Assembly (NCBI GenBank): GCA_002841695.1
Contig: PHAN01000021.1
Coordinates: forward strand, 1 to 53,695
DNA: 53,695 nt
Direction of reading: 5' to 3'
Origin: Elusimicrobia bacterium HGW-Elusimicrobia-1
GTDB lineage: Bacteria > Elusimicrobiota > Endomicrobiia > PHAN01
Shown here piece by piece: positions 1 through 53,695 of this stretch (positions are counted from its first letter, which is position 1; each line of letters begins with the position of its first letter). The position numbers and the translations under genes are program-made. The notes under the pieces were generated by a model. The model was not told where the DNA came from, searched no databases, and saw only the letters and a program-made list of their open reading frames with translations.

Positions 1-39
1 GTTTCTGCTGTCCAACTGTGACCGAACAGACGCTTTTAC
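1..39. repeat. 39-bp direct repeat, copy 1 (may extend left of window)
   Basis: These 39 bases are identical to 1808-1846, so the two copies bracket comM. Read on the minus strand, the unit can form a short hairpin (CTGTTC pairing with GGACAG with one G-T wobble). It is followed by a stretch resembling TAATCACTATTCAC, the inverse of the low-complexity sequence beside copy 2. It looks like a small dispersed intergenic repeat. No gene is seen in 1-92. Confidence 0.8.
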
Positions 40-92
40 TAATCACTATTCACTTCTTTTTATTTCACTGACCACTGCCGTTATTATACAGG

Positions 93-1640
93 TCAAACTA
101 TGAATTTGTCAAGAGATCTGTACGAAACCGCCTCGGCAACGTGACGCGGCTCAATGTCCGCTGAGGCGGCCAGATCGGCGATGGTTCGGGCGACTTTTAC
201 CACCTTGTCGCATCCCCTTGCGGAAAGTCCGAGTTTCTCGACGGCGGCAAGAAGCAAACGCTCGGATTCAGGCGACATTCTGCAATGTTTTTTGACAAGG
301 CGCGGGGAAAGCGCGGCATTGGTCTGCGCGCCGGCGCCGTTGCGTTTGCGCTGAACATCGCGGGCGGCGGCAACCCTTTGCCTTATCTGAGCCGACATTT
401 CGGACGGCGCCGCGTCGGAGCGGATTGAAAGCATTTCGGATGATTTTATGGCCGGCACCTCCACGTGTATATCTATTCTGTCCAATAGCGGCCCTGAAAT
501 TTTCGATAAATATTTTCTTATCTGATACGGCGTGCAGACGCACTCTTTGTCCGGATGTCCGTAGTTTCCGCATGGACACGGATTCATGGCCGCCACAAAC
601 ATAAAAGCCGCCGGAAAACTAAGGGTGCTTTTCGCGCGGGCGATGGTGACGCGCCGGTCTTCGAGGGGCCCTCTGAGAGATTCCAGCACGTTGCGGTCGA
701 ACTCGGGAAGCTCGTCGAGAAAAAGCACTCCGCGATGAGCCAGAGAGACCTCGCCGGGCCGCGGCACCGTGCCGCCTCCGATAAGGGCCGCGTCGGATAC
801 TGTATGATGAGGAGAGCGGAAGGGCCGTCGCTTGATGAGGCCGGTTTTCGACAACACTCCCGACACCGAATGAATTTTAGTAATCTCCACCGCCTCGTCG
901 TAGGAAGGCAGCGGAAGTATGGTCGCCATGCGACGGGCGAGCATCGTCTTGCCCGAGCCCGGCGGGCCAATCATAAGCATGTTATGTCCGCCCGCCACGG
1001 CGACTTCGACGGCCCGTTTGGCGTAACCCTGCCCCTTGACGTCGCAAAAATCGGCTTCATGTTCGGCGCCGCTGTCGGGCAATGAAAACGCTTCGCGCAG
1101 CGTCGGCTCAATGATTTTTTTTCCGGACAGAAACTCCGCGGCGTCGCGCAGAGAATCGGCGCCTATTATCTTTATGTCCTCGACAAGAGCCGCCTCGGCG
1201 GCGTTGGCCGTCGGCACGACAAAATAACGCGAGCCGCGTTTTTTAAGGGCCAGCGCCATAGGCAATACACCCCGCACGGGCCTGAGCCGTCCGTCGAGCG
1301 CGAGTTCGCCTATCACGGCGATGTCGTCGAGGCAGGCGGGCGCGGACGCGACGGCGAAAGCTCCTTCGGCCGCAAGAATGCCCAGCGCTATGGGCAAATC
1401 GAATATCGCTCCTTCTTTTTTTATGGAAGCCGGCGCAAGATTGACGGTGATTTTTCTGACGGGGAAATTAAATCCGGAGTTTCTGAGCGCGGCGGTCACG
1501 CGCTCTTTTGATTCTCTTACGGCCGCGTCGGGCAGCCCGACAGTGGCGTAAACCGGAAAGCCCGGCGCGAGATCGACTTCGACCGTAACGATGTAGCCGT
1601 CGATTCCTTCGACGGCGCAGGAGAGTATTTTTGAAAGCAA
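93..1640 (-). CDS. comM: YifB/ComM-family Mg-chelatase-like AAA+ ATPase
   Basis: This is a ComM (YifB) family AAA+ ATPase. Characterised members are hexameric helicases that promote branch migration during natural transformation; in other bacteria the role is less clear. The protein has an N-terminal ChlI-like domain, a RPFRSPHHT segment, Walker A GPPGSGKT near residue 225, Walker B FLDELPEF near 307, an NPCPCG motif near 353 and a Mg-chelatase C-terminal domain. The reading frame is open further upstream to a TTG at 1682. I chose the TTG at 1640 because AAGGGG lies seven bases upstream and the protein then begins MLSKILSCAVEGIDG, as is usual for the family (515 residues). It lies downstream of yraN, separated by a repeat-bearing spacer. 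No other competence gene is in the window, so a role in DNA uptake is only an inference. Confidence 0.93.
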   Translation of the reverse strand: MLSKILSCAVEGIDGYIVTVEVDLAPGFPVYATVGLPDAAVRESKERVTAALRNSGFNFPVRKITVNLAPASIKKEGAIFDLPIALGILAAEGAFAVASAPACLDDIAVIGELALDGRLRPVRGVLPMALALKKRGSRYFVVPTANAAEAALVEDIKIIGADSLRDAAEFLSGKKIIEPTLREAFSLPDSGAEHEADFCDVKGQGYAKRAVEVAVAGGHNMLMIGPPGSGKTMLARRMATILPLPSYDEAVEITKIHSVSGVLSKTGLIKRRPFRSPHHTVSDAALIGGGTVPRPGEVSLAHRGVLFLDELPEFDRNVLESLRGPLEDRRVTIARAKSTLSFPAAFMFVAAMNPCPCGNYGHPDKECVCTPYQIRKYLSKISGPLLDRIDIHVEVPAIKSSEMLSIRSDAAPSEMSAQIRQRVAAARDVQRKRNGAGAQTNAALSPRLVKKHCRMSPESERLLLAAVEKLGLSARGCDKVVKVARTIADLAASADIEPRHVAEAVSYRSLDKFIV

Positions 1641-1773
1641 TGCGGGGCCCCTTGCCGCGCGGCGCGGCCCGGCGATACGCAACCCGCATACGCGCCAAGG
1701 CCGAAAGACCGTGCGACGATGTATGTTTGTCCCCGCTGCTTAAAATAAATATTACGATTGCCTTTTGTAAAGA

Positions 1774-1846
1774 AAGTGATTAGTGGATAGTGAATAGTGG
1801 CTAGTCCGTTTCTGCTGTCCAACTGTGACCGAACAGACGCTTTTAC
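1774..1846. repeat. AGTGAATAGTGG-type low-complexity stretch plus 39-bp direct repeat copy 2
   Basis: Positions 1774-1800 hold iterations like AGTGATTAGTGGATAGTGAATAGTGG, and 1808-1846 is the exact second copy of the 39-bp repeat found at 1-39. A related AGTGAATAGT stretch occurs at 53580-53601. The 175-bp spacer between comM and yraN holds no gene that I can see. Confidence 0.75.
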
Positions 1847-1858
1847 AGCCGGCAGAGA

Positions 1859-2212
1859 TTAAAAAGCGTTTTTGAAATGCTCTATGCCTTCGGGCGAAAC
1901 GCCTATTACGTCGAACCGCATATAAGCGTCGAAAAGTTTGTTTCTCTCCACAAAATACCATGCGGCCTTTTTTATACGCTCTATTTTAGAACGTGTCACA
2001 AACTCGTGAGGCGCGCCATGGCCGCGACTCGAGCGATATTTCACCTCGACGAATACAAGCGTGTCTCCGTCGAGAGCGACGATGTCTATCTCGCCATGCC
2101 GGGTACGAAAGTTTTTGGCGGCTAGACGCATTCCGAGGCCTTCCAGATAACCCGCAGCAACGGCTTCGCCGCGCGCGCCACTTTCCGCGCGCGTGCCGCT
2201 GTTGTCGGACAT
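1859..2212 (-). CDS. YraN family (UPF0102) endonuclease-like protein
   Basis: This is a YraN/UPF0102 protein with a restriction-endonuclease-like fold whose cellular role is not firmly established. The family signature is clear: a GARGEAVAAGYL helix, then NFRTRHGEIDIVALDGDTLVFVEVKYR, which contains the acidic and lysine residues (E-I-D and E-V-K) of the nuclease fold. I chose the ATG at 2212 (117 residues). A TTG at 2233 would add seven residues and also has a purine-rich stretch upstream, so the start is uncertain. It is encoded 45 bases (24 from the TTG) downstream of rnhB in the trmD-rplS-rnhB-yraN run. Adjacency of rnhB and yraN is very common in bacteria and supports both calls. Confidence 0.9.
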   Translation of the reverse strand: MSDNSGTRAESGARGEAVAAGYLEGLGMRLAAKNFRTRHGEIDIVALDGDTLVFVEVKYRSSRGHGAPHEFVTRSKIERIKKAAWYFVERNKLFDAYMRFDVIGVSPEGIEHFKNAF

Positions 2213-2257
2213 TTTAGGATTTTTCCCCGTCAATCGACTTCCCCCCGTCCCCGAAAC

Positions 2258-2869
2258 TTAAACAATATTCTTGATGAACGACTTTCTGTGCAGCGGGCAG
2301 GCGCCCAGTTTTTTTATTGCCGCTATATGCGCCCGCGTGCCGTAGCCCTTGTGCGCGGCAAAACCATATTCCGGATATTTTGCGTCGAGCCGTCTCATTA
2401 TTCTGTCTCTGGTGACTTTGGCGACGATCGACGCGGCCGCCACGCAAGCCGATTTTCCGTCGCCGCCGATCAAAGTTTTTTGATTCCGGCCGAGACGGGG
2501 GATTTCGAGATTTCCGTCGAAAACAATCAGACGAGCGGCGCGACGTCCCAGTTTTTTTTCAAGACCGCGGACAGCTTTGCGGCAGGCCGCGAATGTGGCC
2601 TTCAAAATACCCTCTCTATCGACGAAGGCGCGCGAAGATGAAGCCGCGCAAAAAGCCAAAGCGCGCCGTGATATGAGGCAGAAAAGCTCCTCGCGGCGGC
2701 GCGGCGAAAGTTTTTTGGAATCGTTTATCCCCCGAATAGAACGTTTGTTATCGAGCGCCACGGCAGCGGCCACAACCGGACCGGCCAGAGGCCCCCGCCC
2801 CGCCTCGTCGACCCCCACAAGCGCGACACCCTCCGCGCGCGAAAGCGCGCGGTCGAAAGCATACAACAT
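2258..2869 (-). CDS. rnhB: Ribonuclease HII
   Basis: Ribonuclease HII cleaves the RNA strand of RNA-DNA hybrids and removes single ribonucleotides misincorporated in DNA. At 203 residues it is a normal length. The N-terminal motif DEAGRGPLAGPV supplies the metal-binding Asp21 and Glu22. Asp118 (in VFDGN) and Asp155 (in KVTRD) complete the active-site set, and INDSKKL near residue 48 is the usual substrate-contact motif. The ATG at 2869 has no strong ribosome-binding site, so it may be translated by coupling with rplS 57 bases upstream. Gene order rplS-rnhB-yraN is a classic bacterial arrangement. Confidence 0.97.
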   Translation of the reverse strand: MLYAFDRALSRAEGVALVGVDEAGRGPLAGPVVAAAVALDNKRSIRGINDSKKLSPRRREELFCLISRRALAFCAASSSRAFVDREGILKATFAACRKAVRGLEKKLGRRAARLIVFDGNLEIPRLGRNQKTLIGGDGKSACVAAASIVAKVTRDRIMRRLDAKYPEYGFAAHKGYGTRAHIAAIKKLGACPLHRKSFIKNIV

Positions 2870-2926
2870 CGAAAATCTGTCCGTAAAATACTGTCCCGAT
2901 TTATCCGGCGAATGCCGATACCGGTT

Positions 2927-3367
2927 TTATTTTTTCTCCGCGTCGGCGGAGGCGGGCGTCTCGGATTTCGCGGTTTCCGGCTCGACGGGAGATAGCGGCG
3001 CTTCCTCTGCCGCCGCGCCTTCGGCCGCTCCCGCGGCTGCAAATTTATCCTCGGTAATTCTGGCCGATTTTCCGGCCAAGTCGCGAAGATAATACAGTTT
3101 AGCCCGGCGAACTTTGCCTGATTTTACGAGTTCGATTTTATTGATAAGCGGGGATTTCATCGGGAAAATCCTCTCCACGCCGACGCCGAAAGAATTTTTT
3201 CTGACGGTGAAAGTGCGGGAAACGCCCGAGCCCTTTATCCTTATGACAACGCCCTCAAACACCTGGATTCTGTGGCTATCGCCCTCTTTAATTTTGAAAT
3301 GAACTTTAATCTGGTCGCCGTAGGAAAAAGTTCCCGCGGCAGGTTTTGCTTTGGCTGCAGTTGTCAT
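2927..3367 (-). CDS. rplS: 50S ribosomal protein L19 with acidic/Ala-rich C-terminal tail
   Basis: L19 sits at the interface of the 30S and 50S subunits. The core is standard: [17 protein letters not shown], then [16 protein letters not shown], then [11 protein letters not shown] and a basic [14 protein letters not shown]. After about residue 110 comes a tail of roughly 35 residues rich in Ala, Glu and Pro that ordinary L19 (about 115 residues) lacks. Two ATG codons lie close together. The one at 3367 gives good spacing from AAGGAG, while the one at 3373 is only three bases from it. The gene lies 28 bases downstream of trmD, the usual partner. Confidence 0.96.
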
Positions 3368-3395
3368 ATTCATATTCTCCTTGATGAAAAACCGG

Positions 3396-4106
3396 TTATC
3401 GTTTTTTTAATAAATCCGGACGCTTTTTGCGGGTGGCGGCAAGAGCCATTCCGCCGCGCCATTTTTCTATTTGCGCGTGATCGCCGCTCAATACGGCTTC
3501 CGGAACTTCACGGCCGCGCCACACGCGCGGTCTTGTATAATGAGGACAGTCGAGCATCCCCGAAAAAAAAGAGTCGTTTTCCACGGAAGCGGTTTCTTTG
3601 ACCACTCCGCCCGACAGACGGGCAACGGCGTCGGCAAGGGCCATCGCCGGAATTTCTCCGCCGGTCAAAACAAAATCGCCCAGCGAAATTTCTTCGTCGA
3701 CAAAATCCATTATTCTTTCGTCGACGCCTTCATAGCGCCCGCATATAAGAACGACTTTTTTATAACACGCCAGGCGGCGGGCGCAGGCGTGATCTAATCT
3801 TGACCCCTGGGGCGACATCAATATTACGCGACAACCGTCGGAAATGCGGGGCGCCGTGGCGGTTTTTCTGAAACGCGCGGGCAATGATTTTTTCAGAGCC
3901 AGATAAATCGGCTCGGCTTTCATCACCATCCCGGGGCCGCCGCCGAAAGGTCTATCGTCGGTAATACGGTGACGATCGCGGGTAAAATCTCTCAGATTGA
4001 CGATATTGATATTTATGTTGCCGCGCTTTACGGCTCTGGCTATTACGCCGTCGGCCAGAAAGCCCTCGAAATAGCCGGGAAAAAGAGTAAGAATATCAAA
4101 GATCAT
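3396..4106 (-). CDS. trmD: tRNA (guanine37-N1)-methyltransferase
   Basis: TrmD methylates G37 next to the anticodon using S-adenosylmethionine, preventing +1 frameshifting. The 236-residue protein shows the SPOUT trefoil-knot features: [12 protein letters not shown] near residue 50, [10 protein letters not shown] near 122 and [11 protein letters not shown] near 141, followed by the C-terminal DCPHYTRP segment. It is the first gene of the trmD-rplS-rnhB-yraN run. The usual upstream partners rpsP and rimM are absent. Instead a DUF2723 gene diverges, so trmD has its own promoter (4158-4186). Confidence 0.97.
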
Positions 4107-4157
4107 AGCTTATTCGGCCGTAAACGGCGGGCGGGTTATGATTCAAAAATACGACTG

Positions 4158-4186
4158 ATTTTACATTATTTGATTTTTTGTGTCAA
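4158..4186 (-). promoter_or_regulatory. Sigma-70-type promoter for trmD operon
   Basis: On the minus strand there is a perfect -35 TTGACA (4186-4181), a 17-base spacer and a -10 TAAAAT (4163-4158), five of six consensus bases. The predicted transcript would start near 4151, about 45 bases before the trmD ATG. Its -35 lies inside the spacer of the divergent promoter at 4170-4198, so the two polymerases cannot bind together. Confidence 0.75.
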
Positions 4187-4198
4187 GTTATATATATT
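4170..4198 (+). promoter_or_regulatory. Sigma-70-type promoter for DUF2723 gene
   Basis: On the plus strand there is TTGATT (4170-4175), a 17-base spacer and TATATT (4193-4198). The predicted start near 4205 leaves only about 11 bases before the ATG at 4216, which would mean a very short leader without a clear ribosome-binding site. It overlaps the trmD promoter on the other strand. Confidence 0.55.
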
Positions 4199-4215
4199 AC
4201 TTACCGACGTACAAA

Positions 4216-6513
4216 ATGAAACACGGGCGGCCGCGCCGGAAGTCCGCGCCGATAACATTAAATGGCTCAATACACAGAATAGTCACAGCGCCGACTATGT
4301 ATATTTTAATATTCGCTTCTTCCTTTATATTCTACATTTTACACATGGCTCCGTCGGTAACGGTGGGCGACGCCGGCGAATTTATCACCGCATCCGCCGT
4401 CCTTGGGATAGCTCACGCGCCGGGGTACCCGCTTTTTTCTCTTTTGGGCAAAATCGCCGTTCTGCTGGTGCCGTGGGGGAGCGTCGCTTTCAGGGTGAAT
4501 ATCCTGAGCGCAGCGGCGGGCGCGGCGGCAGTGGCGATGGTCTACGGCCTCATCAAGGACAATCTGCCGCCGTACGGACGGCGCGGCGACGTCCCGACGG
4601 CGACGGCGGCCGCGGCGTTGTTCGCCGTATCGATTGCTGTCGCGCGCTCGGCCGCCCAGACGGAGGTTTTTACGCTCAACGCGCTGTTTGTCGCGGCGAT
4701 GGCGCGGGCAATTCTTGCTTTCATCCGACGATATTCGACCTGTATCGAACCGCTTCGGGCGAAGGCCTTCGGACTGCTGTATCTGGCGGCGTTAATCTTC
4801 GGCCTGGCGGCGGCCAACCATCAGACGGCGGTACTTCTGCTTCCGGCGACGGCCTGGCTGCTTTATCCGCTGCGTCGGGAAGTCGTCAAACGCTTTGCGG
4901 CCGTCGCGGCGTTCGCGCTTCTGGGATTTTCCGTCAACTTTTACCTGCCGATAAGAGCCGCCGCCGGGCCGCCGCTGAACGTCGGCAATCCGTCCTCGCC
5001 GCACAACTTCATACGCGTGCTCCGTCGCGCCGATTACGGCACGCTCAAACTCACCGCGGGAGACAAGCCCGGATATTCGGCGGAAATCGTCGCGAAACAG
5101 GCGGCGCGGGCCGTCGCCGGCGTATCGAGAGAGTTTACGTCGGCGGGAGCCGTCCTTATAGCTATCGGCGCGTGGGCTGTCGCCGCCGGAAAAATCGCCG
5201 GATTATCGACGATGACGGGCGGTTTCTGGCTTATTTTCTATCTTTTTTCCGTGCCGTTTTTTATCTTTATGGGCAACCTTCCGTTCAATCCGGAATCCGA
5301 GGGAATACTCGAACGCTTTTATGTGATGGGGAATATCCCGCTTGTTTTTCTTTTGGCCTGCGGAGCCGTAACATTGCGGAATAAAATTACGCAAACAATA
5401 AACCGCGAAAAAAAACTTTCGGACGTCGCCGGAGCCGCTGCGGTTAACGCCTCAAGCGCGGCGCTATACGTCGCGGCCGCCGGACTTTTCATTCTGGCCG
5501 TCTCAAACGCGGCGGCGCGCAGAAAAGAATTCGACTGGCGGCTGAATTTTCTGGCGCACGACTATGGCCGGAACGTTCTTAAAAGCGTGGCGACGGGCGG
5601 CGTACTTTTTATGGACGGGGGCGACGACACATTTTACACTACCGCGTATTTCGTCAACGCCGAAAAAATTCGCGGAGACGTGTCTTTGTTCGACAGAGGC
5701 GGCGTGGTTTTCAAGCCGCCTTACGGAGACGACTTCCGGCGGCTGTCGCGGGAGGACAAGGACATAAGAAGACGCTTTACAGAATCCGGCATAGCCCGGA
5801 CGCGGCCGGTTTTTTTCTCGACGTTCAACAAAGATGTTATGGGCGCCGGCGGCGTCCATCAGACGGGCATTTTGTATCGCGCCAGCGACGGAACGCCGCC
5901 GGCGGTTAAGCGTTCTCTCGACGGACGCCGCGAGACGTTTTTTGCCTTTTACTCTCTTAGAAATATTTTCGACGACTTCGGCGACCACCGCTCGCGGGCT
6001 CTTCAGCCGATATACGCTTTTATGGAGGCCACCGCCGCGGCCGATTCCTCGGAATCGCTGTCGGGCGGCGATAAAAAAAGAGCGTCCGTCAAGGCGGCCG
6101 GCATTCTTGATTATTCACTTAAAAGATGGCCCGACATTTCGTGGCTGGCCGTAAACTCGGCCATAGAGTCCGAGCAAATCGCCTATAAACTTTTTATCGA
6201 CGGAGATATAGACGGAGCCAGACGAATTTATGAAATGACCGTGCGCCACAATCCCGAAAATTACTCGGCCTGGACCAATCTGGGCGTCGTATTTGAAAGG
6301 ATGGGCGCCGACGGCAAAGCGCTGGAATGTTACGAGCGGGCTTACAGAGCCAATCCGCGGCATTCCGCGGCCTACTATAATTCGGCGGTGATTTACTGGA
6401 AACGCGGGGAGTGGAAAAGGGTCGCGGAGTTTTTCGGGAAAGTGACGGAGATTGAACCCGCCAACGAGCGGGCGCGGGGTTATCTTGAAGACGCGCGAAA
6501 AAATATGCGGTGA
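4216..6513 (+). CDS. DUF2723 family multi-pass membrane protein with C-terminal TPRs
   Basis: The N-terminal domain matches DUF2723, a GT-C-like membrane family thought to resemble protein O-mannosyltransferases. It carries GDAGEF near residue 51 and the LGIAHAPGYPLF signature, followed by about ten hydrophobic segments. The last 110 residues form TPR-like repeats (AWTNLGVVFERMG, AAYYNSAVIYWKRG). By analogy it may transfer a sugar from a lipid carrier to an envelope substrate on the periplasmic side, but no member-specific reaction can be read from the sequence. I chose the ATG at 4216 because the best promoter starts transcription near 4205; the frame is open to a GTG at 4180. A second protein of the same architecture is encoded at 24344-26443. 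It converges on gatB with 30 bases between stops. Confidence 0.85.
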   Translation: MKHGRPRRKSAPITLNGSIHRIVTAPTMYILIFASSFIFYILHMAPSVTVGDAGEFITASAVLGIAHAPGYPLFSLLGKIAVLLVPWGSVAFRVNILSAAAGAAAVAMVYGLIKDNLPPYGRRGDVPTATAAAALFAVSIAVARSAAQTEVFTLNALFVAAMARAILAFIRRYSTCIEPLRAKAFGLLYLAALIFGLAAANHQTAVLLLPATAWLLYPLRREVVKRFAAVAAFALLGFSVNFYLPIRAAAGPPLNVGNPSSPHNFIRVLRRADYGTLKLTAGDKPGYSAEIVAKQAARAVAGVSREFTSAGAVLIAIGAWAVAAGKIAGLSTMTGGFWLIFYLFSVPFFIFMGNLPFNPESEGILERFYVMGNIPLVFLLACGAVTLRNKITQTINREKKLSDVAGAAAVNASSAALYVAAAGLFILAVSNAAARRKEFDWRLNFLAHDYGRNVLKSVATGGVLFMDGGDDTFYTTAYFVNAEKIRGDVSLFDRGGVVFKPPYGDDFRRLSREDKDIRRRFTESGIARTRPVFFSTFNKDVMGAGGVHQTGILYRASDGTPPAVKRSLDGRRETFFAFYSLRNIFDDFGDHRSRALQPIYAFMEATAAADSSESLSGGDKKRASVKAAGILDYSLKRWPDISWLAVNSAIESEQIAYKLFIDGDIDGARRIYEMTVRHNPENYSAWTNLGVVFERMGADGKALECYERAYRANPRHSAAYYNSAVIYWKRGEWKRVAEFFGKVTEIEPANERARGYLEDARKNMR

Positions 6514-6543
6514 GCGGGCGGCTTCGGCAATAGTCAGTGGGAT

Positions 6544-8022
6544 TTACTTCAACAACTCTTTTAGCATCGCGTTGACGGCGGACGGATTGGCGCGTCCGAG
6601 CGACTTTTTCATTACCGCTCCGACGAGAGACCCGATGGCCCGTTCCTTGCCCGCGCGATATTCTTCCGCGGCTTTGGCGTTCTCGGCGACGGCCTCGGCG
6701 CAATAGCGTTTTATGGCGGACTCGTCGGTGAGCTGCGAAAGATTTTTCTCTTTTATAATATCGGCCACCGCCTTGCCGCGCGAAGCGCCGACAACTTCCT
6801 CGAAAACGGTTTTTGCGGCCTTGCCCGATATGGCGTTCGTCGATATCAAACCAACAATTTCGGCGATAGTCGCGGGGCTTATCAAATCATCGTACCGCTC
6901 GCGTATTTTTTCTGAATCCGCGTTGAATCTGCCGAGCATCTCGTTAATTATCCAGTTGGCGAGAATTTTATAAGTTTCGGTTTTCTTGACGGACAGCGCC
7001 GCCGCCGAGGCCTCGAAATAATCCGCAAGGCGCCGAGAGGAAGTCAAAACTCCCGCGTCGTAATCCGAAAGTCCGTAGCCGGAAACAAAACGTCCGAGGC
7101 GGGCCGCCGGAAGTTCGGCCACCTGCGTTTTCACCCTCGACAAAAACTCTTCTGAAATCTCAAGCGGCGGAAGGTCGGGCTCCGGAAAATACCGGTAGTC
7201 GTTGGCCTCTTCCTTGGTGCGCATGGGCCGCGACCGGCGGGCGGCCGGATCCCACAGGCGCGTCTCCTGAACTATCTTGCCGCCCGACGAAACAACCTCA
7301 ATCTGTCTGAGGATTTCATATTCCAGGGCGTCGCGCACGCCTTTTGTGCTGTTCATATTTTTAAGTTCCGTCTTGACTCCGAGCGCCGTTTGTCCCACGG
7401 GTCGCACCGACACGTTGGCGTCGCAGCGGAACTTGCCTTCTTCCATATTGCAATCGGAAACGCCGGTGTATTCAAGTATGGCCTTAAGCGCGTTAAGATA
7501 AAGCCACGCTTCCTGCGGACTTGAAATATCCGGCTCCGTTACAATCTCCATAAGCGGAATGCCGGCCCTATTATAATCGACCAGCGTGTGGTCGAGTTCG
7601 CGCGAACCCACCGCGTGCAGAAGTTTTCCGGCGTCTTCTTCAAGGTGAATTCTCTTTATCCTGATTTTTTTCGACGGAGACGCCGCGTCTCCGGATATAT
7701 CGAGCGCGCCGTCCTCGGCGATCGGGAGTTCATACTGCGATATCTGAAAATTTTTCGGAAGGTCCGGATAAAAATAATGCTTTCTTGCGAAAACAGAGCG
7801 GCGGTTTATGCGACAGCCCAGAGCCAGCGCCGCGCGCGTCAGAAGCTCTACGGCCGGAGAGTTCAAGACCGGCAGAACGCCCGGCTGCCCCGTGCATACC
7901 GGACAGATGTTGGTGTTGGGCGGAGTGTCGAATTCCGTCGAGCACGCGCAGAAGGCCTTGCTTAGGGTTTTAAGGTGCGAGTGGACTTCAAGTCCTATGA
8001 CGGCTTCGTAGTTTGCGCTCAT
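6544..8022 (-). CDS. gatB: Asp-tRNA(Asn)/Glu-tRNA(Gln) amidotransferase subunit B
   Basis: GatB is the kinase/transamidation subunit of GatCAB, which converts Glu-tRNA(Gln) or Asp-tRNA(Asn) to the amidated forms. The 492-residue protein begins with the family hallmark YEAVIGLEVHSHL, followed by CPVCTGQPGVLPVLN and a YFYPDLPKNFQISQYE segment. It ends with a helical YqeY-like domain that contacts tRNA. The cysteines at CAC near residue 26 and CPVC near 41 fit the zinc site. It overlaps ftsB by four bases (ATGA), so translation is probably coupled. gatA and gatC are not in the window. Confidence 0.97.
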   Translation of the reverse strand: MSANYEAVIGLEVHSHLKTLSKAFCACSTEFDTPPNTNICPVCTGQPGVLPVLNSPAVELLTRAALALGCRINRRSVFARKHYFYPDLPKNFQISQYELPIAEDGALDISGDAASPSKKIRIKRIHLEEDAGKLLHAVGSRELDHTLVDYNRAGIPLMEIVTEPDISSPQEAWLYLNALKAILEYTGVSDCNMEEGKFRCDANVSVRPVGQTALGVKTELKNMNSTKGVRDALEYEILRQIEVVSSGGKIVQETRLWDPAARRSRPMRTKEEANDYRYFPEPDLPPLEISEEFLSRVKTQVAELPAARLGRFVSGYGLSDYDAGVLTSSRRLADYFEASAAALSVKKTETYKILANWIINEMLGRFNADSEKIRERYDDLISPATIAEIVGLISTNAISGKAAKTVFEEVVGASRGKAVADIIKEKNLSQLTDESAIKRYCAEAVAENAKAAEEYRAGKERAIGSLVGAVMKKSLGRANPSAVNAMLKELLK

Positions 8023-8342
8023 TTTTTGGATTCTTTCCGGGACTTATTTATTCTTACGGAGACCGGGCGGCCGTCCGAGGCGAATCTGTACTCGACTTCG
8101 CCGGGCTTAAGCATTCCGAGTTCTCTGCGGACCGACGCCGAATAGTATGCGTCGTCGGTTTCAAGCAGTTTTATCTCGGCTGCCAGCCGCGTGTTTTCCC
8201 GCCGGAGCGCGGAAATCTTTCCGAGCACTTTCCTTCGCCCTATTTCCTGGCGGATGAGCCGGCGCGCGTTGGGATTTATCACCAGATAGACCAGCGCCGC
8301 GGCGATTACAACCTTGCGTATCGTCGACGGCCGGATCTTCAT
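8019..8342 (-). CDS. ftsB: FtsB/DivIC-type septum formation initiator
   Basis: This is a small bitopic cell-division protein of the FtsB/DivIC family, which links the early and late divisome. The 107 residues comprise a short basic N-terminus, one transmembrane helix (about 9-24), a coiled coil (about 35-63) and the conserved end motif RRELGMLKPGEVEYRF. It starts two bases after the eno stop and overlaps gatB by ATGA. Placement next to eno is common for ftsB. FtsB and DivIC cannot be told apart from sequence alone here. Confidence 0.88.
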   Translation of the reverse strand: MKIRPSTIRKVVIAAALVYLVINPNARRLIRQEIGRRKVLGKISALRRENTRLAAEIKLLETDDAYYSASVRRELGMLKPGEVEYRFASDGRPVSVRINKSRKESKK

Positions 8343-8344
8343 TT

Positions 8345-9667
<1,323 letters not shown>

Positions 9668-9734
9668 TTAACCGCGGAAAGATTTTGTTTTGGAGGCGGG
9701 CGTATTGCGCGTGCCTGCTCTGCTTCCGGCAAAG

Positions 9735-9763
9735 ATTCTATCAAATGGCCGCGATATTTTAAA
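9735..9763 (-). promoter_or_regulatory. Candidate promoter for eno-ftsB-gatB
   Basis: On the minus strand, TTTAAA (9763-9758) and TAGAAT (9740-9735) are separated by 17 bases, about 85 bases before the eno start. The -35 is weak and overlaps the stop codon of the upstream gene. The 109-bp gap is the first real break after the tightly packed locus above, which makes a new promoter plausible. Confidence 0.35.
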
Positions 9764-11090
9764 AAACCCAGTCGGCGGCGGCAACGGCTTCGTCTATCGC
9801 GCCCGTCAGCCGCGCTGACGATTTTTCGTCCATATTCAGGGCGCCGCGGCGCAGGGCGTCGCGCATATTTTTAAGCTCTCTCAGCGCCTCCCTGCGGACT
9901 TTCGGCGAAGGATCGCGCCAGAGCGAGATGAGCATATCGAGAGTTTCGGGGAATGCCAGGCGGGAAAGCGCCCGGGCTATATTGGAGCGTATAAGCGGGT
10001 TGCCGTTTGAAACCATCTCCCTCAAAAAACTCATACAACCCGAACCCGATACCGAGTGAAGTTCTTTCGCCTGCGCCGCTATTCTCTCCCTGGCGGCTTC
10101 AAGAGCCGCCGAAGAATCCTCGTCGATATAAGTGGCGTCGCCTATCTTTTCTAAGACCTTGGCCCGATGTCCGTGCAGAACGGAGGTCTGCTTGCTCGAC
10201 GGTGAAAACGCGCCGCTCCTGAAGAGTTCCTCCAGCTGCTTTTGCCTTATATCCAGCGCCATTCCTAATTGTTCTTCGTAACGTTTATTCTTGGCATTTT
10301 TTTCTTCCTTTAATTCGGCGACGACACGCTCGGCTGTTTCCCTCTCGTATTTCAACGCCTCTTTTGTTTTTTCCAGTTCCATCATCTTCGTCTGCGACGC
10401 GGCCTTAAGTTTTTCGTTATCTTCCCCGGCGTCCGACAAAAGCGACGAATATTTTTTCATTTTTTTGACGAAAACAAGCCAGAATATCGCGTTGCCCGCA
10501 AGCGAAAACGCCGCTACCGCCGCAAATAGCGCGGCGACGTATACAACCGGCGAACGGCCTTCCGCGGACACGGGCGCGGCAACACGCTCGACGACATAAA
10601 CGGGAGGAGGCGGCGATTTCGGTGTTTGCGCGACTGTGGCGGACGGCGCGGCGGCGGCCGCCGGACGCGTTTTGGCCGGAGCGGCCGCGAAAGCGCGTTC
10701 CATTATGTTTTTTGTGACGTCGTACAAATTGGAGATTTTGCCGTCCGACGGATTGTAAGCGCGCGCCTTTTCCAGATAAGCCAGAGCTTTTTTGTAATCG
10801 CGCACGTTATGCGACTCCTGAGCCGCCTCGTAAAATATCCTGGCCGCGAATTCGGAAAGCTTGTGGTTGGACGGGTCGGAGGATACGGCTTTTTCCGCGT
10901 TGACCGCGGCCGAGTCAAGATCCCCCTGTATGTATTTTTCCGTCGCCGCGTTAAAATATATCGCGGATTCCGTCTCGCCCTCCGTTGCCTGCGCCGCGGC
11001 TGCCCGCGGCAAAGCCGAGACCGACAGCGCCAGCGCCGCGGCAAAAGCCATTCGCAGCCGCACGGCAAAACCGTCTCTGATATTTTTCAT
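9759..11090 (-). CDS. Membrane protein with periplasmic TPR-like, coiled-coil and HEAT-like regions
   Basis: I do not recognise this 443-residue protein as a named family. It begins with a signal-like segment ending near ALPRAAAAQA (residue 35). Next come TPR-like helices (about 40-135), a Pro/Ala-rich linker and a transmembrane helix (about 182-208, followed by VKKMKK). A long charged coiled coil spans about 212-292, and HEAT-like helices span about 352-412 (NPLIRSNIARALSRL, PSPKVRREALREL). The layout suggests a periplasmic TPR sensor or scaffold joined through the membrane to a cytoplasmic coiled-coil/HEAT module. It is last in the signalling/surface locus and overlaps the PorV-like gene by ATGA. 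A structural or signal-coupling role for that locus is an inference. Confidence 0.7.
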   Translation of the reverse strand: MKNIRDGFAVRLRMAFAAALALSVSALPRAAAAQATEGETESAIYFNAATEKYIQGDLDSAAVNAEKAVSSDPSNHKLSEFAARIFYEAAQESHNVRDYKKALAYLEKARAYNPSDGKISNLYDVTKNIMERAFAAAPAKTRPAAAAAPSATVAQTPKSPPPPVYVVERVAAPVSAEGRSPVVYVAALFAAVAAFSLAGNAIFWLVFVKKMKKYSSLLSDAGEDNEKLKAASQTKMMELEKTKEALKYERETAERVVAELKEEKNAKNKRYEEQLGMALDIRQKQLEELFRSGAFSPSSKQTSVLHGHRAKVLEKIGDATYIDEDSSAALEAARERIAAQAKELHSVSGSGCMSFLREMVSNGNPLIRSNIARALSRLAFPETLDMLISLWRDPSPKVRREALRELKNMRDALRRGALNMDEKSSARLTGAIDEAVAAADWVF

Positions 11091-12535
11091 TTTGCCTCCA
11101 TATCCATAACCGTCTGCACGCGCTTAAGAAATCCCAGCGCCTCGGAATTGGTCGGTTGAATTTTTATCGCCTCGTAAAGTTCGCCCTTGGCGTCATTGTA
11201 TTTTTTTTCCGCGACGTACATCCTGGCGCGGGCAAGATACGCGTACACCCGCGCCTTTTCGTGGTCGGGACGGACATCAATTATCCACAGGGCGTTTTCG
11301 ACCACGCTCTCATACCGGCCGTTTTTATAATCCGTTTCTATCTCGAGTATTTTTCTTTTTATAATAACCTCGCTCGTAATGGCTTTGATCTCGGCCATAA
11401 GGCGTTTCGCATCTTCGTTGGACGGTTCAATTTTTAATATTTCCGAGAGTTTGCCTTCGGCGCGGGCGTATTTTTTTTCGCCGAAGTCCCTCGATGCCGA
11501 TAAGTAAATCGCCGATATCTTTCTTTCTTTGGCCAGTCGGGCGCGCTCATCGGCGAGCAACTTTCTTTCAAGATTCGCCCTGGTCGAGGCGGCGGCCGAC
11601 GCTGCTCTCAAATTTTGGAATTCCTCTTCCGCGCGCAATTCCGCCGCCGACGGCTCCAGCGAAAACCTGCTTGTCACGGTAAAGGCGTGGACAATGCCCA
11701 GCGGGTGATAAAACATGCCGTAATCGAACGCCGCCCGACGGAAATCAAGCCCGAAACCGGCAGACACCGACTTTCTGTTGGCGCCGGCGCGCCACGTGAT
11801 TCCCCGCGGATATTCGCATTCTATGCCGGCAAACCATTTGAGCGCGGAATATTGCCAAAACAATCCCTGATACAGCAAATCGACGCTGACGGCGACGCGG
11901 CGAAAAGCAAAATATTGTTTGATACCCCCGCGCAGCGAAGGTCTTACGGCGTCGGCGCCCAGCGCCGACGGGACAACGCTTACGACGGCCAGGCCCGCTT
12001 CGGAATCTTTATTGCGTATCACAAATCCCGCGTCAAGCGTGCCGGCCGATACGGAATAGTCGGCGATTCTTTTGGCGTAATATTTTATCGCGGCGCCGGC
12101 GTAGAAACCTTCAAACAGGGCGGCAGAGTAACCCGCCGACATACCCGTCTCGGACGCGCCGAACGCTCCGGTGTCCTCGCCAAGTTCGTTTGTGCCGGCT
12201 ATGTCTTCAACGCTTACAGCCGAAACCGCGGCCCAGAGTGTTCTGTGGTTTTCAAGAGGCAGCGCGTAGGAAGCATTATAACAATTGACACCTTCAAAAA
12301 GCGGCGCGAATGTCAGGGAAATTTCTTCCCTGTACCGCGACGAAAATCCGGCCGGATTGAAATATTCAAAACCTACGCCGCCTGCGCCCGTCTGCGCAGC
12401 GGTCCGTCCCGAAGTTTCAAAATTGTCAAGCGCGTAGCCGGACGTTCCCCTGTCCTGGAACCAGGCCCCGGATTTGCGGGAACACGTCAATAGTGCAAGC
12501 GCTGCCAGAAAAACGGCGGCGCGCGGGTTTTTCAT
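11087..12535 (-). CDS. PorV/PorQ-type outer-membrane protein fused to C-terminal TPRs
   Basis: The first 300 residues, after a signal peptide ending near SGAWF, resemble the PorV/PorQ family of FadL-like barrels. They include the early GGVGFEYFNPAGFSS motif, alternating beta-strand segments and the late AGANRKSVSAGFGLDFRRAAFDYGMFYHPLG region. In Bacteroidetes PorV helps deliver type IX cargo to the surface. Residues about 300-340 are a charged helix, and 345-480 contain three TPR-like repeats (ARAEGKLSEILKIEPSNEDAK, NDAKGELYEAIKIQPTNSEAL), an unusual addition. It overlaps the receiver gene upstream and the coiled-coil gene downstream by four bases each. The cargo could be the kelch/FlgD-type protein of the same operon; this is an inference. 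Confidence 0.75.
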   Translation of the reverse strand: MKNPRAAVFLAALALLTCSRKSGAWFQDRGTSGYALDNFETSGRTAAQTGAGGVGFEYFNPAGFSSRYREEISLTFAPLFEGVNCYNASYALPLENHRTLWAAVSAVSVEDIAGTNELGEDTGAFGASETGMSAGYSAALFEGFYAGAAIKYYAKRIADYSVSAGTLDAGFVIRNKDSEAGLAVVSVVPSALGADAVRPSLRGGIKQYFAFRRVAVSVDLLYQGLFWQYSALKWFAGIECEYPRGITWRAGANRKSVSAGFGLDFRRAAFDYGMFYHPLGIVHAFTVTSRFSLEPSAAELRAEEEFQNLRAASAAASTRANLERKLLADERARLAKERKISAIYLSASRDFGEKKYARAEGKLSEILKIEPSNEDAKRLMAEIKAITSEVIIKRKILEIETDYKNGRYESVVENALWIIDVRPDHEKARVYAYLARARMYVAEKKYNDAKGELYEAIKIQPTNSEALGFLKRVQTVMDMEAK

Positions 12536-12900
12536 TTTTTAGTCACTTCCGATATCTTTTCCAGCAGCACGGATATCGGGAACGGTTTTTCCAGATACGC
12601 GGCTACGTTAAACTCGCTCTTGCTCTGCAAAAGTTCTTTCATTTTGGCGTGGGCGGTTATTACTATTACCGGAAGCGACGAGGCCGACGGCATTTCATTG
12701 AGACGGGCGCCGAATTCTCTGCCGTCCATTTTAGGCAGCATCAGATCCAAAACCACGACGTCGGGCGCGAAAGAAGAGAGTTTTTCGAGCGCGTCGACGC
12801 CGTCGCCGGCGGTCTCTACGGTGTGCCCCGATTTCAGCAGAGCCATTTCGATAATTTCGGCAATATCCTTTTCGTCCTCGACCACAAGTATTTTCGACAT
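12532..12900 (-). CDS. Single-domain response regulator (CheY-like)
   Basis: This is a 122-residue receiver domain with no output domain. Asp9 in VVEDE, phosphoacceptor Asp52 in VVLDLMLPKMDG, Thr82 and Lys105 in EKPFP form the full active site. I chose the ATG at 12900, which has GGAGG four bases upstream, rather than the longer frame from 12930. It lies between the kelch protein and the PorV-like gene and overlaps the latter by ATGA. It probably acts as a phosphate carrier or protein-interaction switch for the kinases encoded upstream in the same direction. Confidence 0.93.
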   Translation of the reverse strand: MSKILVVEDEKDIAEIIEMALLKSGHTVETAGDGVDALEKLSSFAPDVVVLDLMLPKMDGREFGARLNEMPSASSLPVIVITAHAKMKELLQSKSEFNVAAYLEKPFPISVLLEKISEVTKK

Positions 12901-12930
12901 AAATCCTCCCTGCGCGGCAATCGCCGACAT

Positions 12931-15900
12931 TTATCTTTTTATAACGGCCAGTTTTTTTCTGCGATTTTGTCCCCCTGCCGTAATTTCCAGAATATAAACT
13001 CCCGACGCGACAATCATACCTTCGTCGTTTTTGCCGTCCCACAATATTTCATTGACATATCCTGACGACTGGCGCATTGCCCCGTTCGAGCCGGCGGAAT
13101 ACCTCCGGCGGGTCACCAGATCCCCCGTAAGCGTGTAAATATTAATCTCTACGTCTGTCTCTACGCTGAGGGTGTAAATTATTTTCGTCTTTTCCTTGAC
13201 GGGGTCGAAAGGATTGGGATAGTTGGCGGGCGCCATCAGCCCGTAAGCCGGAGCGAGCGCCGCCACAACCGATATATACCCGACGCCATAAAGCACGGAA
13301 CGCAAACGCCCGTCGCCCACCGACGGTAAATCCCGCGCTAAAATCCATTTTGACGATGTTTCGTCGAGAAGCGCTATCCTGGCGTTTTTTTCCACGCTCA
13401 AAATCGAATCGCTCAGGTGCGCCCTTCTCGGAGCGGCAAACGCTCCGCCGGCCGAAGAATGCCCCGAGTCGTCCATCGCGGACGAATAGTCGTAAGTAAC
13501 TTCCAATTCGACTTCTCCCGCCGCCGGCAATTCGTTCATATCCGCGTCAAAAAAACCGATTTGGTAAATTTCGGCTTCGGCCAGCGCTTTGGTAAACGGG
13601 TCGCCGATGGTTTTAAGGTTGGCGGCGATGGCGGCCTCGACGGTCGACGGGTCGCGCCCGGCCACAAAAACAAACGCTTCCGCCGGAAGTCCTTTGCGCG
13701 CGCGGACCGTAAGCCGGTTGTCGTCGGTGGCGGCGCCGAACCGGTTGAGCGCGTAAAACTCGAAGGGGGCGGCGCAAAACGTCGTCTCGCCGAAGGGATC
13801 CCGCGCCGACACCCTCCAGTAATAGGTGGCATCGGGTATGATGTCCGAGGCGGACACAGGCAGCGGCGAGGCGGCCAGGCCGTCGGCGGCGACGGCCGCG
13901 GAAAAATTCGATGAAGTCGAATACTCCAGCCGATATGTTACGGCATCCTCGGGGTTTGGATCGACGGACGGCGCCCACTCAAAATAGAATCCAAGCGCGG
14001 AGCGGTATTTTTTGTCGGCGGGGGACAACAGAACGAAATGGCCGGGAGAAAGATTCAAATTATTGATTACGAAAGACCGCGGAAGCGACAAGCCGGACAA
14101 AGGCGGGTCGCCGTCGTCGGTAACTACTATCCGCGCCGAATAGAAAATGCCGTTCGGCAGCAGACGGGTATCGAGGTCGAAATAATCCGTCGAGGACGCA
14201 TAGACCCGGCCGTACGACGTTCCGCCGTCGGAGGAAATTCTTATTTCAGACGAATGTCTGTCGGCCAGGTTCGCGTCGACTATATTCCATTGAAACCGGC
14301 GGATGCCCGCAAGGACGGCGCCGGCGGACGGCGAAGAAACCGTCACGGTCGGCGACTCATTTGCGTTATTTACCGCAAACTCGCCGCTCACGGTCGCGCT
14401 CGAGGAGCCGAACGGCTCGTCGACGGCGGTAACCATAAGCGAATAAACTCCGTTCCGCAGACGGCGGGTGCTTAAAATATAATAAGTGGAAGATTTAGGC
14501 AGCGCCGAGGCGGTAAGCTCCGTTGCGAAACTTGACGCGCCGTCGGACGAGGCGAATATTCTGTGCGTGTAGTCGTCGTTCTCGGGATCCGACGACGTCC
14601 ACGATACGGAAACATCGCCCGAGACGGTTCCGGACGGCGATGCGCTCAGCGCCACCAGAGGCGGACGGTTTGTCGCCGCCGACGGCGATACGCCAGAAAT
14701 CGGGCCGAGGTTCCGCGCTCCGTCGCGCAGCCGCGCGTTGAAGTAATACGTCGAGGCGGCGGCGAGACCGGTTATGTCGATGTTAAGCGATGTCCCCGCC
14801 GGCATATTCGTTATGGCGACCGTCTTTGAGCCGGTCGCCGCGTTCCAGTCGTCTTCGGTGATTATCGGCGCGCTTGAGTATCTGACCATACAGGCGGCAT
14901 CGACAAGATTTCCCGACGCGCCATCGTCGCCCGACACTTGAAGAGAAAGAAATATCGCCCCGTTGACGTTGCCCCGCACCGCCGAGAAATCCGCCACGGC
15001 GGCCGGAGGGGTGGTGTCCACGCGGAAATCGTATGACGTAGACCACAATCCATAGTGCTGCCCGTCGGAAGCGCGGACCCGCCAATACCAATCGCCCTCG
15101 ACAAGAACCGCGCCGGGCGTGGATGTCACCGCGCTAAAACCCGCTCCGGCAATGCCCGCGCTCGAAAAAAACACCGGCGAAAACCCGGACAGCGAAGACA
15201 CTTGCATCTCATAAACGTCGACGGTATCGCCGTCGGGGTCGTCGGGACGGCTCCACGTGAAATACGGCGACGTCAAGCCGACTCTTTTGCCGGATACGGG
15301 ATACGACGAAACCGGCGCATAGGGCGGACGGTTGTAAACCAGTATTATTTCATCCACCGACGGGGACACCGGCGGCCTATCGGACGACATCCTGCATTTT
15401 ATTTTTATGTTGGGTTTGTTTCTCCAGTATGAGAGGTCGATATCCACGGGAGAGCCGTTGTAAACAAAAAACTGACCCGGATCGCCGCCCGGTCCGGCGA
15501 AATCGGTCCAGGCGACGCCGTCCGACGACGCCGCTATCTGAAAATCGCGCACGGTGCCGGATGGCGCCGGCGGCGGGGAAATGTCGAGCGTGAGCCATCT
15601 TATCCCCGTCGGCGTGAACTCGGATATTACATTGCTGACAAACGAGCCCGACGAGGCCGCCACGTATTTCCACGTATCGTTGCCGGGCGCTTCCGGGCCC
15701 GTGCCGCCGAATATCAAATTATACCCGCAATACGCCATTGCGGCTCCGTAACGGGCCGCGGGCGCGGCGTCGAGCGGAGCCGCGTTCCCCCATTGATTGG
15801 CGCGGACGCTGTAAGCCCATATTTCAGCGGAAACATACGGCGCGCCGTCAATCTGTCCGCCGAACAAAACCGCGCGATTCAAAAAACCGTCCCAGACAAA

Positions 15901-16809
15901 TCCGTGATACTGCCGCGAAACCGGCCTTACGGCGGGCGGCGGCATTTGCGTCCAGCTCGACGCTCCATAGGAGTAGTGCCAAGTATCGTCAAGTTTTGCT
16001 CCCGCGGAATTCGCCCCGCCAAAAAGTATGAGCGTGTCGGCGGACGGGTCATAGACCATGGCGGACGCCGCACGGGCCGTGGGAGTTGAAACCTGCTCAA
16101 CGTAATTCCATTGCTGCGCGGCGACATCGTAATACCACAAGTCCCTGTGCGTGACGTTGTCTTCGGACTGTCCGCCGAAAATGTAGACCCTGTTTCTTGC
16201 CGTGTCAAACGCCGAGGCGCAATGCGCCCGGGAAGATGGCTCCACGGAAAAAAACAGACGCTGCCACGAATTGGCGGCAACGTCGTATAGGTGCGTATCG
16301 CCCAGAAACGATCCTCCGTCGAGCCCGCCGAACACAAGGAAAGCGTCGGCGCCCGCCGCAACGGCCGTATGCGCGTACCTGGCCGACGGCGAGGCCGCGG
16401 CGCTGCGCTGCGTCCATTTGACTTCTGACGGGTCGTAGAGCCAAAAATCGTTCAGGCCCGACGGGTTGGCGGAATTCCTTCCGCCGTGCAAAAAAACCGC
16501 TCCGCCCGCCGCGGCAGGCGGAGCCGCCGCGGCGGCGTAATATCGCGCGGAAGGCCCCGATATGACGAACTGCGTCCACCTGTTTTCCATTGACAGTGAA
16601 GCCGCTTCGCCGGAGCCGGTGACCACCACGTTATCCTTCTGAAAGAAAGAAAACTCGGTATCCGTAGAGAATGTTTTTGTGGACGCGGCGAATGCCTCAG
16701 AGCGCAGAAAAGTCGGCGACAGCGCGGCAATGGCCGTCGACAGCAATAGAACGATGAAAGGGTTATGCCTCATCGGTCGCACCTGTCGGAGATTCCGCGG
16801 AACAATCAC
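12931..16809 (-). CDS. Secreted kelch-propeller / FN3-like / FlgD-type C-terminal domain protein
   Basis: This is a 1292-residue exported protein. After a signal peptide (from MRHNPFIVLLLS, ending near SEAFAA) there are six kelch motifs (about residues 88-385), each with a FGG or HGG turn and a W six to ten residues after a DxxxYD element, enough for one full propeller. A discoidin-like beta region and several FN3/Ig-like modules follow (about 390-1030). The end carries NYPNPFDP and a FlgD-Ig-like segment (IYTLTGDLV, WDGKNDEGMIVASGVYIL), which serves as a sorting or anchoring domain in type IX-type secretion. The GTG at 16809 overlaps the upstream receiver stop (GTGA). An ATG at 16773 behind CAGGTG is an alternative that gives a cleaner signal peptide. 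It may be a surface adhesin or glycan-binding protein; no catalytic site is evident. Confidence 0.82.
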   Translation of the reverse strand: MIVPRNLRQVRPMRHNPFIVLLLSTAIAALSPTFLRSEAFAASTKTFSTDTEFSFFQKDNVVVTGSGEAASLSMENRWTQFVISGPSARYYAAAAAPPAAAGGAVFLHGGRNSANPSGLNDFWLYDPSEVKWTQRSAAASPSARYAHTAVAAGADAFLVFGGLDGGSFLGDTHLYDVAANSWQRLFFSVEPSSRAHCASAFDTARNRVYIFGGQSEDNVTHRDLWYYDVAAQQWNYVEQVSTPTARAASAMVYDPSADTLILFGGANSAGAKLDDTWHYSYGASSWTQMPPPAVRPVSRQYHGFVWDGFLNRAVLFGGQIDGAPYVSAEIWAYSVRANQWGNAAPLDAAPAARYGAAMAYCGYNLIFGGTGPEAPGNDTWKYVAASSGSFVSNVISEFTPTGIRWLTLDISPPPAPSGTVRDFQIAASSDGVAWTDFAGPGGDPGQFFVYNGSPVDIDLSYWRNKPNIKIKCRMSSDRPPVSPSVDEIILVYNRPPYAPVSSYPVSGKRVGLTSPYFTWSRPDDPDGDTVDVYEMQVSSLSGFSPVFFSSAGIAGAGFSAVTSTPGAVLVEGDWYWRVRASDGQHYGLWSTSYDFRVDTTPPAAVADFSAVRGNVNGAIFLSLQVSGDDGASGNLVDAACMVRYSSAPIITEDDWNAATGSKTVAITNMPAGTSLNIDITGLAAASTYYFNARLRDGARNLGPISGVSPSAATNRPPLVALSASPSGTVSGDVSVSWTSSDPENDDYTHRIFASSDGASSFATELTASALPKSSTYYILSTRRLRNGVYSLMVTAVDEPFGSSSATVSGEFAVNNANESPTVTVSSPSAGAVLAGIRRFQWNIVDANLADRHSSEIRISSDGGTSYGRVYASSTDYFDLDTRLLPNGIFYSARIVVTDDGDPPLSGLSLPRSFVINNLNLSPGHFVLLSPADKKYRSALGFYFEWAPSVDPNPEDAVTYRLEYSTSSNFSAAVAADGLAASPLPVSASDIIPDATYYWRVSARDPFGETTFCAAPFEFYALNRFGAATDDNRLTVRARKGLPAEAFVFVAGRDPSTVEAAIAANLKTIGDPFTKALAEAEIYQIGFFDADMNELPAAGEVELEVTYDYSSAMDDSGHSSAGGAFAAPRRAHLSDSILSVEKNARIALLDETSSKWILARDLPSVGDGRLRSVLYGVGYISVVAALAPAYGLMAPANYPNPFDPVKEKTKIIYTLSVETDVEINIYTLTGDLVTRRRYSAGSNGAMRQSSGYVNEILWDGKNDEGMIVASGVYILEITAGGQNRRKKLAVIKR

Positions 16810-17177
16810 TCGAGCAACTTGGCGAGTATCGCCGTGCGCAAATATTTAAGGTCGAAGGGCTTGAATATACAGTCGTACGCCCCCATGCGAAACGCGTTTA
16901 CCACTTTATCCGCGTCGCGGTACGCCGTAATCATTATGACGTTAATACCGGGCTTGATTTCCTTGATTTTCTTAAGCGCTTCTATGCCGTCCATCCCCGG
17001 CATCGCAAGATCCAGAAGAACAAGATCGACGGGAAACTCCCTGACCTTTTCCACCGCCTGCTCGCCCCTGTTGGCGGTATAAACCCTGAAACCTTCTTGC
17101 GACAGGAATTCTCCGAGCACAAGCACAATATCGGACTCGTCGTCGACTACCAAAATACCGCTTTTTTTCTCCGGCAT
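16806..17177 (-). CDS. Single-domain response regulator (CheY-like)
   Basis: This is a 123-residue receiver-only protein. Asp12/Asp13 in VVDDE, phosphoacceptor Asp56 in LLDLAMPGMDG, Thr84 and Lys106 in FKPF are all present. The ATG at 17177 has a perfect AAGGAGGT seven bases upstream, which decides the start over the in-frame codon at 17207. It precedes and overlaps the kelch-protein gene by GTGA, so the two are probably translated together. Its sequence differs clearly from the second receiver at 12532-12900, so they are not recent duplicates. Confidence 0.93.
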   Translation of the reverse strand: MPEKKSGILVVDDESDIVLVLGEFLSQEGFRVYTANRGEQAVEKVREFPVDLVLLDLAMPGMDGIEALKKIKEIKPGINVIMITAYRDADKVVNAFRMGAYDCIFKPFDLKYLRTAILAKLLE

Positions 17178-17298
17178 ACTCTCAACCTCCTTTATTATTT
17201 TCCGCAAAGAGCCCGTCTCGAAACTATTTTCCCGTCGGAGAATTCAGGGTCTGAAATATTTTTGCCCTCCTGCCGTCCCCGACGATACTTTTATTTCA

Positions 17299-17354
17299 CC
17301 CTCACCTGCCCTTCGGGCTTCCTCTCCCCTCGATGGAGAGGATTGAGGTGAGGG
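17299..17354. repeat. Branched palindromic intergenic repeat
   Basis: CCCTCACCT (17299-17307) and AGGTGAGGG (17346-17354) form a 9-bp outer stem. Inside are two smaller stems: GCCC-TTC-GGGC and CCTCTCC paired with GGAGAGG. The cloverleaf-like layout resembles dispersed palindromic repeats found in many bacterial intergenic regions. It occupies the 195-bp gap between the receiver-kinase gene and the receiver gene and could attenuate transcription there. Nothing else is seen in this gap. Confidence 0.7.
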
Positions 17355-17372
17355 GGTAAGTTTTGTGACCGG

Positions 17373-18488
17373 CTATACCGGCAGCGTAAACGACACCGTC
17401 GTGCCTCGGCCGAGGCCCGCAGATTCGGCGCTGATTTTCCCGCCGTGAAGTTCCACTATTTTTTTTGCTATCGAAAGCCCCAGCCCGAAGCCGCCGGCGT
17501 CGCGCTTCATCGACTGGTCCACCCTGAAAAACTGTTCGAATATTTTTTCCATATTCTCGGAGGCCACGCCTATGCCATCGTCGGTTACACTCATAATAAC
17601 TTCGTCCTCGGACATCCCCGACAATGCCACCGTGACCTTTCCGCCCGGGCGGTTGTATTTTATGGCGTTGGTCATAAGATTGGTTACGACCCTTTTTATC
17701 TGCTCGCGATCAAAGCTGGCGACGGCATCCGCCGCCGGCGGGATTATTTCGACGCCTTTGGCCTCCGCTATGGGACGGATTTCAGCGATAACTTCGTCCG
17801 TAACCGAGGCCAGCGAAACCGTGGTTTTTTTGATATCCGCCCTGCCGGCCTCCATACGGGCAAAGTCCAGAATATCTTCCACCAGCGATTTCATTTTTCG
17901 CGCCTGCCTGTCGATAATACCCAGGAATTTTTTCATGTCGCCGTCGGATGCCCGACGGACCGCGACACGCCGGTCGCCATCCGCGGGTGTCTGCATCCCC
18001 AAAAGTTCTATCGCCCCCGAAATGGCCATAAGAGGAGTTTTAAGTTCGTGCGTAACCGTGGAGATAAACTCGTCCTTGAGGCGATCCATTTCCTCCAGGG
18101 AAACGAGCCGCGACTTCAGTTCGCCTATGGCAACCGCCTTTTCAAGCGTGGCCAGCATTTCACCTGTCTCAAAGGGCTTTATAAGATAATCGACGGCGCC
18201 CTTGCGCAAACACTCCACGGCTGTATCTATGGTGGCGTGCGCCGTCATAACTATAACTTCGGCGGAAACACCGGCGGACTTTATTTTTTCCAACAGTTCC
18301 ATTCCGCTCATATCGGGCATACGCAAATCCGTAATGATGACATCATACGGCTCACGCAAAATTTTTTCGAGCGCCAGGTCGGCGCCGGTGCTCGACGAAG
18401 CGTCGTAACCGTTCTTAACGAGAACTTTTTCAATAAACTTTACTATTTCCGCTTCGTCGTCTACGACAAATATTTTTTTGGGTTTCAT
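17373..18488 (-). CDS. Receiver-histidine kinase (REC-HisKA-HATPase)
   Basis: This is a 371-residue cytoplasmic protein with an N-terminal receiver domain (phosphoacceptor Asp54 in IITDLRMPDMSG, Lys in IKPFE). A short coiled linker leads to a HisKA domain with His147 in FISTVTHELKTP. The catalytic ATPase domain has an N box NLMTNAIKYNRPGG, a DDGIGV G1 box, an FFRV F box and GGFGLGLSI. Such proteins are controlled by phosphorylation of their own receiver and extend a phosphorelay. GAGGAGA stands six bases before the ATG at 18488. It follows the PAS/GAF kinase gene, whose reading frame ends 18 bases upstream just after a poly-G run. Confidence 0.94.
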   Translation of the reverse strand: MKPKKIFVVDDEAEIVKFIEKVLVKNGYDASSSTGADLALEKILREPYDVIITDLRMPDMSGMELLEKIKSAGVSAEVIVMTAHATIDTAVECLRKGAVDYLIKPFETGEMLATLEKAVAIGELKSRLVSLEEMDRLKDEFISTVTHELKTPLMAISGAIELLGMQTPADGDRRVAVRRASDGDMKKFLGIIDRQARKMKSLVEDILDFARMEAGRADIKKTTVSLASVTDEVIAEIRPIAEAKGVEIIPPAADAVASFDREQIKRVVTNLMTNAIKYNRPGGKVTVALSGMSEDEVIMSVTDDGIGVASENMEKIFEQFFRVDQSMKRDAGGFGLGLSIAKKIVELHGGKISAESAGLGRGTTVSFTLPV

Positions 18489-18506
18489 CGTTTCTCCTCA
18501 CGCGAT

Positions 18507-21032
18507 CTAATCATAATACTCCCCCCCCCCCCCCCCCCCCCCCCCCAATTCGGCGCCTTTTCCGGGACCTTCGGAATTCGCCGTTATCTCTCCGCCATGC
18601 TGTTTTACGATACCGTAAGAAATCGAAAGTCCCAGACCCACACCCTTTTTTTTAGTGGTAAAAAACGGATCGAATATTTTTTTTAGCGCCGCCGGTTCCA
18701 CGCCTATGCCGTTGTCTTTGAAAGTAACTTTGATATTTTCCGGCGTGTTCGACGGGTGCGCCGTCGTACTTATAACAAGCGTCCCGCCCGACGGCATCGC
18801 CTTGCGCGCGTTCATTACTATGTTGAGAAACACCTGCGCCATGTGAGACGACGAGAATACAACCTTGGGAAGTTTGCCGAAACGCTTTTCGACTTTTATG
18901 CCGCTCAATTCCAGTTGTTTCCCGTAAAGAGAAAGCACTTTTTCCAGCTCCGCGTTTATGTCGGCCGAGACAAACTTCATCTCGCGCTGTCTTGAAAAGT
19001 CCATCAGATCTTCTATGATTTTTTTCGCGTGCAGAGCGGCGTTTCTTATGGCTTCGTTTTCTTCTCTCTTGCCCTCGGTCAGCAGAAGTTCGGCGTTGCC
19101 CAGAATCGTCTGCAGCGGATTGCCTATTTCGTGGGCCAGCCCCGCGGCAAGTTCTCCGACGGAAGCCATCTTTGCGCTCTGCAGCATCTGAAGATACAGA
19201 CGCGCCCTGTCCTTCTCCATTCTCGCGCGCTCATACGCCCATGATATTATCCGGGTGGCGGTTCCGAGCATATCCACATCGCACGGCTGCCATTGTCTGA
19301 TATTGACACATTCGTCGAAGCCGATAAAACCGAAATACTCCGAATGGACGAATATGGGAAAAACCAGCGCCGATTTTGTTTCCTTCACGCACAATATGCT
19401 TTTTGCGCTTTCAGAAGAAAATTTATCGTTATCGCCGAACCGGATAACCTGCTTTTTTTTAAGCTTGCCAATCCACTGCGGCATTGCCGCCGCCGGAACG
19501 GCTTGCATAGTGTCTTTTTGCGGCATGATTCCGGGAGCGCACCACTCGTGTGTATTGTCCATTGTATCCGTATCCGCATTATGCGCGAAAATATAGCCCC
19601 TGCACACACCGAGCGTGCTGCATATAAGAGCCAGCGCGCCATCCAGAAATTCTCCGATATTTTCGCTGACGACCGCCGCGGCGGATATATCGGCCAGCAT
19701 TTTTTCGTACGTCACGCGCTTCTTCAGATCGTCCTCGGCGGTCTTGCGGTCGGTGATGTCGCTCAACGTTGCCCTTATTCCGGCCGGATTGCCGTCGACG
19801 TGATAGATTTTGCCCAGTGTTCTTACCCACCGGTAGTTGCCGTCGGCGGACTTCACGCGGCATTCAAGAGGGTACTGTTTGCCGTTGAAACAGTCGGCAA
19901 ATGCGGCCGAGACTGAGGCCGCATCGTCGGGATGCAGCATTTTTGTGTAATGCTCCCCCACCACGTCCGACGGCGAACAGCCCAAAAGCGACTTTACGGC
20001 CGAACTCGCGTAGGTAATGACGCCCGATGCGTCCACCGAATATATTACGTCGCTTATACTCTCCACAAGCTCGCGATATTTCTCCTCGGAACGAGCGAGT
20101 TTGACTTCCTTGATTTTATCGAACACCACGAACTTCGCAAGATTGACTATCTCTTCAAAGTCCGTCGTGTCCTCGTCGGTAAAATCGGTATTTTTGTTTA
20201 TCGCCTCCACGACTCCGAAAAGTTTTGACGCCTCTATCACGGGCACGGCCAGAATCCTGCCGGTTTTATATCCCGTGGCGGCATCGACATCCGGACAAAA
20301 GTTCGGATCCGTCGGCGCGTCGTTTGTGCGGTAGGGCTTTCCGGTGCGGGCGACGTAACCCGCTATGCCTTTGCCGTTTTCAAGCGTAATACCCGATGTC
20401 ATATCGGAGGCGTAAGCGGATTTAAGCGTGTCGCCTTCGGAGATGTAAAAAGTGACCCTTTGCACGGACAAAAAATCTTTAACGAGTTCCCCCACCCTTC
20501 CCAGCACTTTTTCAACGGAAATATTCTCAAGCGACAGCAAAGAAATTGTTTTGAGCAAATCAAGTTTCCGGATGTTTTGCTTGATCTGACGCATATCGCG
20601 CGCCAACCCCAGAACGCCCGTAATTTCCCCTTGACCGTCGCGCAGCACGACCCCGTTGAAGTTCATTGGAATCCGGCGGCAATCTTTGGTCAGAAATACG
20701 ACTTCCAGATCATTGACGTAGCCGGAAAGCACAAGTTCGTCGAGTATCCTGCCCAGAAACCGCTCGTCGTCCTTTTGCGTAGGCGCTCCCACCGTACAAA
20801 ACGGGTCGTTACGGTGCTTTACGAAAAACATGCTCGCCGACTGCCCCAATATTTCCTCGCGGGAATATCCCAGCAACTTACAGCACGCCAGATTGACGGA
20901 CGTAACCGTGCCCCGCCGGTCTATGATAATGAGAGAATCGGGCAGATGGTCGGAGACCTTATCGAAACTCAGTTCCGCGCCGGAAGACGGCTTCATAAAA
21001 AATTTAGAAAAAAATTTGTCCAAAAATATCAT
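18507..21032 (-). CDS. PAS-GAF-PAS-GAF sensor histidine kinase ending in poly-Gly
   Basis: This is an 841-residue soluble sensor kinase. Domains in order are PAS (about 22-140), GAF (150-310), PAS (325-440), GAF (450-610), then HisKA with His634 in GLAHEIGNPLQ and an ATPase domain with NIVMNARKAM, DNGIGV, FDPFFTTK and GVGLGLS. There is no transmembrane helix; the N-terminus IFLDKFFSKFF could be a membrane-surface helix. The ATPase domain should end in a strand like AEFKILLPL, as in the neighbouring paralogue. Here the gene enters a 26-base G run and ends as eight glycines plus EYYD, so the last strand is missing. The ATG at 21032 has AGGAG nine bases upstream and lies three bases after the previous gene's stop. 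It probably feeds the receivers in this locus. Confidence 0.9.
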   Translation of the reverse strand: MIFLDKFFSKFFMKPSSGAELSFDKVSDHLPDSLIIIDRRGTVTSVNLACCKLLGYSREEILGQSASMFFVKHRNDPFCTVGAPTQKDDERFLGRILDELVLSGYVNDLEVVFLTKDCRRIPMNFNGVVLRDGQGEITGVLGLARDMRQIKQNIRKLDLLKTISLLSLENISVEKVLGRVGELVKDFLSVQRVTFYISEGDTLKSAYASDMTSGITLENGKGIAGYVARTGKPYRTNDAPTDPNFCPDVDAATGYKTGRILAVPVIEASKLFGVVEAINKNTDFTDEDTTDFEEIVNLAKFVVFDKIKEVKLARSEEKYRELVESISDVIYSVDASGVITYASSAVKSLLGCSPSDVVGEHYTKMLHPDDAASVSAAFADCFNGKQYPLECRVKSADGNYRWVRTLGKIYHVDGNPAGIRATLSDITDRKTAEDDLKKRVTYEKMLADISAAAVVSENIGEFLDGALALICSTLGVCRGYIFAHNADTDTMDNTHEWCAPGIMPQKDTMQAVPAAAMPQWIGKLKKKQVIRFGDNDKFSSESAKSILCVKETKSALVFPIFVHSEYFGFIGFDECVNIRQWQPCDVDMLGTATRIISWAYERARMEKDRARLYLQMLQSAKMASVGELAAGLAHEIGNPLQTILGNAELLLTEGKREENEAIRNAALHAKKIIEDLMDFSRQREMKFVSADINAELEKVLSLYGKQLELSGIKVEKRFGKLPKVVFSSSHMAQVFLNIVMNARKAMPSGGTLVISTTAHPSNTPENIKVTFKDNGIGVEPAALKKIFDPFFTTKKKGVGLGLSISYGIVKQHGGEITANSEGPGKGAELGGGGGGGGEYYD
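18521..18546. repeat. 26-base homopolymer (C on plus, G on the coding strand)
   Basis: A run of 26 C residues on the plus strand lies inside the last codons of the sensor-kinase gene read on the minus strand. With 26 bases the protein ends in glycines and EYYD. With 27 it would end in VL. With 25 it would run on to SIMIRSREEKR, with its stop overlapping the start of the next gene (ATGA). Such runs mutate easily by slippage. It may also be a sequencing or assembly artefact. Confidence 0.9.
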
Positions 21033-21035
21033 CTT

Positions 21036-23153
21036 TTAAGCTCCTGAGCTTGCCGGCGGCGCCTTAAGAGGCAAAAGAATCTTAAACTCGGCGCCTTTTC
21101 CCAAACCGGCCGAATACGCAGTTATACGACCGCCGTGCTGTTTGACTATTCCATAACTGACGGACAAACCCAAACCCGTTCCGCCTTTGCGCATACTGAA
21201 AAACGGCTCAAACAGACGCCCGATTTGCGCCGGGTCTATTCCGTCGCCGGTATCGGTGAAAACAACCGCTGCATAATCCCGCGAAGTTCCTTCGTCCGAA
21301 GATATATTTTCCGCGGACAAAGGCGGGTTATATTCCGGCCGCGTTTCAATGGTAAGGGTTCCTCCGTGGGACATGGCCTTGCGGGCGTTGGTGATTATAT
21401 TTATAAAAACCTGGGAAAGATGGGAGGGGGATACCGATACCGGCGGAAGCGGAGCGTATTTTTTTTCTATCCTTATTCCGCCGAGTTTCAACTGCTTGCC
21501 GTAAAGCGACAGTGTTTTGTCTACGATGTCGGCGACTGAAGTCGACACGAAACACATTTCACTCTGCCGCGCGAAACCAAGCAGATTTTCTATGATTGTT
21601 CCGGCGTGCCGCGCCGCGGAGAGTATAGAGTCGACCTCTTCGCCGCTTCCGGTATGCCGGAGAAGCTCGGCATTGCCCAGAATCGTCTGCAGCGGATTGC
21701 CTATTTCGTGGGCCAGCCCCGCGGCAAGTTCTCCGACGGAAGCCATATGCCCGGAGCGCACAAGCCGCATCTTAAGATTCTCCTTCTCTTTTTGGGCAAG
21801 TACGCGTTCCGTGATGTCTCGCGCGATGCCTTCAATGGCTACAAGACGTCCCGCGTCGTCGTAAATCGGGACGTTTTTCTGCTCAACCCATATAATTTTG
21901 CCGGATTTTGTCAGCCACCTTGTTTGCGCGGGCCGCAAGAAGTCCTTGCCATCGCCCGCGAGCGCGGGCCGGTCGTCGGGATAGACCATTTCGAACCCCA
22001 GATTTGGATTCTTATAATGCTCTTCCGGAGAGTACCCCGTTATTTTTTCCACCGACGGACTCACGTATTCAAAAGCCATTTCCGGCGCCAAGCGCACGCG
22101 GTAAATTATATCGGCGGCGTTCTCGGCCAGAAGCCGGAATCGCTCTTCGTTTTTCTTAAGAAGATTGAGCGTTTCGTGATGCGTCAGCGCCACGGAGGCC
22201 TGAGCGATGAATGTCTCCACCACCGGAATTTCGACAGACACGCCGCGCCGCAGGGCCAGGGCCGCCAAACCCAGAAGACGTCCTGAATACGATATGCCCG
22301 CCACATATATTTTGTCGACCGAAAGCAAACTCGCTATTTTTTGCGCAACGACGCGCGACAACTTTCCCTGAAACAATTCCTCAACTCCGCCGCGCAGTTC
22401 TATCAGCCGTCCTTCCAAAAGCTTGTCGTAGACATCCTGCGACACCGGAAATTCCGTTTTCCGGAACTCACCGGGCGCAAATCCTAAAATAAATTCAAAT
22501 ACGGACGGAAAAGCCGATTTGGCGCGCGGCGTTAAAACGCGGCGGGCCGGATTATAAATATTAACGAAAACCGGCGAATCGCCGGCCAGAATGCTCAGCC
22601 GGTCGGAAATTACCCGATAGATATCGTCGGAATCTTTAAGACCTACGTACATCACCGCCGTCGCTGCCATTATTTCCTGCGCCCGCGCCGCCGCCCTTAT
22701 TTTCTCCTCGGCGGCCCGGCGCTCCGCGACGTCCCTGAATATCATCGCGCCGGCCGTAACCGCCCCCGTCGAATCCTTGACCGGCGAACAGCTTATCTCC
22801 GCTTCCGCGCGTTTGCATCCGGGCAAGACCAGAATCGCCGGAAAAAGCGGCAACGCCGCGCCCCGCGAAACGGCATCCGCTATGCGGTCATAATCATAGC
22901 GATCGGCAAAAAACCGCGAAGCGTCAGCGCCCAATATTTTGTCGCGGCGAGCGCCGCACAACGACTCGAAAGCCGCGTTGGCGTCAATAACTTTGCCTTC
23001 GGGCGAAACAAGCAGAAAACCGTCGCTCATCGACGAGATTATGTTATCCGCCGCCGTGGAGCGCGTCGCGGAAGTCGTATGGTATCTGCGCCCGAACGTA
23101 AAAGCCAGCGCTATGGCAACCGCCGAAAGTGTCAAAAAAAACAGCCAAAACAT
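21036..23153 (-). CDS. Membrane-anchored PAS-GAF-PAS sensor histidine kinase
   Basis: This is a sensor kinase of about 705 residues. One N-terminal transmembrane helix (MFWLFFLTLSAVAIALAF) leads to a PAS domain (about 40-150), a GAF-like region (165-335), a second PAS with PAC (345-460), HisKA with HEIGNPLQ near residue 480 and an ATPase domain with NIITNARKAM, DTGDGI, FEPFFSM and GTGLGLS. It ends in a normal GAEFKILLPL strand plus a short tail. I chose the ATG at 23153, which overlaps the upstream stop as TAATG; an in-frame GTG lies at 23165. Its H-box DNA is identical over 74 bases to that of the next kinase gene, pointing to duplication or gene conversion. It is probably the partner of the HTH-receiver regulator just upstream. 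Confidence 0.92.
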   Translation of the reverse strand: MFWLFFLTLSAVAIALAFTFGRRYHTTSATRSTAADNIISSMSDGFLLVSPEGKVIDANAAFESLCGARRDKILGADASRFFADRYDYDRIADAVSRGAALPLFPAILVLPGCKRAEAEISCSPVKDSTGAVTAGAMIFRDVAERRAAEEKIRAAARAQEIMAATAVMYVGLKDSDDIYRVISDRLSILAGDSPVFVNIYNPARRVLTPRAKSAFPSVFEFILGFAPGEFRKTEFPVSQDVYDKLLEGRLIELRGGVEELFQGKLSRVVAQKIASLLSVDKIYVAGISYSGRLLGLAALALRRGVSVEIPVVETFIAQASVALTHHETLNLLKKNEERFRLLAENAADIIYRVRLAPEMAFEYVSPSVEKITGYSPEEHYKNPNLGFEMVYPDDRPALAGDGKDFLRPAQTRWLTKSGKIIWVEQKNVPIYDDAGRLVAIEGIARDITERVLAQKEKENLKMRLVRSGHMASVGELAAGLAHEIGNPLQTILGNAELLRHTGSGEEVDSILSAARHAGTIIENLLGFARQSEMCFVSTSVADIVDKTLSLYGKQLKLGGIRIEKKYAPLPPVSVSPSHLSQVFINIITNARKAMSHGGTLTIETRPEYNPPLSAENISSDEGTSRDYAAVVFTDTGDGIDPAQIGRLFEPFFSMRKGGTGLGLSVSYGIVKQHGGRITAYSAGLGKGAEFKILLPLKAPPASSGA
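21673..21746. repeat. 74-bp identical segment shared with 19096-19169
   Basis: The 74 bases coding for the H-box region (ASVGELAAGLAHEIGNPLQ and flanks) are identical to 19096-19169 in the neighbouring kinase gene, while the flanking sequence differs. The identity includes synonymous positions, so it is more than protein-level conservation. Confidence 0.85.
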
Positions 23154-23761
23154 TAATCCACCCACGCCGCTTCAGGAGCGAGCGATAATATTGTCTTTTT
23201 AAGCTCCGCTATGTCGAAAGGTTTGACCAGAAATGCGTCGGCTCCCGCGGCAAGTATTTTCCGCCGCGTCTCGTCCGACGGAAAAGCGCTGATGGCCAGT
23301 ATCTTCATATTGCGTTTTTTAAGCCGCCGAAGAACCTCAAAGCCGTCTATACCCGGAAGTTTAATGTCGAGTATGAGAACATCGGGCCTGAACTCGGCTA
23401 TTTTTTCGCCGGCTTCCAGGCCGTCGGACGCGACCGCCACGCTGACGTTCTTTATAATGTGCTCGACGGCCGTCGCCACAAAATGCAGAACACCCGCGTC
23501 GTCGTCCACCGCCAGAACTTTGAGCGGCGCTCGGACGGAGGCCGCGCCGGTATCGGCGATCATCTTAGCTATTTCCTCTGCCTGCGGAAGCGAATACTTT
23601 TCGGCAAACTCCCGTAAGTCCGACAACTTGATGCGCCGATGGCCGCCGGGTGTTTTATATGCCGCGATCCTGCCCGCGTTGATCCAGTTGATAACCGTGC
23701 TGATATCGACGCTCAGAATCTTGGCCGCCTCAAACGTCGTGATAACTAGCTCACTGTTCAT
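23153..23761 (-). CDS. HTH (MerR/excisionase-like)-receiver transcription regulator
   Basis: This is a 202-residue regulator with an unusual domain order. An N-terminal winged helix-turn-helix of the MerR/BldC/excisionase type (about 5-60, TTFEAAKILSVDISTVINWINAGRI then TPGGHRRI) is followed by a linker. A C-terminal receiver with phosphoacceptor Asp132 in LILDIKLPGIDG and Lys in VKPFD completes the protein. Most response regulators have the receiver first. I chose the ATG at 23761, behind AAGGA; the frame is open to a TTG at 23779. It heads the signalling/surface locus and overlaps the sensor-kinase gene by one base. A 17-bp palindrome 38 bases upstream is a likely operator, suggesting self-regulation. 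Phosphorylation by the adjacent kinase is inferred. Confidence 0.9.
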   Translation of the reverse strand: MNSELVITTFEAAKILSVDISTVINWINAGRIAAYKTPGGHRRIKLSDLREFAEKYSLPQAEEIAKMIADTGAASVRAPLKVLAVDDDAGVLHFVATAVEHIIKNVSVAVASDGLEAGEKIAEFRPDVLILDIKLPGIDGFEVLRRLKKRNMKILAISAFPSDETRRKILAAGADAFLVKPFDIAELKKTILSLAPEAAWVD

Positions 23762-23798
23762 ATTCCGAGTCCTTTCCAATATTTCTAATTATTCAAAC

Positions 23799-23836
23799 TA
23801 TACCAATAAGGTATACTACAAACCGCCCGAAGTCAA
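23799..23836 (-). promoter_or_regulatory. Operator-like palindrome and candidate promoter of the signalling locus
   Basis: TATACC-AATAA-GGTATA (23799-23815) is a perfect 6-bp inverted repeat with a 5-base centre. On the minus strand a TTGACT (23836-23831) lies 15 bases before TATACC, the distal half-site, so the palindrome would overlap the -10 region. This is a plausible binding site for the HTH-receiver protein encoded immediately downstream. The -10 assignment is weak. Confidence 0.5.
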
Positions 23837-24010
23837 GTGTTTTCTTTTAGCATGTCAAAAATCACGTTTTATGGACGTCCGCCAATTCCATAATGCGGGA
23901 GAGAAAATATTTCGCCCCCGTCGGCGAAAAATGTTCTGTTTGCAGGGGCTAAAGATTTTTCACCCCTGCTCATTTGTCAATGCCCGATTAAAATTTGAGA
24001 CAAATAAAAA

Positions 24011-24296
24011 AAACCGGTATTTGTCATTCCGAGTCCTTCGCGATGTCATCCTGAGTCCTTCGGCGAGCGTCATTCTGAGTCCTTCGGCAAGCGTCATTCT
24101 GAGTCCTTCGGCAAGCGTCATTCTGGGTCCTTCGGCGAGCGTCATTCTGAGCGTAGCGAAGAATCTCATAATGCCTCAGGATAAACTCCGCGTATTTTCT
24201 CGCCGACAAGCGAGACCCTTCCCCCGCATCAAGCGCGGGGTCAGGGTGACAAAAGCAAAGGGTTCAGGGGAACATTTTGGACACTTTTTCAATTGA
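24011..24296. repeat. Composite dispersed repeat, copy A
   Basis: This is one of four related intergenic elements (others at 26488-26711, 33127-33371 and 40545-40807). One end reads ACCGGTATTTGTCATTC and the other GGACACTTTTTCAATTGA. In between are blocks built from GTCATTCTGAGTCCTTCGG, GCGTAGCGAAGAATC and CAGGGTGACAAAAGC. The 582-bp gap between 23761 and 24344 otherwise holds only the palindrome at 23799. Open frames across the element encode iterated LRMTLAEG-type peptides and are not genes. Confidence 0.85.
24045..24140. repeat. Tandem 24-bp repeat (four units) inside copy A
   Basis: Four consecutive 24-base units of the type GTCATTCTGAGTCCTTCGGC plus four bases start at 24045, 24069, 24093 and 24117, with a truncated fifth at 24141. 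Units differ at one to three positions. There are no spacers, so this is not a CRISPR array. Confidence 0.88.
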
Positions 24297-24308
24297 AACT
24301 TGTATAAT
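24278..24308 (+). promoter_or_regulatory. Candidate promoter at the right end of repeat copy A
   Basis: A perfect TATAAT (24303-24308) lies 36 bases before the ATG of the next gene. TGGACA (24278-24283), inside the conserved end of the repeat element, could act as the -35 with a long 19-base spacer. If real, the repeat supplies part of this promoter. Confidence 0.4.
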
Positions 24309-24343
24309 TATTTGTGCCGTCCGCTCCCGCGAAACCATAGATT

Positions 24344-26443
24344 ATGAAATCAGTCGTCTTTATTGCCGCATTCTGCGTCTACATTATTACGGCCTTTCCG
24401 GCGCTGGCGCCTTACCGCGACTCCGGAGAGATGACGAGTGTCGCGGCCACTTTGGGCGTGGCGCATCCGCCCGGATATCCTCTTTATATTTTGGCCGCAA
24501 ACATCGCCGGACGGATTATCCCCCTGGGAAACTACGCTTACAGAATCACCGTCCTCTCGGCGTTGTTCATGGCCGGAGCCGCGGCCGTATTTTTTGCCCT
24601 CATCCGAAAAACTTTCCGTCTGAAAAACCACGTCGCTGCGGCAATGGCGGCGGGTTTCGCTTTTTCATATTTCTACTGGTATCTGGCGGTCGTGCAGGAA
24701 ATGTATACGATGAGCATTTTCCTGATACTCTGCGCCGTATATCTGCTTTTGGACGGCAGCTCGGCGGCGGCTTTTTTTGTGCTGGGCATAAGCGCCGGAG
24801 CGCGCACCGACGCCGCGCTGGTTTATCCTTCTTTTATTCTTTACGCTTATTTTAAGCGCTTGCCGGTCAAAGAACTCGCGGCGGCCCACGCGGCTATGGC
24901 GGCCGGATTGAGCGTTTTTCTTTATTCGTGGGTGCGCGCAAAAAGCGGACCGGCGATAAACTGGGGCGATACCTCGACGATGGCGCGGCTTTTTGATTCG
25001 CTTATGCGCCGTTCGCACGGCGGAACGCTGGATCTGATTTCAAGCGGATTCGCCGCGGGCGAAAACTTTTTTGTGCAGATGAGATATTACGCCGCGCACA
25101 TACTAAGAGATTTTACGCCTGCGGGCGCGGCGGCCTCCGTCGTCGGCGCGGCATACCTTTTCCGACGGCGCCGGTCTTTATTTTGGTTTGCGGCGACGGG
25201 TTTCGGCGTAACCGGCGTAATGTTTATGTATCTTGCCAATATGCCCCCCAACACTCACGCGCTTGCCATACTTGAAGCGCATTTTCTGCTGCCGGATTTA
25301 TTCTTTTGCCTGTTTGCGGCCGCCGGAGCCGGATTCGCGTATTCTGAAATATCCGCGCGGGCCGGACGGGGCGCTGTTTTGGCAAACGCCGGAATTTGGC
25401 TTGTTCCCGTATGGATATTCGCTTCGGCCCTGCCCGGCGTAAACAAGCGGCACAATTTTTTTCTCGTCGACTACGCCCGCAACATGTCGGTTTCGGCGCG
25501 GCAGGCCGTGATAGTCATAAAAGAGGATGTTCAGGTATTCTCAATGTGGCACAGACGTTACGCCGAACGAAAACAGCGCGATGACCTCAACGTGGTGGCG
25601 GCGGGACTTGCGGGTTCTGCGTGGTACAAAAAAATGAACGCCGGATGGCCCGTCGCGCTGACGCCGCTCAAAAGCCCCGACGACTGGAAGCGTTTCGTCG
25701 ACGGAAACCGCCGCGTGTTTTTTTCCAACGACGCGGAATTCCCCCTGACCGATGTCGAAACGACTCCCGCGGGGCTTCTTGCCGCCGCAGGCCGCGCGTC
25801 CGCCGACCCGACGGCGGCATCGCTGCTCGATGAAATTTATTTTTACCGCGGCGATTACCGCTACGAAAATCACCGCGAATTTTTTACGCCGGATATCATC
25901 GAGGACTACGCCAAGGCGCTGCACCGTCGGGGTTTTTATCTGATGACGTCCGGAGAAAGAAAATCCGCCGAGCGGTGGTTTCTTGCGGCGCTCTATATGA
26001 AAGAAATTTTTCCTCCGGCCGCCTATCATCTGGGATGGTGCAGGTTCGCGGAAAACGATTTCAAAGGCGCTCATCGCTACTACAAATACGCCGCAGCCGT
26101 ATACGACCGCTACGCCGCCCTCGCCGACGAATATCGCGCCGCGCCCGACGTGCGCGCGGCTGTGCGGCGTGAAGCGGCCGGCGCGTGGCTGCACCTGGGC
26201 GTAACGGCCGAAAAACTCGGACGCGACGACGAGGCGCTTGAAAACTACTCGCGCGCGGCGACTTTGTCGGAAAATTTCTCGCTTGCCTATTACAACAAGG
26301 CCGTCATATACTGGAAAAAGGGCGACTTCGCAAGCGCGCGGAGCAACCTGGCAAGAACTCTTGAAATCGACCCTTCCAATGCCGAGGCAAAGCGGTATCT
26401 GGGCATTCTCGACGGCGGCACACAATCCGGAAGCAGGAAGTAG
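24344..26443 (+). CDS. DUF2723 family multi-pass membrane protein with C-terminal TPRs
   Basis: This 699-residue protein has the same architecture as the one at 4216-6513. A DUF2723 domain carries YRDSGEM near residue 24 and LGVAHPPGYPLY near 38, followed by about ten hydrophobic segments, a soluble stretch and C-terminal TPR-like repeats (AYHLGWCRFAENDFKGAHRYY, NYSRAATLSENFSLAYYNKAVIYWKKGDFASA). The YYNxAVIYWKxG motif is shared with the first paralogue. GT-C-like glycosyl transfer at the membrane is inferred from the family. It is followed by another GT-C enzyme, so this region may serve envelope or protein glycosylation. A repeat element lies upstream and another downstream. Confidence 0.87.
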   Translation: MKSVVFIAAFCVYIITAFPALAPYRDSGEMTSVAATLGVAHPPGYPLYILAANIAGRIIPLGNYAYRITVLSALFMAGAAAVFFALIRKTFRLKNHVAAAMAAGFAFSYFYWYLAVVQEMYTMSIFLILCAVYLLLDGSSAAAFFVLGISAGARTDAALVYPSFILYAYFKRLPVKELAAAHAAMAAGLSVFLYSWVRAKSGPAINWGDTSTMARLFDSLMRRSHGGTLDLISSGFAAGENFFVQMRYYAAHILRDFTPAGAAASVVGAAYLFRRRRSLFWFAATGFGVTGVMFMYLANMPPNTHALAILEAHFLLPDLFFCLFAAAGAGFAYSEISARAGRGAVLANAGIWLVPVWIFASALPGVNKRHNFFLVDYARNMSVSARQAVIVIKEDVQVFSMWHRRYAERKQRDDLNVVAAGLAGSAWYKKMNAGWPVALTPLKSPDDWKRFVDGNRRVFFSNDAEFPLTDVETTPAGLLAAAGRASADPTAASLLDEIYFYRGDYRYENHREFFTPDIIEDYAKALHRRGFYLMTSGERKSAERWFLAALYMKEIFPPAAYHLGWCRFAENDFKGAHRYYKYAAAVYDRYAALADEYRAAPDVRAAVRREAAGAWLHLGVTAEKLGRDDEALENYSRAATLSENFSLAYYNKAVIYWKKGDFASARSNLARTLEIDPSNAEAKRYLGILDGGTQSGSRK

Positions 26444-26487
26444 TAAGTGGGAAGTCGAATATATAAAGTTAAAATTTCTTAGATTGC

Positions 26488-26711
26488 GTCAATTGAAAAA
26501 AAACCGTTTTTTGTCATTCTGAGTCCTTCGGCAAGCGTCATTCTGGGTACTTCGGCGAGCGTCATTCTGAGCGTAGCGAAGAATCTCATAATGCCTCAGG
26601 ATAAACTCCGCGAAGAATCTCAGTTTTTCGCTCAGGAGAGACCCTTCGTTTCACTCAGGGTGACAAAACCGAAGGGTTCAGGGTGACATTTTTGGACACT
26701 TTTTCAATTGA
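26488..26711. repeat. Composite dispersed repeat, copy B
   Basis: Copy B has the same orientation as copy A. It starts GTCAATTGAAAAAAAACC, contains GTCATTCTGAGTCCTTCGG units and CAGGGTGACAAAACC, and ends TTTGGACACTTTTTCAATTGA. CAATTGA is present at both ends. The 347-bp gap between genes here holds this element and a weak promoter candidate. Confidence 0.85.
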
Positions 26712-26743
26712 GTCAAATCAACAACGCGGGAAAGATAGTATCG

Positions 26744-26772
26744 TTGATACTCAAAACAGATAATCACATAAA
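26744..26772 (+). promoter_or_regulatory. Weak candidate promoter for GT-C glycosyltransferase gene
   Basis: TTGATA (26744-26749) and CATAAA (26767-26772) are separated by 17 bases, giving a predicted start about 12 bases before the ATG. The -10 is poor. It is listed because the gene stands alone behind a repeat and needs a promoter. Confidence 0.3.
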
Positions 26773-26790
26773 ATTTGTCGCTCTGATACA

Positions 26791-28524
26791 ATGTCGATAT
26801 TGACTAAAAATACAGCCACATACGCAATATTGTCGGCGCTTCTGGCAATGCAAATCGCAACCGGAATTGACGCCGCGCGCAAAAACTCCCAGACCTATGA
26901 CGAGGCCGTGCATCTTGCGGCCGGATACTCCTACTACGTCACGAGTTCGTTTGAGATGAACGCAATAGACCATCCGCCGCTGGCAAAACTCATCGCGGCA
27001 TTACCGCTTGTTTTTATCAAACCGGATTTTCCCTCGGCGTCGCATCCGTGGCGGGCCGATATGCAGGGCAACCAATACCGCATCGGCGATTTTTTTCTAT
27101 ATAAAAACAGGTTGGACGCCGACCGTCTTCTTGGCGCGGGACGCGGCGCGATGATTGCCCTTGCCGCCTTGTTCACTCTGGCGCTGTTTCTGTGCGCAAA
27201 AAAATCCTTTGGCCGTACAGCCGCTCTGGCCTCGACGGCCTTCTGGGTTTTTTATCCTGCGGCAGCGGGCAATTCTTTTTTGATAACGACCGACTACGCG
27301 GCGACGGCTTTCTTCTTTCTGGCCGCTTTTTCATTCCGTGAGGCACTGGGCGAAGTTAAGGGATATTTCTGGAGCGTGACCGCCGGAGCCGCAGCAGGCG
27401 CGGCGCTGGCGGCCAAATTTTCGATGATAACTCTGCCCGTGTCGCTGGCTGCGGTCTTTATTCTGGCCGTCAGAAACGGCGATGTGTCCGGCAGTCACGC
27501 GCGAAAGGCCGTCGCGGCGGTGGCGGCGGCATCGGCCGTTGTGTGGGCGTCTTACTTTTTTTCAAATCCCGAATATTTTTTCCGCGGACTCGATTATACA
27601 CTTCGCTCGGCGGCCTTAATGCCCAGAGCAAGTTTTCTTATGGGCGAATACACCGTGGGCGGATGGCTCTATTATTTCCCGGCGGCTTTCATACTTAAAA
27701 CACCCGCAACTATGATAGCGGCCGCCGTTGCGTACTTCTTTCTTAAAAAAAAGCCGGCGAAAGCTGACTATGTCGACGGCAAATCCGTCAAAACGAATAT
27801 GGCGGCGCGCAACACACTTTACCTGACTATTCCGGCGATGGTTTTCTTCGTCGCGGCGTGTTTTTCAAAAATCCAGATAGGCCACAGACACATACTGCCC
27901 GTCTATCCTTTTATCGTCCTCTTTGCCGGCGCGGGAGCGGCGGCGCTACTCAGAAAAAACGCATATTCTAAAATACTGGCCGTATTTTTGCTCGCTTCCT
28001 GCGCCGCGGAATTCGCGGCGGTTCATCCCTGGCACATAAGTTATTTCAGCCATATATTCGGAGGACCGTCGCGGGGACACAAATATCTGCTGGACTCAAA
28101 CCTCGACTGGGGGCAGGGACTCTCGGATTTGTCGGCTTTTCTTAAAACCCGCGGCGTCGACGGCATTTATCTTTCGTACTTCGGCACGGCGGACCCCGGA
28201 TATCACGGAATAAAATACCGTCCCGTCGGTTTTATTACAAATGTGCCGCGCGGCGGGTCGGACGTAAACATATCCGCCCGGCCGCAAAAATATCTTGCCG
28301 TATCGGCGACTAATCTATTTGCAAATTATTACGCCGATAAAAATATTTTCGGGCCGCTGCGCGACATTAAACCGGTTTACACAGCCGCGCACTCGATATA
28401 CGTTTACGATCTTGCCGACGACAGAGTGCGCGAATATCTCGCGGCTCTTTACGAGACACTCGGGGAGGAGCGGGAAGCCGCGCGGGTGCGCGCTCTCTTT
28501 GCGGGATTGAACAAAATCCGTTGA
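26791..28524 (+). CDS. GT-C (ArnT/PMT-like) membrane glycosyltransferase
   Basis: This is a 577-residue multi-pass membrane protein of the GT39/GT83-like type. The first periplasmic loop has the acidic motif YDEAVHLAAGYSYY near residue 37 and DHPPLAKL near 61, as in ArnT and protein mannosyltransferases that use polyprenyl-phosphate sugars. Later features are KFSMITLP and GHRHILPVYPF loops and a soluble end with SNLDWGQGLSDLSAFLK. It probably adds a sugar to a lipid or protein on the outer face of the inner membrane; neither sugar nor acceptor can be predicted. It lies between a DUF2723 gene and pgsA (22-bp gap), so it may be cotranscribed with phospholipid genes. Confidence 0.83.
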   Translation: MSILTKNTATYAILSALLAMQIATGIDAARKNSQTYDEAVHLAAGYSYYVTSSFEMNAIDHPPLAKLIAALPLVFIKPDFPSASHPWRADMQGNQYRIGDFFLYKNRLDADRLLGAGRGAMIALAALFTLALFLCAKKSFGRTAALASTAFWVFYPAAAGNSFLITTDYAATAFFFLAAFSFREALGEVKGYFWSVTAGAAAGAALAAKFSMITLPVSLAAVFILAVRNGDVSGSHARKAVAAVAAASAVVWASYFFSNPEYFFRGLDYTLRSAALMPRASFLMGEYTVGGWLYYFPAAFILKTPATMIAAAVAYFFLKKKPAKADYVDGKSVKTNMAARNTLYLTIPAMVFFVAACFSKIQIGHRHILPVYPFIVLFAGAGAAALLRKNAYSKILAVFLLASCAAEFAAVHPWHISYFSHIFGGPSRGHKYLLDSNLDWGQGLSDLSAFLKTRGVDGIYLSYFGTADPGYHGIKYRPVGFITNVPRGGSDVNISARPQKYLAVSATNLFANYYADKNIFGPLRDIKPVYTAAHSIYVYDLADDRVREYLAALYETLGEEREAARVRALFAGLNKIR

Positions 28525-28546
28525 TTTGATAGAATAACACCTATAT

Positions 28547-29125
28547 ATGAACATAGCGCTTCAACTTACCGTTTTCCGTCTGGCGATTCTGCCGTTTTTC
28601 GTGTTTCTTATGTACGTCAACAGTTTTGAGGCCCGCCTTGCGGCGCTCGCGCTGTTTCTGCTGGGAATGCTTTCAGACGCGTGGGACGGCTATTTCGCGC
28701 GCAAGCGAAATGAAGTGACCACCCTGGGAACTTTTCTTGACCCTCTGGCCGACAAACTCCTGATTTCCTCCGCGCTCGTCTCCTTTGTGGGTCTCAAAGA
28801 ACTCAGCATCCCGGCGTGGATGGTCGTAGTGATAATATCCAGAGAATTTCTTATCACGGGGCTGCGGTCTCTTGCCGCCGCCGGGCAGGTAATCATTCCG
28901 GCCGACAAAGCCGGAAAGTTCAAGACAACTTCTCAGACGGTCGTCTGCATCGCGATACTTATAATTCTGGTGGCCCGCGCTTACATAAAAACCCGCATGC
29001 CGGAGCACACGGCGTGGCTTGAAGTGCTGGCCCCCGCGCCATTCACGCTTATGTTCCTTATAACGGTGCTGACTTTTTATTCCGGCGCGCGGTATCTTTC
29101 CAAGTACAAATATCTTCTGAAATAA
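28547..29125 (+). CDS. pgsA: CDP-diacylglycerol--glycerol-3-phosphate 3-phosphatidyltransferase
   Basis: PgsA makes phosphatidylglycerophosphate from CDP-diacylglycerol and glycerol-3-phosphate at the inner membrane. The 192-residue protein contains the complete CDP-alcohol phosphotransferase signature: Asp44, Asp47, Gly48, Ala51, Arg52, Gly61, Asp65 and Asp69 in exact spacing, plus several hydrophobic helices. The pairing with pgpA, encoded 58 bases downstream, identifies the substrate as glycerol-3-phosphate rather than another alcohol. Confidence 0.95.
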   Translation: MNIALQLTVFRLAILPFFVFLMYVNSFEARLAALALFLLGMLSDAWDGYFARKRNEVTTLGTFLDPLADKLLISSALVSFVGLKELSIPAWMVVVIISREFLITGLRSLAAAGQVIIPADKAGKFKTTSQTVVCIAILIILVARAYIKTRMPEHTAWLEVLAPAPFTLMFLITVLTFYSGARYLSKYKYLLK

Positions 29126-29183
29126 AAACCCGCGAGCCGGCCGCGCGCGGCAAGATTCCCGTCTTGTTGAGTTTCGCGTAATA

Positions 29184-29657
29184 ATGACCCCTTCTGAAAT
29201 TCCGCCGAATATGAAACCTTCGATGTTTTTCGCCTCTTTTTTCGGCGCGGGATTTTTTCCCGCCGCGCCCGGCACGGCCGGCTCCGTCGCGGCGGCGGCA
29301 TTGTATGCGCTTATGGTTCCGCGCGGATTTGGACTTTTCGCCGCCGCGGCTATGTTTATCGCCGGTGTCTTCATAGTCAGAGCCACGCGGACTTATCTTG
29401 AAACCGAGGACGACCAGAGAATAGTTATCGACGAGGCGGCCGGTGTTTGGCTGGCGATGGCCGCCGCTCCTCAGGGACTCTGGAACGCATTGGCGGCGGT
29501 GGCTCTTTTCAGATTTTTCGACGTGCTCAAACCTCTGGGGATAAAAAAAATACAGCGCCTGCCTTACGAATGGGGCATTATGCTCGACGATACCGCCGCC
29601 GGAATACTTGCCGCTGCGGCTTTAAGGGCGGCATCATTTCTGACGAGGTTCTTTTGA
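29184..29657 (+). CDS. pgpA: Phosphatidylglycerophosphatase A
   Basis: PgpA removes the phosphate from phosphatidylglycerophosphate, the step after PgsA. The 157-residue protein shows the family motifs GAGFFPAAPGTAGS, DDQRIVIDEAAG, FRFFDVLKP and GIMLDDTAAG, the last two carrying the conserved acidic residues. It has several hydrophobic helices. The first ATG is at 29184; an internal one at 29211 is also possible as neither has a clear ribosome-binding site. It overlaps the next gene by TTGA. Confidence 0.93.
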   Translation: MTPSEIPPNMKPSMFFASFFGAGFFPAAPGTAGSVAAAALYALMVPRGFGLFAAAAMFIAGVFIVRATRTYLETEDDQRIVIDEAAGVWLAMAAAPQGLWNALAAVALFRFFDVLKPLGIKKIQRLPYEWGIMLDDTAAGILAAAALRAASFLTRFF

Positions 29658-30295
29658 AAATCATAACCGTTTCCGTCGGAGAACTTGAAACCAACTGCTA
29701 TATCCTCATAGACGATTCGTCGGAAGCCGTGGTAATAGACCCCGGAGCCGAGGCGAAAAAAATAATAGCCGCGCTGGATAGAGAAAAAGCCGTCTGCCGG
29801 CGCATAATATTTACGCACGGCCACGCCGACCACATCGGCGCGGCGGGGGATATCAAAGCAAAGTACGGGGCTCTCATACTGACGCACCCGCTCGAATTCG
29901 AGGCGCTCGTATCGAGCGAAAAAAATCTTTCGGCCTTCACGGGCGACTTCATTTCGGCGCCTCCGGCCGACGGCGCTCTAAACGACGGAGATACGGTTTC
30001 CGCAGGGGAAATATCGCTGGAAGTAATGCACACGCCGGGACACACGGCCGGCGGGATATGCCTGATAGCGCGGAAAAAAAACGGCGAGGCGTTCGCGGTT
30101 TTTTCCGGCGACACAATTTTCCGCCAAACGGTAGGAAGATGCGATTTGCCCGGCGGAGATGAAAAAGCGATGGCGGCGTCCGTATCCAAATTTATGGCCA
30201 TCCGCGGCAATCCCGCCATATATCCGGGTCACGGAAGCGCCACCACTTTGTACGCCGAAAAACTCTCCAATCCGTTTTTCAGGAATCAGTTATGA
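29654..30295 (+). CDS. Metallo-beta-lactamase-fold hydrolase (glyoxalase II-like)
   Basis: This 213-residue hydrolase has the metal-binding motif HGHADH (His55, His57, Asp59, His60), a later HTPGHTAGG with the next histidine, SGDTIFRQTVGR with the bridging aspartate, and YPGHGS near the end. It is closest to YcbL/glyoxalase II-like proteins of unknown substrate, which act on thioesters such as S-lactoylglutathione in some organisms. The start is a TTG at 29654 that overlaps the pgpA stop as TTGA, with GAGG five bases upstream; a longer frame extends upstream inside pgpA and is rejected. It overlaps the recombinase gene by ATGA. Confidence 0.9.
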   Translation: MKIITVSVGELETNCYILIDDSSEAVVIDPGAEAKKIIAALDREKAVCRRIIFTHGHADHIGAAGDIKAKYGALILTHPLEFEALVSSEKNLSAFTGDFISAPPADGALNDGDTVSAGEISLEVMHTPGHTAGGICLIARKKNGEAFAVFSGDTIFRQTVGRCDLPGGDEKAMAASVSKFMAIRGNPAIYPGHGSATTLYAEKLSNPFFRNQL

Positions 30296-31179
30296 AGAAT
30301 CCCGCCGAGTTGCTCCAAGAGTTTGAAGCATACATATCCGCGGAAAAGGGTCTGGCGCGCAACACGCTGGAGGCCTACCGCAGCGATCTTAAAATATTTT
30401 TGGAATATCTGAAAAAACTCAAAATTCCCGTCGAGAAAGTAGTTCAGGATACCGTATCCGGATATTTGTGGGACAGAAAAACGGGAGGAATGGCGGCCGC
30501 GAGTATTTACCGGAATATGGAGTCGATAAGGCAATTTTACAGATTTCTTGTCCTTGAACACGACCTTCCCGACGACCCCACAATGAATCTGCCCCTGCCC
30601 AAAACGGCCGCGTTGCTGCCGGAGTTTTTATCGGCGCCGGAAATCGCGGCGCTCATCTCGTCCGTCCCGTACAAAACCAAAAATCAACTCAGATTCAGGG
30701 CGATGCTGGAAGTGATGTACTCGTCGGGCTTAAGAATTTCCGAAGTGCTCACATTAAAGAAATCCGACCCTGATCCGACTCTGGGAATAATCAAAGTAAA
30801 AGGCAAAGGGTCCAAAGAGCGGATTGTGCCTCTCAATAAAACCGCCGCGATGTTCGTTGAAAAACATATACTGTCGTCGGGCGCGGCAATTTCCGACGAC
30901 GGCTATCTTTTTGCCGGAGCGGGCGGCAGGCCCCTCAGCCGCGTATCCTTCTGGAAACGCCTTAAAAAAAACGCCGCGGCCGCGGGAATATTAAAAAACG
31001 TAAAGCCGCATTCCATAAGACACTCGTTCGCGTCGCATCTTCTGGAAGGCGGCGCGGATTTAAGAAGCATACAGGAAATGCTCGGGCATTCTTCCATATC
31101 CACAACGCAAATCTACACTCATATAGACCGCAGGCGTTTGAAGGACATTCATAAAAAATTTCATCCGCGGAGCCGCTGA
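30292..31179 (+). CDS. xerD: XerD-type tyrosine recombinase
   Basis: This 295-residue recombinase is full length for XerC/XerD. An N-terminal SAM-like core-binding domain (about 5-95) is followed by the catalytic domain with Arg148 (SSGLRISE), Lys172 (KGKGSKER), His240 and Arg243 (HSIRHSFASHLL), His266 (LGHSSISTT) and Tyr275. Xer proteins resolve chromosome dimers at dif together with FtsK. The housekeeping gene context with pgsA and moxR, rather than mobile genes, favours Xer over a phage or integron enzyme. XerC and XerD cannot be strictly separated here, and no second xer gene or dif-like site was noticed. Confidence 0.92.
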   Translation: MKNPAELLQEFEAYISAEKGLARNTLEAYRSDLKIFLEYLKKLKIPVEKVVQDTVSGYLWDRKTGGMAAASIYRNMESIRQFYRFLVLEHDLPDDPTMNLPLPKTAALLPEFLSAPEIAALISSVPYKTKNQLRFRAMLEVMYSSGLRISEVLTLKKSDPDPTLGIIKVKGKGSKERIVPLNKTAAMFVEKHILSSGAAISDDGYLFAGAGGRPLSRVSFWKRLKKNAAAAGILKNVKPHSIRHSFASHLLEGGADLRSIQEMLGHSSISTTQIYTHIDRRRLKDIHKKFHPRSR

Positions 31180-31228
31180 AAGCCGTCGAAATCCGCGTCG
31201 CGGAGTTGTATAACATCCGGAGGTCTCC

Positions 31229-32239
31229 ATGACAAACAAATACAAGGCCGAGGAACTCGTAGCCAAACTTTCGCGGGCGGGGGCATCCGTCAGGTCGGAA
31301 CTGTCAAAAAAAATAGTCGGTCAGGACGAGGCCGTCGGGCAGTTGCTCGTGGCGCTTTTCAGCAAAGGACATTGTCTTATCGTAGGCGTTCCCGGTCTGG
31401 CAAAAACCCTTTTGGTATCCACACTATCCGAAATTCTGGGATTGAAATTCTCGCGAATACAATTCACGCCCGATCTTATGCCCGCCGACATCACGGGAAC
31501 GGAAATAATACAGGAAGACCCGGCAACCGCGCGAAAAATTTTCAGATTCATACCCGGTCCGGTGTTCACCCAGATACTTCTGGCCGACGAAATCAACCGC
31601 ACTCCTCCTAAAACTCAGTCGGCGCTTCTTGAAGCGATGCAGGAAATGAAGGTCACGTCGGCGGGAAAGTCGTACGCCCTGGAACCCCCGTTTTTCGTAC
31701 TGGCCACTCAAAACCCGATAGAGCAGGAAGGGACTTATCCTCTTCCCGAAGCGCAGCTCGACAGATTTTTCTTTCAGATAAACATATCTTATCCCACGGC
31801 GGCCGAAGAAAAAACCATTGCGATGACGACCACGTCGCGGGAGGCGTCCCCCGTCGACAAAATACTTTCGGCTTCGGACATCATCGCGTTGCAGGACATA
31901 GTGCGGCAGGTGCCGGTTTCGGATTATATACTCGAAAAAGTCGTAGCCATGGTCAGAGACACCCGACCCGGCGGAAAAGAAACGGCGGCCAAATCTTCGC
32001 TCAAATACGTCCAGTGGGGCGCGGGGCCGCGCGGGACGCAAAGCGTAATACTGGCCGCCAAAGCCCACGCCATACTCAATTCGCGGATGACAGTTTCCAC
32101 CGAAGACGTGGCAGCCGTCGTAAAGCCCGCGCTGCGTCACAGGATGATACTCAATTACACCGCCGAGGCCGAAGGCGTAACGACCGACGCGCTTATAGAG
32201 GAACTTTTCGGGGCGCACTTCGATGAGCGAACTGCTTGA
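31229..32239 (+). CDS. MoxR-family AAA+ ATPase
   Basis: This 336-residue MoxR ATPase has Walker A GVPGLAKT (53-60), Walker B ILLADEINR, a sensor-1 region FVLATQNPIEQEGTYPLPEAQLDRF and a C-terminal lid domain. MoxR proteins act as chaperone-like ATPases that partner with VWA-domain proteins; here the DUF58, BatA-like and VWA/amidotransferase-like genes downstream are the obvious partners. GGAGGT lies five bases before the ATG. It overlaps the DUF58 gene by 17 bases. Confidence 0.95.
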   Translation: MTNKYKAEELVAKLSRAGASVRSELSKKIVGQDEAVGQLLVALFSKGHCLIVGVPGLAKTLLVSTLSEILGLKFSRIQFTPDLMPADITGTEIIQEDPATARKIFRFIPGPVFTQILLADEINRTPPKTQSALLEAMQEMKVTSAGKSYALEPPFFVLATQNPIEQEGTYPLPEAQLDRFFFQINISYPTAAEEKTIAMTTTSREASPVDKILSASDIIALQDIVRQVPVSDYILEKVVAMVRDTRPGGKETAAKSSLKYVQWGAGPRGTQSVILAAKAHAILNSRMTVSTEDVAAVVKPALRHRMILNYTAEAEGVTTDALIEELFGAHFDERTA

Positions 32240-33110
32240 CGCAAAGATTCTTGGCGCCATCGCCGGAAAAGTTTGGAAAACCGCCAGAAGGGCCGAAGGC
32301 ACCGTCGCGGGACGTCACGCGTCCAGACACACCGGACAATCGCTGGAATTTTCGCAGCATCGCGGTTACGTCTTCGGCGACGACATAAAACACGTCGACT
32401 GGAAACTCTTCGCCAGAAACGAGAGATTTTTCGTAAAACAGTTCCGCGCCGAAACCAACGTAAGGGCATACATTACACTCGACGCATCGGCGTCGATGGC
32501 CTTCCCGTCCGAACGACAAAATAATCGCTTCGGTGAACGTCCGGCCAAACTCGAATACGCAAAAAAAATCGCCGCCGCCGCCGCTTATGTGCTGGCCGCC
32601 CAGGGCGACGCGGTCGGACTTTGTATCGCCAAACGCGACGGAGGAATTTTCCTGCCGGCGGCGGGGGGGTGGGGGCGGTTTGAAGAAATAATGAATATCC
32701 TTGAAACCGTCGAAGCCGAAGGCAGCTGCGGACTTCCCGCCGCAGCCGACGGCATGGCCGCCAAAATGAAAAAGCGCTCGCTTTTTCTTCTTATTTCCGA
32801 CCTGCTCGAAGACCGCGGCGAAATTCTTGCCGCTATCAAACGTCTTTCTTCGATGCGGCACGAGTGCCGCCTGATACATATTCTCGACAGGAGCGAAATG
32901 TCCCTCGATATCGATTCACCGACGACAGTAACCGATTCCGAAACTCTTGAAAGCGTCGAGATAGATCCCGCCGCGGCAAAAAAGTACCGCGAAGCGATGG
33001 ACGCGGAAATTTCTTTCTGGCGGACATCTCTGGGGAAACATTCCGTCGGTTACGATCTTTTTTTTACCGACGAAGCGCCCGAAAAAAACATCGCTCGCCT
33101 ATTGTTCTAA
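32223..33110 (+). CDS. DUF58 (VWA-like) protein
   Basis: This 295-residue DUF58 protein has the signature RHASRHTGQSLEFSQHRGYV followed by GDDIKHVDWKLFAR. A VWA-like region carries the metal-site sequence LDASASM (Asp-x-Ser-x-Ser). DUF58 proteins are the standard partner of MoxR. No transmembrane helix is evident, so it is likely cytoplasmic and may recruit MoxR to the membrane proteins encoded next. Its start lies inside the end of the moxR gene, which suggests translational coupling. A dispersed repeat follows the stop, separating it by 295 bases from the rest of the module. Confidence 0.92.
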   Translation: MSELLDAKILGAIAGKVWKTARRAEGTVAGRHASRHTGQSLEFSQHRGYVFGDDIKHVDWKLFARNERFFVKQFRAETNVRAYITLDASASMAFPSERQNNRFGERPAKLEYAKKIAAAAAYVLAAQGDAVGLCIAKRDGGIFLPAAGGWGRFEEIMNILETVEAEGSCGLPAAADGMAAKMKKRSLFLLISDLLEDRGEILAAIKRLSSMRHECRLIHILDRSEMSLDIDSPTTVTDSETLESVEIDPAAAKKYREAMDAEISFWRTSLGKHSVGYDLFFTDEAPEKNIARLLF

Positions 33111-33126
33111 AATCCTATTGATTAAT

Positions 33127-33371
33127 CAATTGAGTCAGTTGAAAAAGTATCCAAAATATCACCCTGAACCTTTCGCTTTTGTCACCCTGACCCCGCGCTT
33201 GATGCGGGGGAAGGGTCTCGCTTTGGCTCGTCGGAAAACTAGATTCTTCGCGGAGTTTATCCTGAGCGAAAAACTGAGATTCTTCGCTTCGCTCAGAATG
33301 ACATCGCGAAGGACCCAGAATGACGCTCGCCGAAGGGCTCAGAATGACAAATAACGGGTGGTTTCAATTGA
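33127..33371. repeat. Composite dispersed repeat, copy C (inverted relative to A and B)
   Basis: The element runs from CAATTGAGTCAGTTGAAAAAGT, through ACCCTGAACCTTTCGC, a GCGGAGTTTATCCTGAGCG palindromic block and TTCGCTTCGCTCAGAATGAC, to AATGACAAATAACGGGTGG and TTTCAATTGAGTC. It inserts between the DUF58 and BatA-like genes of one functional module. Apart from it, the 295-bp gap holds only a short AT-rich leader. Confidence 0.85.
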
Positions 33372-33405
33372 GTCAAATTAAACCCTAAACCCTATCCCCT
33401 AATTT

Positions 33406-35343
33406 ATGCCTATATTCTTCGCCGAACCACTATGGTGGCTTTTTCTGGCGCCCGCGTCGCTGCCGCCGCTGATACACCTCTTGGCGCGCAGACGAAAAAC
33501 CCTGACGCTGCCCAGCATTCTTCTTGTGCAAAAAATAACCCGCGAAAAAACACTTCTGCGGCGATGGCAAAAAATACTTCTTATGTTATTGCGCTGCGCC
33601 GCGCTGGCCGCGCTGGGAGCGTCGTTCGCCGGACCCTATTTTTCCGTCGGGGGCGCAAAGGCCTCCGCCGGAGATTCCGCGGTGATTTTTCTATTCGACG
33701 TTTCGCTCTCCGGAGATTTTTCGGCAGGCGGAATTACGGAGCACGAGGCCGCCAAAACCGCGGCTCTTGAAATTCTCAAACGCCTTCCAAGCGAAACCGC
33801 CGTGGCCGTGGCGGCCTACTCGGATGCGCGGCATCCGCAAATAACTCCTTTTACTCTCAATAAAATCGCCGCGGGCGAAAGCATATCCCGCACCGCGGCC
33901 GGATACGACGCCACCGACCACGCCGCGGGGCTTGAAGCCGCAGCGGCGCTAATTAAGGAATCTGTGTATTCCAAAAATACAATTATATGGTTTACGGACG
34001 CCGCGCGCTCCGGTTTTGCGCGCGAGGTATCGTTTCAGAACGGCCGGAAACCGCTGTTGCTGCTTGCGTCCGGCGCAGAAATTCGGCCCAACGTTTGGAT
34101 AACCGGATATTCCGTCGACGACAACGGAAATCTCGCGGCGCACATAGAAAGCCGCGATTTCGACGGTAACGCAATGCTTTCCCTGAGTTCGAGAGGCAAA
34201 AATCTCGGAGAAATAAGCGTTTCGCTCAAACAAGGGTCGAATAAAGCCGGAACTTTCTGGCGCGCGGCGCCTCTGGAACCCTGCATATTTGAAATACGCG
34301 GCGACGCGTTGCGCAAAGACGACACTTACCGCTTCGCGGCGCCGGAAACCCGCGGTAACGTAAAGGCCATTATCGTCGACGGCAACCCGAAACCCGGCCA
34401 CTTTTCGGAGGTGTATTATCTTGAAGCCGCGGCGATGTCATTGGGAATGGACGCTAAAACCGTGCGCTTTTATGATTTCGCGGATTTCCGCTTAAACGAC
34501 TTCGACGCGGTCTTTTTTTCCAACTTCTGGCCGCGAGACCGCGAAGAGGAAATAACGGAATATCTGTCGGGACTGGGACGGGTGATACTTTTTGCCGCGG
34601 ACGCGTTCCAAGAAGATTTCAGCGCGATGGGCGTATCCGCGGGCGCGGTTATCAACAAACGCGAAACGGCGAGAGCCGCCGAAAATCCGGACGGGTTAAT
34701 GCCCGCCGCCTCAGAGTTCGACTGGAACACGAACGTGTCTAAATATTTTAAAATATCGGCGGAGAAAACGCTGAAAGTTCCGATGCGCCTGGACGACGGC
34801 ACGCCGTTTATGGTCACCGACGGAAGATTTACATTCGTCAATTCCTCGGCCGACAGATCGCGCTCGGATTTTGCCATCAAGCCGGGATTCGTGCCGCTTC
34901 TTAAAGTCCTCCTTTCGCCCGACGTCCCGCCGCAGGAGCGCGTGGTTTACGGTTTTGTGGGAACGCCCGGCGCCCTCGGCGACGGCCATCGCCGTCGAAG
35001 AGCCCGCCTGACGTCGGGCGCCAAAAGTATCGCCGTCGCGGGCGGAATTGTTCCGCCCATAGACGAACCCGCGATTTTCTCGGTGGAGCATCCCGAAAAT
35101 CCCGACGGCGGCGGCAAATCGTGGTATATTCTCAACACTCACCCGTCCGAAAGCGACACGCGGCGCGTCGACAACATCGACACTTTCGTTAAAAACGCAT
35201 CCATCTACCGCGTTTCTCCGACGGATACCGCCCTTATGGCGTCCATGGCCGCCGGCCGCTCCATTGCCGGAATTCTCCGGCTGATATTTATGGCGCTGCT
35301 GGCCTCGGAAAATATTATGGTCTTTATTCTCAATAAAAGATGA
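33406..35343 (+). CDS. BatA-like membrane protein with VWA domain
   Basis: This 645-residue protein starts with the BatA N-terminal membrane domain (FAEPLWWLFLAPASLPPLIHLLARRR; second helix near residue 60) and continues with a VWA domain whose metal site FDVSLS is intact. A large soluble region of mixed fold follows, and there is a helix near the C-terminus (IAGILRLIFMALLASENIMVF). Bat-type proteins occur with MoxR ATPases and are thought to act in envelope stress or protein assembly. No ribosome-binding site is visible before the ATG, which follows repeat copy C. It overlaps the DUF4159 gene by ATGA. Confidence 0.85.
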   Translation: MPIFFAEPLWWLFLAPASLPPLIHLLARRRKTLTLPSILLVQKITREKTLLRRWQKILLMLLRCAALAALGASFAGPYFSVGGAKASAGDSAVIFLFDVSLSGDFSAGGITEHEAAKTAALEILKRLPSETAVAVAAYSDARHPQITPFTLNKIAAGESISRTAAGYDATDHAAGLEAAAALIKESVYSKNTIIWFTDAARSGFAREVSFQNGRKPLLLLASGAEIRPNVWITGYSVDDNGNLAAHIESRDFDGNAMLSLSSRGKNLGEISVSLKQGSNKAGTFWRAAPLEPCIFEIRGDALRKDDTYRFAAPETRGNVKAIIVDGNPKPGHFSEVYYLEAAAMSLGMDAKTVRFYDFADFRLNDFDAVFFSNFWPRDREEEITEYLSGLGRVILFAADAFQEDFSAMGVSAGAVINKRETARAAENPDGLMPAASEFDWNTNVSKYFKISAEKTLKVPMRLDDGTPFMVTDGRFTFVNSSADRSRSDFAIKPGFVPLLKVLLSPDVPPQERVVYGFVGTPGALGDGHRRRRARLTSGAKSIAVAGGIVPPIDEPAIFSVEHPENPDGGGKSWYILNTHPSESDTRRVDNIDTFVKNASIYRVSPTDTALMASMAAGRSIAGILRLIFMALLASENIMVFILNKR

Positions 35344-36098
35344 AAAAAAACTCAAACCGGCTATTACGCATTTTCGCCGTTGCGGCTGCCGCGCTGTTAT
35401 CCCTTTCGTCGTCGCCGGCGGCGGATACGTCGAGGAACATCTTTGTTTTCGCCCAGATACGCTACGAGGGCGACTGGGATCCCTATCCCGGAATGTGGGA
35501 AGAAATAATAAGTTTTCTGACGACAACCACGAGCGTGGCCGCCGCGCGGGAAAGAAAAATAATCGCCGTCGGCGAGGGAATCTTTCAGACGCCGGTGGTC
35601 TGGCTTTTCGGCAAACGCGAATTTGCGCCATTAAGCGACGAGCAGGTAAAAATTCTCAGGGATTTTTTCGACAGAGGCGGCACAATGTTTATCGACGATT
35701 CCTCCGACAGCGTGGAGTCGCCTTTCAGGCGGGGAATCCAAAGAGAATTCGCCAGAATTTTTCCCGGAAAACGCTGGGGGCGTATACCCGAATCACACTC
35801 AATTTACAGGAGTTTTTATCTTATGAGAGGGCCCGCGGGACGCGTTATGCGCAGGGATTATCTTGAAGGCATATTATCAGGTTCGCGCTACGCCGCGGTG
35901 CTTTCGTCAAACGACATCGGGGGCGCGTGGCAAAAAGATAAGTTCGGAAACTATCTCTACGAATGTGTGCCGGCAAGAGAACGCCAGAGGTGGGAAAGCC
36001 ACAAGCTCACCGTCAACTTTATCCTTTATTCTCTTACGGGAACATACAAAAGCGACGCCGTGCACCAGCCGTTTATAGAAAGAAAGATACGTCGATAG
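35340..36098 (+). CDS. DUF4159 exported protein
   Basis: This 252-residue protein has a signal peptide (RLLRIFAVAAAALLSLSSSPAAA-like, cleaved near residue 28) followed by a DUF4159 domain: FVFAQIRYEGDWDPYP, then VWLFGKREFAPLSDEQVKILRDFFDRGGTMFIDD, the ESHSIYRSFY histidine segment and a YECVPA/HKLTVNFILYSLTG end. The fold resembles a glutamine-amidotransferase-like or ThuA-like domain without obvious catalysis. DUF4159 genes regularly accompany MoxR/DUF58/VWA clusters. It probably acts in the periplasm with the neighbouring membrane proteins; its function is not established. Confidence 0.87.
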   Translation: MKKNSNRLLRIFAVAAAALLSLSSSPAADTSRNIFVFAQIRYEGDWDPYPGMWEEIISFLTTTTSVAAARERKIIAVGEGIFQTPVVWLFGKREFAPLSDEQVKILRDFFDRGGTMFIDDSSDSVESPFRRGIQREFARIFPGKRWGRIPESHSIYRSFYLMRGPAGRVMRRDYLEGILSGSRYAAVLSSNDIGGAWQKDKFGNYLYECVPARERQRWESHKLTVNFILYSLTGTYKSDAVHQPFIERKIRR

Positions 36099-36126
36099 AA
36101 ACAAATCCCGCGACGGAACCGCCGAA

Positions 36127-38316
36127 ATGATTATAGTTTTTGAAAATATCGCTTTAATGCCGATTGCGGCCATATTTGCCTCCGCGGCGTTTTATTTTGC
36201 CGTTATAAAATCCCGCGCTCCGGCAATACTGCGGATACTCCGCGGCTTCGCCATAGCCCTGGCTTTGACGTCCGCCGCCGGAATGAGCGTAACTTTCCGG
36301 GAAGAAAAACCAAAAAAAACTCTGGCGGCGCTGATTGACGTTTCCGACAGTATGTTTTTAAGCGCCCGCTCCGGCGACATCTGCCGATATTTCAAAAAAA
36401 ATCTTAAATCGCTGGAAAGCGTATATAGAGTCGAATTATTCACCTTCGCGGGCGCGTTGAAAAGCATCCGTCCGTCTCAAATATACTCTCTTGAAAAAAG
36501 CGGCCCGACGGACATAAAAGGCGCGCTCCGCGAGCTCCAAGAGGCCTTTGGCTCCGGAATAGACGGTATATTACTGTTTTCCGACGGGGTTCAGACGGCT
36601 GCGGAAACCGTGTCGTCGTCGAGCCGCCAAAGACAGAATAATACATACGGCAACATTCCGGTATTCGCGTTGGATGTCTTCACGGAACGCGGCGATGTCC
36701 GCGACGTTTCCCTTGCGGACGTAAAGCCGCCGGCCTTTTCATTCAAAGGTTCAAGAAACGAACTGGCGATGAACGTCCGTTCGCGCGGATTCAACGGTCT
36801 CGGCGCCGTTGTAACGCTTCAAATGGCAACCGGAGACGGCGCGGCGCGGGAATATGCGCAAATAAGCAGCGCCACCCTCACCCTGCGCGAAGGCGATAAC
36901 CCTTTAAATTTACCCTTCGCGGCCGCCAAAACCGGACGCATCGAATATAGAGTATCAGTGAGCACTTTTGCCGGCGAAACGACCCGTGAAAACAACTCCA
37001 AGGCATTCGCCATAGACGTTTTACGCGACAAGCTCCGGGTGCTCTATCTGTGCGGACGCCCCTCGTATGAATACGCTTTCCTGCGGGATTTCCTTAAAAA
37101 TGACTTCGGTATAGAACTGGTAACGTTCGTAATACTCCGCAACCCTGAAAATGTGGCGCTCGTGCCCGACGAAGAACTCTCCCTCATACCTTTTCCGGGC
37201 GCCGACGTCCTTATGAACCGGCTTCCCGACTTCGACGTCGTGATTTTCGAGAATTTTACCTTCGAGAGGTTCGGCATTTACTCGCCGCATTTTGAAGTCC
37301 TCAAAAAATGGGTGGGCGATGGCGGAGGATTTCTTATGATGGGCGGAGAGAACTCGTTCGCCGGCGGCGGATACGCCCGCACGCCTATCGTAGATATGCT
37401 GCCGGTAACGATAGGTCAGCAGAAAGAACCGGAAGAAACAGGTCTGTTCGCTCCGGTCACTGCCGACGGCGCCGAGGAACTGCTATACGGCCGGGACGAG
37501 GACGTCCGTGTACGGAAAAATCTGCCCAAACTCGACTGGCTCCAGATTATGAGCCCCCGGGCGGGCGCGAAAGTCCCCATAAAGCATCCATGGGCGAGGA
37601 CGACATCGCTCGAAGCGGCGCCGGTTCTTGCCCTGCTTGACTTCAGAGCGGGCCGGACGGCGGCCTTGGCGACCAATTCCACGTGGCGATGGCGGATGGG
37701 CTCGGCCGACCGCGTCTATGAGACCTTCTGGAAAAATCTGCTCTCATGGCTGGCCTCGGCCCGCGACGATACCGCAAGAAATATCATAGGTCCGCCGCAG
37801 AAGGCGATTATCGGCGAAGATGTGGAATTCCTGGTAAAAAAACTCTCGCCGGCGGGCCGAATCTCGGCAACCGTCGCCGGACCCGACGGACGTCGCGAAA
37901 CGCTGAAAGAATCCGGTAACGGCGGCGATTACGCCGCGTTCGCCTTCGCGCCAAAAACGTCGGGCCGTCACACGATAGAGATTACCGAGTCCGTAAGCGG
38001 CGCCGCGCTGCGCAAGTCGTTCAAAAGCTTCGTCGCCGGGCCATATTGGGCGGATGAATCGTCGAATCTGGAAGTCGACAGAGAATTTCTTGGGCGGCTG
38101 GCGCAGGAAACCGGCGGATTGTACGTGTCGGCGGATATGGCCGCCGCCGAAGGCGGTTTGCCGTCGGAGGAAATATCGAAACGCCTGAAATCAAGCCCGC
38201 GCGAAGCCGGAAGGACATCGGGGGAGGCCTCGACGCCGACGGTCTTTTTTGCGGCCGTTGTTCTTGTGATTTTAGCGGAACTTGCCCTGCGCTGGAAAAG
38301 ATACGGGCTCTGGTAG
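36127..38316 (+). CDS. Membrane VWA / glutamine amidotransferase-like protein
   Basis: This 729-residue protein has two N-terminal helices (about 5-25 and 32-52). A VWA-like domain carries metal site LIDVSDS, and a beta-rich middle region leads to a glutamine-amidotransferase-like domain (VLYLCGRPSYEYAFLRDFL, then DFDVVIFENFT and GGGFLMMGGENSF). An Ig-like stretch follows, with one C-terminal helix (VFFAAVVLVILAELAL). The amidotransferase-like part lacks an evident Cys-His-Glu set and is probably structural. It completes the MoxR-DUF58-BatA-DUF4159 module. Known clusters of this type are linked to envelope integrity in some bacteria; the role here is inferred. Confidence 0.83.
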   Translation: MIIVFENIALMPIAAIFASAAFYFAVIKSRAPAILRILRGFAIALALTSAAGMSVTFREEKPKKTLAALIDVSDSMFLSARSGDICRYFKKNLKSLESVYRVELFTFAGALKSIRPSQIYSLEKSGPTDIKGALRELQEAFGSGIDGILLFSDGVQTAAETVSSSSRQRQNNTYGNIPVFALDVFTERGDVRDVSLADVKPPAFSFKGSRNELAMNVRSRGFNGLGAVVTLQMATGDGAAREYAQISSATLTLREGDNPLNLPFAAAKTGRIEYRVSVSTFAGETTRENNSKAFAIDVLRDKLRVLYLCGRPSYEYAFLRDFLKNDFGIELVTFVILRNPENVALVPDEELSLIPFPGADVLMNRLPDFDVVIFENFTFERFGIYSPHFEVLKKWVGDGGGFLMMGGENSFAGGGYARTPIVDMLPVTIGQQKEPEETGLFAPVTADGAEELLYGRDEDVRVRKNLPKLDWLQIMSPRAGAKVPIKHPWARTTSLEAAPVLALLDFRAGRTAALATNSTWRWRMGSADRVYETFWKNLLSWLASARDDTARNIIGPPQKAIIGEDVEFLVKKLSPAGRISATVAGPDGRRETLKESGNGGDYAAFAFAPKTSGRHTIEITESVSGAALRKSFKSFVAGPYWADESSNLEVDREFLGRLAQETGGLYVSADMAAAEGGLPSEEISKRLKSSPREAGRTSGEASTPTVFFAAVVLVILAELALRWKRYGLW

Positions 38317-38323
38317 ATTTTAC

Positions 38324-38337
38324 GCGGCGCACGCCGC
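38324..38337 (+). terminator. Weak hairpin after the MoxR/VWA module
   Basis: GCGGCG and CGCCGC (38324-38337) form a compact GC-rich stem five bases or more after the stop codon region, followed by ATTTCATTCC rather than a clean T-run. It may terminate transcription before the par locus, but it is not a textbook terminator. Confidence 0.35.
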
Positions 38338-38401
38338 ATTTCATTCCACCTTCCTCATTTTTATATAATCTTCCCGATGAGCGCAAAGACAAAAGCGCTA
38401 A

Positions 38402-38417
38402 AGTTTCACGTGAAACA
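38402..38417. promoter_or_regulatory. parS centromere site
   Basis: AGTTTCACGTGAAACA contains the perfect 14-bp palindrome GTTTCACGTGAAAC and matches the widely conserved chromosomal parS (TGTTTCACGTGAAACA) at 15 of 16 positions. ParB binds such sites to load the segregation complex near the replication origin. It lies eight bases before the parA ATG, where a ribosome-binding site would be expected, so ParB binding could also repress parA. Confidence 0.92.
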
Positions 38418-38424
38418 ATAACCT

Positions 38425-39186
38425 ATGAGCAAAATAATAGCGCTGGCCAACCAAAAAGGCGGGGTAGGAAAAACGACTACGGCGGTCAATCTGGCCGCCT
38501 CGCTCGCGCATCTGGGCGAAGAGACGCTGCTTGTGGATATGGATCCTCAGGCGAATGCGACTTCGGGCGTGGGCATAGACAAGAATCTTGAAGCCAACAT
38601 CTACAGGGCGCTGCTGTCTGAAATTCCACTCGACGACGCCGTTCGCCCGACGGAAATCGACTGGCTCGACGTGGTTCCGTCAACGCTCGATTTGATAGCC
38701 GCCGAGATAGAACTCGCCGGAGCCGAAGAAAGAGAATTCTTTTTAAAAAAAGTTTTGGCCCGGTTTCATAAGGTTTATAAATATATAATTATCGACTGCC
38801 CGCCGTCTCTGGGTCTGCTTACGCTCAATTCACTGGCCGCGGCCGACTCTATAATAATTCCCCTGCAATGCGAGTACTACGCCCTGGAAGGCCTCGGCCA
38901 GCTGCTTAAAACCATAGAACTTATCCGCGAAGGTCTTAATCCCAAACTTGAAATTGAGGGCGTCCTCATAACTATGTATGATTCCCGGCTCAATCTGGCC
39001 AACCAAGTCATAGCCGAAGTAAAAAAACACTTCAAAGAAAAGACATATTCGACTGTAATACCGCGCACCGTGCGGCTGGCCGAGGCGCCGAGTTTCGGAA
39101 AGCCGATTATCACTTATGACAAAAATTCCAAGGGCGCCGAGGTTTATCTGGAATTGGCCGAAGAATTCTTAAAGAAACAAAAATAG
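38425..39186 (+). CDS. parA: Chromosome partitioning ATPase ParA/Soj
   Basis: This is a 253-residue ParA/Soj ATPase. The deviant Walker A motif KGGVGKTT (11-18), the MDPQANAT A-prime motif near residue 40 and IIDCPPSLGLLTLNSL near 122 identify it. ParA forms nucleotide-dependent dimers on the nucleoid that move ParB-parS complexes. The short N-terminus without an HTH is typical of chromosomal rather than plasmid type Ia ParA. parB follows after 464 bases, an unusually long gap containing a repeat and a small ORF. Confidence 0.97.
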   Translation: MSKIIALANQKGGVGKTTTAVNLAASLAHLGEETLLVDMDPQANATSGVGIDKNLEANIYRALLSEIPLDDAVRPTEIDWLDVVPSTLDLIAAEIELAGAEEREFFLKKVLARFHKVYKYIIIDCPPSLGLLTLNSLAAADSIIIPLQCEYYALEGLGQLLKTIELIREGLNPKLEIEGVLITMYDSRLNLANQVIAEVKKHFKEKTYSTVIPRTVRLAEAPSFGKPIITYDKNSKGAEVYLELAEEFLKKQK

Positions 39187-39242
39187 CTGAAAATTGAAGC
39201 TGTTGTGTCTGTTCAAGCGGTGATGGACATATACGTTCAGGG

Positions 39243-39313
39243 TTGTCATTCCCGCGCAAGCGGGAATCCAGATATAAGAATGGATTCCCGATAACGACAT
39301 TCGGGAATGACAA
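39243..39313. repeat. Palindromic dispersed repeat (SRESGNP type), copy 1
   Basis: A perfect 12-bp terminal inverted repeat TTGTCATTCCCG / CGGGAATGACAA (39243-39254 and 39302-39313) encloses a CCCGC-GCAA-GCGGG hairpin and a second GGATTCCCG element. This type translates in one frame as CHSRESGNP and is common between genes in many bacteria. A copy in the opposite orientation lies at 48968-49040. Confidence 0.9.
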
Positions 39314-39377
39314 TCTTGATTATGACGTAGTCGAACCGAGAAAAACGAATAAATATCTATAAGATAGGCGGCAAAAT

Positions 39378-39614
39378 ATGGTATTCTTTGAAATATTAGG
39401 TTGGCTGTTTGTTATTTGGCTACTCGGTAGCACTATCTACTCAATTAAATTTCATCTCGGCAATTATTTATTACAAAAACAAAGGATTAAAAATAAGGTG
39501 GTTGGCGAACTATATGAAACTCTACATAAGCAGATAAATTGGAAATCATTAATATTGATACAAGTATCTAAATTAACAATAGCGATTTTTTTACTGTATC
39601 TCTTGTTGAAATAA
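39378..39614 (+). CDS. Small AT-rich membrane protein between parA and parB
   Basis: I do not recognise this 78-residue protein. It has a hydrophobic N-terminal helix (FFEILGWLFVIWLLGSTIYSI), a basic middle (QKQRIKNKVVGELYETLHKQ) and a second hydrophobic helix at the C-terminus (LTIAIFLLYLLL). AGGCGG lies about nine bases before the ATG. The region is visibly richer in A and T than parA and parB and uses codons such as TTA and ATA freely, suggesting recent acquisition. It sits with a palindromic repeat inside what is normally a contiguous parAB pair. Small hydrophobic proteins of this kind can be toxins or accessory membrane factors, but nothing in the sequence proves either. Confidence 0.6.
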   Translation: MVFFEILGWLFVIWLLGSTIYSIKFHLGNYLLQKQRIKNKVVGELYETLHKQINWKSLILIQVSKLTIAIFLLYLLLK

Positions 39615-39650
39615 AAATTATCCAACGCCACATCTAAGGAGTAATAAACA

Positions 39651-40523
39651 ATGCAAAGAGGATTAGGCAGAGGACTCGAAGCCCTGCTGCCGAAAAATAG
39701 AACCGCCGGGGGAACCCCCGCCGAACGCGGCGAAAGCAAGATTTCCGTCGACAAAATACACGCCAACCCCAATCAGCCGCGCAAAAACTTCAACGAAAAT
39801 AAACTCAAAGAACTCTCCGCATCCATAAAAGCCCACGGACTTGCGCAGCCCATAGTCGTATCCCCCGCGACAGAGCCGGGAACCTATGAAATAATCGCGG
39901 GAGAAAGAAGATGGCGCGCCGCGAAAATGGCCGGATTAAAAGAAATACCCGCGGTGGTGCGCCACACCGACGAGAAAAACAAGTTTCAGATATCACTGGT
40001 GGAAAATATTCAGCGTGAGGACCTTAATCCCATAGAAGAAGCGCTCGCGTTCAGGTCCCTGATGAAAGATTTCGGGCACACGCAGGAAGATTTGGCAAAA
40101 ACTCTGGGCAAAGACCGCTCGGTAATAGCAAATGCCGTGCGACTGCTGGGATTATCGCGGGAAATACAGGCGCTGATAGAAGATTCCACAATCTCCGCCG
40201 GTCACGGAAGAACGCTGGCCGCGATACAGGACGCCGGCAGGCAAAAAGAAATACTGAAAAAAATCCTCGACGGAAACCTGAGCGTGCGCGAAGTCGAACT
40301 AATCGCCCGCGAAATTAAAAAAGCGGGAAGCGACGCCGGCACGTCGAAAAAAAACAGACGCAACGCCGAACTCGCCCATCTTGAAAGCGCCCTGGAACAC
40401 GCCTACGGAACCAAAGTCCGCATACAGGGCACTCCCAAAAAAGGAAAAATATCTATACATTATTATTCGCTCGAAGACCTGGAACGTTTGTCGCGCGTGC
40501 TTAAAAAAGCGGCGGCGAAATAA
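39651..40523 (+). CDS. parB: Chromosome partitioning protein ParB/Spo0J
   Basis: This is a 290-residue ParB. It starts with the typical GLGRGLEALLP. The CTP-binding N-terminal domain has NPNQPRKNF and GERRWRAAKMAGL, followed by VENIQREDLNPIEEA, a helix-turn-helix (TQEDLAKTLGKDRSVIANAVRLL) that recognises parS, and a C-terminal dimerisation domain. ParB clamps slide from parS and load SMC in many bacteria. AAGGAG lies about nine bases before the ATG, so translation is independent of parA despite the inserted ORF upstream. Confidence 0.97.
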   Translation: MQRGLGRGLEALLPKNRTAGGTPAERGESKISVDKIHANPNQPRKNFNENKLKELSASIKAHGLAQPIVVSPATEPGTYEIIAGERRWRAAKMAGLKEIPAVVRHTDEKNKFQISLVENIQREDLNPIEEALAFRSLMKDFGHTQEDLAKTLGKDRSVIANAVRLLGLSREIQALIEDSTISAGHGRTLAAIQDAGRQKEILKKILDGNLSVREVELIAREIKKAGSDAGTSKKNRRNAELAHLESALEHAYGTKVRIQGTPKKGKISIHYYSLEDLERLSRVLKKAAAK

Positions 40524-40544
40524 ACTTTCTTAAAACAAAGTTAA

Positions 40545-40807
40545 GTCAATTGAAAAAGTGCCCAAAATGTCACCCTGAACCTTTCGCTTTTGTCACCCTG
40601 AGTGAAACGAAGGGTCTCGCTTTGGCTCGTCGGAAAACTAGATTCTTCGCGGAGTTTATCCTGAGCGAAAAACTGAGATTCTTCGCGGAGTTTATCCTGA
40701 GCGAAAAACTGAGATTCTTCGCTTCGCTCAGAATGACATAGCGAAGGACTCAGAATGACGCTCGCCGAAGGTCTCAGAATGACAAATAACGGGGGTTTTC
40801 AATTGAC
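40545..40807. repeat. Composite dispersed repeat, copy D (same orientation as C)
   Basis: The element starts GTCAATTGAAAAAGTGCCC and includes ACCCTGAACCTTTCGC. It carries two tandem copies of a roughly 42-bp block around GCGGAGTTTATCCTGAGCG, then TTCGCTTCGCTCAGAATGAC, and ends AATGACAAATAACGGGGG and TTTTCAATTGACTC. It fills most of the 308-bp gap between parB and the lipoprotein gene. Confidence 0.86.
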
Positions 40808-40831
40808 TCAAGTTTAAGAGGTGTCGGGATT

Positions 40832-41890
40832 ATGCGGCTGAGTAAATATAAAATCGGAATATTGGCTGTCGCGGCGGCTATGATTCCGGCATGCGCGGCG
40901 CATCTGACGGCGCCGGCGACGCTGAACGCGGCCAAAAATTCCTCCGCGGAGCAGGCAACGGCGCATCCGGTTTACGTCTCAAAAATGCCCGTCACAAAAT
41001 ACAATTTGTTTGCCACAGGCGGCTGGGACGGCAACTGGTACGTCGGCAGCAACCAGGCCTGGATAGAAAAAATAAACCTCGCCGGCCGCAAAAAAAACGA
41101 TTTTGTCCGCGCCTATCTGGGCGCAAAACTCGGAAGGATGAAAACACAAAACACGCCCGGCAAGCCGGCCTGGGTCAGGGAACCTTATCCCGGCGAAATC
41201 TACGCCGCAACATCGTCTACGCCCGCCTGGAGGCCGTCGGATTATCTTTTGCTGACAAAATCCGCCGACATACCGGCGCAATACGATTACGAAAACGCCA
41301 TCGACACCGTAGGAGAAGCCCGCTGGTTCTGGGTCGAATGTCCGCTCGATAAACTCAATTTCGGCGGCGACAACTATATAGCCGTATGGTCGCCCAACGA
41401 ATACTTTGATTCGGTGTCCTCGGCGCCGATTCTTGCCGCCGCGTGGGGCGACCGCGAGGTCGATTCATGGATAAATACTTCCCTGGGCCAATGGCCTCAT
41501 CTGGCCGCGGAAAATCCTCTTAAAACACCAATAAGCGTATTCGAGCCGGCCATAGCCGTAAAACTCGTGCCTGCCGGCGCGGCGGCAGGCGTAAAAGTTG
41601 AAATCATTTCAGTGGAGGACACACCCGCGGCCCCCGATATTCTAAAAAAGATTACGGCCGCCGTATCCGGTTTCTCGACGGAAAAGGCCTGGCTCGAAAT
41701 CTCCGCCGACTCCAAAAACTATCGGAGGGCGGGCGGATACGTTTACACTCCGCCTTACGTTTTCGTATTTGACCCGAAGGAAACCGCAACCGTAACTACC
41801 GGAAAAATAAGTTTAAGAGTCGCCGCCGAAAACATACGCGGCGAATTCGGATTCTCGCAACCCGTAAATTTGATTGTCGAAAAAAAATAG
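40832..41890 (+). CDS. Predicted lipoprotein of unknown function
   Basis: I do not recognise the family of this 352-residue protein. The N-terminus is a lipoprotein signal (KIGILAVAAAMIPAC, lipid-modified Cys21). The mature part is probably beta-rich: it has FATGGWDGNWYVGSNQAWIEKINL, a WVECPLDKLNFGGDNYIAVWSP region and a C-terminal Ig-like stretch (WLEISADSKNYRRAGGYVYTPPYVFVFDP). Several Trp, Tyr and Asp residues suggest a carbohydrate- or ligand-binding surface, which is only a guess. It lies ten bases before a small secreted protein and then an M48 peptidase lipoprotein, so the three probably form one operon acting in the periplasm or at a membrane face. Confidence 0.75.
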   Translation: MRLSKYKIGILAVAAAMIPACAAHLTAPATLNAAKNSSAEQATAHPVYVSKMPVTKYNLFATGGWDGNWYVGSNQAWIEKINLAGRKKNDFVRAYLGAKLGRMKTQNTPGKPAWVREPYPGEIYAATSSTPAWRPSDYLLLTKSADIPAQYDYENAIDTVGEARWFWVECPLDKLNFGGDNYIAVWSPNEYFDSVSSAPILAAAWGDREVDSWINTSLGQWPHLAAENPLKTPISVFEPAIAVKLVPAGAAAGVKVEIISVEDTPAAPDILKKITAAVSGFSTEKAWLEISADSKNYRRAGGYVYTPPYVFVFDPKETATVTTGKISLRVAAENIRGEFGFSQPVNLIVEKK

Positions 41891-41900
41891 AGGTGTGCCA

Positions 41901-42263
41901 ATGTCTCTAAAACCGGACGCCGCGCAAACCGCATCAGTCACTCAATCAATCTCATCCTCATCCTGCAAAAAATCGAGGGACCGCGCCAAACCGACGGCCT
42001 TGTCGCTCGTGGCGCTGTGCATTTTGACCGCCGCGACCGTAACCGCGGGGGCTGCCGAGCCATCGTTCTGGCAAAAATTGTTACGTCGGCCCGACAAACG
42101 TCAAAACGTTCCGACTACGGTGGCGGGTGTCCGCGGCCTCGACGAAGCCGGCGTCTCTGGCGACGCGACATCGCGCGATTACGACGCGCTGGCCAAAATC
42201 GAGGGCGTTTACATATCGAAAGCCGAACTCGAAAAATTTATCGCCGACGGGGGGCTCAGGTGA
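41901..42263 (+). CDS. Small exported protein preceding M48 peptidase
   Basis: I do not recognise the family of this 120-residue protein. AGAGGTG lies six bases before the ATG at 41901, which I prefer over an in-frame codon at 41874 inside the previous gene. An unusually long polar N-terminus (about 43 residues) precedes a hydrophobic segment ending in TVTAGAAEPSFW, so it is either a signal peptide with a long n-region or a membrane anchor. A start further in, at a TTG just before SLVALCIL, would give a normal signal peptide. The C-terminal part VRGLDEAG, then LAKIEGVYISKAELEKFIADGGL, looks like a conserved interaction motif. It overlaps the M48 gene by GTGA, so the two products may work together. 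Confidence 0.65.
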   Translation: MSLKPDAAQTASVTQSISSSSCKKSRDRAKPTALSLVALCILTAATVTAGAAEPSFWQKLLRRPDKRQNVPTTVAGVRGLDEAGVSGDATSRDYDALAKIEGVYISKAELEKFIADGGLR

Positions 42264-43081
42264 AAAAACTTTCAGCCCTCGCCGTTCTAACCGCATTGCT
42301 TCCCGCCTGCGCCCAGCTGCCAATGTCGGCGCCCGACGCCGCAACGGCGATAACCATCGGCTCAAAATTTGTAAGCGCGGCCGTCCCGATGTCCGACGCC
42401 GAAGAAACCGCGCTGGGCAAAGAAGTGGCGGCCAATCTGTGCGCCGGATTCGGTTACCGCGACGACGCGGCCGCGTCAAAATACATAAACCTCGTCGGAC
42501 AAACCCTGGCCCGTCATTCGGGACGCGCCAACATCGCCTATCACTTTGCGCTTCTGGATTCGGAAACCGTAAACGCCTACGCCGCGCCGGGAGGATATAT
42601 TTTTGTCACTAAGGGCGCCCTCAAACTGATGGAAAACGAAGCGGAATTCGCCGCGGCGCTGGCGCACGAAATATCGCACGTATCCTCGCGGCACATAGCC
42701 AAAGAAATACAAAAGGCAAACCTCGTCGGGGCGGGCACAGACGTTATCGCCCTGATGGCAAAAGATAAATCGCAGGCCGCTGCGCTTACCGGATTCTCCA
42801 CCGATATACTTTTTAAGGGATATTCAAGGAAAGACGAGGAAGAGGCCGACGCAAAAGCCGTTGAAATACTTAAAGCCGCGGGTTACGACAGCGTCGCCTT
42901 TACGAATTTTCTGGAGCGCCTCGCTTCGCAAAAAGCCGACGAGCCGAGATTTATGGTGTTCCTTAAAACCCACCCGCGTCCGGAAGACCGCATAGCCCGC
43001 ATCAAGCCCAAAACATCGACGGGAAGAAAAAACGAAGCGCGCTTCATTAACGCAACATCCAAATTAAAATCCCCCCGATAA
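42260..43081 (+). CDS. M48-family metallopeptidase lipoprotein
   Basis: This is a zinc peptidase of the M48 family, related to periplasmic BepA/LoiP-type enzymes that monitor outer-membrane assembly. The 273-residue protein starts with a lipoprotein signal (LTALLPAC, Cys17). Typical features follow in order: NAYAAPGGYIFVTKGAL, the zinc motif HEISH (136-140) followed by VSSRH, and the third-ligand segment KDEEEADAKAVEIL, ending with THPRPEDRIARI. The GTG at 42260 overlaps the previous stop (GTGA) and has a G-rich stretch upstream. A longer open frame from 42017 is an overlap artefact. A bidirectional terminator follows at 43161. Confidence 0.92.
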   Translation: MKKLSALAVLTALLPACAQLPMSAPDAATAITIGSKFVSAAVPMSDAEETALGKEVAANLCAGFGYRDDAAASKYINLVGQTLARHSGRANIAYHFALLDSETVNAYAAPGGYIFVTKGALKLMENEAEFAAALAHEISHVSSRHIAKEIQKANLVGAGTDVIALMAKDKSQAAALTGFSTDILFKGYSRKDEEEADAKAVEILKAAGYDSVAFTNFLERLASQKADEPRFMVFLKTHPRPEDRIARIKPKTSTGRKNEARFINATSKLKSPR

Positions 43082-43160
43082 CATACACTCACCCCGCTAT
43101 AACGGTGGCGCGGGAATAACATACGTTCTTTTTCTCCTTTGCTCTCCTATGTAAAAATAA

Positions 43161-43201
43161 AAGCCAACGTCCCCCTACGGGAGACGCCGGCTTATTTTTT
43201 C
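43161..43201. terminator. Bidirectional rho-independent terminator
   Basis: AAGCC and GGCTT (43161-43165, 43189-43193) with inner CGTC/GACG pairing form a hairpin. It is followed by ATTTTTT on the plus strand and preceded by AAAAATAA, giving a T-rich run on the minus strand. It lies between the convergent M48 gene and ndk and would serve both. Confidence 0.75.
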
Positions 43202-43231
43202 AGGCGTACCGCCATTACATTCGACTACATT

Positions 43232-43747
43232 TTACGCCCAAACCATCTTCTCTACTTTTTCCAAAACCACTTTCTTCGACGGATAAATATCCTCCGTGAG
43301 TTCCTCCGGATCGAACCACAACTTAATCTCATATTCCGACGATTCCGGCGACGAAGAACAGTGCACCACGTTTTCGAAAACCCCTTTTGTGGTCACGCGC
43401 CCGTAGGAGCCGCGAATGCTTGTGGCCTCCGCCTCTTCGGGGTTCGTGGCTCCGACGATGGCCCTGAGCTTTTTTATCGCGTCATTGCCTCTGTAAACCA
43501 GCGCCATCACGCGGTCGAACGGCTCTCCGAAAAGTTTTCCCTGTATATATTCTATGAGAGAATCAAAGAAGGGCTTGCCTTTGTGCTCGGCGTAATGTTT
43601 CTCGGCCAATTCTCTGGATACTTTGACCATTTTGGCCCCGATTATTATAAGCCGAGCGTCGGAAAGTTTCGTTATGACATTTCCCGTGAGCGACTTTTTG
43701 AGCCCGTCGGGTTTTACCAGTATGAGGGCGTAATCGACTTTGGACAT
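43232..43747 (-). CDS. ndk: Nucleoside diphosphate kinase
   Basis: Ndk transfers the gamma phosphate of ATP to nucleoside diphosphates through a phosphohistidine. The 171-residue protein begins VDYALILVKPDGLKKS. It has GATNPEEAEATSIRGSYG and the active-site His129 in VVHCSSSPESSEYEI, and extends about 25 residues beyond the usual end (FDPEELTEDIYPSKKVVLEKV). The ATG at 43747 has AAGGAGA ten bases upstream; the open frame from 43819 overlaps ppdK and is rejected. It follows ppdK by 34 bases, so both phosphotransfer enzymes are probably cotranscribed. Confidence 0.95.
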   Translation of the reverse strand: MSKVDYALILVKPDGLKKSLTGNVITKLSDARLIIIGAKMVKVSRELAEKHYAEHKGKPFFDSLIEYIQGKLFGEPFDRVMALVYRGNDAIKKLRAIVGATNPEEAEATSIRGSYGRVTTKGVFENVVHCSSSPESSEYEIKLWFDPEELTEDIYPSKKVVLEKVEKMVWA

Positions 43748-43781
43748 AATTCCGGTTCTCCTTAATTTTGCCGTTCCCGAT

Positions 43782-46535
43782 TTATTTCTTTTTCTTTCCG
43801 GCGGCATCCTCGACGACAACCTGCGCGGCGGCCAAACGGGCGATGGGAACCCTGAACGGCGAGCAGGACACGTAGTTCATTCCCGCGCGATGGCAGAATT
43901 TCACCGACTCAGGGTCTCCGCCATGCTCTCCGCAAATGCCTATTTTAAGATTCTTGCGCACGGAGCGGCCGCGGTCGATGCCTATTTCAATAAGCTCACC
44001 CACGCCGTCGGCGTCAATCGTCTGAAACGGGTCTACGGGGAGTATTTTCGACGTAAGATAATCCGGCAGGAAACCGCCTATGTCGTCGCGCGAAAAACCG
44101 AACGTCATCTGAGTGAGGTCGTTCGTGCCGAAGCTGAAAAACTCGGCGGTTTCGGCCATCTTGTTTGCAAGAAGAGCCGCGCGGGGAATTTCTATCATCG
44201 TTCCGTACAACACCGGTATCTTTACTCCGAGTTTTTGCCGGACTTCGGCAAGCACGCGGTCGAATATAAGTTTCTGGTTGTTGAGTTCGTTGACGGTGCA
44301 GGTTACGGGTATCATTATCTCCGGAACCGCTTTTTTCCCTTCTTTAATAAGCTCGCCGGCTGCTTCGATTATGGCCCGGATTTGCATCTCGGTAACTTCC
44401 GGGTACGTTACTCCAAGACGCACTCCGCGATGTCCCAGCATGGGATTATTTTCTTTAAGCGCGTCGCCTCGTTTTCTGGCTTCTTCCACGCTTATGCCGA
44501 GTTCCTGCGCCATAGCGGCGACCTTATCTTCCGAGTGAGGAACAAACTCATGCAAAGGCGGATCGAGCAGACGAACGGTTATAGGAAATCCGTCGAGCGC
44601 TTCCATTGTGGCTTTTATGTCGTTTTTAACGAAGACCGAAAGTTCCGCCAGAGCGGCCTTGCGTTCTTCAAGCGCTTTGGACATTATCATCTTTCTTAAC
44701 AAAAACAACGGCTTGTCGCTGCCTTCCCCGTAGAACATATGCTCCGTGCGGAAAAGACCTATTCCCTCGGCGCCGAATTCAACGGCTTTTTTCGTATCTT
44801 TGGGCGTGTCGGCGTTGGTGCGCACTTTAAGAGTGCGGGTTTTGTCGACAAGCTTCATGAGCTCCGTATACGACGTATTGTGCTCAAGGTTCGGGTCTAC
44901 AAGATTTAGCTTGCCCACGTAAACCGTTCCCTTGGTGCCGTTAAGCGTGATCCAATCGCCCTCTTTTACGGTAACGTCGCTTTTGGTCGTAAACGATTTC
45001 TCGTCGTCGGCTATTTCAAGTCCTTCACAGCCGACTATGCAGCATTTGCCCCAGCCGCGCGCCACAAGAGCGGCGTGCGAAGTCATACCGCCTTTGGACG
45101 TAAGTATCGCCTGGGATTTGTGCATACCGTCGACGTCTTCGGGAGAAGTTTCCTCGCGAACGAGTATTACTTTCTCGCCTCTGGCAGCCCATTGAACCGC
45201 GTCGTTAGAAGAAAAAACCGCGCGGCCCACGGCGCCGCCGGGACCGGCCGGCAAACCTTTGGCTATCACTTTGCTGGATGCCTCGAATTTGGGCTCTATC
45301 ATCGGAAGAAGAAGCTCGACGAGTTGATTCGGATTAACGCGCATTATGGCGGTCGCGGCGTCAATAAGCTTCTCCTTGTACATATCGACGGCAATCTTGA
45401 CGGCCGCCGTGCCGTTGCGTTTTCCGACACGGCACTGCAACATGTAGAGTTTCCCTTTTTCTATGGTGAACTCTATGTCCTGCATGTCATGATAATGCTT
45501 TTCAAGACGGGCCTGTATGTCGAAAAGCTCCTTGTAGATTCCGGGCATTATCTGTTCGAGCGTGGGAAATTTTTGGCTCTGGGCGTTCTTTGATTTGTCA
45601 TTTATGGGCGCGGGCGTGCGGATGCCGGCGACGACGTCTTCGCCTTGCGCGTTGACGAGATACTCGCCGTAAAAATAATTGTCGCCGTTTCCGGGATTGC
45701 GGGTGAACGCGACGCCCGTCGCCGAGTCGTCGCCCATATTGCCGAAAACCATCGACTGAACGTTGACGGCCGTTCCCCATTCGTCGGGAATGCGCTCAAT
45801 CCTGCGATAGTCCACGGCGCGTCTGCCGTTCCACGACATAAACACGGCGCCGATGCCGCCCCAGAGCTGATCTTCGGGCTTTTCCGGAAAACTTTTGCCG
45901 AGTTCGGAACTTATCATATTTTTGAACGTCGCGACAAGACCTTTGAGGTCGTCGGCCGTCATTTCGGTATCGAGTTTATATCCTTTGGAATGTTTGAGTT
46001 CTTCAAGCTTCTCGTCCATAAGTTTGCGTATGCCTTTGCCTCTTGCGGGTTCTCTGCCTTCGGCTTTTTCCATAACTACGTCGGCATACATCATAACAAG
46101 CCGACGGTAGGCGTCATAGGCAAAACGCGGATTATTCGTCATTTTGATGAGGCCCCGGACGGTTATGTCGTTAAGGCCGATGTTCAAAACCGTGTCCATC
46201 ATTCCCGGCATGGATTTTCTGGCGCCCGAACGCACGGAAACGAGCAGCGGATCGTTTACGTCGCCGAATTTCTTGCCCATAAGTTCTTCGACTTTTTTAA
46301 GGGCTTTGTTGACCTCGTCTTTGAGAGTCGGGGGATATTTCTTTTTATTTTCGTAGTAATGTGTGCAGACGTCGGTGGTAATTGTGAAGCCCGGGGGGAC
46401 GGGCAGACGCAGGTTCTTATGTCCCGCCATCTCGGCGAGGTTCGCGCCTTTTCCGCCCAGCAGATTCTTCATCGACTCGTTGCCGTCGGCCTTCCCGCCG
46501 CCGAAAAAATAAACGTACTTCTTTGACTTAGCCAT
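43782..46535 (-). CDS. ppdK: Pyruvate, phosphate dikinase
   Basis: PPDK interconverts PEP, AMP and pyrophosphate with pyruvate, ATP and phosphate, allowing pyrophosphate-driven glycolysis or gluconeogenesis. The 917-residue protein has the nucleotide-binding domain (KNLLGGKGANLAEMA near residue 23, SVRSGARKSMPGMMDT near 100), the phosphohistidine loop KGGMTSHAALVARG with His487 and a PEP-binding barrel with GIGLFRTEHMF, MIEIPRAALLA and FSFGTNDLTQMTFGFSRDD. AAGGAGA lies before the ATG, directly after the stop of a toxin gene. ndk follows. Together with eno it points to PPi-linked central metabolism. Confidence 0.98.
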   Translation of the reverse strand: MAKSKKYVYFFGGGKADGNESMKNLLGGKGANLAEMAGHKNLRLPVPPGFTITTDVCTHYYENKKKYPPTLKDEVNKALKKVEELMGKKFGDVNDPLLVSVRSGARKSMPGMMDTVLNIGLNDITVRGLIKMTNNPRFAYDAYRRLVMMYADVVMEKAEGREPARGKGIRKLMDEKLEELKHSKGYKLDTEMTADDLKGLVATFKNMISSELGKSFPEKPEDQLWGGIGAVFMSWNGRRAVDYRRIERIPDEWGTAVNVQSMVFGNMGDDSATGVAFTRNPGNGDNYFYGEYLVNAQGEDVVAGIRTPAPINDKSKNAQSQKFPTLEQIMPGIYKELFDIQARLEKHYHDMQDIEFTIEKGKLYMLQCRVGKRNGTAAVKIAVDMYKEKLIDAATAIMRVNPNQLVELLLPMIEPKFEASSKVIAKGLPAGPGGAVGRAVFSSNDAVQWAARGEKVILVREETSPEDVDGMHKSQAILTSKGGMTSHAALVARGWGKCCIVGCEGLEIADDEKSFTTKSDVTVKEGDWITLNGTKGTVYVGKLNLVDPNLEHNTSYTELMKLVDKTRTLKVRTNADTPKDTKKAVEFGAEGIGLFRTEHMFYGEGSDKPLFLLRKMIMSKALEERKAALAELSVFVKNDIKATMEALDGFPITVRLLDPPLHEFVPHSEDKVAAMAQELGISVEEARKRGDALKENNPMLGHRGVRLGVTYPEVTEMQIRAIIEAAGELIKEGKKAVPEIMIPVTCTVNELNNQKLIFDRVLAEVRQKLGVKIPVLYGTMIEIPRAALLANKMAETAEFFSFGTNDLTQMTFGFSRDDIGGFLPDYLTSKILPVDPFQTIDADGVGELIEIGIDRGRSVRKNLKIGICGEHGGDPESVKFCHRAGMNYVSCSPFRVPIARLAAAQVVVEDAAGKKKK

Positions 46536-46551
46536 GGTAACGTCTCCTTTT

Positions 46552-46818
46552 CTATCTATATATCTCGTGAGTTCCTATGTCGTAATATAAAACTTCGCCG
46601 GGGTCGCAAAATCTGAACAATAATCTGTACTCGTAATTGACACGATACGACCAATAACCCGATAACTCACCTTTCAATTTATGGGTATTTAACTTTCGCT
46701 CAAACGGATTTGACAAAAATATCTTTTCCTGTCTTTGAGCAAGTTTCTTTATGTTCTCCGGCAGTTTTCGGTACGCTCTTGTAAAGTGTGAAGTCGGATA
46801 AATCTTGGAGATTTTCAT
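46552..46818 (-). CDS. RelE/YafQ-like toxin of a type II toxin-antitoxin pair
   Basis: This 88-residue protein of the RelE/ParE fold has the typical FTRAYRKLPENIKKLAQRQEKIFLSNPFERKLNTHKLKG helix region and the strand end SGYWSYRVNYEYRLLFRFCD, then YYDIGTHEIY. Relatives are ribosome-dependent mRNA interferases or gyrase poisons; the His in THEIY and the Arg/Tyr-rich strands fit the YafQ/RelE side. It overlaps the antitoxin gene by ATGA. The stop codon lies 16 bases before the ppdK ATG. Confidence 0.87.
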   Translation of the reverse strand: MKISKIYPTSHFTRAYRKLPENIKKLAQRQEKIFLSNPFERKLNTHKLKGELSGYWSYRVNYEYRLLFRFCDPGEVLYYDIGTHEIYR

Positions 46819-47015
46819 CTCTTGTCAAGCTGAGACAATGAGCGCATCGGACGTATCTTGCCCGCCTTGTATTCTTTTTCACCCTCTCTGATTTTAATCA
46901 GCGCATCGCGGGTTTCGTCCAAACGACGCCGAAGGTTATCGTACTCTTTCTTCGGCAATATGACCAGTTCGTCGCCGTGAGTAATTTTTTTTGGTACCAA
47001 GGTCAATGTTGTCAT
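46815..47015 (-). CDS. Antitoxin of the RelE-like pair
   Basis: This is a 66-residue antitoxin. The N-terminal part TLTLVPKKITHGDELVILPKKEYDNL resembles AbrB/Phd-like DNA-binding segments. The C-terminal helix is charged (RRRLDETRDALIKIREGEKEYKAGK) and ends IRPMRSLSQL, a usual toxin-wrapping tail. GAGAGGT lies six bases upstream of the ATG. Antitoxin-first order with ATGA overlap is typical of type II modules. The family cannot be named precisely. Confidence 0.83.
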   Translation of the reverse strand: MTTLTLVPKKITHGDELVILPKKEYDNLRRRLDETRDALIKIREGEKEYKAGKIRPMRSLSQLDKR

Positions 47016-47048
47016 AATGAACCTCTCGAATAATATGGGTGAATTGTC

Positions 47049-47732
47049 CTACTGAAGTGTCTGAGGTTTGACTTCCACAATTCCGCGGGTAACCGCCTGC
47101 TTGGCCGCGGCCGAAAGCCCCGCGTTCCATTCCTTCATCTCATCCAAGTCCAATCTCTTGACGACCACGTCCACCCGACGGTTCTTGGCGCGGTTTTCGG
47201 GAGTATCGCCGGGTGAGACGGGATGATATTCGCCGTATCCGGAGGCGGTAAGCCGCTTCGGCTCGAAAGATAAATCCTCGAGCATAAATCTCAAAAGATT
47301 TGTGGCGCGGGACGTGGAGAGTTCCCAGTTCGACGGAAACTGCGACGTTCGTATGGGAGTGTTATCGGTATGGCCCTCTATGGTTATTCTGTTGGGGTCG
47401 TCGGTAAGAAGCGACATTACGTCTCTGATTATCGTCTTGGCTTCGGGATAGATTTCGGCTTTTCCCGGGTCGAACATATACTTTTCGGAAAACGTTATTA
47501 TCAAACCTTCCTTCTGCGAGAGTTGTGTGGAAACAAACGACTGCAGGGAATTCGCCAGGACGTAACCGTCTATCCTCTCTTTGATTTTCTTGAGTTGGTC
47601 CTCGGTAGCCGCGGCGGAAAGAGCGAAAAGCATGACGAAAAACACCAGCAGCTGCGTGACGAGGTCGCCGTAGGATGTCATCCACTGAGGTGTAGGAGGC
47701 GGCTTAGCTTCTTCTATTTTTTGAAGTGCCAT
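47049..47732 (-). CDS. motB: Flagellar motor stator protein MotB
   Basis: MotB anchors the stator to peptidoglycan and carries the ion-binding aspartate. The 227-residue protein has a short cytoplasmic N-terminus, one membrane helix starting PQWMTSYGDLVTQLLVFFVMLFALS with the essential Asp23, a linker with a plug-like helix, and an OmpA-like domain with ITIEGHTDNTPI, NWELSTSRATNLLRFM and ENRAKNRRVDVVV. It follows motA by 73 bases. No ribosome-binding site is evident. The ion used cannot be decided from this alone. Confidence 0.94.
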   Translation of the reverse strand: MALQKIEEAKPPPTPQWMTSYGDLVTQLLVFFVMLFALSAAATEDQLKKIKERIDGYVLANSLQSFVSTQLSQKEGLIITFSEKYMFDPGKAEIYPEAKTIIRDVMSLLTDDPNRITIEGHTDNTPIRTSQFPSNWELSTSRATNLLRFMLEDLSFEPKRLTASGYGEYHPVSPGDTPENRAKNRRVDVVVKRLDLDEMKEWNAGLSAAAKQAVTRGIVEVKPQTLQ

Positions 47733-47805
47733 TTTGTTTTAGTCGAGACGCAAGAAGCAATATTCGCCTCTTGGGTCTGCCTAAGCTTTTTATCCGTCTA
47801 AATTT

Positions 47806-48612
47806 TTATGCTCCGGCCGCGGCGCGTTCTCTGGCCGACGCGATTTTTCTTAAGCGCGGCTCAAGATACGCCTGCAAATTACCCTCGATAATTGAGGGGG
47901 TCGTGCCGGACTGAAGCAGCAAAACTCCGCGTATAATAACCTGTTTTACCAGAACCTCTTCCTCGCTGCGCCTTTTTAGTTTTCCGGCGATGGGGTTAAA
48001 CAGCAGATACGCCGCCATAGCGCCGTAAAAAGTCGTCAAAAGAGCCACGGCCATACCCGATGCAATCTGGGACTGGTCCTGAAGGTTTGCAAGCATCAGT
48101 ATAAGACCTATGACCGTTCCTATAAGTCCGAAAGCCGGCGCGTATGTGCCCAGAGCTATGAATATTTCCTGACCGACCTTATGGCGCTCCTGCACGAATG
48201 CCACTTCCGTTTCAAGAAGTCCGCGGATGAACTCGGCGTCCTGTCCGTCGACGACAAGCTGCACTCCGCGTTTCATAAAATCGTTGTCTATTTTTTTTAT
48301 GTCCGATTCAAGCGAAAGGAATCCCTCGCGCTTGGCTTTCTGCGCGAGCGAAACGAACTGCGATATTATGCCCGTGGTATTCTCGGCGGGCTCCATCATG
48401 ACTTTGCGGGCGATATTCCAGACGCCCAGAAACTGCTTGAGCGGATAGTTAATGAGCGTGGCGCAAATGGTTCCGCCGAAAGTAATCATCATCGACGGAA
48501 TGTTGATAAAAAGAATGAATTGCCTTATGTCGAGTCCGCCGCCTCTGAGCATTATTCCCAATGCGATGATAAAAAGTCCGGCGACGGCTCCGATTAATGT
48601 AGTTATGTCCAC
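47806..48612 (-). CDS. motA: Flagellar motor stator protein MotA
   Basis: MotA forms the pentameric ring around MotB that generates torque. The 268-residue protein has four hydrophobic segments (about 4-22, 30-52, 150-170, 185-205). A cytoplasmic loop contains the conserved charged region (REGFLSLESDIKKIDNDFMKRG), and YAPAFGLIGTVIGLILML is the TM3 signature with the conserved prolines. The GTG at 48612 has GGGAGAG five bases upstream. The C-terminal tail is basic. It belongs to a flbD-motA-motB operon, so the organism is predicted to be motile, or its flagellar genes are intact here. Confidence 0.95.
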   Translation of the reverse strand: MDITTLIGAVAGLFIIALGIMLRGGGLDIRQFILFINIPSMMITFGGTICATLINYPLKQFLGVWNIARKVMMEPAENTTGIISQFVSLAQKAKREGFLSLESDIKKIDNDFMKRGVQLVVDGQDAEFIRGLLETEVAFVQERHKVGQEIFIALGTYAPAFGLIGTVIGLILMLANLQDQSQIASGMAVALLTTFYGAMAAYLLFNPIAGKLKRRSEEEVLVKQVIIRGVLLLQSGTTPSIIEGNLQAYLEPRLRKIASARERAAAGA

Positions 48613-48686
48613 TTATCTCTCCCGATTAAATCTCCCCCGACCCATCTTTTCAAAAGATGGAAGCATTTCTCATACAATACGTTTTC

Positions 48687-48758
48687 ATTCCCCCTTAACA
48701 AAGGGGGGCAGGGGGTTGTCTTTCCCCATTTACAAAGGGGGCACAGGTGGATTTCCCG
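48687..48758. repeat. CCCCCTTAACAAAGGGGG-type dispersed repeat
   Basis: The unit holds CCCCCTTAACAAAGGGGG (a 7-bp palindrome), then CAGGGGGTTGTC and a second half TTTACAAAGGGGGCACAGG ending GGATTTCCCG. A related unit begins at 53653 and runs to the window edge. It overlaps the last codons of flbD. Confidence 0.8.
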
Positions 48759-48933
48759 TTATCTTTCTTTTGTATTCTACCACTTTCTCGACGATTTCCG
48801 TCGGAGATTCTTTGACGAGATACTGATTATTGGAAATTAAAACGACCTTTGTGTCGGGCATCGACTCCACCGATTCTATCAGTTCCGCGTTAATCGTAAC
48901 CGCTTGTCCGTTCAACCTGTGAAGAATTATCAT
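48730..48933 (-). CDS. flbD: FlbD family flagellar protein
   Basis: This is a 67-residue FlbD-type protein: MIILHRLNGQAVTINAELIESVESMPDTKVVLI, then the KESPTEIVEKVVEYKRKI end. FlbD proteins of this short type are found beside motA and motB; their role is poorly defined. The start is the ATG at 48933; the longer frame to 49047 runs through a palindromic repeat (CHSRESGNP) and is not coding. The last ten residues (TGNPPVPPL) come from a dispersed repeat that overlaps the 3' end of the gene, so the original C-terminus was probably near YKRKI. Confidence 0.88.
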   Translation of the reverse strand: MIILHRLNGQAVTINAELIESVESMPDTKVVLISNNQYLVKESPTEIVEKVVEYKRKITGNPPVPPL

Positions 48934-48967
48934 GAGATTGTTGAAAAATATATTTTTTGACCATTTT

Positions 48968-49040
48968 GTCATTCCCGAATGCTTTAATCGGGAATCCATT
49001 GTTGACGGAAGCCCTGGATTCCCGCTTTCGCGGGAATGAC
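48968..49040. repeat. Palindromic dispersed repeat (SRESGNP type), copy 2, inverted
   Basis: GTCATTCCCG and CGGGAATGAC bound the element. Inside, GGATTCCCGC-TTTC-GCGGGAATG forms a hairpin, and the asymmetric halves are in the reverse order relative to 39243-39313. It lies between flbD and the tRNA gene. Confidence 0.88.
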
Positions 49041-49076
49041 ATGACAAGGGGTTTTCAATGGCCTCATCATGAAAAT

Positions 49077-49155
49077 TGGTAGCGCCAACGGGATTTGAAC
49101 CCGTGATCTCCGCCTTGAGAGGGCGGCGTCCTAAACCGGACTAGACGATGGCGCC
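49077..49155 (-). tRNA. tRNA-Glu (anticodon CTC)
   Basis: Read on the minus strand, GGCGCCA pairs with TGGCGCT (one terminal G-T) as acceptor stem. The anticodon arm is CCGCC-CTCTCAA-GGCGG, giving anticodon CTC for glutamate GAG codons. The T arm is ACGGG-TTCAAAT-CCCGT, and the 3' CCA is encoded. It stands alone between repeats and an outer-membrane protein gene. Confidence 0.95.
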
Positions 49156-49192
49156 GTTACCGAGAAGGATTTTACAAAATAATTCCGTCCAA

Positions 49193-50626
49193 TCAAAATC
49201 TGAAAACCGCCTGAGTCATTACGCGCCATTCCCTGTGGTCGCGTTCGGCGCTTTCCAGAGCGCTCGACGAAAAATCAAGCACGCCGGAGACCGCGGAAAC
49301 GGGGCGGGGCTTATATATTATCCGAACCGATGTCTTTGAAAAAACAACATCTTCATCCATTCCGGTAAGTTGAGTGTGTTCCATCTCAGGGAACACGGGA
49401 TCGGCGTATTTCATCGTGACGATTGCGTTAAAACCCCGCATTTTGGTCACGAAACGCCCTGAAAGATATTCGTGGCCCACATAGTCGAGAGGCGAACGGG
49501 CGATGGTATAGCCGGGAAAGCGCATATCCGGTATCTCGGCCCAACGGACAAGCGCGTCCACGGAAGATGCCCTGTAAGCGGTTTCAAACACAACGGGAAT
49601 TCCTTCCGGCGATGAGGATGTTCTTTTGTAGACGGCGGATTCGGCGCTAAAAGAAAGTCCGCCCGCCAAGCCATAAGTGCCGAAAACTGAAACGGCCATA
49701 TCGTTGTCTCCGCCGCCGGCGGCGGCGATGGCGCTCTCGGAAGCCGCCGAGACGAATCCGCTCAGGCCGACGGCTAAAGCGCCGGCGCCCTTCAGTCGCA
49801 GTTCGGCGGCGTAGTAGTCAACCGTCTCGTATTGAACCGCCGCGGTCGCGCGCGCGGAAAATATTTTTGAGTTCCAGAACGCCTCGACCGAATCCGCGGG
49901 CGCGTAAACATTATTCACCGCGAGTCCCCATATCCCATATTTGAAATATCTTCTGCCGGCGGAGATTCCGGCGCGGTCCCCGGCTTCCACATAAAGTTCG
50001 TCGACCCAAAGGGGGTCCGAAGTTTTGAAGTTTATTCCCACGGAGCCCGACGAATACTCGTTGACGCCCCAAAAACCGAAGTTTCTCAAAGCCATCCGGC
50101 CGAAAACTTCCTTTTTTCTTACGTCCATCGTCAAACGAATCTGCTGAGAAAATGCCGCCGCCGACGCGGCGATATCCTGCCCCCACGCATAATCGGAGTT
50201 TATGGCAAACTCGGCGCCCATACTGAGGCGGGGCATTTCTTTGACGGAGTTTTCCAAACTTATCAATGCGTATTCCGTCCCGAAATATTTAACCACCCTG
50301 TCGAAACGTTCTTCATCCGACGGATCAAAAATCTCGACCTGCCAGGCGATTTCGTTGAAAAAACGCGCCCATGCCAGCCGCGACGGCGCGGTTTTTTTCA
50401 TCCGGGCATATCGCTTGCGTAAGTTATCCCGCCCTTTGGACGCGAAATATCCTATTTCTTCTATAACGGAACTCTCAGACAGAGCCGCCGGAACCGTCAA
50501 CGGCTCCGATGCCAGCGCGACAGGCATCTTTGCGAACCACGCGGCGGAGACCGCCAAAACGACAAGCGCGACGGAAAATTTTCTCGGCAGAGCGAATGAC
50601 CGGCTCGCCGTCGGATTATTTTTCAT
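49193..50626 (-). CDS. Outer-membrane beta-barrel protein of unknown function
   Basis: This 477-residue exported protein has a signal peptide (RKFSVALVVLAVSAAWFAKMPVALAS, cleaved near residue 40). A helical N-terminal stretch follows (about 45-130, with GYFASKGRDNLRKRYARM and WARFFNEIAWQVEIFD), then about 330 residues of alternating strands with Gly/Tyr turns (RYFKYGIWGLAV, ALAVGLSGFVSAAS). It ends in aromatic Phe (QAVFRF), as barrel proteins do. No porin family can be named. It lies 20 bases after a second protein of similar layout, so the pair probably forms one outer-membrane operon. GAGG is ten bases before the ATG. Confidence 0.75.
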   Translation of the reverse strand: MKNNPTASRSFALPRKFSVALVVLAVSAAWFAKMPVALASEPLTVPAALSESSVIEEIGYFASKGRDNLRKRYARMKKTAPSRLAWARFFNEIAWQVEIFDPSDEERFDRVVKYFGTEYALISLENSVKEMPRLSMGAEFAINSDYAWGQDIAASAAAFSQQIRLTMDVRKKEVFGRMALRNFGFWGVNEYSSGSVGINFKTSDPLWVDELYVEAGDRAGISAGRRYFKYGIWGLAVNNVYAPADSVEAFWNSKIFSARATAAVQYETVDYYAAELRLKGAGALAVGLSGFVSAASESAIAAAGGGDNDMAVSVFGTYGLAGGLSFSAESAVYKRTSSSPEGIPVVFETAYRASSVDALVRWAEIPDMRFPGYTIARSPLDYVGHEYLSGRFVTKMRGFNAIVTMKYADPVFPEMEHTQLTGMDEDVVFSKTSVRIIYKPRPVSAVSGVLDFSSSALESAERDHREWRVMTQAVFRF

Positions 50627-50646
50627 GAGAGTTTTTCCTCTTTGTT

Positions 50647-52095
50647 TTAAATCTCAAGCGTGAAATAAACGCGCATCTCGTTGTACACGCCGCTTGCGGG
50701 CCAGGATTCCGTTTCTTCTCTGTCCCAAATCGTATTTTCTATATAAAATTTCATATCTTGCGCCACAGGCCGCGAATGCCTGAAAATGTATCGCGCCTGA
50801 GATTTACGCCAGTATGAATCCCACAGATAAACCAGATTGATTTCATAGAAAACGTATTTCGGAACGACTAAAGTCCTCTCCGGACGGCTCTGCCATGGCC
50901 CGACGTCTTCTTTTATATGAGGAAAATACGTGAATGCCGCGTCTATGCCGCGTGTGTCATGATCGAAATATAAATGGTCGCGGGCGGAGTAGGCCAGAGA
51001 TGTGGCCATTGGCGTAAAACCCTTGGCCACATCGCCCAGTTGTACGAACACATTAAAATTGCGTTTTTTTATCGCGTCAAACCCGCCGACGACGGCCCAG
51101 CGCGCCTCGTACGGGTCGGTATCCTCTATGATACCGCTCTTGGTCGGACGGTAAGCCGCGACTTCAAGGATGAATTCCCTCAAGCGCCATGGAGAACGCC
51201 ACCACAAGTCCAAACTTGCGGCGTCCTCGGAAGATATGCCGCTAAAAAGCGCGTTCGCTCCGACCTCAAAATGTCCGTCGGAGAACTCTTTTGAAACGCG
51301 GGCCGCCCAGTAATCGTCGGCGCTTTCAAACCCTGTGGTTCCGGGATAATTTGTGGAGGAAAGCCGCGCGAAAACGCCGGATATTTTCAGGCCGACGGCC
51401 GATATGTCGTCGAGCAGGGCGCCCTCAAAAGCGTCGAAATTGTTGTCGGCTATCAACCCCAGACGTCCGAGAATAAAATATATGCGCCCGATTTTCAGCG
51501 ACGAGCGGCCGACGGGCAGCCGCAGTGTCACATTGGCCTCGTCCACTTTAAGTCGTTTTGGATCGTTGCCGACCGCTTTGAAACCGAGTTCTCCGGATAC
51601 CGGACCGGGACGTGACGGAGGCGAGCCGTAGAGCATATGAAACGACGGTAAAATGGAGACCCCCGGCTCTGCGGCAAAAGGGTGGTTGTAAAAACTCTGC
51701 GCGTAAGCCGCCATCCGTCCGGTAATCCGGGAGTCGGCGGACGCGGCCCGCTCTTTGTAGGTCGAGACGGTATTTTGAATTCTTAAAATATCGAGTTCGG
51801 TTTCAAACTCTTCCGCAAGGATGCTTATGGAACGCGGGGCAACGTCGTATCCCTGCAAACGGCCGGCGGAAATGGCTTCGTCGGTCGCTTTTTTTAGTTC
51901 GGCCAGCGCGCGGGCGTAGTCGACGCGGCCGGACACAGCGTCGGGCGCAGGCATAAGGTCCGCTGCCGCCAGATATTCGGCGGCGGCGCGGGCTGTATCC
52001 AAACGGAACGCAACCCCCGCTATCGCGCCCGCCGGCCGCAAAAACACCGCGACGGCAAACAACACCGCACAACGAAAAAAATATCCTGATTTCAT
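50647..52095 (-). CDS. Outer-membrane beta-barrel protein of unknown function
   Basis: This 482-residue exported protein has a signal peptide (YFFRCAVLFAVAVFLRPAGAIAG). A helical region (about 28-130) contains ARAAAEYLAAADLMPAPDAV and ARALAELKKATDEAI, and a barrel-like part has segments such as VTLRLPVGRSSLKIGRIYFILGRLGL, GGFDAIKKRNFNVFVQLGDVAKG and ARYIFRHSRPVAQDMKFYIENTIWD, ending YFTLEI. Like its neighbour it combines an N-terminal helical domain with a C-terminal barrel, and the two may be distant paralogues. A terminator at 52157 separates it from the amidase gene. Confidence 0.73.
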   Translation of the reverse strand: MKSGYFFRCAVLFAVAVFLRPAGAIAGVAFRLDTARAAAEYLAAADLMPAPDAVSGRVDYARALAELKKATDEAISAGRLQGYDVAPRSISILAEEFETELDILRIQNTVSTYKERAASADSRITGRMAAYAQSFYNHPFAAEPGVSILPSFHMLYGSPPSRPGPVSGELGFKAVGNDPKRLKVDEANVTLRLPVGRSSLKIGRIYFILGRLGLIADNNFDAFEGALLDDISAVGLKISGVFARLSSTNYPGTTGFESADDYWAARVSKEFSDGHFEVGANALFSGISSEDAASLDLWWRSPWRLREFILEVAAYRPTKSGIIEDTDPYEARWAVVGGFDAIKKRNFNVFVQLGDVAKGFTPMATSLAYSARDHLYFDHDTRGIDAAFTYFPHIKEDVGPWQSRPERTLVVPKYVFYEINLVYLWDSYWRKSQARYIFRHSRPVAQDMKFYIENTIWDREETESWPASGVYNEMRVYFTLEI

Positions 52096-52156
52096 TTATT
52101 TATGTGAACTCTCAGCGGAAAAAACGAGGAGAATACAAGCGGCGCAAGGGCAAAAA

Positions 52157-52210
52157 AATAACCCTTCGCCTGGGCGCCTCCAAAGAAGCATTTTCCGAAG
52201 AAGGGTTATT
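52157..52210. terminator. Terminator hairpin after amidase gene
   Basis: AATAACCCTTC (52157-52167) and GAAGGGTTATT (52200-52210) form a perfect 11-bp stem around a 32-base loop. On the minus strand the stem is followed by TTTTTT, just after the amidase stop. The large loop could contain further pairing. Confidence 0.75.
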
Positions 52211-52248
52211 AAAAACTGCCGCGGGCGTATGACACTCGCGCTAAAAAT

Positions 52249-53484
52249 TTATTTGTACGAGTCCACCACGCCTTCGTATATTGCCTTTCCTATCTTCCAA
52301 GTATATCCGGCGTCGCGCAAACGCGCTTCCTCATAAGGATTCGACAAGTGAGAAGGTTTCGTTACCACACCGGGAATTGAAGACGTGTTCAAAAGGAGCC
52401 CCGCCGAGGAAGTGCCAACGCCCTTATCCGTAATTTTGAGGGTCTCCACCAGACGTTTTTGAATCCCCTGGGCAAGTTTCAAACTTTCCGCAGCGCGGGG
52501 TCCGTATTTGTAGTAGTAAGTTTTGGTGTAATTCATCTCCGGATTCGTCGAGCGCGGAAACGCCACTCCGATAAACTTATCGGCGCCGGAAGCGTTTATG
52601 GCCGCGACCCTGGCCGCCACAGTTATGGAAACATCGCCGGAGCGGGTCATCACGGTATCGGCTCCGCCGTATTCTATAAGGCAGTTTTTAAGCACGGTCG
52701 CCACGCGCAAATTGACGTCTTTTCCTTTAAGTCCCGTCGGCCCAAGACCGCCGGAAGTTCCTCCGCCGCCCGCCGGATCTATCATTATCTTTTTGCCGGA
52801 CAGCGGTTTGACGGTCGGAGCGGGGGGAGGAGTTACGACGGGGTCTCCACCGACGGCGGCGCCGTAGTTGTCCATCACGCCCAGGTAGTGACCTCTTGCG
52901 ATTTTATCTATGTAAGTCGAATCTTTGAGGCGCGCTTCTTCGTAAGTGTTAGATATGAAAGACGACTCCGTCAGAGCGGTGGGCATTAACGCGGTATTGA
53001 GTAAGCCAAGATCTGTCCTCTCTTTTAATCCTCTGTTTTTTAATCCCAGCGCTTCGATTAATCTACCCTGGAGTTTTTCCGCAAGTTTTTTGCTGTTCGC
53101 ATTTCTGGTGGGGTGATAAAGTGTTTCGGTGCCGTTGACCGTTCTGTCGGTTGCGGCATTAAAATGAATTGAAACAAAACTGCCTGCGCCCCAATTATTC
53201 GCTATCGTACCGCGTCCGCTGGGTGTTATGTAGATATCGGTATCCCTTGTTAATTTGGTGTCCGCGCCCTGCGCTTTCAGATATTCGTCGAGTTTTTTGA
53301 TAACGGAAAGATTGACCTGCGCTTCTTTTAGTCCCGTCGGGCCGACAGCGCCGGGGTCGGTGCCGCCGTGTCCGGCGTCCAAAGCGATTTTCTTGCCGGT
53401 CAGTCCGCCGGCGTGAACCGCCGAAACGGCAAAAGCAAGCGACGCGATTACGGCAAAAAACTTTGTTCTTTTTGATGCTTTCAT
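52249..53484 (-). CDS. Tandem N-acetylmuramoyl-L-alanine amidase, second domain degenerate
   Basis: This 411-residue exported protein (signal peptide ending near VHAGG) has two Amidase_3 domains. Domain 1 (about 30-210) has a full catalytic set: His39 in DAGHGG, Glu54 in LKEAQVNL, His107 in SIHFN and Glu173 in TESSFISN. Such enzymes cut the bond between MurNAc and the stem peptide. A proline-rich linker (VTPPPAPTVKP) leads to domain 2 (about 230-411), which aligns well but has Gly239, Gly254, Ala308 and Lys376 at the four key positions. It therefore cannot bind zinc in the usual way. Domain 2 may bind peptidoglycan or regulate domain 1. A G-rich ribosome-binding site and a palindrome lie upstream. 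Confidence 0.9.
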   Translation of the reverse strand: MKASKRTKFFAVIASLAFAVSAVHAGGLTGKKIALDAGHGGTDPGAVGPTGLKEAQVNLSVIKKLDEYLKAQGADTKLTRDTDIYITPSGRGTIANNWGAGSFVSIHFNAATDRTVNGTETLYHPTRNANSKKLAEKLQGRLIEALGLKNRGLKERTDLGLLNTALMPTALTESSFISNTYEEARLKDSTYIDKIARGHYLGVMDNYGAAVGGDPVVTPPPAPTVKPLSGKKIMIDPAGGGGTSGGLGPTGLKGKDVNLRVATVLKNCLIEYGGADTVMTRSGDVSITVAARVAAINASGADKFIGVAFPRSTNPEMNYTKTYYYKYGPRAAESLKLAQGIQKRLVETLKITDKGVGTSSAGLLLNTSSIPGVVTKPSHLSNPYEEARLRDAGYTWKIGKAIYEGVVDSYK

Positions 53485-53496
53485 AATACCCGTCCC

Positions 53497-53512
53497 CCTT
53501 CTTAAAAGAAGG
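53497..53512. promoter_or_regulatory. 16-bp palindrome in amidase leader
   Basis: CCTTCTTAAAAGAAGG is a 7-bp inverted repeat around two bases, immediately upstream of the amidase ribosome-binding region (GAAGGGGG). It could be an operator, or an RNA hairpin that partly hides the binding site. No protein is assigned to it. Confidence 0.4.
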
Positions 53513-53579
53513 TTTTATCGAATGGTGGAATTTTACAAAAAAAAGGGGGGGTTGTCAAGTGGCAGGGGATTAAAGGCAG

Positions 53580-53695
53580 TGAATGGTAAATAGTGAATAG
53601 TAAAAACAAAAACTGTGGCGGCGAATGGAAGGCGCGGCGTCGGACAATGGTAAATTCCCCCTTAACAAAGGGGGTACGGGGGTTGTAAAATCGCC
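53580..53695. repeat. Intergenic repeats at the window end
   Basis: Positions 53580-53601 hold an AGTGAATGGTAAATAGTGAAT-like stretch similar to 1774-1800. Positions 53653-53695 hold a CCCCCTTAACAAAGGGGG unit like the one at 48687, cut off by the window edge. No gene is visible between 53485 and 53695. Confidence 0.7.

Follow-up and report, generated by a model that had tools for sequence, protein, structure and literature searches.

A conserved gene block of Elusimicrobiota may connect two-component receivers to a PorV-family barrel and a type-IX-like surface protein

Introduction

The closest described counterpart of the locus studied here is the type IX secretion system (T9SS) of the Bacteroidota, with its PorV/PorQ shuttles and its PorX/PorY regulators. 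One account describes type IX secretion as restricted to the Bacteroidetes-Chlorobi-Fibrobacteres group (PMC12421860). Shuttle proteins are often encoded beside their own cargo, and cargo-shuttle gene pairs are known from Flavobacterium (PMC12618676). The CheY-like T9SS regulator PorX directly binds the motor subunit PorL/GldL (PMC5005315, PMC10951265) and so sets a precedent for receivers that act on machinery of the envelope. Further points of comparison are the Agl-Glt and Gld/Spr gliding machineries, in which a trans-envelope chain runs from the inner membrane to a surface protein with receiver proteins nearby, and the flagellar switch and stator.

Here we describe a nine-gene block on the minus strand (9759-23761) of a window of 53,695 nucleotides, by which we mean the whole stretch of DNA analysed, from Elusimicrobia bacterium HGW-Elusimicrobia-1 (genome G000). 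The single parts of the block are known families. Like the T9SS, it has a PorV/PorQ-family barrel, a type A C-terminal signal and CheY-like receivers. A SprA-like ORF lies elsewhere in the genome, as a distant match under the family cut-off. Unlike the T9SS, it unites signalling, cargo and shuttle, and its host phylum is the Elusimicrobiota. A long helix and tetratricopeptide repeats (TPRs) are fused to its PorV, which is paired with a TPR-TM-coil-HEAT protein, and its receivers stand alone, whereas PorX combines CheY with PglZ. GldM was not detected in any genome, by a model that is uninformative here since the control genomes were silent as well.

The block resembles Agl-Glt and Gld/Spr in its proposed trans-envelope chain and, in three relatives, in the motor genes attached to it, a MotA and two of MotB type, which come with a gene for a long coiled-coil protein. 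However, the homology is limited to single domains, the window locus has no motor gene, and its uncultured hosts are not known to be motile. Sister modules of the same genomes share homologous FliG_M/FliG_C and MotA/MotB domains with the flagellum, but their FliG is a membrane-anchored fusion encoded beside PorV and a surface protein, and FlhA was found in none of 60 genomes. A survey of the literature for T9SS, PorV, FliG, MotA, gliding and histidine kinases in Elusimicrobia, with preprints and many subscription papers outside its scope, found no description of such a block, nor of any type IX component from the phylum, in agreement with the original prediction that this composition fits no system known by name.

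Results

Nine genes on one strand

All nine minus-strand open reading frames were found where the original prediction had placed them, in the transcription order HTH-REC, kinase 1, kinase 2, REC-kinase, REC1, kelch, REC2, PorV-TPR and HEAT. Pfam searches returned the anticipated three kinases and four receiver domains and bore out the predicted domain content, except that kinase 1 has plain PAS domains and no GAF match. The statement that most junctions overlap by 1-4 bases was too strong, being true of only three or four of the eight. HTH-REC and kinase 1 overlap by 1 base, and both REC2/PorV and PorV/HEAT by 4 bases; REC1 and kelch overlap by 4 bases if kelch starts at GTG, or lie about 33 bases apart if it starts at ATG. 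Kinase 1 and kinase 2 are separated by 3 bases, kelch and REC2 by 0-30 bases, and kinase 2 and REC-kinase by 18 bases as assembled, a junction that is a 4-base overlap in the sister species.

The largest gap, of about 165-195 bases, separates REC-kinase from REC1 (17178-17372) and contains an inverted repeat and a weak promoter-like sequence (17221-17194). It may be an internal promoter or a processing site. The gene upstream of the block is divergent. Downstream, about 109 bases from HEAT, lies an enolase gene (8345-9649), which we rejected as a block member because it adjoins the 3' side of HEAT only within the genus. Tandem repeats of 24 bp, and one of 36 bp, are dispersed between genes of the window (24023-24151, 26513-26571, 33291-33349, 40634-40784), for example GTCATTCTGAGTCCTTCGGCGAGC.

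The block is conserved across the phylum

A profile search of 341 genomes of the phylum recovered a kelch ortholog in 31, at one locus each and in 13 families. All 31 also gave a HEAT-profile match at E <= 1e-8, that of G231 being weak, and 27 of the 31 have kelch, PorV and HEAT together on a single contig. Contig ends apparently cut up the block of the remaining genomes (G001, G230, G231, G337); the kelch gene of G001 is itself cut, and its 3' part adjoins REC2-PorV-HEAT. PorV adjoins kelch wherever the contig continues. A PorV-TPR search of 60 relatives gave full-length matches in ten genomes.

Within the class, most loci on contigs that continue have the order REC1-kelch-REC2-PorV-HEAT on one strand, usually with REC-kinase next to REC1; in G002, REC-kinase directly precedes kelch and REC1 is elsewhere. 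In other classes we found REC-kinase-kelch-REC2-PorV-HEAT (families f27 and f29) and REC-kinase-REC2-kelch-PorV-HEAT (f16, f17 and f18), while G338 repeats the whole window order, REC1 excepted. A locus in a far-apart family (L216) reads HTH-REC, kinases, REC-kinase, kelch, REC2, PorV, HEAT. Outside the phylum, a metagenome-assembled genome (MAG) labelled Caldiserica (B21_G15, L107) has kinase-REC-kinase-REC1-kelch-REC2-PorV, and its kelch protein is the most divergent branch of the kelch tree; possible readings are a wider spread of the block, transfer or a mislabelled MAG.

In the kelch tree genomes cluster by family, a pattern that inheritance of the whole block together would produce. Pairwise distances correlate at r = 0.96 for kelch and PorV and at 0.73-0.87 for the other family pairs, values that are confounded by shared ancestry and do not count as proof here. 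The original prediction had staked the coherence of the locus in advance on finding its gene order in relatives; the order proved strongly conserved across the phylum. Judged by gene content and order, block conservation exceeds chance and the nine-gene locus is supported as one unit.

Signalling genes

The first gene, HTH-REC (23153-23761), matches Pfam HTH_17 (6e-14; MerR/excisionase-type) and Response_reg (3e-25), and is likely the DNA-binding response regulator of the locus; a homologue also heads the block in two other loci (L099 and L216). Kinase 1 (21036-23153) contains two PAS domains, HisKA and HATPase_c (Pfam) behind an N-terminal hydrophobic helix (residues 4-22 of the ORF). Its catalytic part shares 58% identity with that of kinase 2, and it is probably a lineage-specific duplicate, since it is missing at the sister species' locus. 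Kinase 2 (18507-21032) is soluble, with the Pfam architecture PAS-GAF-PAS-GAF-HisKA-HATPase_c. A run of 26 G (minus strand, window 18521-18546) replaces the end of its ATPase domain, and past this run another frame reads SIMIRSREEKR up to a stop codon, with a 4-base overlap onto REC-kinase. We rejected a conserved phase-variation switch because the sister species' copy of kinase 2 lacks the run; an assembly or sequencing artefact appears likelier than a phase-variable tract.

REC-kinase (17373-18488) combines a receiver with HisKA and HATPase_c (Pfam) and adjoins the kelch or REC gene in nearly all relatives. Otherwise the kinases vary more than any other part of the block. One of them is missing from G001; G000 and G008 have them upstream, whereas they follow HEAT in G024, G042 and G049, as they do in families f8 and f11, and are divergent in G004.

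The remaining two signalling genes, REC1 (16806-17177) and REC2 (12532-12900, adjoining PorV/HEAT), encode stand-alone receivers by Pfam, each a single domain of at most 133 aa with no PglZ domain. REC1 is 61-67% identical across the class, with an invariant acidic pair, Asp, Thr and Lys in the alignment. It is confined to this class and two MAGs labelled as other phyla, where it lies in the block (Caldiserica, L107) or occurs without one (Firestonebacteria, L109). REC1 was rejected as a fixed part of the block, being missing from the blocks of other classes. REC2 is 36-72% identical across the class and remains with HEAT where kelch and PorV have been lost (L168, L218). The two receivers thus flank the secreted-protein gene as originally described, but they are not equivalent, REC1 being restricted and REC2 travelling with the HEAT gene even where kelch is gone; the likelier partner of REC2 is therefore the HEAT protein, not the surface protein.

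The translations of the kinases and receivers, and the alignments of REC1 and REC2, show intact His, Asp, Lys and ATP-site motifs. The phosphorelay that had been proposed is not established, because no Hpt domain is among the Pfam matches of the nine proteins and a gene flanked by receivers does not amount to a relay, although phosphoryl groups might be relayed through proteins from genes outside the locus.

The surface protein, its barrel and a membrane-spanning partner

The kelch gene (12931-16773) encodes a kelch/Ig/FlgD-like protein with a signal peptide, a kelch propeller (about residues 95-390), Ig/FN3-like repeats and a T9SS type A C-terminal domain. Its C-terminus gives a weak Pfam match to Por_Secre_tail and passes the NCBIfam model of the T9SS type A sorting domain, TIGR04183, at 30.4 bits against a cut-off of 23, as do matches at two further loci (L208, 27.2 bits; L107, 25.3 bits). 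Elsewhere in the same genome, an ORF of 1692 aa (G000:C15; L139:4109-9187) gives collinear distant matches to SprA, the best at 55.8 bits against a cut-off of 200. Such SprA-like matches occur in 45 of the 60 relatives, all far under the family cut-off, and a sequence search of the ORF against solved structures, SprA included, gave no match.

PorV-TPR (11087-12535; 482 aa) comprises a PorV/PorQ-family barrel (residues 70-291), a helix of 56 residues and a predicted periplasmic TPR domain (356-481). It matches the PorQ/PorV family model NF033709 (NCBIfam) at 64.6 bits, under the cut-off of 90, which orthologs pass at 115.9 (L206) and 114.1 bits (L208). An AlphaFold2 (AF2) model has 14 long strands, the 56-residue helix and the TPRs (mean pLDDT 75.8, pTM 0.48), and its best matches in the PDB are two PorV chains of the Flavobacterium type IX translocon (8gl6_F and 6h3i_F), one of them with bound substrate. 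The modelled barrel thus has the 14-stranded FadL-type fold of the PorV/PorQ family. With the type A C-terminal domain, this fold and the distant SprA-like ORF, export and surface display of the kelch protein by a type-IX-like route is supported, though not proven.

The HEAT protein (9759-11090) is predicted to carry a signal peptide, TPRs (41-135), a linker, a transmembrane helix (185-203), a coiled coil of about 90 residues and a HEAT cap (327-437). In its AF2 model (pLDDT 74.4, pTM 0.32) the signal helix and TPRs 41-135 are followed by a disordered linker, a helix of 110 residues that starts with the membrane span, and the cap. Both models were built from alignments of 7 sequences and have modest global confidence. 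By the positive-inside rule, the signal peptide together with basic residues that follow the membrane span would make the TPRs periplasmic and the coil and cap cytoplasmic. The protein is 22-58% identical across the class, and Foldseek searches with it matched only generic TPR and helical-repeat proteins. These data support the prediction that the locus pairs a surface protein with an outer-membrane protein of the PorV family and a scaffold in the inner membrane.

A lineage without the surface protein and the barrel

Family f10 provides a natural deletion. The locus of G038, a genome 97% complete, reads HTH-REC, kinase, coiled-coil protein, REC-kinase, REC, REC1, REC2, HEAT and kinase; it contains no kelch or PorV gene, and no ortholog of either was found elsewhere in the genome. 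The HEAT protein of G038 keeps its signal peptide, transmembrane helix, coil and HEAT cap and is missing its TPR domain, so that at this locus (L168) TPR loss coincides with the loss of PorV and kelch. Its relative G058 has only REC2 left, still adjacent to a TM-HEAT protein. The co-loss, seen in one lineage, represents one or two events, perhaps one. In the simplest reading, the periplasmic TPR of HEAT exists to meet PorV, and REC2 belongs with the cytoplasmic part of HEAT. From the co-loss we infer a PorV-HEAT contact through the TPRs, and from the retained adjacency a contact between REC2 and HEAT.

A trans-envelope model

We tentatively favour the reading, to which we give slightly less than an even chance, that the block is a trans-envelope module placing a surface protein under two-component control, with the stand-alone receivers acting on HEAT and, by way of PorV, on the surface protein. 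The kelch/Ig protein would be exported by Sec and would then cross the outer membrane by means of its type A C-terminal signal and a type-IX-like translocon, to be held at the surface by its dedicated PorV-family barrel. The long helix and TPRs of PorV would extend into the periplasmic space and there bind to HEAT through its own TPRs, while HEAT would span the inner membrane with its coiled coil and cap facing the cytoplasm. REC2, and in this class also REC1, may dock on the coil or cap in a phosphorylation-dependent manner, with the PAS/GAF kinases and REC-kinase setting receiver phosphorylation and HTH-REC tuning expression. The PAS/GAF sensors, the absence of any sensor domain in the periplasm and the pairing of a receiver with HEAT suggest that the main direction is inside-out, such that the cytoplasmic state would switch how the surface protein is assembled, where it is placed or how active it is. 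The role of that protein is probably attachment to, or movement on, surfaces. Counting against this model are the single lineage behind the co-loss, the modest global confidence of both AF2 models, the low score of the SprA-like ORF and its failure to match a solved structure, the room that the REC-kinase/REC1 gap leaves for a separate promoter, and the variability of the kinases.

Motor genes beside the block and FliG-containing modules

In three relatives (G024, G042 and G049) a MotA-MotB-MotB set and a long coiled-coil protein are encoded directly upstream of the block. The MotA proteins of these genomes form a clade (support 100/99) with a MotA of G002 (G002:C78) whose neighbours are a paralog of PorV-TPR and a FliG_C-domain protein. 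As the FliG-like genes of the three genomes (G049:C1, G024:C17, G042:C115) have no adjoining MotA, the motor genes appear to have been relocated between these two types of locus. A LarC-like gene, recognized by N-terminal sequence only, lies just upstream of the motor/coiled-coil part in two families (L034, L168).

A sister module was found in the same genome as the window (L121; G000:C2:150000-169000) and in several relatives (L123-L132, L169, L174). It comprises a surface protein with a T9SS-type C-terminal domain (about 1800-2300 aa where whole), PorV-TPR, a membrane-anchored FliF_C/FliG_M/FliG_C fusion, MotA, MotB and MotB. A second recurrent module (L161, at G000:C11:54000-72000; L162, L163 and L175) encodes a small CTD-like protein, PorV-TPR, a FliF/FliG/TPR protein of about 600 aa, a protein of 1546-1851 aa, of which the 1546-aa form has no Pfam match, and a proline-rich protein. 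Because FlhA is absent from all 60 genomes, with four control genomes positive, the FliG/MotAB modules are not flagella and lack flagellar export; the sister module is possibly a new non-flagellar motor. Separately, the window holds a MotA/MotB pair (47049-48612) on a different branch from the FliG-linked ones.

These observations raise the alternative that the block provides both steering and coupling for a non-flagellar machine which, powered by MotA/MotB, moves type-IX-like surface proteins, as in gliding, with HEAT taking the place of the FliF/FliG-like fusion of the sister module. The motor set upstream of the block, its shared clade, the FliG-like genes left without a MotA of their own, the composition of the sister modules and the absence of FlhA all point this way, as do the lack of a CheW match in G000, which has a FliG module (G000:C2), and the retention by f10 of FliG modules together with the cytoplasmic half of the block. 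However, neither the window nor the majority of relatives have a MotA beside the block, and FliG modules are present without the block in G005, G010 and G013. We keep this explanation as a rival, and an unlikely one, because G004 and G008 have the block and no FliG_C protein, though each has one MotA/MotB pair. In a fuller version, which is similarly unlikely, the block would both control and couple a surface motor of a non-flagellar, undescribed kind. Through FliG-like or HEAT adaptors, its MotA-MotB-MotB stator would move type-IX-like surface proteins, held by PorV, across the envelope, and stand-alone receivers would do the steering in place of a chemotaxis array.

Discussion

The trans-envelope module, our preferred if tentative reading, also has to be weighed against an opposite flow of information, in which the kelch propeller would bind an external polymer or surface, PorV-TPR and HEAT would signal to the kinases, and HTH-REC would alter expression. 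The unbroken series of TPR proteins that would link outer membrane and cytoplasm, a transcription-type regulator within the locus and the N-terminal membrane helix of kinase 1 would all suit such an outside-in sensor. Yet the kinases have PAS/GAF sensors of their own and no periplasmic domain, their number and place vary, and what stays with HEAT is REC2, an acceptor and not a kinase; we consider this direction improbable. Least probable of all is a plain operon of T9SS-like cargo, shuttle and anchoring protein under a neighbouring two-component system, with signalling and envelope parts physically unlinked: HTH-REC within the block and the Flavobacterium cargo-shuttle gene pairs speak for it, but it is not obvious what two output-less receivers would do if transcription alone were controlled, REC2 remains with HEAT after cargo and shuttle are lost, and the HEAT protein of G038 retains its cytoplasmic coil and cap when the periplasmic part is gone.

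Taken together, the block suggests that the Elusimicrobiota, a little-studied phylum, own a type-IX-related form of surface display with trans-envelope wiring to cytoplasmic receivers. It offers a testable case of a response regulator that may signal straight to an outer-membrane protein with no gene-expression step. In addition, the FliG/MotAB sister modules, found in genomes that lack FlhA, would bear on the kinship of flagellar and gliding motors.
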